Assembly (NCBI GenBank): GCA_020851255.1
Contig: JADZDA010000230.1
Location: 1-44,079 of the forward strand
DNA from: Burkholderiales bacterium
GTDB taxonomy: Bacteria > Pseudomonadota > Gammaproteobacteria > Burkholderiales > Casimicrobiaceae
Length of the DNA stretch: 44,079 nt
Reading direction: 5' to 3'
In this document: positions 1 to 44,079 of the stretch, one piece after another
How the letters are laid out: each line of letters starts with the position of its first letter
Numbering within the stretch: position 1 is the stretch's first letter
Translations under genes and position numbers: made by a program
Notes under the pieces: model-generated
The model's database searches: none
Seen by the model: only the letters and a program-made list of their open reading frames with translations
What the model was told of the DNA's origin: nothing

Positions 1-498
1 CCCGCGTACCCGCCCTACGTCTGGTACCCGCCGGGTCATGTCGCGCGCGTCGGCATCGGGTTCGCGACCGGCGTGGTCGTCGGCGCCGCGCTCTGGGGTG
101 GCTGCAACTGGCGGGGCAACGACGTCACGATCAACATCAACCAATACAACCGGTACAACCGCACGAACATCACCCGGACCTCCTGGGAACACGACGCGGT
201 CCACCGCAAGGGCGTCGCCTATCGCGATCCGACTGTCGCGCAGAAGTACCGGCGCGAATCCGCGGTCGACGGCGCGCGACGGGATGTGTCCGGGAGTCCC
301 GCGACGCAGAAGCGCACCGAGTCAGACGCGCGGAACTCCGGGCGACCCGCGGCGCGCGAGGTCGACCGGCCCGATGCCGGAACGACGGAACGCAGCGGCC
401 CGCGCGGGCGAGCGGCGCCTGACGGAGACGGGCACGACCGACCCGGGCGCGGAGACGGGCACGACCGACCCGGGCGCGGAGGCGGCGAACGCCGATGA
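1..498 (+). CDS. DUF3300 family protein, C-terminal part
   Basis: The reading frame is open from the first base of the window, so the N-terminus lies outside it. The visible part begins with a Tyr/Pro-rich stretch (PAYPPYVWYPPG), then a glycine/valine segment, ALWGGCNW, and an Asn-rich stretch (ININQYNRYNRTNI) followed by a Trp-His region and a basic tail. This order matches the end of DUF3300 proteins, which are exported, low-complexity and of unknown role. The tail carries a 27-base tandem duplication. The frame ends at TGA 496-498, 65 bases before the sulfatase start, so the two could share a transcript. Family call is good; function unknown. Confidence 0.75.
   Translation, partial: PAYPPYVWYPPGHVARVGIGFATGVVVGAALWGGCNWRGNDVTININQYNRYNRTNITRTSWEHDAVHRKGVAYRDPTVAQKYRRESAVDGARRDVSGSPATQKRTESDARNSGRPAAREVDRPDAGTTERSGPRGRAAPDGDGHDRPGRGDGHDRPGRGGGERR
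424..477 (+). repeat. 27-bp tandem repeat, two copies
   Basis: Two exact copies of a 27-base unit lie head to tail (424-450 and 451-477). They sit in the C-terminal coding region of the DUF3300 protein. Because 27 is a multiple of three, the repeat duplicates nine residues (GDGHDRPGR) without shifting the frame. A copy-number change here would only lengthen or shorten the tail. Confidence 0.9.
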
Positions 499-563
499 CG
501 TGCGCGTCCTCCCGGCCGCGACGGTCGGGTGCCAACAAACCACGCAATTCGACGGAGGTTTCG

Positions 564-2342
564 ATGAATGCCAGCGACGACGATCTCGGTGGTGTGACGC
601 GCCGCCAATTCCTGGCGCAGCTCGGCGGTGGAGCCGTGGCCGGCGCACTGGGCGGCTTCGCCGTTCCCGCGGCCGCCGCCGCCCCGGCGAAGTCCGCGCG
701 TGCGTCCGGCTCGCGCGGCCCGCTCAACATCCTGTTCGTGTTCACCGACCAGGAGCGCTATTTCCGGCGCCAGCCCGCGAAACTGAGCCTGCCCGGACAC
801 GAGCGGATGCGGCGCGCCGGCGTCACGTTCCACAATCATTACTGCCCGGCGGTCATGTGCACGTCGTCGCGCGCGGTGATGCTGACCGGCCTGCAGACGG
901 CCGACAACCGGATGTTCGAGAACGCGGACGCGCCGTGGGTGAGCGCCCTGTCACCGAACGTCCCGACCATCGGACACATGCTGCGCAAGGCCGGCTACTA
1001 CACGGCCTACAAGGGCAAGTGGCACCTGAACAAGGACTTCGAAGGCGAGAATTCCGACGGACTGTTCCGCGCGGAGATGGAACCGTACGGGTTCTCCGAC
1101 TACACCTGGCCCGGCGACGTGCTCGCGCACGAGCTGGGCGGCTACCGGTTCGATCACCTGATCGCCGGCAGCGCGGTCACGTGGATGCGCAACAAGGGTC
1201 GGCCGCTCACCGACGCGGGCAAGCCCTGGGCGCTCACCGTGAGCCTCGTGAACCCGCACGACATCATGTACTTCAACTCCGACGCCCCGGGCGAGCGCGT
1301 CCAGGACACCGGCCGGCTGATGATGCACGCGGCGCGCGCGCCGGACCACCCGATGTACCGCGCGAGCTGGGATCTGCCGGTGCCGGCGAGCCTGAAACAG
1401 CCGTTCGACGAACCGGGCCGTCCCGGCGCGCACGGGGAATACGACAAGGCCTGGGGCTACACGCTGGGGCGCATCCCGCACGACGAGGCGCGCTGGCGCC
1501 GGTTCAACGATTTCTACGTCAACAGCATCCGCGCGGTCGATGCGGAGCTCGCGCGCCTGCTCGCCGAGCTCGACGCGCTCGGGCTCGCCGACCGCACGAT
1601 CGTCGTGTACACGGCCGACCACGGCGAGATGGGCGGCGCGCACGGGCTGCGCGGCAAGGGCGCGTTCGCCTACGAGGAGAGCCTGCACCTGCCGTTCATC
1701 GTCTCGCATCCCGACGTGCGTGGCGGCCAGGATTGCCGCGCGCTGTCGAGCCACGTCGACATCGCGCCGACACTGCTGTCGATGGCCGGCATGGACCGGG
1801 CGCGCATCGGCGAGGCCGCGGGACGCGATCTCCCGGGACGGGATCTGATGCCGGCGCTCGGCGACGCGCGCGGCGCGGGCGTGCACGCGGTGCGCGACTC
1901 GGTCCTGTTCACCTACAGCGGGCTCGCGCAGAACGACAGCGCGCTGATGAAGCTGATGGCGGAGGCGCAAGTGGCCGGGCGCGACGTGAAGGACGTCGTC
2001 AAGGAGACCGGCTTCCGTCCGGACCTGCGCAAGCGCGGCAGCCTGCGCACGGTGTTCGACGGCCGGCACAAGTTCACGCGCTACTTCTCGCCGATGCAGC
2101 GCAACCGGCCGACCTCGCTCGCCACGCTCTACGAACTCAACGACCCCGAGCTCTTCGACCTGCAGTCCGATCCGGCGGAGATGAAGAACCTCGCGGCGTC
2201 GAAGGGCGCCAACGAGTCGCTGGTCCTCGCGATGAACGACAAGCTGAACGCGGCGGTCGACCGGGAGATCGGCAAGGACGACGGCCGCGAGATGCCGGAC
2301 GTCCAGGGCATCGCCTGGGCGGTCACCCGCGTCGATCTGTGA
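564..2342 (+). CDS. Tat-exported sulfatase (alkaline phosphatase superfamily)
   Basis: A 592-residue sulfatase that should hydrolyse a sulfate (or phosphonate) ester in the periplasm. A twin-arginine signal (TRRQFL, R13-R14) precedes an Ala-rich hydrophobic segment. Then come the metal-site motif FTDQE (about 60-64), the active-site motif CTSSR with the putative formylglycine precursor C99, and YTADHGEMGG (D352-H353) followed by a conserved Lys and Glu-Glu. The usual type I motif is C-x-P/A-x-R; here the third position is Ser, a mild departure. The metal motif reads D-Q rather than D-D, as in choline-sulfatase or phosphonate monoester hydrolase relatives. The start was chosen for the GGAGG at 554-558; an upstream in-frame ATG at 495 has no such site. 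Substrate unknown. No maturase gene (formylglycine-generating enzyme) is in the window. Confidence 0.88.
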   Translation: MNASDDDLGGVTRRQFLAQLGGGAVAGALGGFAVPAAAAAPAKSARASGSRGPLNILFVFTDQERYFRRQPAKLSLPGHERMRRAGVTFHNHYCPAVMCTSSRAVMLTGLQTADNRMFENADAPWVSALSPNVPTIGHMLRKAGYYTAYKGKWHLNKDFEGENSDGLFRAEMEPYGFSDYTWPGDVLAHELGGYRFDHLIAGSAVTWMRNKGRPLTDAGKPWALTVSLVNPHDIMYFNSDAPGERVQDTGRLMMHAARAPDHPMYRASWDLPVPASLKQPFDEPGRPGAHGEYDKAWGYTLGRIPHDEARWRRFNDFYVNSIRAVDAELARLLAELDALGLADRTIVVYTADHGEMGGAHGLRGKGAFAYEESLHLPFIVSHPDVRGGQDCRALSSHVDIAPTLLSMAGMDRARIGEAAGRDLPGRDLMPALGDARGAGVHAVRDSVLFTYSGLAQNDSALMKLMAEAQVAGRDVKDVVKETGFRPDLRKRGSLRTVFDGRHKFTRYFSPMQRNRPTSLATLYELNDPELFDLQSDPAEMKNLAASKGANESLVLAMNDKLNAAVDREIGKDDGREMPDVQGIAWAVTRVDL

Positions 2343-2412
2343 CGCCGGGCGCCGGACGCGCGAGGCATCGACCGGCTGCGCGCACGACCGCCCGACCTCG
2401 AAAGGTGCATGC

Positions 2413-3237
2413 ATGAAACGAATCGTCCTGACCGCGTCCATGCTGGTGGGCGTCCACATGGCGGCGTTCCCGGTGTCGGCCGCCGCGCAGTCCGCCGATC
2501 CGTGGCGCTGGAGCGGCGCGGTCTACGCGTACCTGCCGACGATCAGCGGGAAGTCCACATTCACCGGCGGGGGCGTCAGCGGCGCCGGGGGCGGCGTCGG
2601 CATAGACGCGGGCACGATCCTCGAACACCTCAAGTTCACGTTCATGGGTTCGCTCGAGGCGCACAACGGGCGCTGGGGCGTTTTCGCGGACGTCGTCTAC
2701 ATGGACGTCGGGGCCTCGAAGTCCGGCACGCGCGACCTGAGCGTCGGTGGTGTGGAGCTGCCGGCGGACGTCTCCGCCAACGCGAACTACGATCTCAAAG
2801 GCGGCATGGGCACGGCGGGAGTGGCTTGGCGCGCAGTGTCCGGACCTTCGGGGACCCTGGACCTGCTGGCCGGCGCGCGCCACCTCGCAGTCAAGCAGAC
2901 GTTGACCTGGGAGTTCACCGGCAGCGTCGGACCGATTCCGGTCGCCGAGCGCTCCGGACGGCGCGAGATTGCACCGAAGAACTGGGATGTGATCGTCGGC
3001 GCCAAGGGGCGCTTCGTTCCCATCGCTGGCGGCGGCTGGTTCGTGCCGCTGCTCGTCGACGTCGGCGCCGGTGATTCCGAGCTGACCTGGCAGGCCGTCG
3101 GCGGCTTGGGCTACACGTTCCCCTGGGGCGACGTCGTCGGCGCCTGGCGCCACCTCGACTACCGGTTCAAGTCCGGCAAGTCGATCGAGTCGCTCGAATT
3201 CAGCGGGCCGACGATCGCGGCGGTGTTCCGCTGGTGA
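2413..3237 (+). CDS. Predicted outer-membrane beta-barrel protein
   Basis: The 274-residue product starts with a clear Sec signal peptide (MKRIVLTASMLVGVHMAAF, Ala-rich cleavage near residue 26). The rest alternates polar and hydrophobic residues in the pattern of beta strands and is rich in Gly, with repeated aromatic girdle residues. It ends in AVFRW: a terminal aromatic residue is the usual signal for barrel assembly. It resembles the many uncharacterised 250-280-residue barrel proteins of proteobacteria. It follows the sulfatase on the same strand after 70 bases and could be co-transcribed, perhaps as the entry route for the sulfated substrate; that link is inference only. Confidence 0.7.
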   Translation: MKRIVLTASMLVGVHMAAFPVSAAAQSADPWRWSGAVYAYLPTISGKSTFTGGGVSGAGGGVGIDAGTILEHLKFTFMGSLEAHNGRWGVFADVVYMDVGASKSGTRDLSVGGVELPADVSANANYDLKGGMGTAGVAWRAVSGPSGTLDLLAGARHLAVKQTLTWEFTGSVGPIPVAERSGRREIAPKNWDVIVGAKGRFVPIAGGGWFVPLLVDVGAGDSELTWQAVGGLGYTFPWGDVVGAWRHLDYRFKSGKSIESLEFSGPTIAAVFRW

Positions 3238-3256
3238 TCGCGGGATCGCAGTTCGA

Positions 3257-3285
3257 CGTCCGGCCGGGCGCCGGTCGGCCGGACG
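3257..3285. terminator. Hairpin between convergent genes
   Basis: A perfect 10-bp inverted repeat (CGTCCGGCCG / CGGCCGGACG) with a 9-base loop sits between the stop codons of the barrel gene (3237) and the PanB-like gene (3294). No T-tract follows on either strand. Position between two converging genes suggests a two-way terminator. Confidence 0.6.
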
Positions 3286-3293
3286 CGCGCGCG

Positions 3294-4157
3294 TCAGGAG
3301 AGCTTCTTCCCCAGCCGCGACTCGAACCGGGCGACTTCCTCCGCCTGCATCGAGTAACTGTGCTCGGCGTCGGGGAACACGCCGCCGCGCACCTCGGCCG
3401 CGTAGGTCTTCAGCGCCTCGACCGCGATCTGCGAGAGGTTCGCGTAGCGCTTGGTGAACTTGGGTTTGAACTGGTCGAAGACGCCCAGCAGGTCGAAGGC
3501 GAGCAGGAGCTGCGCGGTGCCGTACGACCCGGCGCCGATGCTGAAGGTGAAGATGTCGACCGCCTCGTGCACGGCGCGTCCGACCGGCGCGGGCACCGCC
3601 TCGATCTCGAGTCCGATCGCACCGGCCTCCTGGATCGCCAGCGCGTCGTCGACGATGCGCATCGCGTCGTCGGCGGTCTTGCCCTGCAGCCGGAAACCGC
3701 CGTAGCGGTGGACGAAGTGCGGGCACATGCCGACGTGGCTCATGATCGGCACGCCGGCATCCGCGATCGCGCGGATGATCGGCATCTTCTCGCGGCCGCC
3801 CTGCATCTTGACCGCATCGACCTGGCCTTCCTTCATGAAGCGCAGCGCGTTGTGGACCGCGACGTCCTCGTTCGCGTAGCTGCCGTAGGGCATCGCGACC
3901 AGCGAGAACGTGTTGGGCGCGCCGCGCCGCACCGCGCGGCAGTGCTCGAGCATCAGGTCGACGGTCGCCGGCAGCGTGTTCGGGTGGCCGTAGCTCACCA
4001 TCGCGAGGCTGTCGCCGACCGCGACGATGTCCAGTCCCGCGCGTTCCGCCCAGATCGCGGACGGGTAATCGGGGATCGACGCCATCACCAGCCGCTTGCC
4101 GGTGCGCTTCGCGTCGAGCAGGTCGGGGATCGTGAGTTTCTTCTTCTCGTCGGCCAT
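3294..4157 (-). CDS. PanB-like protein with altered metal site
   Basis: A 287-residue relative of ketopantoate hydroxymethyltransferase (PanB), a TIM-barrel aldolase of the PEP mutase superfamily. Recognisable PanB blocks are GDSLAMVSYGHPNTLPATVD (48-67), AVRRGAPNTF (75-84), GGFRLQGKTADDA (from 153), IEAVPA (185-190) and LLGVFDQFKPKFTKRY. Aligned by eye with the E. coli enzyme, D49, K117, H141 and E186 match Asp45, Lys112, His136 and Glu181. The magnesium ligands Asp84 and Glu114, however, become A88 and Q119. Ordinary hydroxymethyl transfer is therefore doubtful. It is the last gene of a sugar operon, with no panC beside it, so a lyase or carboligase role in that pathway is more likely. Start chosen at the ATG with AGGAGGA upstream; the open frame continues upstream without family similarity. 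Confidence 0.75.
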   Translation of the reverse strand: MADEKKKLTIPDLLDAKRTGKRLVMASIPDYPSAIWAERAGLDIVAVGDSLAMVSYGHPNTLPATVDLMLEHCRAVRRGAPNTFSLVAMPYGSYANEDVAVHNALRFMKEGQVDAVKMQGGREKMPIIRAIADAGVPIMSHVGMCPHFVHRYGGFRLQGKTADDAMRIVDDALAIQEAGAIGLEIEAVPAPVGRAVHEAVDIFTFSIGAGSYGTAQLLLAFDLLGVFDQFKPKFTKRYANLSQIAVEALKTYAAEVRGGVFPDAEHSYSMQAEEVARFESRLGKKLS

Positions 4158-4182
4158 GGCTTCCTCCTCGTGGCCGGCGATG

Positions 4183-5067
4183 TTACCGCAGCCGGCGCAG
4201 GTACACGCGTTCGGCGTTGCCGCCCAGCACCGCGTCGCGCTCCGGGGTCGACAGCCCCGCGAGCGCGTCGGCGGTGATCGCGCGCCAGCGGTCGTAGCCA
4301 CCGGCCAGGTTCACCACCGGCCAGTCGCTGCCCCAGAGAAGTCGCCGGGGGCCGAAGAGCTCGAGCAGCGTGTCGACGACCGGTCCGATCACGTCGATGC
4401 CGGCGCCTTCCGGCGCTTCGGTGAGCAACCCCGAGAGCTTGCAGACGACGCGCGGATGCGCCGCGACCGCGGCGAGGTCGCGCCGCCAGCCGTCGAGACC
4501 GCGATCGCGGATGCGCGGCTTCGCGCCATGGTCGACGACGACGGCGAGGTCGGGATGGCGGTCGAGCACGCGCGCGAGCCGGGTCAGGTGGCGCGGCAGC
4601 ACCAGCGCATCGAACACGAGACCGTGCCGGATCATCGCGAGGAACGCCGCGTCGAGCGCGGGGCGGACGAGCCAGTCGTCGTCGGCGATGTCCTGCACCA
4701 TCGGGCGCAGGCCGACGAGCTTCGGGTCGGCGGCGAGCGCGGCGATGGCCCCGGAGACGTCGGGCGCCTCGAAATCGGTCCAGCCGACGACGCCCGCGAC
4801 GAAGGGTGTCGACCGCGCGAGGTCGAGGAGCCAGCGGGTCTCGGCGGATGTCGGCGCCGCCTGGACGAGGATCGTATGACCTATGCCGTGACGCGCGAGC
4901 AGCGGCGCGAGATCGGCGGGACCGTAGTCGCGGTGGATCGGACCGAGCGCCGGCGTGAGCCAGCCGTAGTCGCCGCGGGAAATCTGCCAGAAGTGCTGAT
5001 GTGCGTCGACCCCCCCGTAGCGGCCTGCGGCCGCCGCCCCCCAGGGGGCAACGCGCGCGTCGATCAT
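4183..5067 (-). CDS. Amidohydrolase, sugar-lactonase type
   Basis: A 294-residue member of the amidohydrolase_2 group that contains L-fucono-1,5-lactonase and related sugar lactonases. Metal-binding motif DAHQHFW (H23, H25) is near the N-terminus, VVDHGAKP holds the next His, and LLWGSDWPV holds the C-terminal Asp. Its ATG overlaps the stop of the aldo/keto reductase gene by four bases (ATGA, 5064-5067), which implies translational coupling. A sugar dehydrogenase followed directly by a lactonase is the first half of a non-phosphorylative oxidative sugar pathway: the dehydrogenase makes the lactone and this enzyme opens it. The exact sugar cannot be read from sequence; L-fucose or a similar 6-deoxy or aldohexose is a guess. 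Confidence 0.82.
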   Translation of the reverse strand: MIDARVAPWGAAAAGRYGGVDAHQHFWQISRGDYGWLTPALGPIHRDYGPADLAPLLARHGIGHTILVQAAPTSAETRWLLDLARSTPFVAGVVGWTDFEAPDVSGAIAALAADPKLVGLRPMVQDIADDDWLVRPALDAAFLAMIRHGLVFDALVLPRHLTRLARVLDRHPDLAVVVDHGAKPRIRDRGLDGWRRDLAAVAAHPRVVCKLSGLLTEAPEGAGIDVIGPVVDTLLELFGPRRLLWGSDWPVVNLAGGYDRWRAITADALAGLSTPERDAVLGGNAERVYLRRLR

Positions 5068-6089
5068 CGCGGCGTCGGCGCGTCGTCGCGCAGCAGCCGG
5101 CGCGCCTTGAGGTCGCGCCAGAGTGCGGGCGGCACGCGCCGCGCGCAGGCCTCGGCGTTGCGCCGCACTTCGTCGGGGGCGACGGCGCCCAGCACGACGC
5201 TGGAGACCGCCGGGTGCCCGAGCACGAACGCGATCGCGGCGTGCGCCAGCGCGACACCGTGCGCCGCGCAGACGCGCTCGAACACGCCGACGCGCTCCAG
5301 GATCTCCGGCGGCGCCTCGCGGTAGTTGTAGCGCGCGCCTGGTTTCGCGCCGGTGGCCAGGATGCCTGAGTTGAACACGCCGCCGACCATGACTCCGATG
5401 CCGCGTGCGTGCGCGAGCGGCAGGAAGCGATCGAGCGCCGGCTGTTCGAGCAGCGAGTAGCGGCCGGCGAGCAGCACGCAGTCGAGGTCGGCTTCGCGGG
5501 CGTAGAGCTCGCAGACGTCGGCGTCGTTGACGCCGATGCCGACCGCACGGATCACCTTCTGCGCGCGCAGGTCGGTGAGCGCGCGCATCGCGCCGGTCAG
5601 CGCCTCGCGTTGGCGGGCGGGGGCCTCGCCACCGTGCGTCCACGGATCGACGTCGTGGACGAGGACGACGTCGACCGACGCGACGCCCAGCCGCAGCATC
5701 GACTGTTCGAGCGAGCGCATCGCGCCATCGTACGAGTAGTCGTAGCGGCCCTCGTGCGGCAGGCCGCCGGCGTAACCTTCGGTCCGCGTGACGCCGCGGG
5801 GCGCGGCGGCGTAGACGCGTCCGACCTTGGTCGACAGCACGATCGAATCGCGCGGACGCCGGCGCAGCGCGGTGCCGATCCGGTGTTCCGAGAGGCCGCG
5901 CCCGTAGAGCGGCGAGGTGTCGACGAGCGTCACGCCGGCGTCGAGCGCCGCCTCGACCGTCGCGATCGCGGTCGCGTCGTCGATCGGCGCGTAGAGATCG
6001 CCCAGCGGCGCGCCGCCGAAACCCAGCGCCGAGACTTCGATGCCGGTACGGCCCAGCGTGCGTCGCGCGAACCGGACCGCGTCGCTCAC
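5064..6089 (-). CDS. Aldo/keto reductase, aldose dehydrogenase type
   Basis: The 341-residue protein has the aldo/keto reductase catalytic tetrad D57, Y62 (DTSPLYG), K88 (STKVGR) and H145 (LVHDVD). The layout matches the D-threo-aldose 1-dehydrogenase (L-fucose dehydrogenase) branch: LGRTGIEVSALGFGGAPLG at the N-terminus and a C-terminal segment for NAD(P) binding (SSVVLGAVAPDEVRRN). It should oxidise an aldose at C1 to the lactone. The start is GTG at 6089, ten bases after the GntR stop; its own stop overlaps the lactonase start. Gene pairing with the lactonase supports an oxidative rather than reductive role. Confidence 0.85.
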   Translation of the reverse strand: MSDAVRFARRTLGRTGIEVSALGFGGAPLGDLYAPIDDATAIATVEAALDAGVTLVDTSPLYGRGLSEHRIGTALRRRPRDSIVLSTKVGRVYAAAPRGVTRTEGYAGGLPHEGRYDYSYDGAMRSLEQSMLRLGVASVDVVLVHDVDPWTHGGEAPARQREALTGAMRALTDLRAQKVIRAVGIGVNDADVCELYAREADLDCVLLAGRYSLLEQPALDRFLPLAHARGIGVMVGGVFNSGILATGAKPGARYNYREAPPEILERVGVFERVCAAHGVALAHAAIAFVLGHPAVSSVVLGAVAPDEVRRNAEACARRVPPALWRDLKARRLLRDDAPTPR

Positions 6090-6099
6090 GGGCGGCGGG

Positions 6100-6780
6100 T
6101 CAGAGGTCGAGCGCCCGCCGGCGGGCGTTCTCGATGTGCCGGGAGAGCGCGGCCTGCGCCTGCACCGGGTCGCGCGTCTCCAGCGCGGCGATCACCTCGA
6201 GGTGGTCGCGCATCGCCGGTTCGAGGAATCCGTCGTCGAGACGGGTCTGCTCGCGCCGGATCAGCCGGATCTTGATCGAGTTGACCCGGTAGACGTTGCT
6301 GATGATCGGGTTGCCCAGCGCGTCGACGATCCGGTCGTGGAAGCCCCAGTCGACCGCCTGCGCCTCGTCGAGCAGCTTCTGCGTCACCCGATCGCGGCCC
6401 ATGCGCCTGAGCACGCTCTCGTGGGCGTGCCGCCAGCGCGCGAGCTCGTCGTCGCCGATCGCCGTCGTGTAGAGCGCGATCGCCTCGCGCTCGAGGAAGA
6501 GCCGGATCTGGAACGCGTGCCGGACGAGCGAGAGGTCGACCTGCGCGATCTGCAGGCCGCGCTGGGGCACGGTGCGGATCAGTCCCTCGGCCTCCAGCCG
6601 GGGGATCAGCTCGCGGATCGCACCCAGCGGCATGCCGGTCAGCGCGACCAGCTCGCGCTGCGACAGGAACTGGCCCGGCTTGAGCTCGCGCGCGAGCAGC
6701 CGCGTCGTGAAGGCCTCGTAGGCCTGGTCGCGGAGTTTGGGCCGCTCGCGGATCTCGGCGGGGTTCGGATCGTCGTCCAT
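6100..6780 (-). CDS. GntR/FCD transcriptional regulator
   Basis: A 226-residue regulator. A winged-helix GntR domain occupies about residues 14-80 (LRDQAYEAFTTRLLARELKPGQ, then RELVALTGMPLGAIRELIPRLEAEGLI) and an all-helical FCD effector domain follows, with Glu/His residues typical of a metal- and ligand-binding pocket (FHDRIV, RDHLEVIAALE). The gene lies inside the operon it probably controls, 22 bases after the aldolase and 10 bases before the reductase. The palindromes at 12328-12365 upstream of the first permease are the best candidate operators; one of them fits the FadR-type consensus TnGTnnnACnA. The ligand is probably a pathway sugar acid. Confidence 0.85.
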   Translation of the reverse strand: MDDDPNPAEIRERPKLRDQAYEAFTTRLLARELKPGQFLSQRELVALTGMPLGAIRELIPRLEAEGLIRTVPQRGLQIAQVDLSLVRHAFQIRLFLEREAIALYTTAIGDDELARWRHAHESVLRRMGRDRVTQKLLDEAQAVDWGFHDRIVDALGNPIISNVYRVNSIKIRLIRREQTRLDDGFLEPAMRDHLEVIAALETRDPVQAQAALSRHIENARRRALDL

Positions 6781-6802
6781 GCGGGGGCTCGCGCCGCGCC
6801 GG

Positions 6803-7714
6803 TCAGTCGCCCGATACGGCGACGCGCTCGGCGCGCAGGAGGGTCGCACAGCCGCGACCGATCGCCTCGGCGTCGCGTTCGCCGATCGGCACGAGCGGCG
6901 GAGCCACGGCGAGCCACGACGGATCGCGCTGCAGCCAGGCCTGCGCCGCCTTGACCGCCGGCGTGACCGGATGTCGGAGCAGCAGGTCGACGACTTGGCG
7001 CACACGCGGATCGTCGCGGCCTTCGTTCGCGAGCGGCAGCAGGACGTCCGGCATGAAGTTGGCGCAGCCGCTGATCGCACCCTCCGCGCCCAGCTTCACC
7101 GCCTGCGCGAGATGCCGCTCGTCGCCGATCAGGATCGTCAGTTTCGACGCGAGGCCGAGGAGCTTCGCGCTGTACGACCAGTCGCCCGACGAGTCCTTGA
7201 CACCACGGACGAGCGGCCCGTGGGTGGCTGCGAGGTCGGCGACCAGTTCGATCGGCAGCGGGACGCTGGTCACCGACGGGATGTGATAGAGCAGGAACTC
7301 GACGTTCTCGCCGTCGAACGCGCCGATCGCCTCATGGAACCAGCGGCCCAGTCCTTCGGCCGACACGCCCTTGAAGTAGAACGGCGGCGCGAGCAGGAAG
7401 CGCCGCACGCCGTGCGCACGCGCGGCGCGCACCTGCTCGATCGCGTCGCCGGCCGACGGTGCCATGACGCCGGCGACGATGTCGCGTGCGGGATCGAGCC
7501 CGGCGCCCGGCAGGGCGCCCAGCACCGCCGCCCGCGTGGCGGCCGACAGCGACGGGCCTTCGCCGGTGGTGCCGAAGACCGTCACGCTGGTGCAGCCGGC
7601 GGCGATCCGCGAGCGGGCGTGGGCCGCCAGCTTCGCGACATCGCAGCGACCGTCCGTACCGAACGGCGTCGTCAGCGCGCAGGACAGCCCGAAGCGCGGG
7701 GTGGGGACGATCAT
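6803..7714 (-). CDS. DapA-family aldolase/lyase
   Basis: A 303-residue member of the dihydrodipicolinate synthase / N-acetylneuraminate lyase superfamily. It has GTTGEG (48-53), the catalytic Tyr in LLYHIP (Y143) and the Schiff-base Lys in GVKDSSGD (K173). In sugar operons such enzymes cleave or dehydrate 2-keto-3-deoxy sugar acids, giving pyruvate plus an aldehyde. That role fits better than lysine biosynthesis, because the neighbours are sugar dehydrogenase, lactonase and ABC transporter genes. It starts four bases after the FAD oxidoreductase stop, so the two are tightly coupled. Substrate is inferred. Confidence 0.85.
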   Translation of the reverse strand: MIVPTPRFGLSCALTTPFGTDGRCDVAKLAAHARSRIAAGCTSVTVFGTTGEGPSLSAATRAAVLGALPGAGLDPARDIVAGVMAPSAGDAIEQVRAARAHGVRRFLLAPPFYFKGVSAEGLGRWFHEAIGAFDGENVEFLLYHIPSVTSVPLPIELVADLAATHGPLVRGVKDSSGDWSYSAKLLGLASKLTILIGDERHLAQAVKLGAEGAISGCANFMPDVLLPLANEGRDDPRVRQVVDLLLRHPVTPAVKAAQAWLQRDPSWLAVAPPLVPIGERDAEAIGRGCATLLRAERVAVSGD

Positions 7715-7718
7715 CGGT

Positions 7719-9149
7719 TCAGTCCGCCGCCGGCGCGAGCGCCAGACCCTCGAGCTCGAGGTTCGCGCGCTGCGCGAGCAGCGTCTTTTGCACCTTGTGG
7801 ATGTCCACGTGCCGCGGCTCGACTCCGGTGAGCGCCGCGGTCGCGGCGACCACGCCCGAGCCGTGACCGATGGCGAACACGGTGCCCTGCACGCGCAACG
7901 ACCCGTGCGCCTCGTGCGCGGCCGAGATGTTCCGGCCGGTCATCACGAGCCCGTCGACGCCCTTGGGGATCAGGCAGCGCATCGGGATGTCGTACGGCGC
8001 CTTGGGCTTGATCCAGGTGCTGCCGCCGGCGTAGCCGCCGCCCGAGGTCGGGCTGTGGATGTCGACCGGGAAGAATCCGCGCGCGACCACGTCGCGGAAG
8101 CGGCGCCCTTCGACGACGTCGTCCTGCGTCAGCACGTGTTCGCCGATGACGTGCCGGCTCTCGCGCACGCCGATCTGCGCGCCGGTCGAGCAGACATAGG
8201 CGTGCTCGAAGCCGGGGATGTATTTCTTCGCGAACGCCGCGAGCGACATCGCCTGCTTGCGGCCCTCGATCTCCGCCTTGGTGAAGTCGTCGACGTCGGT
8301 GCCCTTGAGTTTCCCCACGCGCGTCGAGTTGAACACGATCATGCCCTCGCGCATCGTACTCTGCAGCAGCACGGTGTCGCGGCCGAGGTGCAGCTCACCC
8401 TTCGCCATCGCCTCGGCCGCCGCCTTGCGGAAACCCTGCGCGACGAAGTAGTGCTGGTTCAGGTGCTTCGGCAGCGGCGTGCGCGAATGCAGCGTCGAGG
8501 TCCACTCGAAATCCTCCGGATGCGCGGCGATGTAGGCCCGGAGCTTCTCGGTGTCGACGTTCGCCATCTCGAAGAACATGGTCATCGGCTGACCCAGGTT
8601 GTCGGACTGGCGTCCCCACTGGACCTGGCATCCGCCCCGAGCCGAGACGTCGCCGTCGCCGGTCGCGTCGACGGTCACCTTGCCCAGCACCTGCAGGAAG
8701 CCGGACTTGTTGGCGACCTGGATGCCGCGCACACGGTTCCCCTCGACGACCGTGCCGCCGACGAACGAGTGCAGCAGCAGCCGGACGCCCGCCTCCTGGA
8801 CCATCTCGAAGGCGACCTGCTTGTACACCTCGCGGTCGAAATAGGCCATATACGAGCCGGAACCGTACTCGGGCACGCACTTCAGGTGCCCGGTGCTGCC
8901 GCCGGCCGCCATCAGGCGCTCGACCAGCTCCTGCGGGATGCCCATCGTGATCTGCTGGTCGTCGTAGTGGAACGGCGAGAACGGCCCGACCGAGGCCGCG
9001 GTCGCCATTCCGCCGAGGAATCCGTACTGCTCGACCAGCGTCGTCTTGGCGCCGGCGCGCGCCGACGCGATCGCGGCGACCAGGCCCGACGGCCCACCTC
9101 CGGCGACGACGACGTCGGACTGGCTGTGGATCGGCATGTCGATGTTCAT
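7719..9149 (-). CDS. FAD-dependent oxidoreductase
   Basis: A 476-residue flavoprotein of the FAD_oxidored group. It begins with a dinucleotide-binding fold: DVVVAGGGPSGLVAAIASAR (G17-G22) ending in E40, which should bind the adenosine ribose. The second FAD motif VTVDATGDGDVSARGG is typical of this family, and the C-terminal GLVMTGRNISAAHEAHGS and HGSGVVAATAA also contact FAD. There is no signal peptide, so it acts in the cytoplasm. It is unusual in a sugar operon. It may oxidise a pathway hydroxy acid or act in place of an NAD enzyme; no electron-transfer partner is visible nearby. Confidence 0.82.
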   Translation of the reverse strand: MNIDMPIHSQSDVVVAGGGPSGLVAAIASARAGAKTTLVEQYGFLGGMATAASVGPFSPFHYDDQQITMGIPQELVERLMAAGGSTGHLKCVPEYGSGSYMAYFDREVYKQVAFEMVQEAGVRLLLHSFVGGTVVEGNRVRGIQVANKSGFLQVLGKVTVDATGDGDVSARGGCQVQWGRQSDNLGQPMTMFFEMANVDTEKLRAYIAAHPEDFEWTSTLHSRTPLPKHLNQHYFVAQGFRKAAAEAMAKGELHLGRDTVLLQSTMREGMIVFNSTRVGKLKGTDVDDFTKAEIEGRKQAMSLAAFAKKYIPGFEHAYVCSTGAQIGVRESRHVIGEHVLTQDDVVEGRRFRDVVARGFFPVDIHSPTSGGGYAGGSTWIKPKAPYDIPMRCLIPKGVDGLVMTGRNISAAHEAHGSLRVQGTVFAIGHGSGVVAATAALTGVEPRHVDIHKVQKTLLAQRANLELEGLALAPAAD

Positions 9150-9177
9150 GGCGTGCTCCTAGTCGCGCTTCCCGGGT

Positions 9178-10455
9178 TCACGAGCGCTGGGCGTTGTAGG
9201 CGGCCGCTGCCTCGTCGAGCGCGGCCTTCGGATTGGCGCCCTGCACGAGCACCTTCTGGATCGCCTTCGCGAGTTCCTCGGAGAGCTTCGAGAAGTCCTT
9301 CGGCGTTTTCTCCATCCGGCCATGTTGCTTCGCGTAGTCGGACCAGGCCAGCAGGTCCTTGGCGACCGGATCTTCCTTGAAGAAACGGTCGGCGTAGCTC
9401 GATTGCCGCGACGGCATCACGCCCGCCTTCGCGAACTCGAGCTGCGAGGCCGGCGACAGGTAGTGCTGGATGAACGCCCACGCGCCGTCGGGGTCCTTGC
9501 AGTTCGCGCCGATCGTGAGCGTCTGGCCGGCGAGGCGGGCCGGGGCGGGCTTCGCCGACGCCCCGATACCGGGGACCGGGGCGGTCTGCAGGTTCCGGCC
9601 GGTGGCGGCCGCGTTGCGCGCGGCGCCGACGCGGAAGCTGCCCATCGTCGTCATCGCGAGACTTCCGGCGCGCACGGCGGTCATTCCGTCCTCGACCGAC
9701 ATGCCCGAAACGGTGGCTCGCATGCCCTTGGTCTTCTCGACCATGTCGCGGTAGAGCGACAGCACCCTGACACCGGCGTCGGAGTTGATCGTCGCGTTGC
9801 CCTTCGCGTCGAACAGCGTGCCGCCGGCGCTCCAGAAGAACGGAATGAACGCCTCCATCGCGCCGGCGCCCAGCGCCGCCGTCGATGCGCCGAAGCCGTA
9901 GCCCATCACCTGGTCGGTCGAGATCTTCGCGGCGACCTGCTGGAGCTCGTCGGTGTTGGCCGGGACCTTCTGACCGGCCTTGTCGAGCAAGTCCTTCCGG
10001 TACCACAGCAGCCACACGCGCGTCTCCCACGGCAGCGCCATCAGCGCGCCGTCGAAGCGGAAGAAGTCGAGGTCGAACACGAAATCCTTCTGCGCGGCCG
10101 GCAGCGTGGCGTAGCGTGCGTCCAGCGGGACGATCGTCTTCGCCGCGACGTGCATCGGGAGCTGGTCGCTGTAGACGTTCAGGACGTCCGGTCCCTGGCC
10201 GGCGGCGGTCGCCTGGATCACCTGGTTGTCGAGCCGCGCGAAGTTGATCGACTCGACCTTGACGGCGTACTTCGACTGCGACTTGTTGAAGCTCTCGACG
10301 ACGTTGCGCAGCGCGGTGGACCGTGGATCGGTGCCCTGGGTCGCGAGGAACGTCCAGAACGTGAGCTCCCTGGTTTGCGCGGCGGCGGGGCCGGCGGAAC
10401 CGAGCATGACGAGCGCCGCGAACGCGGCGGCGATGCGAACGAAGGCGTGCTTCAT
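9178..10455 (-). CDS. ABC sugar transporter, solute-binding protein
   Basis: A 425-residue family 1 extracellular solute-binding protein. The signal peptide (residues 1-26) ends at GPAAAQT, and the mature part opens with LTFWTFLATQG. Mid-protein blocks such as GPDVLNVYSDQLP, LPWETRVWLLWYRKDLL and a long helical C-terminal lobe are typical of carbohydrate-binding receptors. It acts in the periplasm and delivers substrate to the two permeases just upstream in the operon (25-base gap). A GGAGGAG site lies before the ATG. The bound sugar is unknown; the large size and the family suggest a mono- or oligosaccharide or a polyol. Confidence 0.88.
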   Translation of the reverse strand: MKHAFVRIAAAFAALVMLGSAGPAAAQTRELTFWTFLATQGTDPRSTALRNVVESFNKSQSKYAVKVESINFARLDNQVIQATAAGQGPDVLNVYSDQLPMHVAAKTIVPLDARYATLPAAQKDFVFDLDFFRFDGALMALPWETRVWLLWYRKDLLDKAGQKVPANTDELQQVAAKISTDQVMGYGFGASTAALGAGAMEAFIPFFWSAGGTLFDAKGNATINSDAGVRVLSLYRDMVEKTKGMRATVSGMSVEDGMTAVRAGSLAMTTMGSFRVGAARNAAATGRNLQTAPVPGIGASAKPAPARLAGQTLTIGANCKDPDGAWAFIQHYLSPASQLEFAKAGVMPSRQSSYADRFFKEDPVAKDLLAWSDYAKQHGRMEKTPKDFSKLSEELAKAIQKVLVQGANPKAALDEAAAAYNAQRS

Positions 10456-10480
10456 CGTGTCTCCTCCCAGGTGCGTGGTT

Positions 10481-11305
10481 TCAACCCTTGACCGCGCCGG
10501 CCATCAGGCCCTGCACGAGCCATTTCTGCATGATCAGGAAAGCGAAAATGACCGGGATCAGCGCGAGGACGGTCGCGGCCATGAGCTGGCCCCAGTCGAT
10601 GCCGATGTTCGAGATGAACGCGTAGAGTCCGTAGGGCACGAGGCGCTTCTGATCGCTGACCGCGAGCGTGTAACCGATCAGGAAGTCGTTCCACACCGCC
10701 ATCATCGCCATGATCGCGCCGGCCAGAAGCCCCGGACGGGCGATCGGCAGCACGATCAGGTAGAACAGCCGGAAAGGCCCGCAGCCGTCGATCTGCGCGG
10801 CCTCCTCGAGCTCGCGCGGCACCTTCTCGAAGAAGCCCTTGAGCAGCCATACGAGCAGCGGAACGTTCCACGCGGTGTAGACGATCACCATGCCGGCGAG
10901 CGAGTTGTACAGGCCGGTCTTGACCGACAGGTTGTACAGCGGGACGAGAATCGCGATGCCGGGGATCATCGAGGTCGCGAGGATCGCGAACATCAGCGCC
11001 GACTTGCCGCGGAAGTCGAACCGGGCGAGCGCGTAGGCGGCGTGCACGGCGAGCGCGAGGCTCGTGGCGACCGAGACGGCCGTGACGATCAGGCTGTTGC
11101 GAAAGTAGACCGGGAAGTTCGACTGCTGCCAGACCGTCGCGTAGTGCTCGAGCGACGGCGAGGTCGGCAGGAGCTGCGGCGGGTAGGCGACGACCTGCGT
11201 GGCCGGCTTGATCGACGTGAGGAGCCCCCAGACCAGCGGGCCCGCGGCGAACACGCAGGCGGCGAGCGTCAGGCCGATCATCGCGGCGTTCCGGCCCGGG
11301 GTCAC
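10481..11305 (-). CDS. ABC sugar permease (MalG/UgpE type)
   Basis: A 274-residue inner-membrane permease with six predicted helices and the EAA loop that docks the ATPase (ELEEAAQIDGCGPFRLF). It belongs to the second-permease class, with a short N-terminus and an extended first periplasmic loop (SLEHYATVWQQSNFPVYFRN). The start chosen is GTG at 11305, because it overlaps the stop of the preceding permease (GTGA, 11302-11305); an ATG at 11281 is the alternative. It pairs with the product of 11302-12219. Confidence 0.86.
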   Translation of the reverse strand: MTPGRNAAMIGLTLAACVFAAGPLVWGLLTSIKPATQVVAYPPQLLPTSPSLEHYATVWQQSNFPVYFRNSLIVTAVSVATSLALAVHAAYALARFDFRGKSALMFAILATSMIPGIAILVPLYNLSVKTGLYNSLAGMVIVYTAWNVPLLVWLLKGFFEKVPRELEEAAQIDGCGPFRLFYLIVLPIARPGLLAGAIMAMMAVWNDFLIGYTLAVSDQKRLVPYGLYAFISNIGIDWGQLMAATVLALIPVIFAFLIMQKWLVQGLMAGAVKG

Positions 11306-12219
11306 GAAGCGCCTCCCGGGTCCGAGGGCTTCAGCACGCGGACGTAGAACGCGCTGAACGCGAAGTTGACGACGGTGATCACCAGACCCAGCGCCGCGCC
11401 GCGGCCGATGTTCCAGTCCTCGAAACTCACCTTCAGCACGCGCACCGCGAGGGTCTCGGTCGACGCGAGCGGACCGCCGCCGGTCAGCGTGAAGATCAAC
11501 GTGACCATGTTGAAGTAGAGCAGCGTCAGTTGGATCAGCACGACGGCGAGCGTCGGCTTGATCTGCGGGAAGGTCACGTAGCGGAAGCGCTGGAACGCGT
11601 TCGCGCCGTCGACGTGCGCCGACTCGTGCAGCTCCTTCGGGATCGTCTGGACGGCGGCGAGCAGCAGCAGCGTCGCCTGCGGGTAGCTCGCCCAGACGTT
11701 GACGACGACCAGCGCGACCATCGCGCCGATCGGCGAGGCGAGCATCGCCGGGCGCGACCCGGTCGTCTGGTGGATCGCCCAGACGACCGGTCCGAAATCG
11801 GCGTTGAGGATCCACGCCCACAGCAGCGCGACGACCGTCTGCGACATCACCCAGGGCAGGATGACGAAGGTGCGCACGGTCGAGCGCATCGGCAGCTTCG
11901 CGTCGAGCAGCAGCGCGAGCCCCAGCGACAGCGGGATCGCGAGGGCGAGCGACGCGGCCGCGTAGACGAGCGAGTGCACCGCCGCCGACCAGGTCGCCGG
12001 GTCGTTCCACAGCGCGACGTAGTTGGCCAGCCCGACGAATTCGAGCTTCTCGGCGTAGCGTGTGCGGAAGAGCGAGAGTCCCAGCGCGTCGAACACCGGG
12101 TAGATGGACACGAGGAAGACGATCGCGACCGCCGGCGCGAGGAAGACGACCGGCAGCGGCAGCCGCGCGCCGCCGGGCGGGGCGGAGTCGGCGGACGCGA
12201 ACGCGACCATCGTGCTCAT
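11302..12219 (-). CDS. ABC sugar permease (MalF/UgpA type)
   Basis: First gene of the operon, 305 residues. It has a first membrane helix at about 23-43, an amphipathic NYVALWND segment, and the EAA loop in ELHESAHVDGANAFQRF. It forms the membrane channel with the next permease and the binding protein. There is no ATP-binding subunit gene anywhere in the operon or the window, so the transporter must borrow an ATPase encoded elsewhere, as multi-user MsmK/UgpC-type ATPases allow. The leader of about 110 bases runs to the palindromic control region. Confidence 0.86.
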   Translation of the reverse strand: MSTMVAFASADSAPPGGARLPLPVVFLAPAVAIVFLVSIYPVFDALGLSLFRTRYAEKLEFVGLANYVALWNDPATWSAAVHSLVYAAASLALAIPLSLGLALLLDAKLPMRSTVRTFVILPWVMSQTVVALLWAWILNADFGPVVWAIHQTTGSRPAMLASPIGAMVALVVVNVWASYPQATLLLLAAVQTIPKELHESAHVDGANAFQRFRYVTFPQIKPTLAVVLIQLTLLYFNMVTLIFTLTGGGPLASTETLAVRVLKVSFEDWNIGRGAALGLVITVVNFAFSAFYVRVLKPSDPGGAS

Positions 12220-12327
12220 CGGAGTGGGACGGGGCGGTGGCGGCCGGGGCGGATCGGAATGGCCGCGCAGGGTGCGTCCGGGAGGTCGGAAAGGCCGGCC
12301 CTGGACACGCCCGTCAGCGCGTCAATG

Positions 12328-12365
12328 ACTAACATGTTAGTAATAGTATTACTATGTTGTCAACA
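12328..12365. promoter_or_regulatory. Three abutting palindromes (operator cluster)
   Basis: An island of low GC between the leftward ABC operon (start 12219) and the rightward TRAP genes (start 12481). It holds three perfect palindromes: ACTAACATGTTAGT (12328-12341), TAGTAATA-G-TATTACTA (12338-12354) and TGTTG-T-CAACA (12355-12365). The first two overlap by four bases. TAGTATTACTA (12344-12354) fits the FadR/FCD consensus TnGTnnnACnA. The likely binder is the operon's GntR protein (6100-6780). Position suggests control of both divergent units. Confidence 0.75.
12334..12363 (-). promoter_or_regulatory. Predicted sigma-70 promoter for the ABC operon
   Basis: On the minus strand TTGACA (12363-12358) is a perfect -35 box, followed after 18 bases by TAACAT (12339-12334), a fair -10 box. 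Transcription would begin near 12327. Both boxes lie inside the palindromes, so a bound regulator would block RNA polymerase. Confidence 0.5.
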
Positions 12366-12480
12366 GGGACGGGGGCGACCGAGTGCGGTCGAGCGGGCGA
12401 GCGGGCGCCGACGGCGAGGCGCGGCCGGCGGTTCGCGGGATAATGGGCGCCCCCTGGAGTCCGGGGTCGAGGAGAGAGCG

Positions 12481-13449
12481 ATGAGAATCGGAATGCTGGC
12501 CGCGATCGCGGCCTTCGCGGCCGGCGGTGCCGCCGCGCAGCAGGTCACGCTTCGCTGGGGTGACGTCGTCGGCGGCACGCACCCGTCGGTGCAGATGATC
12601 GAGCGGATCGCCGCCGAGGTGAAGGAGAAGTCCGGCGGCCGGATCGCGGTCCAGGGGTTCCCGGGCGGCCAGCTCGGCGGCTCGCGCGACATGATCGACG
12701 CGGTCGCCAACGGCGCGCAGCAGATCGTGACCGAGGGCGCGGCGAACTTCGGCGCGTGGGTGCCGTCGATCTCGGTCGTCGAGGCGCCGTACATCTGGCG
12801 CGACGCGGCGCACCTCGACCGCGCGATGAACGGGTCGATCGGCGAATCGTTCAACGAGACGCTCGTGAAAGCGCGCGGCATGCGCATCCTCGGCACGACC
12901 TACTACGGGACGCGCCACATCACGACGACGTCCAAGGAAGTGCGCTCTCCGGCGGACATGGCCGGGTTCAAGCTGCGCGTGCCCGAGAACGACGTGTTCA
13001 AGGCGATGGCCGAGGCCTGGGGAGCGCGTCCCACGCCGATGAACTTCGGCGAGCTCTATCTGGCGCTCAAGCAGAACGTCGTCGACGGCCAGGAGAATCC
13101 GCTGCCGACGATCAAGGCCGGCAAGTTCGACGAGGTGCAGAAATAACTGGTGCTCTCCGGCCACATCATCACGCCGCGTCTGGTCGTGATCAACGAGGCG
13201 TTCTGGCAGGGCATGTCCGCCGGCGACCGCAAGATCCTCGCCGACGCGGTGAAGAACGGCATCGCGTGGCAGAACGCCGAGTTGATCAGGCAGGAGTGCA
13301 CGCTGGTCGACACGTTCAAGGCGGCGGGAATGACCGTGATCACGCCCGATCCGAAGACGTTCCGCGATCCGGTCGTCGCCAAGGTACCGAAGATGTTCGA
13401 GTCGAAGTGGGGCGCGGGGATGTACGAGCGCATCCAGGCGGTGCGCTGA
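12481..13449 (+). pseudogene. TRAP transporter binding protein (DctP), nonsense mutation
   Basis: Translation from the ATG with GAGGAGAG upstream gives a signal peptide (cut near AAAQQ) and a typical DctP protein, with RWGDVVGGTHPS, GQLGGSRDMIDAV, RSPADMAGFKLRVPEN and GQENPLPTI. At 13144-13146 the frame meets TAA. It then continues without any shift for another 101 codons as ordinary DctP C-terminal sequence (LVLSGHIITPRLVVINEAFW). The normal sequence at this point is usually Lys-Tyr-Leu, so a single TAC to TAA change explains it. The truncated 221-residue product would lack part of lobe 2 and its closing helix, so binding is probably lost. The two membrane genes downstream are intact, which suggests recent inactivation or a base-call error. 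Confidence 0.85.
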
Positions 13450-13454
13450 AGAAC

Positions 13455-13500
13455 CCCTCACCCGGCCCTCTCCCGCGTGCGGGGGGGGCCGGGGTGAGGC
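13455..13500. repeat. REP-like GC-rich palindrome
   Basis: Just after the DctP stop is a long imperfect inverted repeat: a CCTCACCC-GGCCC left arm, a short GTGC loop and a right arm ending GGCCGGGGTGAGG, with a one-base bulge. The right arm contains a run of eight G. Elements starting with the CCCTCACCC block are common dispersed intergenic repeats in beta- and gammaproteobacteria. It may also act as a hairpin that lowers transcription into the membrane genes. Confidence 0.6.
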
Positions 13501-13615
13501 TGGGGTTGCACCGACGTCGCCGATCCGCGGACAGGAATGACCGGAAGCCGCCCTCCCGTTCGTCCGCGAGCGCACGATCTTGTCGGCCGTGCGTGAACGT
13601 CCCGAAGACGTGGAA

Positions 13616-14104
13616 ATGATGCCGCGTCTCGCCCGCGCCGCCGACCGGGTGGTCGACACAGCCGCGATCGTCGTCTTCACGGCGATGCTCGGCTGCGTGC
13701 TCGCGCAGGTCGTCTTCCGCTATTTCCTGAACGCGCCGCTGGTCTGGAGCGACGAGCTCGCGCGCTACCTGTTCGTCTGGGCGTCGTTCCTGGGCTGGAT
13801 CGTGGCGGCGCGCCGGCGCAGCCATCTCGCGATCGACATGCTGGTCACGCGTCTCGGTCCCCGCGGGGCGGCGGGTTGCCGGCTGTTCGCCGCCGCCTGC
13901 GCGATCGGGTTCGCCGCCATCCTCGCGTGGTATGGCGCGCGGATCGCGCAGCGCAACTGGGATGTCGAGGCGACGTCGCTCGCGATGACGGTCGGTGTCG
14001 TCTACGCGATCGTCCCGCTCGCCGCGATCGCGGTCGGACTCCACGCGCTCGCCGACGCCCGCCGCGCATGGCGATCGTACGCCGGCGTCCCGGAGGCCGC
14101 GTGA
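13616..14104 (+). CDS. TRAP transporter small membrane subunit (DctQ)
   Basis: The small TRAP subunit (162 residues from this start) with four predicted membrane helices. The hallmark VFRYFLNAPLVWSDELARYLFVW lies between helices 1 and 2 (split here: VFRYFLNAPLVW then SDELARYLFVW). The start is uncertain. ATG 13616 gives a typical short N-terminus; an in-frame TTG at 13580 and GTG at 13589 would add 9-12 residues, and none has a strong ribosome site. Its stop overlaps the DctM start (GTGA). It should work with the DctM next to it, but the partner binding protein upstream is broken. Confidence 0.8.
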   Translation: MMPRLARAADRVVDTAAIVVFTAMLGCVLAQVVFRYFLNAPLVWSDELARYLFVWASFLGWIVAARRRSHLAIDMLVTRLGPRGAAGCRLFAAACAIGFAAILAWYGARIAQRNWDVEATSLAMTVGVVYAIVPLAAIAVGLHALADARRAWRSYAGVPEAA

Positions 14105-15387
14105 TCGCGCTGGTGCTCGCGGTGATCGGCGCGTGGTTCGTCTCGCTGTTCGCCGGCCCGGCGATCTACGCGGCGATGGGGCTCGCCGGCTTCGCGTTCC
14201 TCGCGTTCGCCGGCATTCCCGGCATCGTGATCCCGCAGAAGGTCGCGATGGCGGCGAACTCGTTCCCGCTGCTCGCGGCGCCGCTGTTCATCCTGATGGG
14301 CAACCTGATGAACACCGGTGGCATCAGCGTCCGGATCTTCGCGTTCGCCAAGGCGCTGGTCGGCTGGATGCGCGGCGGGCTGTGCCAGGCGAACATCCTG
14401 GGCTCGGTGATCTTCGCCGGGATGAGCGGCTCGGCGGTCGCCGACGCGGCGGGCCTGGGCACCGTCGAGATCGAGGCGATGAAGCGCGAGGGCTACGACG
14501 CCGAGACCGCCGGCGCGATCACCGCGGCGTCGGCGACGATCGGCCCGATCATCCCGCCGTCGCTGCCGATGATCGTCTACGGCGTGACCGCCGAGACCTC
14601 GATCGGCGCGCTGTTCCTCGCCGGCGTGATCCCGGGCCTGCTGATGGCCGGCGCACTGATGCTGATGGTTCGCCATCTCGCGATCCGCAGGAACCTCCCG
14701 AGCCATCCGTTCGCCGGCGGCGCGGCGCTGTGGCGCGCGTTCAAGGGCGCGTTCTGGGCGCTGATGGCGCCGGTCGTGCTGTTCGGCGGGCTCTTCTCCG
14801 GCGTGTTCACGCCGACGGAAGCCGCCGCGGTCGCGGTCGTCTACGCGCTGGTGCTGGGGCTGTTCGTCTACCGCGAGTTCCGCTGGTCCGACCTGCCGAA
14901 GGTGATCCTCGACACCGTCGAGACGACCGGCGTGGTCATGGCGCTGGTGATGTGCGCGTCGCTGATCGGATACTGCATCTCGGTGTCGCGGCTGCCGCAG
15001 GAGTTCGGTGCGACGCTGACCTCGCTGACGACCAACCCGATCGTCTACCTGCTGATCGTCAACGCGCTGTTGCTCGCCGTCGGCTGCTTCATGGAGGCGC
15101 TCGCCGCGATGCTCGTGCTGATCCCGATCCTCGTTCCGGTCGCGGTCAAGCTCGGGATCGACCCGGTGCAGTTCGGACTGGTGTTCGTGCTGAACCTCAT
15201 GATCGGAACCGTCACGCCGCCGGTCGGCGTCGTGCTCTACGTGACCGCGAAGGTCGCGCAGGTGCCGTTCGACCGGATGGTGCGCGCGATCCTGACCTAT
15301 CTCCTTCCGCTGTTCGCAGTGCTGTCGCTGGTCACGTTCTGGCCGGCGCTGTCGACGTTCCTGCCCGGTCTCCTGATGGGCCGTTGA
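14101..15387 (+). CDS. TRAP transporter large membrane subunit (DctM)
   Basis: A 428-residue protein with about 12 predicted membrane helices. Conserved DctM blocks are PLFILMGNLMNTGGIS, FAGMSGSAVADAAGLG, TIGPIIPPSLPMIVYG, SGVFTPTEAAAVAVVYAL and NLMIGTVTPPVGVVLYV. It carries out sodium-driven uptake of an organic acid. The start is GTG at 14101, overlapping the DctQ stop, so the two are translationally coupled. A stem-loop follows at 15396-15419. Confidence 0.88.
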   Translation: MIALVLAVIGAWFVSLFAGPAIYAAMGLAGFAFLAFAGIPGIVIPQKVAMAANSFPLLAAPLFILMGNLMNTGGISVRIFAFAKALVGWMRGGLCQANILGSVIFAGMSGSAVADAAGLGTVEIEAMKREGYDAETAGAITAASATIGPIIPPSLPMIVYGVTAETSIGALFLAGVIPGLLMAGALMLMVRHLAIRRNLPSHPFAGGAALWRAFKGAFWALMAPVVLFGGLFSGVFTPTEAAAVAVVYALVLGLFVYREFRWSDLPKVILDTVETTGVVMALVMCASLIGYCISVSRLPQEFGATLTSLTTNPIVYLLIVNALLLAVGCFMEALAAMLVLIPILVPVAVKLGIDPVQFGLVFVLNLMIGTVTPPVGVVLYVTAKVAQVPFDRMVRAILTYLLPLFAVLSLVTFWPALSTFLPGLLMGR

Positions 15388-15395
15388 TCCGGCCC

Positions 15396-15419
15396 GCCGC
15401 CGGCTACCCTGCCGGCGGC
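15396..15419 (+). terminator. Stem-loop after DctM
   Basis: A perfect 9-bp inverted repeat (GCCGCCGGC / GCCGGCGGC) with a TACCCT loop starts nine bases after the DctM stop. No T-run follows, so it is a probable rather than classical terminator. Confidence 0.5.
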
Positions 15420-15455
15420 GCCCGCCACGCGGACACGCGCCTGCGGGCCCGCGTC

Positions 15456-15920
15456 TGACCGGCGGTGCAGTCTCGTACTCGACCTCGCGCAGCACCATCA
15501 TCGAGAGGAGGGTGCCGACGTCCTTGGTCCTGGACATCGCCCGCTGCAGGAGCGCGTCGCGGGCCCTGACGTCGGGCAGCACCGCCTTGTTCACGTAGCC
15601 GGCGTCGCCGGTGACGCTTCAGGGCTCGATCCCCCTCCGCAGGCATGCATCGCCGACTCGAACTGCTCGGCGGTCACGTCCGTCCGCCGCAGCAGCGTGA
15701 CCTGCGCGTGGCCGTGGGTCGACAGGCCGACCTGCTCGCGCTCGACGAGCGCCGTGCACCGGTGCACAACGCCGCTGGCGTCCCGCTCCTCGACGCGCCG
15801 ACAACAGGGGGAAACGGACCAGCTGCCCATGGCGGGCCGCTGCTGGACCGCCCGTCGCGAATCACGTTGCAGCCCCCGGGGGTTCCGCGAGGACGCGGCG
15901 TCGAGTGCCGTTTGCTCCAT
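15456..15920 (-). pseudogene. Lrp/AsnC-type regulator, broken
   Basis: From ATG 15920 the minus strand encodes a recognisable Lrp-type protein. The sequence LDAASSRNPRGLQRDSRR matches the first helices, SWSVSPCCRRVEERDASGVVH the recognition helix and hinge, and EREQVGLSTHGHAQVTLLRR the first strand of the RAM domain. After EQFESAMHACGG (near 15640) the frame is lost at a G-run. The rest continues in another frame as VTGDAGYVNKAVLPDVRARD and FVLREV-like MVLREVEYETAPPV. A TGA stands where a Cys codon is expected just before VTGDAG. Length and order match an intact 150-160-residue Lrp protein. It lies divergent to the oxidoreductase remnant it probably once controlled. Confidence 0.72.
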
Positions 15921-15996
15921 ACGCCAGTTTCTGAGAAATAATTTACCTGAATTGTCCGGTTCTTGGGGGGGAAATAGCAATCCTATTCCCCTGTGC
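15921..15996. promoter_or_regulatory. Divergent AT-rich control region
   Basis: The space between the two divergent pseudogenes is AT-rich around GAAATAATTTACCTGAATT, like an Lrp target. An imperfect inverted repeat, GGGGAAATAG / CTATTCCCC (15968-15991), sits just before the oxidoreductase start. It is probably the old promoter and operator of both genes. Confidence 0.45.
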
Positions 15997-18253
15997 GTGA
16001 CCAGACTATCCGGCGTGGGCACATCCGACCGAGAGGGGCTCGAGACGGCGACCGCCGCGTTGCGGCGGTCGCTCGATTCTCACCTCGACGATCCACTGAT
16101 GGTGATTCGCGGCCGGAGCCTGATCTTCGGCGCCTGGGCCCAGATCCGCCTCGTCCGGATGCAGGCGCGCCTCGACTGCGCGCACGGCCGGGACACCGCG
16201 GGATTCGTCACCGGCCATCGCGGCTCGCCACTCGGTGGCGTCGACTTCGCGATGGGGAATGCGATGCGGCCGCTCGATGCCCGGCGCGTGCGCTTCATGC
16301 CGGCGATCAACGAGGAGCCGCCGAGGCCGCCGCGCTCGGAAGCCAGCGCGTCGTATCCGATGCCGAGCGCGAGGTCGAAGGCGTCTTCGCGCTCCGGTAC
16401 GGCTAGGGTCCGGGCCTCGATCGCGCCGGCGACATGCAGCGGCACGGCAACGCGTATGGCGTGTCCCGTCACGGAGGTGTGCTCGTGATCGCGGGCGACG
16501 ATCACGGCTGCGTGTCCTCGGGTATGCGGTTCCAGAGCGACCTCGCGATACGGGTCTGGTGCATGCCGGTGCTCCATCCGGCCAACATCGCAGAGCTCAT
16601 CGCGTTCGGCAATTGCGGCTGGGCGCGGTTCCGCTGCTCGGAGCCGGGATCGGCATGAAGGCGATCCCGGAGACCGTCGAGGCCACGGCCATCGCCACCG
16701 CGGATTTCGACGCCCTGCGCACCGAGTTCACGGTCCTGCCCGACTTCGTCGCGCCCGAGGGTGGACTGCACTGCCGGATGCAGGATCTCCCGGGCCTCGC
16801 GATCGAGGAACGCCCGGACGCCAAAGTCGATGCGGTGCGGGCGTTCGCCCTCGCCGATCCCATCGACCGGATCGTCGCCGACGTATCCAGCGCGAAGTTC
16901 GGCATCGTCACCTGCGGCAAGGCGCACGTCGACGTACTCGAGGCGCTGCGCTGGCTCGAGTTGCCGCTCGACACGCGCGCTGCAGCGGACGTGCGCCTCT
17001 GCAAGGTCGGGCAGGTCTTCCCGATCGGACCACAGAGGATGCATGCGTTGGCGCGCGGCCTCGACGAGGTGCTGGTCGTCGAGGAGAAGGCGCCGGTGGT
17101 GGAGAACCAGATCCGCGCGCAGCTCTACAACCTGGACCCGGGCGCGCGTCCGCTCGTGCTGGGCCGGGAGGATGCCGACAGCGACTGGCTGCTGCCGGCC
17201 ACCGGCGAGTTCCGCCCCCCGCGCGTCATGCCGGTGCTCGCCCGATGGCTGGCGTGGCACGCGCCGGGCCTAGACCGGCGCGGGAGCGTACCGGTGTTCG
17301 GCGCCGCGCCGGTGCCCCACTTCACCGGATTCGGTCAGGAAGGCGGAACCGCCATCGTCTTCGCCCGGATGGCCGGGCGCCCGGCGCTCCTCCACCAGAC
17401 GCGCAGCGACACGCAGCAGGCCGGCGCGATGATCGCCTTCGATCGGGTCGTGGACGCCTCGGTGGCGGCGCTGCAGACCCTCACGCGCGGTCGCACGCGC
17501 GTCGCGGCGAAGCTGCACGAGAATCCGACCGCCGCCCGCCCGGACGCGCTGCAGGTGATGCCTGGCGCCGATGCGTCGGGGCGCGATGATCCGTATGTCG
17601 ACGCCAACATCGACCGGGAACGGCGGCGCCCGACCATCTACCAGGACGGGGAGTACGAGCAACGCGGTCTCGACCTCGTTGCCTCGGTGAGGGACGCCGA
17701 GCGTGTGGTCGTCGGACCGGACGCGCCGCTCGAGCCGACGCGACAGGTGGCGCTCAACACCGCGAAGCTGCTCGCGTGGGAGGACGAGTACGAAGTCGAG
17801 CGAGCGTATCCCGGCGGCAGTCTCGATCGCGCGCTGCACACCGCATTCGCGGGCGACTTCGTCGTGCGGTACTGCTTCGCGCCGAAGTACCTCGTCCGGC
17901 CGCGCGCCGACGGCAGGCCGGCCCGCAAGCTCGTGTTCGGACGCTGGCGGCGTCCGGGGCTTCGGCTGCCGGGCACGGCGCGGCGTCTTCGAGGCGCGCC
18001 GCCCAACTCCTTCGGCCGGTCCGCCGCCCGTCGAACGGAGTGCGTGCCCGCAGCCGGGTACGCCGCCGCGGTCTCGCGGTCGCGGCATCCTCTCGGCGCG
18101 AGGACGCATGCCGCGGCGGTCCGCCGGAAAGCCCTGCCCGGCGACGCGCGTGGCTTCGGGAGCGTGAAACGCGCCGCGGCGGAGCGGATGCGGGCGCGGG
18201 TGCGGGAACAGGCGGAGCGGCTGCTGACAGCTGCGCCGGAGGCGCACCGGTGA
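15997..18253 (+). pseudogene. Indolepyruvate:ferredoxin oxidoreductase, decayed
   Basis: Remnant of the single-chain enzyme that converts indolepyruvate or other aryl/branched 2-oxo acids to acyl-CoA using TPP and iron-sulfur clusters (normally about 1,150 residues). The N-terminal GFVTGHRGSPLGG and RFMPAINEE are clear. The frame then shifts near 16313 (continuing as LGSQRVVSDAEREVEGVFALRYG), hits TAG at 16404-16406 where YGKGPG is expected, resumes as GGVLVIAGDDHG, and shifts again near 16630 into GIGMKAIPETVEAT. From 16655 the frame stays open to 18253. The whole TPP-binding region (CSGCPHN block) is missing: VPHF near 17320 runs directly into the gamma-domain motif TGFGQEGG. The C-terminus (EDEYEVERAY, RGFGSVK) is preserved. 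It cannot be catalytic. Confidence 0.88.
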
Positions 18254-19095
18254 ACGTGCGCCAGCGCTCGTCGGAGATCCCCGATCTGCGCGTCCTGCGC
18301 GTCGTCGATCTGTTGCTGCACGAGCAGCACGATTCGCAGCGCAGCGCTCCGCTGGCCCAGCGGATCGAGTCCGACGGCGTGCTGAAGAACCCGCCGATCG
18401 TGGCGCCAGTCGATGGCGGACCGCCGTTCGTCGTGCTCGACGGCGCGAACCGGGTGACGGCGGCGTCGGCGCTGGGGCTCGTGCATATCGCCGCGCAGGT
18501 CGTCGACTACGACGACCCGGCCCTGGCGCTGGACACCTGGCACCACCTGGTTTGCGGATTCCCCCGCGACCGGTTCGATGCGCTGGTGGAGGAGCGCGTC
18601 GGCGCGCGCCTCGAGCCGACCGATGTCATGCGCGCGCGTGCGCTCGTGGCCCGGCGCGAAGCGCTGGCCTTCGTCGTCCACCCAGACGGCCGAGCGTATG
18701 CGGTCGTTGCGGCCGGCGATCTGCACGAGCGCACGGCGCGACTGAACGCGCTGGTCGACATCTACCGGTCCCGCGGCCGGATCTGCCGCGTTCGCACCGA
18801 CCACATCGACGATCTCCTGTCCTGGCACGACGACGTCACCGTTCTGGTCGTGTTCCCGCGCTACGAGCCGGCGGAGATCGTCGACCTCGCCCGCGTCGGC
18901 GCCAGGCTGCCGGCGGGCATCACGCGCCACCTGATTCCGCACCGGGCGCTGCGCGTCAATTTTCCCGTGTCCATCCTGCGCGACGATCGATCGGCGCAGT
19001 CGAAGAACGACTGGCTGAAGGACTGGGTGAAGACGAAGCTCCAGGCGAAGGAAGTGCGGGCCTACCAGGAATCGACGGTGCTGTTCGATGAATGA
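18250..19095 (+). CDS. ParB-fold protein, SerK/SbnI-like serine kinase candidate
   Basis: A 281-residue protein with a ParB/sulfiredoxin-like N-terminal fold. It has LLLHEQHDSQR (H24, E25), RIESDGVLKNPPIVAP, and VVLDGANRVTAASALG (D64-R68), then a conserved VVDYDD and a C-terminal domain ending in YQESTVLFDE. The Glu and DGxxR spacing resembles the free L-serine kinases SerK and SbnI, which make O-phospho-L-serine with ATP or ADP; the match is by eye and moderate. There is no helix-turn-helix of partition ParB. The start is GTG 18250, overlapping the stop of the oxidoreductase remnant, so translation may depend on read-through of that dead gene. Unlike its upstream neighbour it has no lesions. 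Confidence 0.65.
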   Translation: MNVRQRSSEIPDLRVLRVVDLLLHEQHDSQRSAPLAQRIESDGVLKNPPIVAPVDGGPPFVVLDGANRVTAASALGLVHIAAQVVDYDDPALALDTWHHLVCGFPRDRFDALVEERVGARLEPTDVMRARALVARREALAFVVHPDGRAYAVVAAGDLHERTARLNALVDIYRSRGRICRVRTDHIDDLLSWHDDVTVLVVFPRYEPAEIVDLARVGARLPAGITRHLIPHRALRVNFPVSILRDDRSAQSKNDWLKDWVKTKLQAKEVRAYQESTVLFDE

Positions 19096-19533
19096 AGCCG
19101 TGCCCTCGGGCGTGGGCGGACCGCGCCGCGGCCGGCGGCGAACGCGGCCGTCGCCGGCCCTGGGCAACGACCCGGCGTGCCTGCGTTGTTCGTGCAGGCG
19201 CGCAATGCGCGCTGTCCCGCCGGTCGTCGAGGGCGGTGCCGGCGCTCGCCACAGGCCGGTGCCTCTGCGCTTGATGTCCATCAACGCGGTGAGGGAATCC
19301 GGTGCCTATAACGGGCGATCGCGAACGGCAGGACGGACAGCGACCGGGCTCATGCGGGTATCGCGACCGGCCCGCGTTCGTCGGCACGCCTACACGCGGT
19401 CGCGGACCGGAGGCGGAGCGTCCCGACGGCAGGCGCAACACGTATTCCCGCTTCTCGCGCGGTCCCGATCCTGCCCGCGTGCGGCAACGATTGCGGTTGC
19501 GCGATGCGCGCCACGAACGAGGGGGACGGTCCG
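19096..19533 (+). other. Intergenic region, 438 bp
   Basis: No convincing gene. A 154-codon open frame (19088-19552) is Arg/Pro/Ser-rich without family similarity and runs into the next gene; it is rejected as chance in GC-rich DNA. A stem-loop at 19130-19159 (GGCCGGCG arms, one mismatch further along) may end the upstream transcript. No clear promoter was found for the gene at 19534. Confidence 0.6.
19130..19159 (+). terminator. Stem-loop after the ParB-fold gene
   Basis: Arms GGCCGGCGGCG and CGTCGCCGGCC pair over 11 bases with one G-T position and a short loop of about 8 bases. It starts 35 bases after the stop at 19095. No T-tract is present. Confidence 0.45.
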
Positions 19534-20502
19534 ATGGCTAGACTCGGCCTGAGGGCAATCGCGGGAGCGCTGCTGGCGGCCGCCGTCGTGGCCTGCCAGG
19601 CCCCGGCCGATCCCGTGGACGCACTGGCCGCGCAGGCAGGGCCGGTGCGGCGTTCCGACCAGTTCCAGGCCGTGGCGGGAAACGGTACGTCGCTGGTCGT
19701 CGTGGGCGCGTTCGGCGCCGTCCTTTCCTCGAGCGACAACGGCAAGACCTGGACACGCGAAGAGCTCCCCGGCAAGCCTCCGCTCATCGCCGTATCCGCC
19801 TGCCCGGACGGCTCGTACGTCGCGCTGGATTTCTATCGCAAGGTATGGCTCGGCGACCGCGCCGCGAGGCAGTGGCAGGCGAAGGAGTTGAAGACTCGGG
19901 CCAATCCGCTCGCCCTCGCCTGCGATCCACGGGGCCGGATCTGGATCGTGGGCAGCAACAGCACGATCCTCGCGAGCCGCGACCGCGGCGCGACCTGGCG
20001 GGAGACTTCGCTGGGCGAGGACGCGATGCTCACGACGATCCAGTTCCTCGATGGCGAGCACGCGGTGATCAGTGGAGAGTTCGGGCTCTTCCTGACCACG
20101 GTCGACGGCGGCGCCCATTGGGTCCCGGGGCCCCGGATCTCCGACGACTTCTACCCGTATGCCGCACTGTTCTCGGACCCGAACACCGGCACGGTGAGCG
20201 GGCTGGGCGGTGTCATCGTTCACACGGTCGACGGCGGCAGGAGCTGGACCCGGGAGCCGAACCGGACCGGGGCTCCGATGTACGGCGTCGTGGATCACGG
20301 TGGCGAAACCTGGGCGCTGGGCGTGAACGGGCTGGTGCTCAAACGCGCGCAGCGGGAGTGGATGCCCACCGCGCAGGGTCTGCCGGCGCCGTGGCTCCGC
20401 GCCGGACGCTCGCTCGGCCCGACGGCGATGCTGGTTGCGGGCGGGGCGGGGACCCTGCAAATCGTTTCCACCGCACCCATCGCGTCCGGCGCCGGGAACT
20501 GA
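19534..20502 (+). CDS. YCF48-like beta-propeller lipoprotein
   Basis: A 322-residue exported protein. The signal peptide ends in a lipobox (AVVAC, Cys about 20), so it is probably lipid-anchored. Five blade repeats of the photosystem II assembly factor YCF48/BNR type follow, each with an Asp-box-like turn: SSSDNGKTWTREE, ASRDRGATWRET, TTVDGGAHWVPG, HTVDGGRSWTREP and a last degenerate VLKRAQREWMPT. The start at 19534 was preferred over ATG 19504 because GAGGGGG lies before it and the signal peptide then begins correctly. It comes 9 bases before the RND gene, so the two are coupled. A scaffold or assembly role for the transporter is inferred from position and is usual for this cassette. Confidence 0.82.
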   Translation: MARLGLRAIAGALLAAAVVACQAPADPVDALAAQAGPVRRSDQFQAVAGNGTSLVVVGAFGAVLSSSDNGKTWTREELPGKPPLIAVSACPDGSYVALDFYRKVWLGDRAARQWQAKELKTRANPLALACDPRGRIWIVGSNSTILASRDRGATWRETSLGEDAMLTTIQFLDGEHAVISGEFGLFLTTVDGGAHWVPGPRISDDFYPYAALFSDPNTGTVSGLGGVIVHTVDGGRSWTREPNRTGAPMYGVVDHGGETWALGVNGLVLKRAQREWMPTAQGLPAPWLRAGRSLGPTAMLVAGGAGTLQIVSTAPIASGAGN

Positions 20503-20511
20503 GGCTCGCCG

Positions 20512-22890
20512 ATGAGACACCGGGTCTCCCACGCGCTGCATCGAATCGAAGAGCAGGTGTTTCGCTCGCCGCGAATCATCCTCGGCGCGATCCTGATCGT
20601 CACCGCGTTTTTCGCCTGGCAGATCCCCGCGCTCAAGATGCACTCGGAGTTCGACGACCTGTTGCCGCAGCAGCACCCGTTCATCAAGCTGCACAGCGAG
20701 ATCCGCGACAGTTTCGGGGGGGCGAGCCAGATCGCCGTAGCGGTCGAGGTCGACGAGGGCACCATCTTCACCAACGGGACGCTGGCGCTGATCCACCGGG
20801 TCACCGCAGCGGTCGACAGCCTGCCGGGGGTCAACCACAACCTGGTGTCGAGCCTCACGCATCGTGCCGCGCGCAAGATCTGGCTCTCCGAGACCGGGGA
20901 GCTCAACTCCCAGCCTTACTACGATCCGGGTCGCGGATCGCTCTCCGCCGGGGAGCTGACGCAACTGCAGAACGACGTTCGCGCGAACCCCCGCGTCTAC
21001 GGACTCATGGTCTCGCCGGACATGAAAGCGGCGCTGATCAAGGCGCAGTTCAACGAAAGCGAGAGTCTCGACTACGTCCGGGCGTTCGACGAGCTGCAGA
21101 AGCTCCGCGGCAGCGAGGCGACGACGGGCGTGCGGATCTACGCCACCGGGCAGCCGGTGCTGATCGGCTGGGTCTACACCTACCTGCCGCAGATCCTGCA
21201 GATCTTCCTGTACACGCTGCTGCTGATGGTGGCGCTCCTGATCGCCTACTTCCGGCGACTGTACGGCGTGCTGCTTCCGCTGCTCGGCATCGTCCTGTCG
21301 TCCCTCTGGGGACTCGGCTTCGTCTCGCTGCTCCGGTTCAACGTCGACCCGCTGACGCTGGTGATTCCTTTCCTGATCGCCGCGCGCGCGATGTCCCACA
21401 GCATCCAGCTGGTCGAGCGCTACTATGGCGAACTCGCCGCGGTCGGAGATTCGACGGTTGCGGCGCGGAACGCGTTCGACGATCTCTTCCGTCCCGGTTC
21501 GCTCGCGGTGATCGTGGACACCGTGGGCATCCTGGTGCTCGCACTGGGGGCCGCACCGATCAACACCAAGCTCGGCTACTACGCCGCGTTCTGGGCGTTC
21601 TCGGTCCTGTTCACGGTGCTGCTGGTCGTCCCGCTGCTGCTGTTCGTCCTGCCGCGACCCCGAAAGACCGCCTACCGCTACGGCAGTGTGCGCAACGGGT
21701 TGACCGCGTTGTTCGGCGTGATCGCCCGGCCTTCGGGCGCGATCGGCGTGCTCGTCGTCGCGCTGGGACTGATCGCCGTCGGCGCGACCTTCGGCGCCAG
21801 GGTGCAGGTCGGCGAGGCCGAACCGGGCAGCCCGCTGCTCTTTCCTGCGCACGACTACAACGTCTCCTCCAAGGCCATCAACACCCGCTTCCCCGGCTCC
21901 GAAGAGCTCTACATCGTGGCGCGCACCGCCGACAAGGGCGGGCTCAAGCGCCCCGAGGTGTTGCATGCGCTCGAGGATTTCCAGAACCACATGCTGCACG
22001 ACCCGGCGCTCGGCGGGGCCAAGGGGCTGCCGGGACTGGTGCGCGCCGTCAACAGCCTGACCCACAACACCGATCCGCGCTGGAGCCAGATCCCGGACAC
22101 GGCAGCGGAAGTCGGCGGGCTGATGTTCGCGTACATGGCCGCGAGCCCGATTCCCGGCGCACTGAAGGAGTTCCTGAACCCCGAGGAGACCGAGGCCAAC
22201 CTGGTGTTCTTCTACAAGGACCACCAGGCCGGCACGATCGACCGGGCGATCCGGCTCGCGCGGCAAGGGGCCGCTGCGGCGAGCGGCCGCGCGAAGGACC
22301 TCGACATCCTGCTCGCGGGAGGCGTGGTCGGCGTGAACGCGGCGATCAACGAAGCGGTGCGCGAGGACAACAAGCTCATCGTTCCGCTCGTGCTGGTGCT
22401 CTCGTTCGTGCTCGTGACCGTCTTCTACGGGTCGCTGCACGCCGGGTGGCTGATGGTGCTGCCCATGCTCTTCGCCACCGTGCTCACCTACGCCTACATG
22501 GGCGTCAAGGGGATCGGCATCAACGTCAACACCGTGCCGGTGATCGCCGTCGGCATCGGCGTGGGCATCGACTACGCCATCTACCTGATGAACCGCATCC
22601 GCGAGGAAATGGCGAACCTGGGTGACCTGCATCGGGCGGTGACTCGCGCCATGGCGACCACCGGTTTCGCGGTGACTTTCACGGCGGCCACGCTGATCGC
22701 CGGGGTGGCGATGTGGGTGGTGCTCTCCGATCTGCGGTTCCAGTCGGACTCGGCGCTGCTCCTGACCGTGATGCTGGTCCTCAACGCCGTGGCCGCCATG
22801 TTCCTGGTGCCGGCGTGGGTCATCGTGATCAAGCCGGCGTTCATCACACGGGCACGACTGGACGAGGACGGCGTGGTTCAGGTCGATTAG
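20512..22890 (+). CDS. RND/MMPL-family transporter
   Basis: A 792-residue inner-membrane protein in the two-fold RND layout: TM1 at about 21-40, a periplasmic domain (45-220), TM2-6 (223-380), TM7 (about 409-428), a second periplasmic domain and TM8-12 (622-780). It belongs to the predicted exporter branch (COG1033/MMPL) that moves lipids or other hydrophobic compounds. The C-terminal half has the proton-relay type motif GIGVGIDYAIYLMNR. The matching position in the N-terminal half reads PFLIAARAMSHSIQL, with no Asp-Tyr pair, as is common in this branch. No membrane-fusion protein or TolC gene is adjacent. Instead DUF1302 and DUF1329 genes follow, probably supplying the outer-membrane and periplasmic parts. 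Confidence 0.88.
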   Translation: MRHRVSHALHRIEEQVFRSPRIILGAILIVTAFFAWQIPALKMHSEFDDLLPQQHPFIKLHSEIRDSFGGASQIAVAVEVDEGTIFTNGTLALIHRVTAAVDSLPGVNHNLVSSLTHRAARKIWLSETGELNSQPYYDPGRGSLSAGELTQLQNDVRANPRVYGLMVSPDMKAALIKAQFNESESLDYVRAFDELQKLRGSEATTGVRIYATGQPVLIGWVYTYLPQILQIFLYTLLLMVALLIAYFRRLYGVLLPLLGIVLSSLWGLGFVSLLRFNVDPLTLVIPFLIAARAMSHSIQLVERYYGELAAVGDSTVAARNAFDDLFRPGSLAVIVDTVGILVLALGAAPINTKLGYYAAFWAFSVLFTVLLVVPLLLFVLPRPRKTAYRYGSVRNGLTALFGVIARPSGAIGVLVVALGLIAVGATFGARVQVGEAEPGSPLLFPAHDYNVSSKAINTRFPGSEELYIVARTADKGGLKRPEVLHALEDFQNHMLHDPALGGAKGLPGLVRAVNSLTHNTDPRWSQIPDTAAEVGGLMFAYMAASPIPGALKEFLNPEETEANLVFFYKDHQAGTIDRAIRLARQGAAAASGRAKDLDILLAGGVVGVNAAINEAVREDNKLIVPLVLVLSFVLVTVFYGSLHAGWLMVLPMLFATVLTYAYMGVKGIGINVNTVPVIAVGIGVGIDYAIYLMNRIREEMANLGDLHRAVTRAMATTGFAVTFTAATLIAGVAMWVVLSDLRFQSDSALLLTVMLVLNAVAAMFLVPAWVIVIKPAFITRARLDEDGVVQVD

Positions 22891-22906
22891 GCATCACGGC
22901 ATCACG
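22891..22906 (+). repeat. Tandem octamer GCATCACG
   Basis: Two exact copies of GCATCACG lie directly after the RND stop codon, followed by a degenerate third (GCGTCGTG) that forms the left edge of the neighbouring hairpin. It may be a simple slippage product. Confidence 0.7.
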
Positions 22907-22907
22907 G

Positions 22908-22941
22908 CGTCGTGGCCGCGTCACGCGGCGAGGCCACGACG
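22908..22941 (+). terminator. Stem-loop between RND and DUF1302 genes
   Basis: A perfect 10-bp inverted repeat (CGTCGTGGCC / GGCCACGACG) with a 14-base loop stands in the 147-base gap between two same-strand genes of the cassette. There is no T-run. It may partly terminate transcription or protect the upstream mRNA, giving different amounts of the inner-membrane and outer-membrane components. Confidence 0.5.
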
Positions 22942-23037
22942 TGGAACGGCGCGTTGCGGCGGCGATACCGTGCGCGCTGGCGTTCGGGGCCAAGGCAGGC
23001 CGGGGGAAGTTCCACCATCGACGAGGGGAGCGCGCTC

Positions 23038-25029
23038 ATGGCAGATTCCAGGAACCAAGGAACACCGACGCCGACACCGGCGCGTTTCGCACACATGTTG
23101 CTGCTCGGGTCGCTGGCCGTGCTCGGGCCGTTCCCGGCGGTCGCGACGGCGGCCGAACCGGCCGGCGCCAATCCGTGGGTGGTCGACGTCTTCTACGAGA
23201 ACGACATCCACAGCAGGCGGGACGTCGGGCTCGCGAAGTTCCGCAACACGCTGCAGATGGAGGCCGCCAGGAAGCTGGGGGCCACAGGCCCGTTCTCCGA
23301 CCTCGGGTTCAACGTGAAGCTGCGGGGAACGTTCGATGCCGTGCACCGGATCAAGGACCACCGGTTCGGCAACCAGGCCGGCGGATCGGTTTCGCTGGAG
23401 AACGGCGTCCCGGGGCAGGACTACAGCGCGCTGTTCGGGGCGCCTCCCGGGACGCTCCTGGGCACCGGGCCGGTTCCGCACGGAGAGGCGCCGATCGCGC
23501 TGTTCAACAGCGGTGACGTGCTGCTCAACAATCCGAACGAGGGCATGGTCGTCCTGGGGAGCCAACTGCACGAAACCGACGGAGGCGTCGCCTTCGGCGT
23601 GCCGGTGCGTCCCTGCGACACCGACTCGCGCGGCTGCCTCAAGGACTACATGGACGCCAGCCGGCAGGAGCTGGAGTCGCCGGAGTTCAATCACCGCCTC
23701 GACGTCCTTCGCGAAGCCTACTTCGCGGGGACCCTCCCTTTGTCCGATGGCAAGAGCCTGTTCCTCAAGATCGGCAAGCAGCAGGTGGTCTGGGGCCGCA
23801 CCGACCTGTTCCGCGTCCTCGACGTGATCAATCCGATCGATTACTCGCGCAACAACATCTACGACGAGATGCAGGACATACGGATCCCGATGTGGATCGC
23901 GCAGTTCGAGTACCGGATGGGGGCGAGCGAGAGCTTTCAGGACCGCAACTTCCAGGTCGTGTGGAACTTCGACAAGTTCCGCCCCCACACCCTCGTGCAA
24001 TGCGGCTCGCCCAACGTGATCCTCGACGCGGGATGCTTCTTCCGCGGCATGAAGAACCTGTGGGACAACGGAGGCACGGTCGCCAACTTCGCGGGCGCCG
24101 GCGCGATCAACGGGACGCCGGGCCTCGCCACGACGTTCGGCCCCAACCAGATCGGCATCCGCGAAGTGAACCTTCCCGGGTGGTCGCTCGACAACACCCA
24201 GCTCGGGCTCAAGTTCGAAGGCGTGACCAAGGACGCCCTGAGCTTCTCGGTCAACTTCCTCACCTACCGCTCGCAGCTTCCCAGCCTTCGCGGCGGCATC
24301 ACCTCGGTGCACCCGTTCACCGGCGCGACCGGCACGTTTCCCTACCTGATCGCTTTCGACCTCGATTTCCCCCGGGTGAACCTGCTCGGCGGATCGCTCG
24401 ACATCCAGGCCGACTCGATCGGGTCGGTGATTCGCATGGAGGCCGCGATCACCAAGGGCGAGGAGTTCCCGAGCACGATGCAACCGCGCCTGTTCAAGCA
24501 ATCGAAGGTGGTGAGGTACGTGATCGGGCTGGACCGCCCGACGTTCATCCCGCTGCTCAACAAGGACCGCACGTTCCTGATCTCGGGCCAGATCTTCGGC
24601 CAGCACCTGCTGGACCACGAGCAGGCCGACGGACCGCTGGGCAGGGTCGGGATGCCCGACTGGAAAGACAACTGGATCGGGACGCTGCTGGTCAAGGGCT
24701 GGTACCAGAACGACCGGCTGAGCCCGCAGTTGCTCATGGCGTACGACGTCCGTGCGCGGGCCGGCGCCGTGGCGCCCTCCCTGGAATGGCTCGTGTCCGA
24801 CAATCTCAAGCTGACCTTCGGGGCCAACATCAAGGCCGGGACTGGTGCGCGCAAGTTCGACGACGACCGCACCGCCAACCCGTTCCCGGGATTCACCGGA
24901 CCGCCCGGACAGGCCACGATGTCCGCGGGCCTCGGCGGCTACGAGCCGCTCGGGCGGTTCCGCTCGGGTCCGATCGGCATGGCCATCAACGAGGATTTCG
25001 TGCAGTTCGCGTTGCGCTACAAGTTCTGA
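23038..25029 (+). CDS. DUF1302 outer-membrane protein
   Basis: A 663-residue exported protein of the DUF1302 family. The signal peptide runs to about residue 40 (LLLGSLAVLGPFPAVATAAE). The mature part is Gly/aromatic-rich with beta-strand periodicity (FYENDIHSRRDVGLAKFRNT, KIGKQQVVWGRTDLFRVLD) and ends in ALRYKF, a barrel-assembly signal. VVWGRTDLFRVLDVINPIDY is the family's most recognisable block. The start was chosen at ATG 23038 with GAGGGGAG upstream. DUF1302 and DUF1329 genes are almost always side by side. Their role is not settled; a pore for hydrophobic substrates, exported or imported with the RND protein, is the working idea. Confidence 0.87.
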   Translation: MADSRNQGTPTPTPARFAHMLLLGSLAVLGPFPAVATAAEPAGANPWVVDVFYENDIHSRRDVGLAKFRNTLQMEAARKLGATGPFSDLGFNVKLRGTFDAVHRIKDHRFGNQAGGSVSLENGVPGQDYSALFGAPPGTLLGTGPVPHGEAPIALFNSGDVLLNNPNEGMVVLGSQLHETDGGVAFGVPVRPCDTDSRGCLKDYMDASRQELESPEFNHRLDVLREAYFAGTLPLSDGKSLFLKIGKQQVVWGRTDLFRVLDVINPIDYSRNNIYDEMQDIRIPMWIAQFEYRMGASESFQDRNFQVVWNFDKFRPHTLVQCGSPNVILDAGCFFRGMKNLWDNGGTVANFAGAGAINGTPGLATTFGPNQIGIREVNLPGWSLDNTQLGLKFEGVTKDALSFSVNFLTYRSQLPSLRGGITSVHPFTGATGTFPYLIAFDLDFPRVNLLGGSLDIQADSIGSVIRMEAAITKGEEFPSTMQPRLFKQSKVVRYVIGLDRPTFIPLLNKDRTFLISGQIFGQHLLDHEQADGPLGRVGMPDWKDNWIGTLLVKGWYQNDRLSPQLLMAYDVRARAGAVAPSLEWLVSDNLKLTFGANIKAGTGARKFDDDRTANPFPGFTGPPGQATMSAGLGGYEPLGRFRSGPIGMAINEDFVQFALRYKF

Positions 25030-25049
25030 CGACCACGGGAGAGTTCACG

Positions 25050-26357
25050 ATGAAACGCCTATGGATGGGATGTTCGCTGCTCGCGGCCGTCGCATGCTCG
25101 TCGATCGCGTTCGGAGCCACCGACGCCGACGTCGACAGGTCTTTCTTCCCCTACCGGACCAGCGTCCCGGCGTTCCCGGGCGTCAAGCCGGGCCTCGTCA
25201 TCGGCAAGGACAACGTCGAGCCGTTCAGGAACGCGGTGGATCCCGCGCTGTACCAGCACCTCAAGGACGGGTGGCTCGAGATCCCGGTCGGCCCCACGAC
25301 GTCGCTGGACCTGCACCCGAACTACGTCGACGCCACGCGCAAGAACCTGAACAAGGTCAAGCTCGGCGCCCAGCCCGGCGAGATCACCGGTTTCGTCGCC
25401 GGACGACCGTTTCCCGAGGAGCCCGACCTCTCGGACCCGAGGGCCGGCGAGAAGCTCGCCTGGAACTTCAAGTACCTGATCAACTACGGCGACAACGGCG
25501 CGATCACGCCGTTCTACTGGACCTTCCGCGACCTCAACAGCGGCAAGATCGAGCGCCGGCTCAACTTCAGCTTCCACTTCCTGAATTACAAGCACCGGGT
25601 CATCGAGCCGCCGCTGCCGGAAGTGACGCCGAATCCGTCGCAGTTGTTCCGCGGCATCTACGCGAAGGTGCTCGAACCGCTCGACGTCAAGAACACGCAG
25701 CTCCTGATCCAGCGTTTCTCGGACGACCTGAAGCGGGACGACGCATACCTCTACCTCGGCTGCCAGCGCCGCGTGCGGCGGCTCGCCACCGGGCAGGTGA
25801 CCGACGCGTTCCTGGGCAGCGACCTGATGGTGGAGGATTTCGAGGGATACAACGGGCGCATCTCCGACATGGTCTGGACCTACAAGGGCACGGCCAACAT
25901 GCTGGCCCCGTTCTTCAACCACAACGAGCAGAAGCTGTCCGACGAGTTCAAGGAGCCCGACGGCTACAAGTTCATCGCGTTCGGCGGCAAGGGCGGCTGC
26001 TTCCCGATCGTGAGCTGGCAATTGCGCAAGATGTACGTGCTCGAAGCCAAGCCGGTGGAGGCGGGCCACCCGATCAGCAAGCGCGTCTACTACGTGGACT
26101 CGCAGACGTTCACGATGTCGCGCACGCTGATCTACGACCGCAAGGGAGAGCTGTGGAAGAGCTTCACGGTCGGCAAGTCGCTGCCCGACCACCATCTGCC
26201 GGAGAACAAGGGCAGCGGCGCGCCAGTGGACGACTTCTTCAGCATGGTGGACGTGCAGTCCAGGCACTGCACGACCGGTCAGTTCAAGGCGCACATGGGC
26301 GGCAAGCTCACGCCGGTCTCGCTGTTCAGCGTCCAGAACATGCGCGGCGGTGATTGA
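25050..26357 (+). CDS. DUF1329 exported protein (LolB-like fold)
   Basis: A 435-residue DUF1329 protein with a signal peptide (cut near SIAFGATDAD, about residue 24). Typical features are FPGVKPGLVIGKDNVEPF near the N-terminus, LDLHPNYVDATRKNLNKVKL, WNFKYLINYGD and the long C-terminal half with YYVDSQTFTMSRTLIYDRKG. The family has a lipoprotein-carrier-like fold (LolA/LolB relatives) and is thought to hold a lipid-like ligand in the periplasm or at the outer membrane. The gene follows the DUF1302 stop by 20 bases. With the propeller and RND genes it completes a four-part envelope cassette. Confidence 0.87.
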   Translation: MKRLWMGCSLLAAVACSSIAFGATDADVDRSFFPYRTSVPAFPGVKPGLVIGKDNVEPFRNAVDPALYQHLKDGWLEIPVGPTTSLDLHPNYVDATRKNLNKVKLGAQPGEITGFVAGRPFPEEPDLSDPRAGEKLAWNFKYLINYGDNGAITPFYWTFRDLNSGKIERRLNFSFHFLNYKHRVIEPPLPEVTPNPSQLFRGIYAKVLEPLDVKNTQLLIQRFSDDLKRDDAYLYLGCQRRVRRLATGQVTDAFLGSDLMVEDFEGYNGRISDMVWTYKGTANMLAPFFNHNEQKLSDEFKEPDGYKFIAFGGKGGCFPIVSWQLRKMYVLEAKPVEAGHPISKRVYYVDSQTFTMSRTLIYDRKGELWKSFTVGKSLPDHHLPENKGSGAPVDDFFSMVDVQSRHCTTGQFKAHMGGKLTPVSLFSVQNMRGGD

Positions 26358-26376
26358 CATCGTTGTTCGGGCGCTA

Positions 26377-26394
26377 CCCGCGGCGGCCCGCGGG
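26377..26394 (+). terminator. Short GC hairpin after DUF1329
   Basis: CCCGCGG and CCGCGGG form a 7-bp perfect stem with a CGGC loop, 20 bases after the DUF1329 stop. It is weakly terminator-like; no T-run. Confidence 0.4.
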
Positions 26395-26594
26395 AGGGCG
26401 GCTGCGCGCCTTGTTCGGCGATCCGACTCGAGCACGGGAAGCCGCGCTGGCGGCCGGCGCCGGTGGCGTCACGGATCGCCGTGCATCGTCCGTCCCCGGT
26501 GAGCCCCCCGTGCGCTCGATCACAGGTTCACGCTTCTTCGCAACGGCACGACGACTCCCGCGACGGGAGCGCAGCCACCCGACCAGGAGGAATC

Positions 26595-27965
26595 ATGTCC
26601 GACACCGTCAAGTACGTCCTCGAGGAATCGAGGATCCCGAAGACCTGGTACAACATCCAGGCCGATCTGCCGAAGCCGCTCCCGCCGGTGCTGCACCCGG
26701 GTACGCACAAGCCGATCGGACCGGATGACCTCGCGCCGCTCTTTCCGCTGGAGCTCATCCTGCAGGAGGTGTCGACGGAACGCGAGATCGACATTCCCGG
26801 CCCGGTGCGCGACGTCTACCGCCAATGGCGGCCGTCCCCGCTGTATCGCGCCCGCCGTCTCGAGGCGGCGCTCGGGACGCCGGCGAGGATCTACTACAAG
26901 TACGAAGGTGTGTCCCCCTCGGGCAGCCACAAGCCGAACACCGCGATTCCGCAGGCGTTCTACAACCGCGAGGCCGGCATCAAGCGCCTCTCGACCGAGA
27001 CCGGCGCCGGCCAGTGGGGATCGTCGCTCTCGTTCGCCGGCAGGGTCTTCGGCCTGGAAGTGCAGGTCTTCATGGTTCGCGTCTCCTACAACCAGAAGCC
27101 GTATCGGCGCGCGCTAATGGAGACCTATGGCGCACGTTGCATCGCCTCGCCTTCGAACGAAACGAATTCCGGTCGCGCCATCCTGGCGAAGTCGCCGGAC
27201 CACCCGGGCAGCCTCGGCATCGCGATCTCCGAGGCGGTCGAGATCGCGGCGCAGCGCGACGACACCAAGTACGCGCTGGGCAGCGTGCTGAACCACGTGC
27301 TGATGCACCAGACCATCATCGGGACGGAGGCGATGGCGCAGCTCGAGATGGCCAACGACTATCCCGACGTGATCGTCGGCTGCACCGGCGGCGGGTCGAA
27401 CTTCGCCGGCATCGCATTCCCCTTCCTCGGCGCGCAGCTGCGCGGCGGGAAGAAGGTGCGGATCGTGGCGGTCGAGCCCGCGGCGTGTCCCAGCCTCACC
27501 CGCGGCCGGTACGCGTACGATTTCGGCGACACCGCGCACCTGACGCCGCTCACCAAGATGCACACGCTGGGGTCGACCTTCACGCCGCCCGGCTTCCACG
27601 CCGGCGGCCTGCGCTACCACGGCATGGCGCCGCTGGTGAGCCACGTCAAGGAGCTGGGCCTGATCGAGGCGGTCGGCTACAAGCAGTTGCAGTGCTTCGA
27701 CGCGGGCGTGCAGTTCGCCCGCGCGGAAGGCATCGTGCCGGCGCCGGAAGCGAACCACGCGGTCAAGGGTGCGATCGACGAGGCGATCCGCTGTCGCGAG
27801 GAGGGCGTGTCGCGCGCGATCCTGTTCAACCTGTGCGGCCACGGCCACTTCGACATGCAGGCGTACATCGACTACTTCGGCGGCAAGCTGAAGGACCTCG
27901 ACTACGACGAGGCCGAGCTCGCCATGGCGCTCGCGGGACTGCCTTCGGTGAAGGAGGCCGCGTAG
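26595..27965 (+). CDS. trpB2: TrpB2-type tryptophan synthase beta chain
   Basis: A 456-residue PLP enzyme of the TrpB2 group, the long stand-alone form that does not pair with TrpA. The PLP lysine is K113 in [27 protein letters not shown] is the substrate-binding region, [11 protein letters not shown] binds the PLP phosphate, and [17 protein letters not shown] is the TrpB2-specific communication region. It joins indole to serine or, in characterised TrpB2 enzymes, to O-phospho-L-serine. No trpA, trpC or trpF gene is nearby, so an indole-salvage role is more likely than de novo synthesis. AGGAGG lies before the ATG. It is on the same strand as the serine-kinase candidate at 18250 and the intervening envelope cassette. 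Confidence 0.88.
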
Positions 27966-27968
27966 CGC

Positions 27969-28020
27969 GCGGCGAAACGCCGGCGGTATGGCGTCGCCGC
28001 TGCCGCCGGCGTTTCGTCGC
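27969..28020 (+). terminator. Long stem-loop after trpB2
   Basis: An 18-bp inverted repeat with a single mismatch (left arm 27969-27986, right arm 28003-28020; core CGAAACGCCGGCGG) with a 16-base loop begins four bases after the trpB2 stop. It is the strongest hairpin in the window. The T-run is limited to GTTTCG inside the right arm. Confidence 0.7.
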
Positions 28021-28436
28021 AGCGAGGTCGACATCGCCGGTCGACGGCGCGCCGATGTCCGGGCCGAACCGCGCACCTCCTGCGCGTTGAAGAAGGAGTG
28101 GGCCCCCGGTCCCACGAGCCCTGTAGGACGGCGGGAATCGGCCGCGGTCGACCCCGGGGAGAGAGGGTGATCGAGAACGCGGACGACATGCGCGGACTGC
28201 ACGTTCGCCCCGATCGAGCGACGACCCGGGGGACGTTGCGACGGGTCGGCGCTCGACGTCGGGATGTCGGGCGATCGCGCGCACCGGGCCGCAACCGGCC
28301 ACGCGCGGGTCGTTCGGGGGTTGTCGGTCCCGGGGATTGTTCGCCGTGACGGTGCCGGTGGCACGCGCCGGCGAGGTACAGTCGATACCTCGGGACCGCC
28401 CGCCGGGCGGCGTCCCCGCATGGACCCGGAGGATCG
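28021..28436. other. Intergenic region, about 415 bp
   Basis: No gene could be supported. Short open frames here (for example 28098-28349) are Arg-rich and lack family features or good ribosome sites. The promoter of the following small gene must lie here, but no clear -35/-10 pair was recognised. Confidence 0.5.
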
Positions 28437-28697
28437 ATGATCGAAGAAAAGATCAAGGTGCGCGCCACGACCAGCGGCCAGGAGCTGGAAGTCGTCGTCT
28501 TCAGCAAGCGCCGCGATCGCATCGAGGTCGTGATCGGGACCGGCGTGCACAGCGTGCGCTGCGAGTTGCTTCCGACCCGGACCGGTCAGGCCTACGTCGG
28601 TAAGGCGATGGGGCGCGAAATCGTCTACGAGACGAGCCGCGAGCAGGTCGAGGCGGACATCGCGCGGGCCGCCTCCCGGGCGCTGTTCCGGCGCTGA
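28437..28697 (+). CDS. Small conserved-looking protein, function unknown
   Basis: An 86-residue protein starting MIEEKIKVRATTSGQELE, with GGAGG eight bases upstream. Alternating hydrophobic strands (LEVVVFSKRRDRIEVVIG, HSVRCELLPT) are followed by a C-terminal helix (EQVEADIARAASRALFRR). It looks like a small alpha/beta cytoplasmic protein with no signal peptide or membrane segment. The codon pattern is like that of its neighbours. It precedes dusA by about 80 bases on the same strand. No family recognised. Confidence 0.65.
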   Translation: MIEEKIKVRATTSGQELEVVVFSKRRDRIEVVIGTGVHSVRCELLPTRTGQAYVGKAMGREIVYETSREQVEADIARAASRALFRR

Positions 28698-28776
28698 CGT
28701 CGGTCCGCGCGGCGAACCGCGCAGCGCAGCCACGCGGCCACGCCGGTTCGTCGAGCGGTCGGTACCGCCATTCGTG

Positions 28777-29760
<984 letters not shown>

Positions 29761-29797
29761 CGCGCCGGCCGGTCGCGCGGGTCGGTCCGACGAGGCG

Positions 29798-30559
29798 TCA
29801 CCCCTTGATCGAGGTCGCGAGATCCGCGAGACGCCGCGCCATGATCGCGGAGCTGGACAGACAGACGATCGTGAATCCGTTCGCGGCCAGGCGCGCGACC
29901 TCGGCCTCGTTGCGCGCGAAATTCGCGAGTGCCGGACCACGGACCGACTCGACGGTGGTCCGGATCGCGTCGATCGCAGCCGCGACCTCGGGATGATCCG
30001 GCTGACCGGGATACCCGAGCGACGTCGACAGATCCGCGGGTCCGACGAACATCGCGTCCAGCCCCGCGACGCGTGCGATTTCGCCGACGTTCGGCAGGGC
30101 CGCCCCGTCCTCGATCTGGCCGACGACGACGACTTCGCGGCGCGACCTTTCGACGAGAGCGGCCGGGGTCACGAGGCCGTAGCGTCCCGCTCGCGTGGAC
30201 GTGGAGATGCCCCGGATGCCGCGGGGCGGGAAATGCGCGGCGGCGACGGCGGCCGCCGCGTCGTCCGCCGTGATCAGGTGCGGCACCAGGACTCCGTTCG
30301 CACCCGCGTCCAGCGCGTGCAGGATGTGCTCCGGCGCGCGACTGGGCACACGCACGAGCGACGCGACGTTCGCGACATCGGCCGCGCGGACCTGGTTTTC
30401 CAGCGTCTCGTCTCCTGCGGGACCGTGCTCGCGGTCCAGGATGACGAAATCGAAACCGGCATGGCCGCACATCTCGACCACGGCCGGCGACGGCACGGAC
30501 ACGAACGCGCCACGGAGCGGGCGGCGGGCGGCGAGGCGATCCCTGAATCCGTCGATCAT
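29798..30559 (-). CDS. HpcH/HpaI-family aldolase
   Basis: A 253-residue class II pyruvate aldolase. The active-site residues fall at the same numbers as in HpaI: H45 (DREHGP), R70 (VRVPSR), E150 (GQIED) and D176 (FVGPADLS), with E150/D176 as metal ligands. Such enzymes cleave 2-keto-3-deoxy sugar acids (RhmA, GarL) or aromatic meta-cleavage acids (HpaI). With dehydratase and dehydrogenase genes upstream in the same operon, retro-aldol cleavage of a keto-deoxy sugar acid to pyruvate plus an aldehyde is expected. It is the last gene of the nine-gene leftward operon. No signal peptide. Confidence 0.87.
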   Translation of the reverse strand: MIDGFRDRLAARRPLRGAFVSVPSPAVVEMCGHAGFDFVILDREHGPAGDETLENQVRAADVANVASLVRVPSRAPEHILHALDAGANGVLVPHLITADDAAAAVAAAHFPPRGIRGISTSTRAGRYGLVTPAALVERSRREVVVVGQIEDGAALPNVGEIARVAGLDAMFVGPADLSTSLGYPGQPDHPEVAAAIDAIRTTVESVRGPALANFARNEAEVARLAANGFTIVCLSSSAIMARRLADLATSIKG

Positions 30560-30624
30560 GTCGGACGCTCCGGTTCGATGGGTCGCCTCGAGTCGCACGC
30601 GGTCATCGCCGTCGCCCGAAGACG

Positions 30625-31419
30625 TCAGTAAGGAAGGTTTTGCGCGATGCGTCCGCCATCGACATAGTAGGTCTGTCCGGTGACGTAGCTCGCCTCGTCG
30701 CTCAACAGGAAGGAGATGACCGACGCGACTTCGCGCGGCTCGCCGACCCGACGCAGCGGCGTGCGCAGCATCACGGCATCCAGCGCGTCCGGTTTCGCGG
30801 CCACCCAGCGGTCCAGCATGTCGGTGCGGATCGTGCCGGGCCCGACGGCATTGACGCGGATGCGCGCCGGGGCGAGTTCGACGGCCAGTACGCGGGTCAT
30901 CTGGGCGATCGCACCCTTGGTCGCCGCGTACGCGGTATGCGTCGCACTGCCGATCTGCGCGTTGACCGACGACAGGTGGACGATCGAGTAGGTCCGGTCG
31001 GCGGCGAGCGTCTGCCGGCCCATCTGCCGTACCACGGCCTGCGTCGCCCGGAACGACCCCATCAGGTTGACGTCGACGATCGCCTTGAATTCGTCGTCCT
31101 CGAGATCGAGGAATCGGTGGCGCCGGTCGACGCCTGCGCTGTTCACCAGGCCGTCGACGCGGCCGAAACGCGCGGCGGCCTGCGCCACCATCGCGTCGAC
31201 CTCGGTTCTCTCGGTGACGTCGCATTTCGAGAACTGAACGCGGTCGCTCCAGCGCGCGAGCTGGTCGCGCTGCTCCGGCTTGCCGGCATCGCGGTCTGCG
31301 AGCACGACGCGCGCGCCGCGCTCCAGGAGCATCGTGGTCGTCGCGAATCCGATGCCTCCCCAGGCGCCGGTCACCACGATCGTCCGGTCGGCATGCAGGT
31401 CCGCGCCGAAGGCGTTCAT
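30625..31419 (-). CDS. Short-chain dehydrogenase/reductase
   Basis: A 264-residue classical SDR. It has the nucleotide motif TGAWGGIG (17-24), D42 in VVLADRD favouring NAD(H), NSAG at 93-96, the catalytic Ser in HLSSVN (S150/S151) and YAATK (Y164, K168), and the C-terminal DEASYVTGQTYYVDGGR. Its ATG overlaps the stop of the dehydratase gene (ATGA, 31416-31419). In analogous pathways an SDR oxidises the 2-keto-3-deoxy acid before aldol cleavage, for example 2-keto-3-deoxy-L-fuconate dehydrogenase; that role is inferred here. Confidence 0.87.
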   Translation of the reverse strand: MNAFGADLHADRTIVVTGAWGGIGFATTTMLLERGARVVLADRDAGKPEQRDQLARWSDRVQFSKCDVTERTEVDAMVAQAAARFGRVDGLVNSAGVDRRHRFLDLEDDEFKAIVDVNLMGSFRATQAVVRQMGRQTLAADRTYSIVHLSSVNAQIGSATHTAYAATKGAIAQMTRVLAVELAPARIRVNAVGPGTIRTDMLDRWVAAKPDALDAVMLRTPLRRVGEPREVASVISFLLSDEASYVTGQTYYVDGGRIAQNLPY

Positions 31420-32585
31420 GATCCGAACACGTGATAACCGGTACGCCGCCGTTCGATGAAACTCCAGTCGAGCGTCACGCCCAGCCCGGGACCGGAGGGG
31501 ACCGGATAACAGCCGTCGGCGCCGACGGCGGTCATCGAGTCGGAGTATCCGTCGGCGTAGATCGGCGGCAGAATCGTGGGAATGGTCGGACCCACGAGCG
31601 CGAGCTCGTAGTAGTTGCTGTTGCGCATCGCGGACATGCAGGCGCGGTGCGCGGGGCCGGACGAGTGTATCTCGCAGTCGAGCCCGAACGCCTCGGCGAG
31701 ATGCGCGGTCTTCATCGTGCCGGTGATGCCCAGGTCGTATTCGGGATCCGCGCGGACGAAATCGGTCGCGTCGGCGGCGATCCAGTCGGCCTTCGGCTCG
31801 AGCCCGCGAACGTGCTCGAGCGCGAGCAGCGGCGTCCGGATCATCTGCCGCAGTTTCTTCTGCGCATGCTGCGACGTACCGTTGTCGCGGAACGGGTCCT
31901 CCAGCCAGAAGAAGCCGGCGTCGTCGCACGCGCGGCCGACCGCGAGCGCGTCGGCGAACGTGAGGATCTCGCAGCCGAGATCCAGCATGAGCGCCATCCG
32001 CCCGGCGAAATGCCGTCCCATGTGGAGAACGTTCTCGATTTCCCGGCCGACGTTCCCCTCGGTCCACCCGTGGATCTTGAACGCCCGGAAACCGAGGGCG
32101 TAGCACTCCTCGGCGAAATCGACGAATGCTTCCTTACAGTGCAGGCCGCCGTTGTCGTCGGCGTGGATGCCGCTCGCGTACGCGGGCAACCGGTGCCGGT
32201 AGCCGCCGAGCAACTGCGACACGGACATCCCGCAGCGGCGACCGAACAGGTCCCAGAGCGCGCAATCGAGGTGCGAGACGCCGACGCCGCCGAAATGGCG
32301 CAGCACTTTCTTCAGATCGTTGTAGGCGCGCTCGCGCTCGTCGACCGGATGCCCGATCAGCAGCGGAGCGACGTACAGGACCTGCCCGAGATGCGGCAAT
32401 TTGCCGCCGAGTCCCGGGGCGAATTCCCCGACCGCGCCGTCGCTCGCGGTGATCCGGACGACGAAGTTGCCGATGACTGAGCGCGCGCCGCGGCGATAGA
32501 CACGGTTGTGCTTGCGGTCGGCGCCGAGGTTTGCGACGTCGTAGGTGTACTCGATCACTTCGATGCGGTCGATGGTCGTGGTCAT
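31416..32585 (-). CDS. Enolase-superfamily sugar acid dehydratase
   Basis: A 389-residue mandelate-racemase-type enzyme. The N-terminal capping domain is followed by a barrel with the acid/base pair K170-I-H172 (FKIHGW), metal ligands D202 (LMLDLGC), E229 (WLEDPF) and E257 (LALEHV), and a D284/H307 dyad (YDLGITGT, CEIHSSG). The family abstracts the proton next to a carboxylate and, in sugar operons, dehydrates aldonic acids to 2-keto-3-deoxy acids. The KxH rather than KxK motif means substrate type cannot be fixed. Start ATG 32585; the frame extends upstream into the alcohol dehydrogenase gene only by chance. Confidence 0.86.
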   Translation of the reverse strand: MTTTIDRIEVIEYTYDVANLGADRKHNRVYRRGARSVIGNFVVRITASDGAVGEFAPGLGGKLPHLGQVLYVAPLLIGHPVDERERAYNDLKKVLRHFGGVGVSHLDCALWDLFGRRCGMSVSQLLGGYRHRLPAYASGIHADDNGGLHCKEAFVDFAEECYALGFRAFKIHGWTEGNVGREIENVLHMGRHFAGRMALMLDLGCEILTFADALAVGRACDDAGFFWLEDPFRDNGTSQHAQKKLRQMIRTPLLALEHVRGLEPKADWIAADATDFVRADPEYDLGITGTMKTAHLAEAFGLDCEIHSSGPAHRACMSAMRNSNYYELALVGPTIPTILPPIYADGYSDSMTAVGADGCYPVPSGPGLGVTLDWSFIERRRTGYHVFGS

Positions 32586-32631
32586 GGGACGATCGCAGCG
32601 CCGTGGCCGCGCGGAGGCGCGAGGGTGGGGT

Positions 32632-33771
32632 TCATGAGCCGGGCACGAGGACCTGGCGCAACGTCTGTCCGTCGGCGAGCGCGTCGAACGCGGCGTTGAG
32701 GTCTTCGAGCGCGACCCGGCGGTCCACGATGCGTTCGACGGGCAGACGGCCGTCCCGCACCATCCGCGCGTAGCGCGGGACATCCCGCACCGGGACCGAC
32801 GATCCGAAATAGCTGCCCTTGATCGTGCGCTCCTCGGCGACCACGTTCGCGTGGGAGATCGGGAGCTGGACACTCGACGCGGGGAGGCTGCCGATGACCG
32901 TGGTTCCGCCGCGGCGGGTGATCTGGTAGGCGACGGCCATGGCTCTCGCGGCACCCGCCATCTCGAACGCGCAATCGACACCGCCTCCGGTGGCGGCCGT
33001 CACCTTGGCGGCGCATTCGGGATCGGCCGCGTTCACGGCGAGCGTCGCTCCCAGTTCGCGGGCGAGGGCGAGTTTCGATTCCGAGAGATCGATGGCGACG
33101 ATTTCGCTCGCACCGGCCGCGCGAGCGCCCAGCAGGGCGGACAAGCCGACGCCGCCCAATCCGACGATCGCGACCGATTCACCGGATCGCACGCGGGCGG
33201 TGTTGAAGACCGCGCCGACACCGGTCAGCACCGCGCATCCGATCAGCGACGCCGCGTCCGTCGGTACATCGCTGTCGATCCGCACGAGCGAGCGACGCAT
33301 CATGACGGTCATCTCGGAGAACGCCGCCACGCCGACGTAATGGTGAACCGGCGTGCCACGCAGGCTGAATCGGATCCCTCCGCTCGCGAGCGTGCCGGCG
33401 CCGCTGTATTGCGGTGCGGTCACGCAAAGGGCCGGGCGCCCGCCCAGGCACATGGCGCACTGGCCGCAACTCGGCACGAACAGCGTGACGACGCGGTCGC
33501 CGGGCTTGAGATCGTCGACGCCCGGACCCGTCTCCAGCACTTCGCCGACGGCCTCGTGCCCCAGGATCATCGGCAGCGGCGTGCGCTCGCGGGGCCGGAC
33601 GCCATCGATGGCCGACAGGTCGGAGTGACACAGGCCCGCGGCCCGGATGGCGAGCAGGACCTCGCCGGCCCGCGGTCCGTCGAGCTCGACGTCCTCGACG
33701 GTCATCGGGCGGCTGTTCGCATAGGGCCGTTCGGCACCGATGGTCCAGAGGACGGCAGCGCGGGTCTTCAT
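32632..33771 (-). CDS. Zinc-dependent alcohol dehydrogenase
   Basis: A 379-residue medium-chain dehydrogenase. Catalytic zinc ligands are C48 (GLCHSD) and H72-E73 (GHEAVGEV). The structural zinc site has four Cys at 102, 105, 108 and 116. The NAD fold is VAIVGLGGVGLSALLGA followed by D in IVAIDLS, favouring NAD. The length matches the class III-like group. In this operon it should oxidise a pathway alcohol or aldehyde, such as the aldehyde released by the aldolase or the starting polyol; the sequence does not decide. The GCAMCLGG region is intact. Confidence 0.86.
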   Translation of the reverse strand: MKTRAAVLWTIGAERPYANSRPMTVEDVELDGPRAGEVLLAIRAAGLCHSDLSAIDGVRPRERTPLPMILGHEAVGEVLETGPGVDDLKPGDRVVTLFVPSCGQCAMCLGGRPALCVTAPQYSGAGTLASGGIRFSLRGTPVHHYVGVAAFSEMTVMMRRSLVRIDSDVPTDAASLIGCAVLTGVGAVFNTARVRSGESVAIVGLGGVGLSALLGARAAGASEIVAIDLSESKLALARELGATLAVNAADPECAAKVTAATGGGVDCAFEMAGAARAMAVAYQITRRGGTTVIGSLPASSVQLPISHANVVAEERTIKGSYFGSSVPVRDVPRYARMVRDGRLPVERIVDRRVALEDLNAAFDALADGQTLRQVLVPGS

Positions 33772-33838
33772 CGCCGATTCATCCCGGGAACGGACGTTCG
33801 GGACGGGGAGTTCCCCGGCGTCGTTGCGCGTGCATCGT

Positions 33839-35146
33839 TCACTCCATCAGGCGTACGAAGTAGAACACCATGTCAGGCCACGCCATCGTCGCGCCGATCA
33901 CGAACATGTCGGCGACGATGAAGGGCGCCACCCCCTTGAATATCGTCCAGGTGTCGGCCAGGTCGCCGACGACGCTCCTGATCACGAAGACGTTGAGGCC
34001 GACCGGCGGCGTCAGCATGCCGATTTCGAGGAACTTGACCAGGATCGCGCCGAACCAGATGAGGTTGATGTCGAGCGACACCAGGACCGGGTACAGGATC
34101 GGTATGGTCAACAGCATGATCCCGACCGGTTCGAGGAACATGCCGAGGATCATGTAGAGCACGGTGATGATCGCGAAGAACCCGAGCTGGGTCGGATTGA
34201 CGGCGATGACCCATTCGGAGATCGCCTGGTCGGTTCCACTGACCGCCAGGAAGCGGACCAGCAGGTTCGCGCCGATCGCGATCAACAGGATCACGCAGGT
34301 CGTCGACAGGGACTCCTCGAGCGCGAGCCGCAGCGTCTTCCAGTCGAGGCTCCGGCGCAGGAAACCGATGGCGACGGCGAGGGCCGCTCCGAGGGCGCCC
34401 GCTTCCGAGGCGGTGAAGAGCCCTCCGAACAGGCCGCCGAAGACCAGCACGACCAGGACGATCGACGGCAGGGTATCCCGCAGCGACTCGATGCGCTCCT
34501 TCGCCGACGCCTTCTGGACGAGGCGGGGCGCCGAACCCGGTCTCAGCGTCGCCCAGAGGACGATGGTGATCACGTAGCCGGCCGCGGTCATCAACCCCAC
34601 CGACAGACCGGCGAGGAACAGCTTCCCGATCGATTGCTGGATGAAGATCCCGTACAGGATCATGAGAATGCTGGGCGGGATCAGTGGCCCCAGCGTACCG
34701 GCGGCGGCGACCGTGCCGGTCGCCAGCCGCACGCTGTATCCCGCTCTTCGCATCTCCGGCACCGCGATCTTGCCCATCGCGGCCGCGCAGGCGATGCTCG
34801 ATCCGGACAGGGCCGAGAAAGCGGCCGCGCCGAACACCGTGGCGATCGCGAGTCCGCCCGGCAATGCCGACAGCCACAGCTTCGCGGCGCGGAACAGACC
34901 CTGCGTGAGCTGGGCATGGTAGGCGACGTACCCCATCACCAGGAACGTCGGCAGCGACGACAGCGCCCAGTTCGCGGCGAACTCGTAGGGCAGCGAGCGC
35001 AGGAGGCCGGTCGTCGGCCCGAATCCGAGCAGCGCCGTCAGGCCGATCGCGCCGACCGAGATCATCGCGATGGCGATCGGCACGCGCAACGCGATCAGCG
35101 CGAGCAGGCCCGCGATCCCGGACAGGCCGACCTGAACGTCGGTCAC
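33839..35146 (-). CDS. TRAP transporter large membrane subunit (DctM)
   Basis: A 435-residue, about 12-helix membrane protein with DctM blocks LPTFLVMGYVAYHAQLTQ, ALSGSSIACAAAMGKIAVPEM, GTLGPLIPPSILMILYGIF, GGLFTASEAGALGAALAVA and GMLTPPVGLNVFVI. The GTG start (35146) overlaps the DctQ stop. It takes up the operon's substrate, probably a sugar acid or lactone-derived anion, using a sodium gradient. Compared with the DctM at 14101 it is a clearly different paralogue. Confidence 0.88.
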   Translation of the reverse strand: MTDVQVGLSGIAGLLALIALRVPIAIAMISVGAIGLTALLGFGPTTGLLRSLPYEFAANWALSSLPTFLVMGYVAYHAQLTQGLFRAAKLWLSALPGGLAIATVFGAAAFSALSGSSIACAAAMGKIAVPEMRRAGYSVRLATGTVAAAGTLGPLIPPSILMILYGIFIQQSIGKLFLAGLSVGLMTAAGYVITIVLWATLRPGSAPRLVQKASAKERIESLRDTLPSIVLVVLVFGGLFGGLFTASEAGALGAALAVAIGFLRRSLDWKTLRLALEESLSTTCVILLIAIGANLLVRFLAVSGTDQAISEWVIAVNPTQLGFFAIITVLYMILGMFLEPVGIMLLTIPILYPVLVSLDINLIWFGAILVKFLEIGMLTPPVGLNVFVIRSVVGDLADTWTIFKGVAPFIVADMFVIGATMAWPDMVFYFVRLME

Positions 35147-35709
35147 GGATTCGCCCGCTCCGCGTAATAGGCCTCGGCGCGGCTGACGGCGGGCGCGATG
35201 CCTTCGTGCAGGCGCACGAGCACGAGGGCGACGCGCGAAGCCGCCACCGCCGCGGCGAGGAAGTAGCCGACGGGCAGCGCGAAGTACGGGATCCAGGTGT
35301 CGAATCGAATGCTCTGTTCGATGATGAACATCCTCGCGCGGTGGGCCCGCAGCGCCTCCTGCGAGGCCTCCCAGCCGAGGAACCCCAGGACGCACGCCGT
35401 CAAGGTCCACGCGAACAGCCGCAACGACGCCTGGGCGCCCGGCGCGAGCGTCTGCGCGACCACTTCGACCTCGATATGGCTGCGCTCCCGCTCGACGACG
35501 ACGAGCGGGAGGAAAGTGACGAAGAGCATGTAGTAGTTCGCGACGAACGCGACCGTCCCCGGCAGCGTGATCTCGAACAGCCGGCAGACGACGTCGACAG
35601 TGACGTGCACCACCATCGCGGCCATCGCGAGAATGCCGACGATGGAGACGACGCGCGAGACGCCGATGACGGCCGTTCGCAGGATCGGACGCTCCCGGAC
35701 TACGGTCAT
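35143..35709 (-). CDS. TRAP transporter small membrane subunit (DctQ)
   Basis: A 188-residue protein with four predicted helices. CRLFEITLPGTVAFVANYYM takes the place of the usual short loop, and LPLVVVERERSHIEVEVV matches the second conserved DctQ block (R-x-H-I-x-V/I). It sits between the binding protein and DctM genes in the common order P-Q-M. Start ATG 35709; 61 bases follow the DctP stop. Confidence 0.85.
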   Translation of the reverse strand: MTVVRERPILRTAVIGVSRVVSIVGILAMAAMVVHVTVDVVCRLFEITLPGTVAFVANYYMLFVTFLPLVVVERERSHIEVEVVAQTLAPGAQASLRLFAWTLTACVLGFLGWEASQEALRAHRARMFIIEQSIRFDTWIPYFALPVGYFLAAAVAASRVALVLVRLHEGIAPAVSRAEAYYAERANP

Positions 35710-35770
35710 GGTCGGCCGCGCTCCGGCGCCGGCACCGGCACCGGCGCTGCCGGGGAGCGCGTGCGTTGCG

Positions 35771-36895
35771 TCATTGGCCGAGTTTCGCCACGTCCAGCTT
35801 GGAGAAGATCTCCTTCTGATACAGATCGCCGAGTCTCTGGTGATCGGCCGGCATGCCGGCGGTGAGCTTCTCCCACTTCGCGAGCAGCTGGACGAAGCGG
35901 GCGGCCTTCTGCGAGGCGTTCTTGATCCCGGAGTTCTTCGCGGACAGCTCGACGATCGTGTTCTCGTCCTTGCGCAGGAACTGCTCGTTCGCCGCGAGTA
36001 ACTCGGGCGACGGCTGGTGCAGCGTCACCTTGAGTTGCCCGAGTTTGCCTCGGACCGTATCGGCGGCGACGCGCAGGTTGGTCACGTACTTGGCGAGCAA
36101 GTACGGCGCGAGGTCGAAGACGACCTTCCGGGCCTCCGGCGACAACGTCGCCCAGTTCTTCGCGCTGTAGTTCATCGACGCGCCCAGGTACACGCCCAGC
36201 GGCATGTCCGTCGCGTTCTTGACCACGTCCGCGAGGCTCTGGTCGACGAGCGAACCGATCGAGTGCGTGTGCGCGTCCAGCACGCCCTGGCTCAACGCCT
36301 GGTACGCCTCGGCCGCGGGTATCGACACGCTGACCGCGCCCATCGCCTCGATCCAGCGGCTCCAGGCGTCGCCGCCGCTGCGTACCTTGATCCCTTTCAG
36401 GTCGGCGAGCGTCCGCAGCGGCTTCTTGCTGAGCAGCGAGTAGGGCGCGTTCGCGATGTTCCCGAGGTACACCTGGCCCTGCTTTTTCATCTCCTGCATG
36501 CATTCGTCGCAGGTCAGGATGTACTCGGTGGCCGCGCCCGCCGCCGCCGGATTGCTCTTGGCGAACAGCGAGAAGTCGGCGATGAAATTGGCCTCGGGAA
36601 ATTCCGCCCGATGGTACGGATGGACGATGAGGCCCAGGTCGCCCACGCCGTCGCGCAGGCCGGCGGGGATCTCCTTCACCGAGAGGAGAGTCTGGGGGAA
36701 GACCCGACCGGTTACTTTGCCGCCCGACTTCTCGCCGAGCCACTTGGCGAACTCCTGCATCGCCTTGACGCCGTCATGCTGCGGGCCGTCGCCCGAAACG
36801 ATCTTGATCTGCTGGGCCGCGACCGGCAGCGCGAGCGCTGCCGCGAGCACGCCGATCGCCATTGCGCACCAACCTGCCGGACTCGTCCGTTTCAT
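35771..36895 (-). CDS. TRAP transporter binding protein (DctP)
   Basis: A 374-residue periplasmic receptor with a signal peptide cut near LPVAAQQ. Typical DctP blocks are GVKAMQEFAKWLGEKSGG, RTLADLKGIKVRSGGDAW, VSIPAAEAYQALSQGVLDA and the Arg (R173 region) that pairs with a substrate carboxylate. Unlike the DctP gene at 12481 it is intact. AGGAGGA stands before ATG 36895. A longer frame upstream (MTPPRTAAV...) has no signal-peptide character and was rejected. Confidence 0.87.
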   Translation of the reverse strand: MKRTSPAGWCAMAIGVLAAALALPVAAQQIKIVSGDGPQHDGVKAMQEFAKWLGEKSGGKVTGRVFPQTLLSVKEIPAGLRDGVGDLGLIVHPYHRAEFPEANFIADFSLFAKSNPAAAGAATEYILTCDECMQEMKKQGQVYLGNIANAPYSLLSKKPLRTLADLKGIKVRSGGDAWSRWIEAMGAVSVSIPAAEAYQALSQGVLDAHTHSIGSLVDQSLADVVKNATDMPLGVYLGASMNYSAKNWATLSPEARKVVFDLAPYLLAKYVTNLRVAADTVRGKLGQLKVTLHQPSPELLAANEQFLRKDENTIVELSAKNSGIKNASQKAARFVQLLAKWEKLTAGMPADHQRLGDLYQKEIFSKLDVAKLGQ

Positions 36896-37016
36896 CGTCG
36901 TCTCCTCCTGGGTCATCGCGTTGTTCGCGCCGGCGGACACCACCGGCATGGTCGTTGTCGCGTTCGCCTGGTCGCCGCTCACCGCGACGGCCGCGGTCCG
37001 CGGTGGCGTCATCGGT

Positions 37017-37937
37017 TCAAGGGGCCTGCGGGTACGTCGGCTCTCCCCGGCAGGTGCGTTCGTCGTGGGTCGTCCTGCCGGAAGCGCATTCCGGGTAGCC
37101 GTAGAGCGCGGCCGGGTTGTCGACCAGGATGCGGCGGCGGGTTTCCGCCACGGGGACCCAGGCGGCCAGGAGTTCGAGCAGCGCCCGGTACTCGGGCTTC
37201 GACTCGTGTCCGGGATGAGGCCAGTTGCTCGCCCAGAGCAGGCGCTCGGGCGCGTGCCGGACGAGCGCCGTGGCGAGCGGGAAGATGTCCTCGTAGCGAG
37301 GCGGCCCGGTCCGGGAGCTTTCATAGGGCGCGGACAGCTTCACCCAGACGCGCCCGGTATCGATCAGCCGCAGCAGTGCCTGGAACGCAGGATGGTCGGG
37401 ATCGACGGGATCCAGGTACTTGCCGACGTGGTCGACGACGACCGGGCAGGCCAACGACGCGAGCAATGCGGCGCGCGCCGGCAAGTTGCCGCCGTCGAGT
37501 TGCACCTGCACGTGCCAGCCGACTTCCGCGACCCGGCGGGCGAGCGGTGGAATCCGGGTCCAATCGAGCACTCCTCCCGGCAGCATGTAGGCGCGCGCAC
37601 CGCGGACGCCGGCCCGCTCCAGCGAGCGCAGTTCGTCGACCGGCGTGAGTTCGGAAACAACGGCGATCCCGCGCGCGCCCGCGCCGATCTTCCTCATCCC
37701 TTCGATCATGCAGCGATTGTCGAACCCGTAGAGGATCGACTGGACCGCCACGACGCGCTCGATGCCGGCGCGGTTCATCGTCGCCTGGTAGTCGGTGGCG
37801 CTGCCGACCTGGGGTGGCAGCCCGGCGTCGGCACTCGCCGGATGGAGGGCCGCGTCGCCGTAGAAATGGACGTGGCAGTCGCAGGAGCCCGCGGGAGGCG
37901 GGAATCCCGGCGCCGCGCGCGTCGCGCCGGCGGTCAT
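37017..37937 (-). CDS. Amidohydrolase (PDC hydrolase/lactonase-like)
   Basis: A 306-residue amidohydrolase_2 protein. CDCHVHFYGD gives the HxH metal motif, VVVDHVGKYLDP the next His, and LLWASNWPHPG the final metal position, where the usual Asp of GSDWPH is Asn (ASNWPH). The overall pattern resembles 2-pyrone-4,6-dicarboxylate hydrolase and sugar lactonases. The Asp to Asn change also occurs in some PDC-hydrolase-like proteins, so it need not abolish activity. ATG overlaps the enolase-family gene stop (37934-37937). A lactone-opening role in the sugar acid pathway is inferred. Confidence 0.8.
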   Translation of the reverse strand: MTAGATRAAPGFPPPAGSCDCHVHFYGDAALHPASADAGLPPQVGSATDYQATMNRAGIERVVAVQSILYGFDNRCMIEGMRKIGAGARGIAVVSELTPVDELRSLERAGVRGARAYMLPGGVLDWTRIPPLARRVAEVGWHVQVQLDGGNLPARAALLASLACPVVVDHVGKYLDPVDPDHPAFQALLRLIDTGRVWVKLSAPYESSRTGPPRYEDIFPLATALVRHAPERLLWASNWPHPGHESKPEYRALLELLAAWVPVAETRRRILVDNPAALYGYPECASGRTTHDERTCRGEPTYPQAP

Positions 37938-39169
37938 CCGGCGCGCTTCCCGCTCAGCCGCACGCGGGTGTCGCTCCGCGCGAGCAGCTCCGCCGAAAGC
38001 CCGGTTCCGAGACCGGGCGTCTCCAGGGGATGGATGAAACCGGACTCGATGACAGGCATGTGCTCGACGATCTGCCGGTAGAACCCGCTCGTGTGGCTGC
38101 GGACGGTCTCGGCGATCAGCGCGTTCGGCGCCGCCACGAGCATGTGGACATTGGCGATCAGCGTCACCGGCCCGGTGCAGTCGTGCGGCGCGATGGCGCG
38201 GTCGAACGCGCCGGCGAGGTGCGTGATCCGCTGGCCCTCGGAAATCCCGCCGATCCAGGCGATGTCGAAATGCGCGACGTCGAGCGCGCCCCGGACGAAC
38301 ACCTCTCGGTACCAGGGTACGGTGCCTAGATTCTCGCTGCCCGCGACACGACCCCGCACCCGGTCCCGGTAGCGCGCGAGGTCGTCGAAGTTCTGCATCC
38401 AGATCGGTTCCTCGTGCCAATAGATGTCGTGGTCGCGCAGCGCGTCGGCGATCTTGAGCGCTGCGGGCAGGCGCCACAGGCCGTGGTATTCGAGAAGGAT
38501 GTCGACCTTGTCGCCGACGGCGGCGCGGATCTGCTCGATCGGCCACAACGCGTCGCGGAGCTCGTTCGCGCTGATGTCGACACCGTCGTTGCGCAGCGCG
38601 TACACGTCGAAAGGCCAGATCTTCATCGCCGTGACGCCCTGCCCGAGCAGTTCGAGCGCGAGGCGCGCGGGCTCGTGCACCTGCATCAGGAGATCCTCGC
38701 GGGGACCGATCGGCGCGTCGAGCGGCGTGTCCCGTGAGACGAGGTCGGTGTTGTAGGACTGCCGCAGCTTCGCGTTGTAGTTGCCGCCGGCGCAGGTGTT
38801 GTAGATCCGAACGCGGTCCCGGGTCCGACCGCCGAGCAGCCGGTACAGCGGAACCCCGAGCCGCTGCCCGTCCAGGTCCCAGAGCGCGATGTCGATCGCC
38901 GAGTTTCCGCGGACCTCGACGCTGCGGGTCGGGAATCCGTTGAAGTGGTTCCCGACCTTCGCCGAGAGCTCGCGCATGCGCGCCTCGCGGCAGAGCGGAT
39001 CCTTCCCGATCAGGTGCGGCGCGCAGGTCTCGTGCACGTACGCGACCGTGGCCTCGGGATTGCGGAACGTCTCGCCCAGCCCCACGAGACCCTCGTCCGT
39101 GTGCAGCCTGACCCAGACGAGGTTTCCGAACTCGCCGACCTGAACGGTCTCGACGCCTGTGATTTTCAT
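37934..39169 (-). CDS. Enolase-superfamily dehydratase (galactonate dehydratase-like)
   Basis: A 411-residue mandelate-racemase-type protein, first gene of the operon. The barrel carries K183 (MKIWPFD), E227-Y-H229 (LLEYHG) for the first metal ligand and an acid/base His, E254 (WHEEPI), E279 (GSENLG), and D302 with H329 (APHDCTGPV). The LxEYHG and APHDCTGP pattern belongs to the galactonate/mannonate dehydratase-like branch. It therefore differs from the second family member at 31416 and may act on another sugar acid or epimer. No strong ribosome site precedes ATG 39169. The start region abuts the control region shared with the GntR gene. Confidence 0.85.
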   Translation of the reverse strand: MKITGVETVQVGEFGNLVWVRLHTDEGLVGLGETFRNPEATVAYVHETCAPHLIGKDPLCREARMRELSAKVGNHFNGFPTRSVEVRGNSAIDIALWDLDGQRLGVPLYRLLGGRTRDRVRIYNTCAGGNYNAKLRQSYNTDLVSRDTPLDAPIGPREDLLMQVHEPARLALELLGQGVTAMKIWPFDVYALRNDGVDISANELRDALWPIEQIRAAVGDKVDILLEYHGLWRLPAALKIADALRDHDIYWHEEPIWMQNFDDLARYRDRVRGRVAGSENLGTVPWYREVFVRGALDVAHFDIAWIGGISEGQRITHLAGAFDRAIAPHDCTGPVTLIANVHMLVAAPNALIAETVRSHTSGFYRQIVEHMPVIESGFIHPLETPGLGTGLSAELLARSDTRVRLSGKRAG

Positions 39170-39476
39170 GTGCCGGCTGCGGCCGTCGACGGGAACGTAT
39201 TTGACAAGAGGTCACAATATGTAAACAGGGCGGCTATGGCTGTCAATGCGATCCGTGGGCCGGTTGGTCCGGAAACACGCCGGCTTGACCTGGGTCAAGT
39301 CCGTTAAATTCCCTGGTACGCCAGCGCGGATCATCGGCGATCCGGGCGCGATCGCCGGCTTCGCTAAGTGTTTACAACTTTTACGACTTGTGCGATCGTT
39401 CGTTCCGTCCCGCCCGGGACGCCTTCGAGCTCGCGATGACCCGAACCCGCTGCCGGCGCGAAACGCCCGACGACCG
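39170..39476. promoter_or_regulatory. Divergent control region, operon 2 / gntR
   Basis: A 307-base gap between divergent genes. It holds an inverted pair of TGTAAACA (39220-39227) and TGTTTACA (39369-39376), candidate operators for the adjacent GntR protein; the first is 51 bases from the dehydratase start. A separate palindrome lies between them (next entry). No gene was found here; an upstream extension of the gntR frame to 39246 has no family similarity. Confidence 0.55.
39284..39299. promoter_or_regulatory. FNR/CRP-like palindrome
   Basis: CTTGACC-TG-GGTCAAG is a perfect 16-base palindrome. Its core TTGAC-N4-GTCAA resembles the FNR-type consensus TTGAT-N4-ATCAA. A TTAAAT (-10-like) follows at 39304. 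Binding by an oxygen-responsive Crp/Fnr regulator, or by the GntR protein, is possible. Confidence 0.45.
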
Positions 39477-40193
39477 ATGAGTTCCCGGACACCACCGGAC
39501 GTGGCCGCGGCGCCGGCAACGTCGAAACGCCTCGGCGACCAGGTCCACGAGGCGCTGGTCGAGCAGATCGCCGCGGGCCGCTACCCGGTGGGCAGCCGCC
39601 TGCCGTCCGAGTTCGAGCTCGCGGCGGTGTTCGGCGTCTCACGGCCGGTGCTGCGCCAGGCGCTCGGACGGCTGAAGGCCGAAGGGATCATCACGACACG
39701 GCAGGGCGCCGGCAACTTCGTCCTGCGGCGCAACGAATCGCGACGGCTCGAATACGGTCCGCTCCAGAACCTGCCGGATGTGCAGCGCTGCCTCGAATTC
39801 CGTTGCGGGCTGGAGACCGAGGCGGCGCGTCGCGCGGCGATCGCCCGGAACGAAGACGCGATCGACGGCATCGCCCGTGCGATCGACGCCATGGAGCGCG
39901 CGATCGGCGCGGGCGGATCGTCGATCGAAGCCGACTTCGAGTTCCACCTGGCGATCGCCAGGGCGTCGCAGAACCGGTTCTTCGTGACCACGCTGGAGGC
40001 TTTGCGCAGCCAGGTGGAATTCGGAATCAAGCTCTCGCGCAGTTTCGCGACGACTCCGCTTAACGAACGCCTCGACAGCGTTCTCGCCGAGCATAGGGAA
40101 ATCCACGAAGCGATCCGTGCGGGCGATCCTGACCGCGCCAAGCGCGCGGTCGCGCTGCACCTCGAGGCCGGAATCGCGCGCCTGTTCGCGTGA
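39477..40193 (+). CDS. GntR/FCD transcriptional regulator
   Basis: A 238-residue FadR-type regulator. The winged helix covers about residues 18-85 (LPSEFELAAVFGVSRPVLRQ, LKAEGIITTRQGAGNFV). The FCD domain follows, with RCGLETEAARRAA, DFEFHLAIARAS and EHREIHEAIRAGD holding the Asp/His residues that usually bind a metal and carboxylate ligand. It is divergent from the nine-gene catabolic operon, the standard place for its regulator. Start ATG 39477. Its 3' end is repeated in degenerate form at 41894-41941. Confidence 0.87.
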   Translation: MSSRTPPDVAAAPATSKRLGDQVHEALVEQIAAGRYPVGSRLPSEFELAAVFGVSRPVLRQALGRLKAEGIITTRQGAGNFVLRRNESRRLEYGPLQNLPDVQRCLEFRCGLETEAARRAAIARNEDAIDGIARAIDAMERAIGAGGSSIEADFEFHLAIARASQNRFFVTTLEALRSQVEFGIKLSRSFATTPLNERLDSVLAEHREIHEAIRAGDPDRAKRAVALHLEAGIARLFA

Positions 40194-40373
40194 TCCGGTG
40201 CCGAAGCTCGGCAGGAACTTCGATGTCGCTTGACTTCGATGAGACCGCCGGCACAGACTGATTCGCAACACGTAGTCGTGTCCGACGAGCCGGCTCTCCG
40301 GGCTCGGCAGCCTTCGCCGGGCGGGTCGGTCGTGACCGAACGGACGTGTCGGCGAAAGTGGCGGGGAAGGAAG

Positions 40374-41900
40374 ATGCTCCGGTTGACGGGCCTTCTTGAT
40401 CGAATCCGCGTGACGCTCGCCGTCGTCCTGTTCGCGATGGTCTGGTCGTCGAGCGTCCGGGCGGTCGAATGGAACCCGGCCGGGTCGGGCGACGTACTCC
40501 TGTTCCCCTATTACACGGCGCGGCAGGGCGAAGCGGGTTCGTTCGTAACTCTCTTGACTCTCGTCAACGAGTCGGAACGCATCAAGGCGGCCCGCGTGCG
40601 CTTCTACGAAGGCGCGCAAGGCCGGCCGGTGCTCGAATTCGTCGTCTATCTGGCGCCGAGGGACACCTGGGTCGGCGCCGTGCTGCCTGAGGGGAGCGGC
40701 GCGGGCATCGTCACTCCGGACTCGTCGTGCACCGACCCCGCGCTATCCCGGGATGACGGCGCGCCGACGTCCTTCGGCAAGGATCCGGTCACCGGGTCGG
40801 AGCAGATGCCCCCGGCGGAAGTCGTCGAGGGATACATCGAAGTATTCCAGCTCGGCGACTACGGAACGGGCGCGGATGCGCCTTCGGGCTCGGTCGCGGC
40901 TGCGATCCTGTCGGCGTCACTATCGGGGCAGGCCGAGCCGACCGAGTGCGCGCGCGTTCGAAGCGACGATGGTTCGGAAGCGGCATGGGCACCAGGATCG
41001 TTGGCCGGGAACGCGACCTACATCGACGTGTTTCGGGCGCTGGAGCTCGTGCAACCCGCGGTGGCGCTGGTCGATTTCGTCGCGTCGCGGCCGTCTTGGT
41101 ATCGCCCGACCCGCGATCGGCCGACGCTCGCGGACGCACAGCCTTCGATCAGTCTCGTTCACCGTGCCGGCCTCGGTACGATAAGGACGCAATGGAGTCG
41201 ACCAATCGAGGCCGTCACGGCGGTGCTGATGACTTCGGCGGTGACCGGAGAGTTCGTGCTCGACCGGGCAACGGCGTCGCAGTCGGCCTGGCTGCTGACG
41301 ATGCCGACGCGTCGGCACCACGTCGTTCCGGGCGAGCCGCCGATCGCGCCTTTCGTCTCGCCGGTGTCCGACGGGTCTCCGAGGTGCGAACCGACCGCGA
41401 GCGAGCGGTGGGGCAATCTCTTCGATCGAACCGGGCGCGCCCTTCCCGCGTCCGGTGGCTTCCTTTCACCACCGAATCCGGCGCGTGGCCTGTGCTGGAG
41501 TACCACGGCGATCGACTTTGGCCCGTCGGACCTGCTGGGCTCTCGCTTCGGATGGGCATTCATGCGCGCGCCGTCCGGATCCGGTGCGATTTCCTTCCAG
41601 CCGGTCACTCAGATTCCGGAGAACGGCTGGATGCGCGTGCCTCTGCACCTCGATGAGTTGCCTCCTGCGGCGCCCCCCGGTCAGGTCCTTCCTTCGCACG
41701 CGATCACCGGAGGCGCGACGACGATCCTACGGTCGGATGGCACATCGGAGTCGCTCCCGAGTATCACGATCCATGGATTGCCGGTTATCGGCTTCTACGC
41801 GTCGACATTTCGCAACGGGGCGCTTCCGCTGGCAAGCGGTCCGGTGCTGGCGAACTACGGTAGCGCGTTGCCGTTGCGGCGCGAGTGGCTGATGCGGTAG
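40374..41900 (+). CDS. Secreted protein of unknown function
   Basis: A 508-residue exported protein. The signal segment is LAVVLFAMVWSSSVRAVEW (residues about 13-32) and a GGGGAAGG site precedes ATG 40374. The mature start GSGDVLLFPYYTARQGEAGS and the following VTLLTLVNESERIKAARVRF, DTWVGAVLPEGSGAG and SSCTDPAL resemble an uncharacterised family of secreted proteobacterial proteins I know only by sequence. It has no membrane segment beyond the signal and no known catalytic motif. The last codons overlap a degenerate copy of the gntR 3' end, so the current C-terminus may be set by an insertion event. The 180-base leader contains a repeated ACTTCGATG. Confidence 0.7.
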   Translation: MLRLTGLLDRIRVTLAVVLFAMVWSSSVRAVEWNPAGSGDVLLFPYYTARQGEAGSFVTLLTLVNESERIKAARVRFYEGAQGRPVLEFVVYLAPRDTWVGAVLPEGSGAGIVTPDSSCTDPALSRDDGAPTSFGKDPVTGSEQMPPAEVVEGYIEVFQLGDYGTGADAPSGSVAAAILSASLSGQAEPTECARVRSDDGSEAAWAPGSLAGNATYIDVFRALELVQPAVALVDFVASRPSWYRPTRDRPTLADAQPSISLVHRAGLGTIRTQWSRPIEAVTAVLMTSAVTGEFVLDRATASQSAWLLTMPTRRHHVVPGEPPIAPFVSPVSDGSPRCEPTASERWGNLFDRTGRALPASGGFLSPPNPARGLCWSTTAIDFGPSDLLGSRFGWAFMRAPSGSGAISFQPVTQIPENGWMRVPLHLDELPPAAPPGQVLPSHAITGGATTILRSDGTSESLPSITIHGLPVIGFYASTFRNGALPLASGPVLANYGSALPLRREWLMR

Positions 41901-41941
41901 CGACCGGTTTCGAAGCCGGAATCGCGCGGCAGTTCGCCTGA
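41894..41941 (+). pseudogene. Degenerate copy of the gntR 3' end
   Basis: In the frame ending at TGA 41939-41941 the sequence reads AVATGFEAGIARQFA-stop, against AVALHLEAGIARLFA-stop at the end of the gntR gene (40146-40193). At the DNA level I count 28 of 32 matches over the last 32 bases, including a 14-base exact run, and 43 of 58 overall. It lies in the same orientation, 1,748 bases downstream, directly after the secreted-protein gene. Confidence 0.6.
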
Positions 41942-41981
41942 CCGGGCGCCGGGTCGCGCGCGGCGTCCGGACGTCCCCGCG

Positions 41982-42698
41982 TCAGCGCCGGCGCCGATTC
42001 CGGCGCGCGTTCGGCCCCCCGTTTCCGGCCGCCGTGTCCTTCCCCGATTGCACGGGCGGATCGAGCGCGTCCCCGCCCCGGTCGGGAAACAACGCGAGTA
42101 TCCGATCCGGCGCCACCTCGGCGACGACCGACACGCCGGCGTAGACGATCACGAGCACCAGCGGGCCGAAACGGCCGAAGAGTCCGAGGATCGGCGAGTA
42201 GACGACCATCAGCACCGCGATCCAGCGCAGGAACACGAGCGAGAAGCGGCGCTTCAGGCGGAGCTCGTCCGGGCTGCGCACGTGCAGCTCGCGCCACAGC
42301 GCCGAATACGACCAGACCGCCGCCACGACCTGCCAGGCGAGGCCTGCCTGCAGCGCCGGATCGGAGAACAACGCCCCGAGGTCGTTCCATCCGGCCATCG
42401 CGCCGACGAACACGAGCGGCACGCCCAGTGGCACGGCGATGAACGCGACGATGAACGCGGCGCTGGCGACGTAGCCGACCTCGGCGTTGAGCCGGGCCGC
42501 CCAGCGGTCCTCGACCGTGCCGCGGCCGAACCAGCTCGCCAGTCCGGCGAACATCACGCCGAGCGAGAGCAGCGTGTCGGCGAAATAGAGCAGCAGTACC
42601 GTGCTCGCCGACCAGCCGAACGCCAGGATGCCCACGATCGGCACGAGGTTGCGCGCGACGACCTGCGCGACCGCGAGCGGGGAAGGCGGCGCGTTCAT
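41982..42698 (-). CDS. Integral membrane protein (DUF6498-like)
   Basis: A 238-residue membrane protein with about six predicted helices: NLVPIVGILAFGWSASTVLLLY at the N-terminus, VASAAFIVAFIAVPLGVPLVF, WQVVAAVWSYSALW, FLRWIAVLMVVYSPILGLF and LVLVIVYAGVSVVAEV. The N-terminal pattern resembles DUF6498. The tail is polar and very Arg-rich (ARRNRRRR) and should stay in the cytoplasm. It starts 12 bases after the aminomutase-like gene ends on the same strand, so the two are probably co-transcribed. Function unknown. Confidence 0.72.
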   Translation of the reverse strand: MNAPPSPLAVAQVVARNLVPIVGILAFGWSASTVLLLYFADTLLSLGVMFAGLASWFGRGTVEDRWAARLNAEVGYVASAAFIVAFIAVPLGVPLVFVGAMAGWNDLGALFSDPALQAGLAWQVVAAVWSYSALWRELHVRSPDELRLKRRFSLVFLRWIAVLMVVYSPILGLFGRFGPLVLVIVYAGVSVVAEVAPDRILALFPDRGGDALDPPVQSGKDTAAGNGGPNARRNRRRR

Positions 42699-42710
42699 CG
42701 GGCGCCGCGA

Positions 42711-44063
42711 TCAGCGCGGCGGCGCGCGTCCGGTTTCCACCGCGCGCGTCACGACCGGCGCGCAGGCCGCGAACGCCGCGTCGATCGCGGCGAGCGTGCG
42801 CCCGATGTCCGCCTCGGTGTGTGCCGCGGACAGGTACATGAGTCCCCGCGGCAGCGGCGCGACGCCGTGGCGGATCAGCGACTCGGTCAGCGCGAGCGTG
42901 CCTTCGCGGCTCACTCGCGCGAGGTCGGCGAGCGTGGGGATCGAGGTGTGGCCGGCGTAGAGCTGGACGCAGGAACCGACGCGATTGACCGCGACCGGCA
43001 CGCCGAGGCGACGGGCGGCGTCCCGCGCGCGCTCGGCGATCGCGGCGGCGTGGCGTTCCATGCGCGGGTAGACATCGGCCGCGTGTTCGGCGAGAAAGTC
43101 GACGCAGGCGAGCGCCGCGGCCGTCGACAGCGGATTGCCGTTGTAGGTGCCGCGCTGGGTGAGCGTTCCGTCGATCATCGGCTGCATCATCGCGGCGGGC
43201 CCGGTGACCGCGCTGATCGGCAGGCCCGCGCCCAGCGCCTTGCCCAGCACCGTCAGGTCCGGTGTCACGCGGTAGCGCGCCTGCGCGCCGCCCAGCCCCA
43301 GCCGGAACCCGGTGATCACCTCGTCGAAGATCAGCACGGCTCCCGCCGCACGCGTGAGCGCCTGCGAGCGCTCGAGGAATCCGGACGGCGGCTCGAAACA
43401 GCCGGCGTTGATCGCCGCCGCCTCCATGATGACGCCCGCGACCGGAGAGCGCAGCGCGCGTTCGAGTCCCTCGGCGTCGCCCCAGTCGAGGACGACCACG
43501 TGCTCGAGCGCCGACGGATCCTGCCCACCGGTCGCCGGTCCGTCGTTGCCGGGGGCGGTCGCGACGTCGATCGCGTCCGACCAGCCGTGATAGTGGTAGC
43601 GGAATTTCACGACGGGGAGCCGCCCGGTCTTCGCGCGCGCGAGCCGCAGCGCGAGCTGGCAGGCCTCGGTGCCGGTCGACAGGAACGCGGTCATTCCCGC
43701 GCCCGGGACGTGCCGCGCGATCCGCTCGGCCAGCTCGACCTCGGCGGCGTGTGCGGAGCCGCCGCGCAGCCCCAGCGCCATCGCGCGATCGACCGCCTCG
43801 CGCACGACCTGCGGCGTGTGGCCGAGGACGAGCGGCCCGTAGCCCAGCGCGAAATCAACGGACTCGTTGCCGTCGACGTCGATCACGCGGGCGCCCTCGG
43901 CCCGCGCGATCGCGAGCGCCACGGGCCGCTGGGTCGCGCGGGGTGACGACGACACGCCGCGCGGCAACACGCGCGAGGCGCGCTCGCGGTGGGCGCGCGA
44001 ATTCGCGACCCCGGCGTCCGGGGTTTCGCGCGGAACTTCGGTGGCGGCGCGGGGGTCGGGCAT
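42711..44063 (-). CDS. Class III aminotransferase, GSA aminomutase-like
   Basis: A 450-residue PLP enzyme of fold type I, closest to glutamate-1-semialdehyde 2,1-aminomutase (HemL). D247 (LIFDEVITGFR) and K275 (VLGKALGAG) are the PLP-contacting Asp and Schiff-base Lys. FALGYGPLVLGH, FLSTGTEACQLALRLAR and TYNGNPLSTAAALA are family blocks. It is longer than a typical HemL and lies next to a membrane protein with no haem genes nearby. It is more likely one of the many HemL-like paralogues acting on another amino compound. True HemL cannot be fully excluded. Start ATG 44063, 16 bases from the window end; an upstream gene may lie beyond. Confidence 0.8.
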   Translation of the reverse strand: MPDPRAATEVPRETPDAGVANSRAHRERASRVLPRGVSSSPRATQRPVALAIARAEGARVIDVDGNESVDFALGYGPLVLGHTPQVVREAVDRAMALGLRGGSAHAAEVELAERIARHVPGAGMTAFLSTGTEACQLALRLARAKTGRLPVVKFRYHYHGWSDAIDVATAPGNDGPATGGQDPSALEHVVVLDWGDAEGLERALRSPVAGVIMEAAAINAGCFEPPSGFLERSQALTRAAGAVLIFDEVITGFRLGLGGAQARYRVTPDLTVLGKALGAGLPISAVTGPAAMMQPMIDGTLTQRGTYNGNPLSTAAALACVDFLAEHAADVYPRMERHAAAIAERARDAARRLGVPVAVNRVGSCVQLYAGHTSIPTLADLARVSREGTLALTESLIRHGVAPLPRGLMYLSAAHTEADIGRTLAAIDAAFAACAPVVTRAVETGRAPPR

Positions 44064-44079
44064 CGGGGAGACCTTCGAC

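Follow-up and report, generated by a model that had tools for sequence, protein, structure and literature searches.

The window, a 44,079-nucleotide contig (JADZDA010000230.1) of a Casimicrobiaceae bacterium of the order Burkholderiales, contains a candidate serine kinase with a ParB-like fold and, as originally predicted, a stand-alone TrpB2 on the same strand (Table 1). Together with the remnant of an indolepyruvate ferredoxin oxidoreductase (IOR), the two genes span about 11.9 kb, within the 12 kb first proposed. Kinase and TrpB2 are separated by 7,499 bp holding four genes of other types and lack the adjacency (within 300 bp) seen in relatives. The four intervening genes form a cassette that is probably unrelated to either, and we infer that kinase and TrpB2 are probably transcribed separately. 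A promoter and terminator scan of positions 18000–28800 returned nothing useful, and no siderophore gene occurs among the window genes examined.

Table 1. Features of the window between the oxidoreductase remnant and TrpB2
Feature	Coordinates	Strand	Remarks
Decayed indolepyruvate ferredoxin oxidoreductase pseudogene	16063..18253	+	more than one frame, internal gaps
Probable free-serine kinase, SerK/SbnI-type, ParB-like fold	18250..19095	+	281 aa, GTG start, H24-E25 and D64GANR68
YCF48-type BNR-repeat protein	19504..20502	+	Pfam PF14870; between kinase and TrpB2
MMPL/RND-type transporter, cassette with YCF48-type protein	20512..22890	+	Pfam PF03176
DUF1302 protein, YCF48/MMPL cassette	22912..25029	+	Pfam PF06980; true start uncertain
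DUF1329 protein, YCF48/MMPL cassette	25059..26357	+	Pfam PF07044; start approximate
TrpB2, stand-alone tryptophan synthase beta, TIGR01415/PRK12391	26595..27965	+	456 aa, model scores

The IOR remnant directly abuts the kinase, its last frame stopping within the GTGA that includes the GTG of the kinase. It survives as pieces matching positions 11–95, 98–203, 204–417, 761–835 and 949–1164 of a 1170-position model, and the same genome carries two near-full-length copies (contigs C32 and C9) as well as partial ones. To our knowledge, indolepyruvate oxidoreductases neither produce nor consume indole. Because the gene is decayed and its enzyme family has indole as neither substrate nor product, we place the remnant outside the proposed route and reject its earlier reading as an indole-linked member of the set.

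The ParB-like protein is, by sequence profiles and predicted fold, of the SerK/SbnI type and not a partition protein. A 42-row profile of its family searched against the PDB found SbnI, the serine kinase and regulator of staphyloferrin B synthesis (PDB 5ujd, 5uje and 6nr6), at 5.9e-30 and archaeal SerK at 1.2e-12. The NCBIfam models match the window protein at 1.3e-18 (SbnI) and 1.2e-13 (SerK), and SbnI and SerK models both match all 42 scanned family members at E ≤ 0.001. In Foldseek searches, the AF2 model (pLDDT 92.5) matched both enzymes over the full length, with SbnI the best hit (7e-18), followed by SerK, the ADP-dependent free serine kinase of Thermococcus (3.7e-16 to 5.3e-15; Makino 2016, PMC5120207; PDB 5x0b and mutants, 1vk1 being a Pyrococcus homologue). 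SerK residues H29-E30 and D69-G-H-H-R align with H24-E25 and D64-G-A-N-R68 of the window kinase, as do the SbnI equivalents, so that the predicted Glu...DGxxR arrangement is indeed present. E25 is kept in 151 of 152 homologues and D64 and R68 in all 152; the SerK counterpart of E25 is the catalytic glutamate E30, mutated in PDB entries 5x0e, 5x0g, 5x0j and 5x0k. Among six betaproteobacterial copies, dN/dS lies between 0.05 and 0.10 in all 15 pairs.

Its scores fall below both NCBIfam equivalog cut-offs (67.3 of 350 bits for SbnI, NF033589; 50.7 of 380 bits for archaeal SerK, NF053625), and we therefore place the window kinase in a branch of its own, distinct from both SbnI and SerK. Identity in structural alignments is 20–23% to SbnI and 15–17% to SerK, from which the window protein also differs in its DGANR loop and its bacterial origin; clear-cut SerK homologues were not found in bacteria according to the accessible part of Makino 2016 (PMC5120207). 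We consider it very probable, from sequence and model, that the protein is a free-L-serine kinase. Profile searches group it with SbnI and SerK rather than with partition families, and what the original prediction regarded as its weakest link has become, through profiles, predicted fold and residue conservation, the best supported one.

The window TrpB2 exceeds the cut-offs of TIGR01415 (634 bits versus 519), a hypothetical equivalog only, and PRK12391 (738 bits versus 366), and carries the motifs GSHKPNTA and ETGAGQWG. It shares these models and catalytic motifs with the stand-alone TrpB2 enzymes reported to need O-phospho-L-serine (OPS) (Busch 2014, as cited in PMC11917138). Its own genome, 86% complete, gave no trpA match and has a TrpB1-like piece truncated where contig C41 ends; serC is present, so the usual phosphorylated route of serine synthesis could also supply OPS. 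The window TrpB2 shares 83–88% identity with ten further copies from the genus (nine in kinase-less genomes, one the second copy of its own genome) and 75–78% with the eight betaproteobacterial kinase-linked TrpB2 proteins. In a tree it groups with the unlinked same-genus copies and not with the kinase-linked ones, although the AU test does not reject the latter grouping (p = 0.107). None of 21 other same-genus genomes searched has a full-length kinase match, while nine have TrpB2; the expected co-occurrence thus fails among close relatives and appears only among wider ones. The trpB2 surroundings in 18 relatives' regions (one being the second copy of the same genome) have no widely shared neighbor besides trpB2 and overlapping frames.

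Genome contigs queried with the window kinase alone yielded no relative, whereas a four-row alignment gave 126 matches, of which 80 were kept. Taking adjacency as same strand and within 300 bp, TrpB2 adjoins the kinase in 9 of these 80 loci (permutation mean 0.67, 0 of 5000 as high), a comparison whose loci share ancestry and are hence not independent. Across 172 loci, TrpB2 directly adjoins a kinase-family gene in 15, distributed over Betaproteobacteria, Chloroflexota and Ignavibacteriota, with the kinase first in Betaproteobacteria and Ignavibacterium and TrpB2 first in Chloroflexota. On a quick tree of 152 rows (leaving out 19 near-duplicates and one more of the 172), the TrpB2-link label requires four changes, at least three of them forced by starred branches, against a shuffled mean of 14.5; this count takes as linked L042, another split kinase–TrpB2 pair with 4.2 kb between, and rises to five changes (at least four forced) if L042 is unlinked. 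A starred set of 14 rows unites the window kinase with two rows titled Chloroflexota and 11 betaproteobacterial rows, six of them TrpB2-adjacent, one the split pair L042 and four without TrpB2 in the stretch examined; by locus, 4 of 12 betaproteobacterial kinases are without TrpB2 in that stretch. One order of Chloroflexota supplies 81 of 151 kinase-bearing genomes, the partial matches G855:C46, G919 and G963 are fragments, and a plasmid search gave two Bacillaceae matches, one in an annotated siderophore cluster and the other in an unannotated record. The accessible part of a 2007 survey of TrpB2 names no conserved neighborhood besides trp operons (PMC1854888), whereas in the present loci trpB2 repeatedly has a serine kinase gene beside it. 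In the literature searched, which excluded bioRxiv and most subscription papers, we found no description of a kinase–TrpB2 pair or of a bacterial SerK.

Cysteine synthases are the more frequent partners, neighboring the kinase in 54 of 172 loci versus 15 for TrpB2. CysK, CysM or CBS-type genes lie within 300 bp on the same strand in 22 of the 80 loci (permutation mean 1.5, 0 of 5000 as high, again for mutually related loci), and L041 is counted as cysteine-linked although its match is a CBS-domain stretch of 130 aa only. Eleven genomes have two kinase matches, and in six of these one is TrpB2-linked and the other lies beside a CBS-type cysteine synthase. In nine loci the kinase is fused to a 2-hydroxyacid-dehydrogenase-type (SerA-like) domain, and the two scanned match phosphoglycerate dehydrogenase best; both such a fusion and a partner within 300 bp are missing from 94 of 172 loci, many of them short contigs. 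One alignment inspected by eye for the OPS-specific Arg/Lys in linked cysteine synthases was not decisive. At L104 and related loci, the kinase sits among genes for a ubiquitin-like small modifier (SAMP1 model, above cut-off) and CysM-like and desampylase-like proteins (both below cut-off), a set that resembles CysO-CysM-Mec and is absent from the window. We know of no serine kinase in the mycobacterial CysO-CysM-Mec cysteine pathway. The family shares with SerK its serine/OPS context and SerA association, and differs in that the bacterial partners are CBS-type cysteine synthases or TrpB2; in Desulfurococcales, SerK itself neighbors genes for 3-phosphoglycerate dehydrogenase and aminotransferase, according to the accessible part of Makino 2016 (PMC5120207).

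These contexts would also suit a general OPS supplier, serving mainly cysteine synthesis or the breakdown of serine to 3-phosphoglycerate by SerA-like enzymes, with the closeness of the window TrpB2 a coincidence. The split arrangement in the window and the grouping of its TrpB2 with unlinked copies agree with such a role, which we regard as possible yet distinctly the less probable. The window holds no cysteine synthase of the kinds sought and the gene following the kinase is YCF48-type, the starred set of the window kinase includes the six TrpB2-adjacent rows, the split pair and the four rows without TrpB2 described above, and by simple arithmetic the chance of same-strand closeness within 7.5 kb, with two TrpB2 copies in 4.3 Mb, is below 1%.

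That TrpB2 makes tryptophan at linked loci is suggested by regulatory RNAs. At L117, whose genome yielded no match to trpA, IGPS or TrpB1, a 102-bit T-box with specifier GAA-UGG precedes the TrpB2 of an adjacent pair, with a possible overlap between TrpB2 stop and kinase start; at L231, a Trp-specifier T-box precedes TrpB2 and the kinase is on the opposite strand. These are the T-boxes in 2 of 54 sources scanned overall, and in 1 of 10 adjacent kinase–TrpB2 loci scanned, the adjacent betaproteobacterial loci L043, L044, L047, L048 and L051 lying outside the RNA-family scan. No T-box was found at the gathering threshold in the window or in the nine remaining adjacent loci scanned (three cut within TrpB2 at the end of the contig or fetched region), nor was one found in 22 sources picked for a cysteine-synthase match in the locus or in 20 further sources, 14 with a cysteine-synthase neighbor. 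Genomes G834 and G835 have no detectable trpA, IGPS, full TrpB1 or convincing serC_1, and G831 has trpA with IGPS unmatched, absences that are weak in metagenome-assembled genomes.

PLP fold-type II enzymes take varied nucleophiles, and TIGR01415 is a hypothetical equivalog only; the linked TrpB2-like enzymes might join OPS with a nucleophile other than indole to give another beta-substituted alanine. The Trp-specifier T-boxes ahead of TrpB2 make this improbable, as does a Bacteroides protein 59% identical to Thermotoga TrpB2, which benefited an E. coli trpA mutant in cross-feeding, an effect that the authors, in the accessible part of their paper, read as indole use (PMC11535334). Slightly less probable still is a regulator, binding nucleotides through its ParB fold and acting on its neighbors in response to serine or a nucleotide, an idea prompted by the NCBIfam name of SbnI, bifunctional regulator and kinase, and by a SerK-like archaeal fusion that bound CTP rather than ATP (PMC12704722); the SerK/SbnI fold over the full length, the near-invariant catalytic residues, partners repeatedly of OPS-consuming types and fusion to a metabolic dehydrogenase-like domain all speak for an enzyme.

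A chromosome or plasmid partition ParB is refuted by sequence and predicted fold, since the shared ParB/Srx core yields mostly matches of 77–86 columns (TM (query) about 0.24, the few longer ones superposing poorly) and a weak hit to a partition model (8e-4; TIGR00180 matches 3 of 42 family members), while Pfam ParB_N misses the window kinase, is weak in 8 of 42 members and has its single match in this genome on another contig, and SbnI and SerK match over the full length at far better E-values. A sulfiredoxin-like protein is refuted likewise, and the DGANR loop lacks the Cys of sulfiredoxin.

The best explanation overall, to which we assign a probability of roughly 70%, is that the kinase makes OPS and a PLP enzyme, TrpB2 in the linked members, consumes it. 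The protein would belong to a third branch of free-serine kinases, bacterial, beside archaeal SerK and siderophore SbnI, and would convert L-serine and a nucleotide (probably ADP or ATP) to OPS, with E25 as the base and the D64GANR68 loop. SbnI passes its OPS to SbnA, a PLP beta-replacement enzyme, and here the consumer differs. Among PLP fold-type II enzymes, cysteine-linked members would supply CysM or a CBS-domain cysteine synthase, and TrpB2-linked members would supply TrpB2, which would swap the OPS phosphate for indole to form tryptophan. The likely purpose would be to catch free or external indole, phosphate being a better leaving group than the serine hydroxyl. We infer the kinase reaction, the OPS preference of the linked TrpB2s and the flux between both enzymes. 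The serine to OPS to tryptophan route is well supported for the kinase family, through the 15 adjacent loci, two gene orders and one Trp T-box at an adjacent pair, and plausible for the window, with its two genes apart. That the kinase feeds TrpB2 where the genes adjoin is likely; whether the pairing holds in the window too is an even bet.

It is also fairly probable that a large bacterial free-serine-kinase branch was drawn on three or four separate occasions into a dedicated two-gene kinase and TrpB2 tryptophan module, which in species without the trp pathway may be the sole tryptophan route, from salvaged indole, and which in one lineage is switched by a tRNA-Trp T-box. We know of no serine-activating enzyme supplying OPS to bacterial TrpB2, and serine kinases beside TrpB2 would answer who does so. 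Kinases beside cysteine synthases suggest a general activation of serine by phosphate instead of acetylation, and the 'ParB' annotation would be shown to hide a widespread metabolic enzyme. Kinase genes beside TrpB2 in several unrelated bacteria suggest a previously unrecognized small tryptophan route, in which the TrpB2 partner is probably able to make tryptophan from phosphoserine and indole; kinase and TrpB2 together would constitute a new way into tryptophan synthesis that starts from free indole and serine.

The ParB-fold protein of the window, described in the original prediction as resembling the archaeal serine kinase SerK and the staphyloferrin B serine kinase/regulator SbnI, keeps that description. 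It matched no Pfam family, and among NCBIfam models it hit SbnI (1.3e-18) and archaeal SerK (1.2e-13), whereas partition or nucleoid-occlusion models reached just 8e-4 and 0.16. Searched with phmmer against solved structures, it recovered SbnI (1.3e-10 to 1.1e-8) and SerK or its Pyrococcus homologue (1e-5 to 4e-5). A second search across public genomes, using a four-row kinase alignment, gave 126 relatives, 80 of which were kept; 40 of these, the window kinase and one more sequence formed a 42-row alignment. The resulting profile matched SbnI at 5.9e-30, the Pyrococcus homologue 1vk1 at 2.5e-14 and Thermococcus SerK at 1.2e-12, versus 0.009 for Noc. All 42 family members match both the SbnI and the SerK model, whereas three match the ParB model TIGR00180 and eight match Pfam ParB_N weakly. 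In Foldseek, an AlphaFold2 model of the window kinase (mean pLDDT 92.5) aligned over its entire length with SbnI (7e-18) and SerK (3.7e-16), with TM of 0.66-0.82; ParB, Noc and sulfiredoxin aligned mostly over 76-93 columns (query TM 0.22-0.25), and a few longer ParB alignments had an rmsd >11. We rejected a partition ParB identity, as its weak or short ParB and Noc matches stand against full-length matches to SbnI and SerK in both sequence and predicted fold. E25 is conserved in 151 of 152 kinase sequences and pairs in the alignment with SerK E30, the residue named in the titles of PDB entries 5x0e, 5x0g, 5x0j and 5x0k (E30A or E30Q mutants), while R31, D64, R68, Q83 and R180 are found in all 152. 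All 15 pairs among six betaproteobacterial copies have a dN/dS of 0.05-0.10. The predicted assignment as a serine kinase is strong.

Features of the window and their positions
Feature	Position	Strand	Description
Kinase	18250-19095	+	Open frame, GTG start, 281 residues
Genes between kinase and TrpB2			YCF48-type, MMPL, DUF1302 and DUF1329 genes
TrpB2 (stand-alone tryptophan synthase beta)	26595-27965	+	Over both TrpB2 cut-offs
238-residue frame	41982-42698	-	No Pfam match; recurs at L127:6149-6937, a same-genus region

The best solved relatives of the window TrpB2 are the TrpB entries 6hul, 4qys and 6hte, the first two of which we take to be Sulfolobus TrpB2. The indolepyruvate ferredoxin oxidoreductase of the window is a pseudogene, because it is broken into pieces (covering 11-95, 98-203, 204-417, 761-835 and 949-1164 of a 1170-position model) that lie in more than one frame.

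Among 61 genomes of the window's genus, family and order, a full-length kinase match is confined to its own genome, and four others gave short hits of 19.5-23.4 bits. Two matches at E <= 1e-8 (the own genome and one more) were found in 369 genomes of the class, and one at E <= 1e-10 in 398 of the phylum. The Chloroflexota order of G835, the genome holding locus L117, has matches at E <= 1e-20 in 81 of 151 genomes, G835 among them. The gene is therefore widespread in that order but a rarity across the window's phylum.

Of 80 kinase loci, 9 have TrpB2 on the same strand no more than 300 bp from the kinase, and 14 have it somewhere in the locus; the corresponding counts for a cysteine synthase or CBS match are 22 and 24. 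When the kinase was instead placed at random within these loci, the mean number of loci with a match inside 300 bp was 0.67 for TrpB2 and 1.5 for the cysteine synthase or CBS match, and none of 5000 trials was as high as observed; many of the loci are related and thus not independent. In 7 of 12 betaproteobacterial loci, TrpB2 sits directly downstream of the kinase at a distance of 142-145 bp; in L042, 4.2 kb separates the two genes, and no TrpB2 lies within the stretch covered in L050, L052, L053 and L059. The gap is 29 bp in the Ignavibacterium locus L114. In seven loci of the Chloroflexota order (L117, L193, L194, L227, L228, L229 and L232), the order is flipped, with TrpB2 preceding the kinase. 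SerB phosphoserine phosphatase lies beyond the pair at L051:9579-10313 (minus strand), convergent to TrpB2, and six other loci are alike by clustering; this may be ordinary local gene order.

We labelled 172 loci (both locus sets, the second partly repeating the first, plus the window and L010; many stretches are short) as TrpB2 (15), cysteine synthase (54), SerA-like fusion (9) or none (94). In the nine fusions (L175-L183), the kinase frame extends upstream by about 280-300 residues, the extensions being mutually similar; the two scanned best matched phosphoglycerate dehydrogenase TIGR01327 (3e-42 and 6e-45), below its cut-off. One example, L175:2147-3820 (plus strand), joins a phosphoglycerate-dehydrogenase-like domain to a following kinase domain, and the fusion proteins measure about 530-580 residues. 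By appearance, they look like enzymes of serine, O-phospho-L-serine (OPS) or 3-phosphoglycerate; L192, cut at its start, is probably a tenth. At L104:8039-12571, and similarly in L099, L105, L107, L108 and L111, the kinase is surrounded by genes for a SAMP1-like ubiquitin-type modifier, a CBS-type cysteine synthase, a CysM-like protein and a desampylase-like protein. This L104 set resembles the CysO-CysM-Mec set of mycobacteria. TrpB2 or a piece of it occurs on the same contig as this cluster in L099, L104, L105 and L108.

A quick tree of 152 kinases, with SH-aLRT as its sole support measure and the split pair L042 counted as TrpB2-linked, requires four changes of the TrpB2 label, at least three being forced by well-supported branches, against an average of 14.5 for shuffled labels. 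The changes fall in the betaproteobacterial clade, at L117, in a six-row Chloroflexota clade and at L114, a long branch of unsure placement. They may be gains or losses; because two gene orders exist, we favour separate gains of TrpB2 linkage. Eleven genomes of G835's order have two kinase matches, and in six two-kinase genomes (G835, G838, G839, G853, G866 and G879) one copy lies by a CBS-type cysteine synthase and the other by TrpB2. The two copies of G835 are sisters with 100% support.

The original prediction was that the kinase could make OPS from serine and TrpB2 could join OPS to indole, yielding tryptophan; OPS-dependent TrpB2 was reportedly described by Busch in 2014. At 83-88% identity, the window TrpB2 is closer to ten other same-genus copies, one of which is the second TrpB2 of its own genome (L013, G000:C11:58450-59697; 87%), than to the eight betaproteobacterial kinase-linked copies (75-78%). 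It falls among unlinked copies in the tree (support 95/94), although placement with kinase-linked copies was not rejected by the AU test (p 0.107). Its assembly has two TrpB2 copies, versus a single one over cut-off in every one of the nine same-genus genomes that bear the gene; this could reflect duplication, transfer or a mixed bin (contamination 4.8%). In the kinase tree, a well-supported group of 14 rows holds the window kinase together with 11 from Betaproteobacteria (six next to TrpB2, the split pair, and four lacking TrpB2) and two Chloroflexota-titled rows, the nearest to it by path, with no TrpB2 in their loci. A PLP decarboxylase-like gene comes after each of these path-nearest kinases: 5903-6226 (called by eye) after L041:4470-5300, and 10859-12331 (scanned, below cut-off) after L046:10001-10822. 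Because the window TrpB2 groups with unlinked copies and the nearest kinases have no TrpB2 in their loci, the two genes of the window, although both present and close together, may have separate histories. The own genome also carries serC, which likewise makes OPS. TrpB2 over cut-off occurs in 25 of 36 kinase-bearing genomes (a selected set), and in 12 of 22 not picked for nearby TrpB2 versus 18 of 61 around the window, a co-occurrence that is only suggestive as the groups differ in taxonomy. Comparative genomics makes a strong case for a predicted kinase-TrpB2 module in other bacteria; for the window itself, a route from serine through OPS to tryptophan is plausible.

Makino 2016 reports that bacteria yielded no clear-cut homologues of SerK. 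A 2025 ParB-fold survey lists SerK and SbnI along with orphan relatives and reports that a SerK-like archaeal fusion bound CTP. A 2007 TrpB survey saw no conservation of the genes around trpB2 other than in trp operons. In the available text of the literature searched, a link between a serine kinase and TrpB2 was not described.

L117 carries a T-box leader (102.1 bits against a cut-off of 93) ahead of TrpB2 and the kinase, with a 62-codon frame also downstream of it; the earliest possible ATG of the kinase overlaps the TrpB2 stop, a second ATG lying 36 bases further on. Read by eye on the Rfam alignment, the specifier position of this T-box, between GAA and ACC, is UGG, the tryptophan codon, and its UGGC bulge fits a tRNA with G at the discriminator position, a base that bacterial tRNA-Trp has there. 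A second T-box (96.1 bits, GAA-UGG by the same reading) precedes TrpB2 in L231, with the kinase nearby on the opposite strand; there, a cobalamin riboswitch (3730-3904, minus strand) lies back to back with the T-box (4076-4426, plus strand), between the kinase side and TrpB2. No others were found in the 54 sources scanned, and one of ten adjacent kinase-TrpB2 loci scanned has a T-box. Neither G835 nor G834, the genome holding L114, gave a match to trpA or IGPS, a full TrpB1-like hit or a convincing serC_1 (the G835 match being just 4.9e-4); among 14 control genomes, trpA and IGPS were found in all and serC_1 model matches in 11, and metagenome-assembled genomes can be incomplete, G831 having trpA without an IGPS match. 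If these absences are real, indole is the sole starting point for tryptophan synthesis in the G835 and G834 species, where OPS may come from the kinase.
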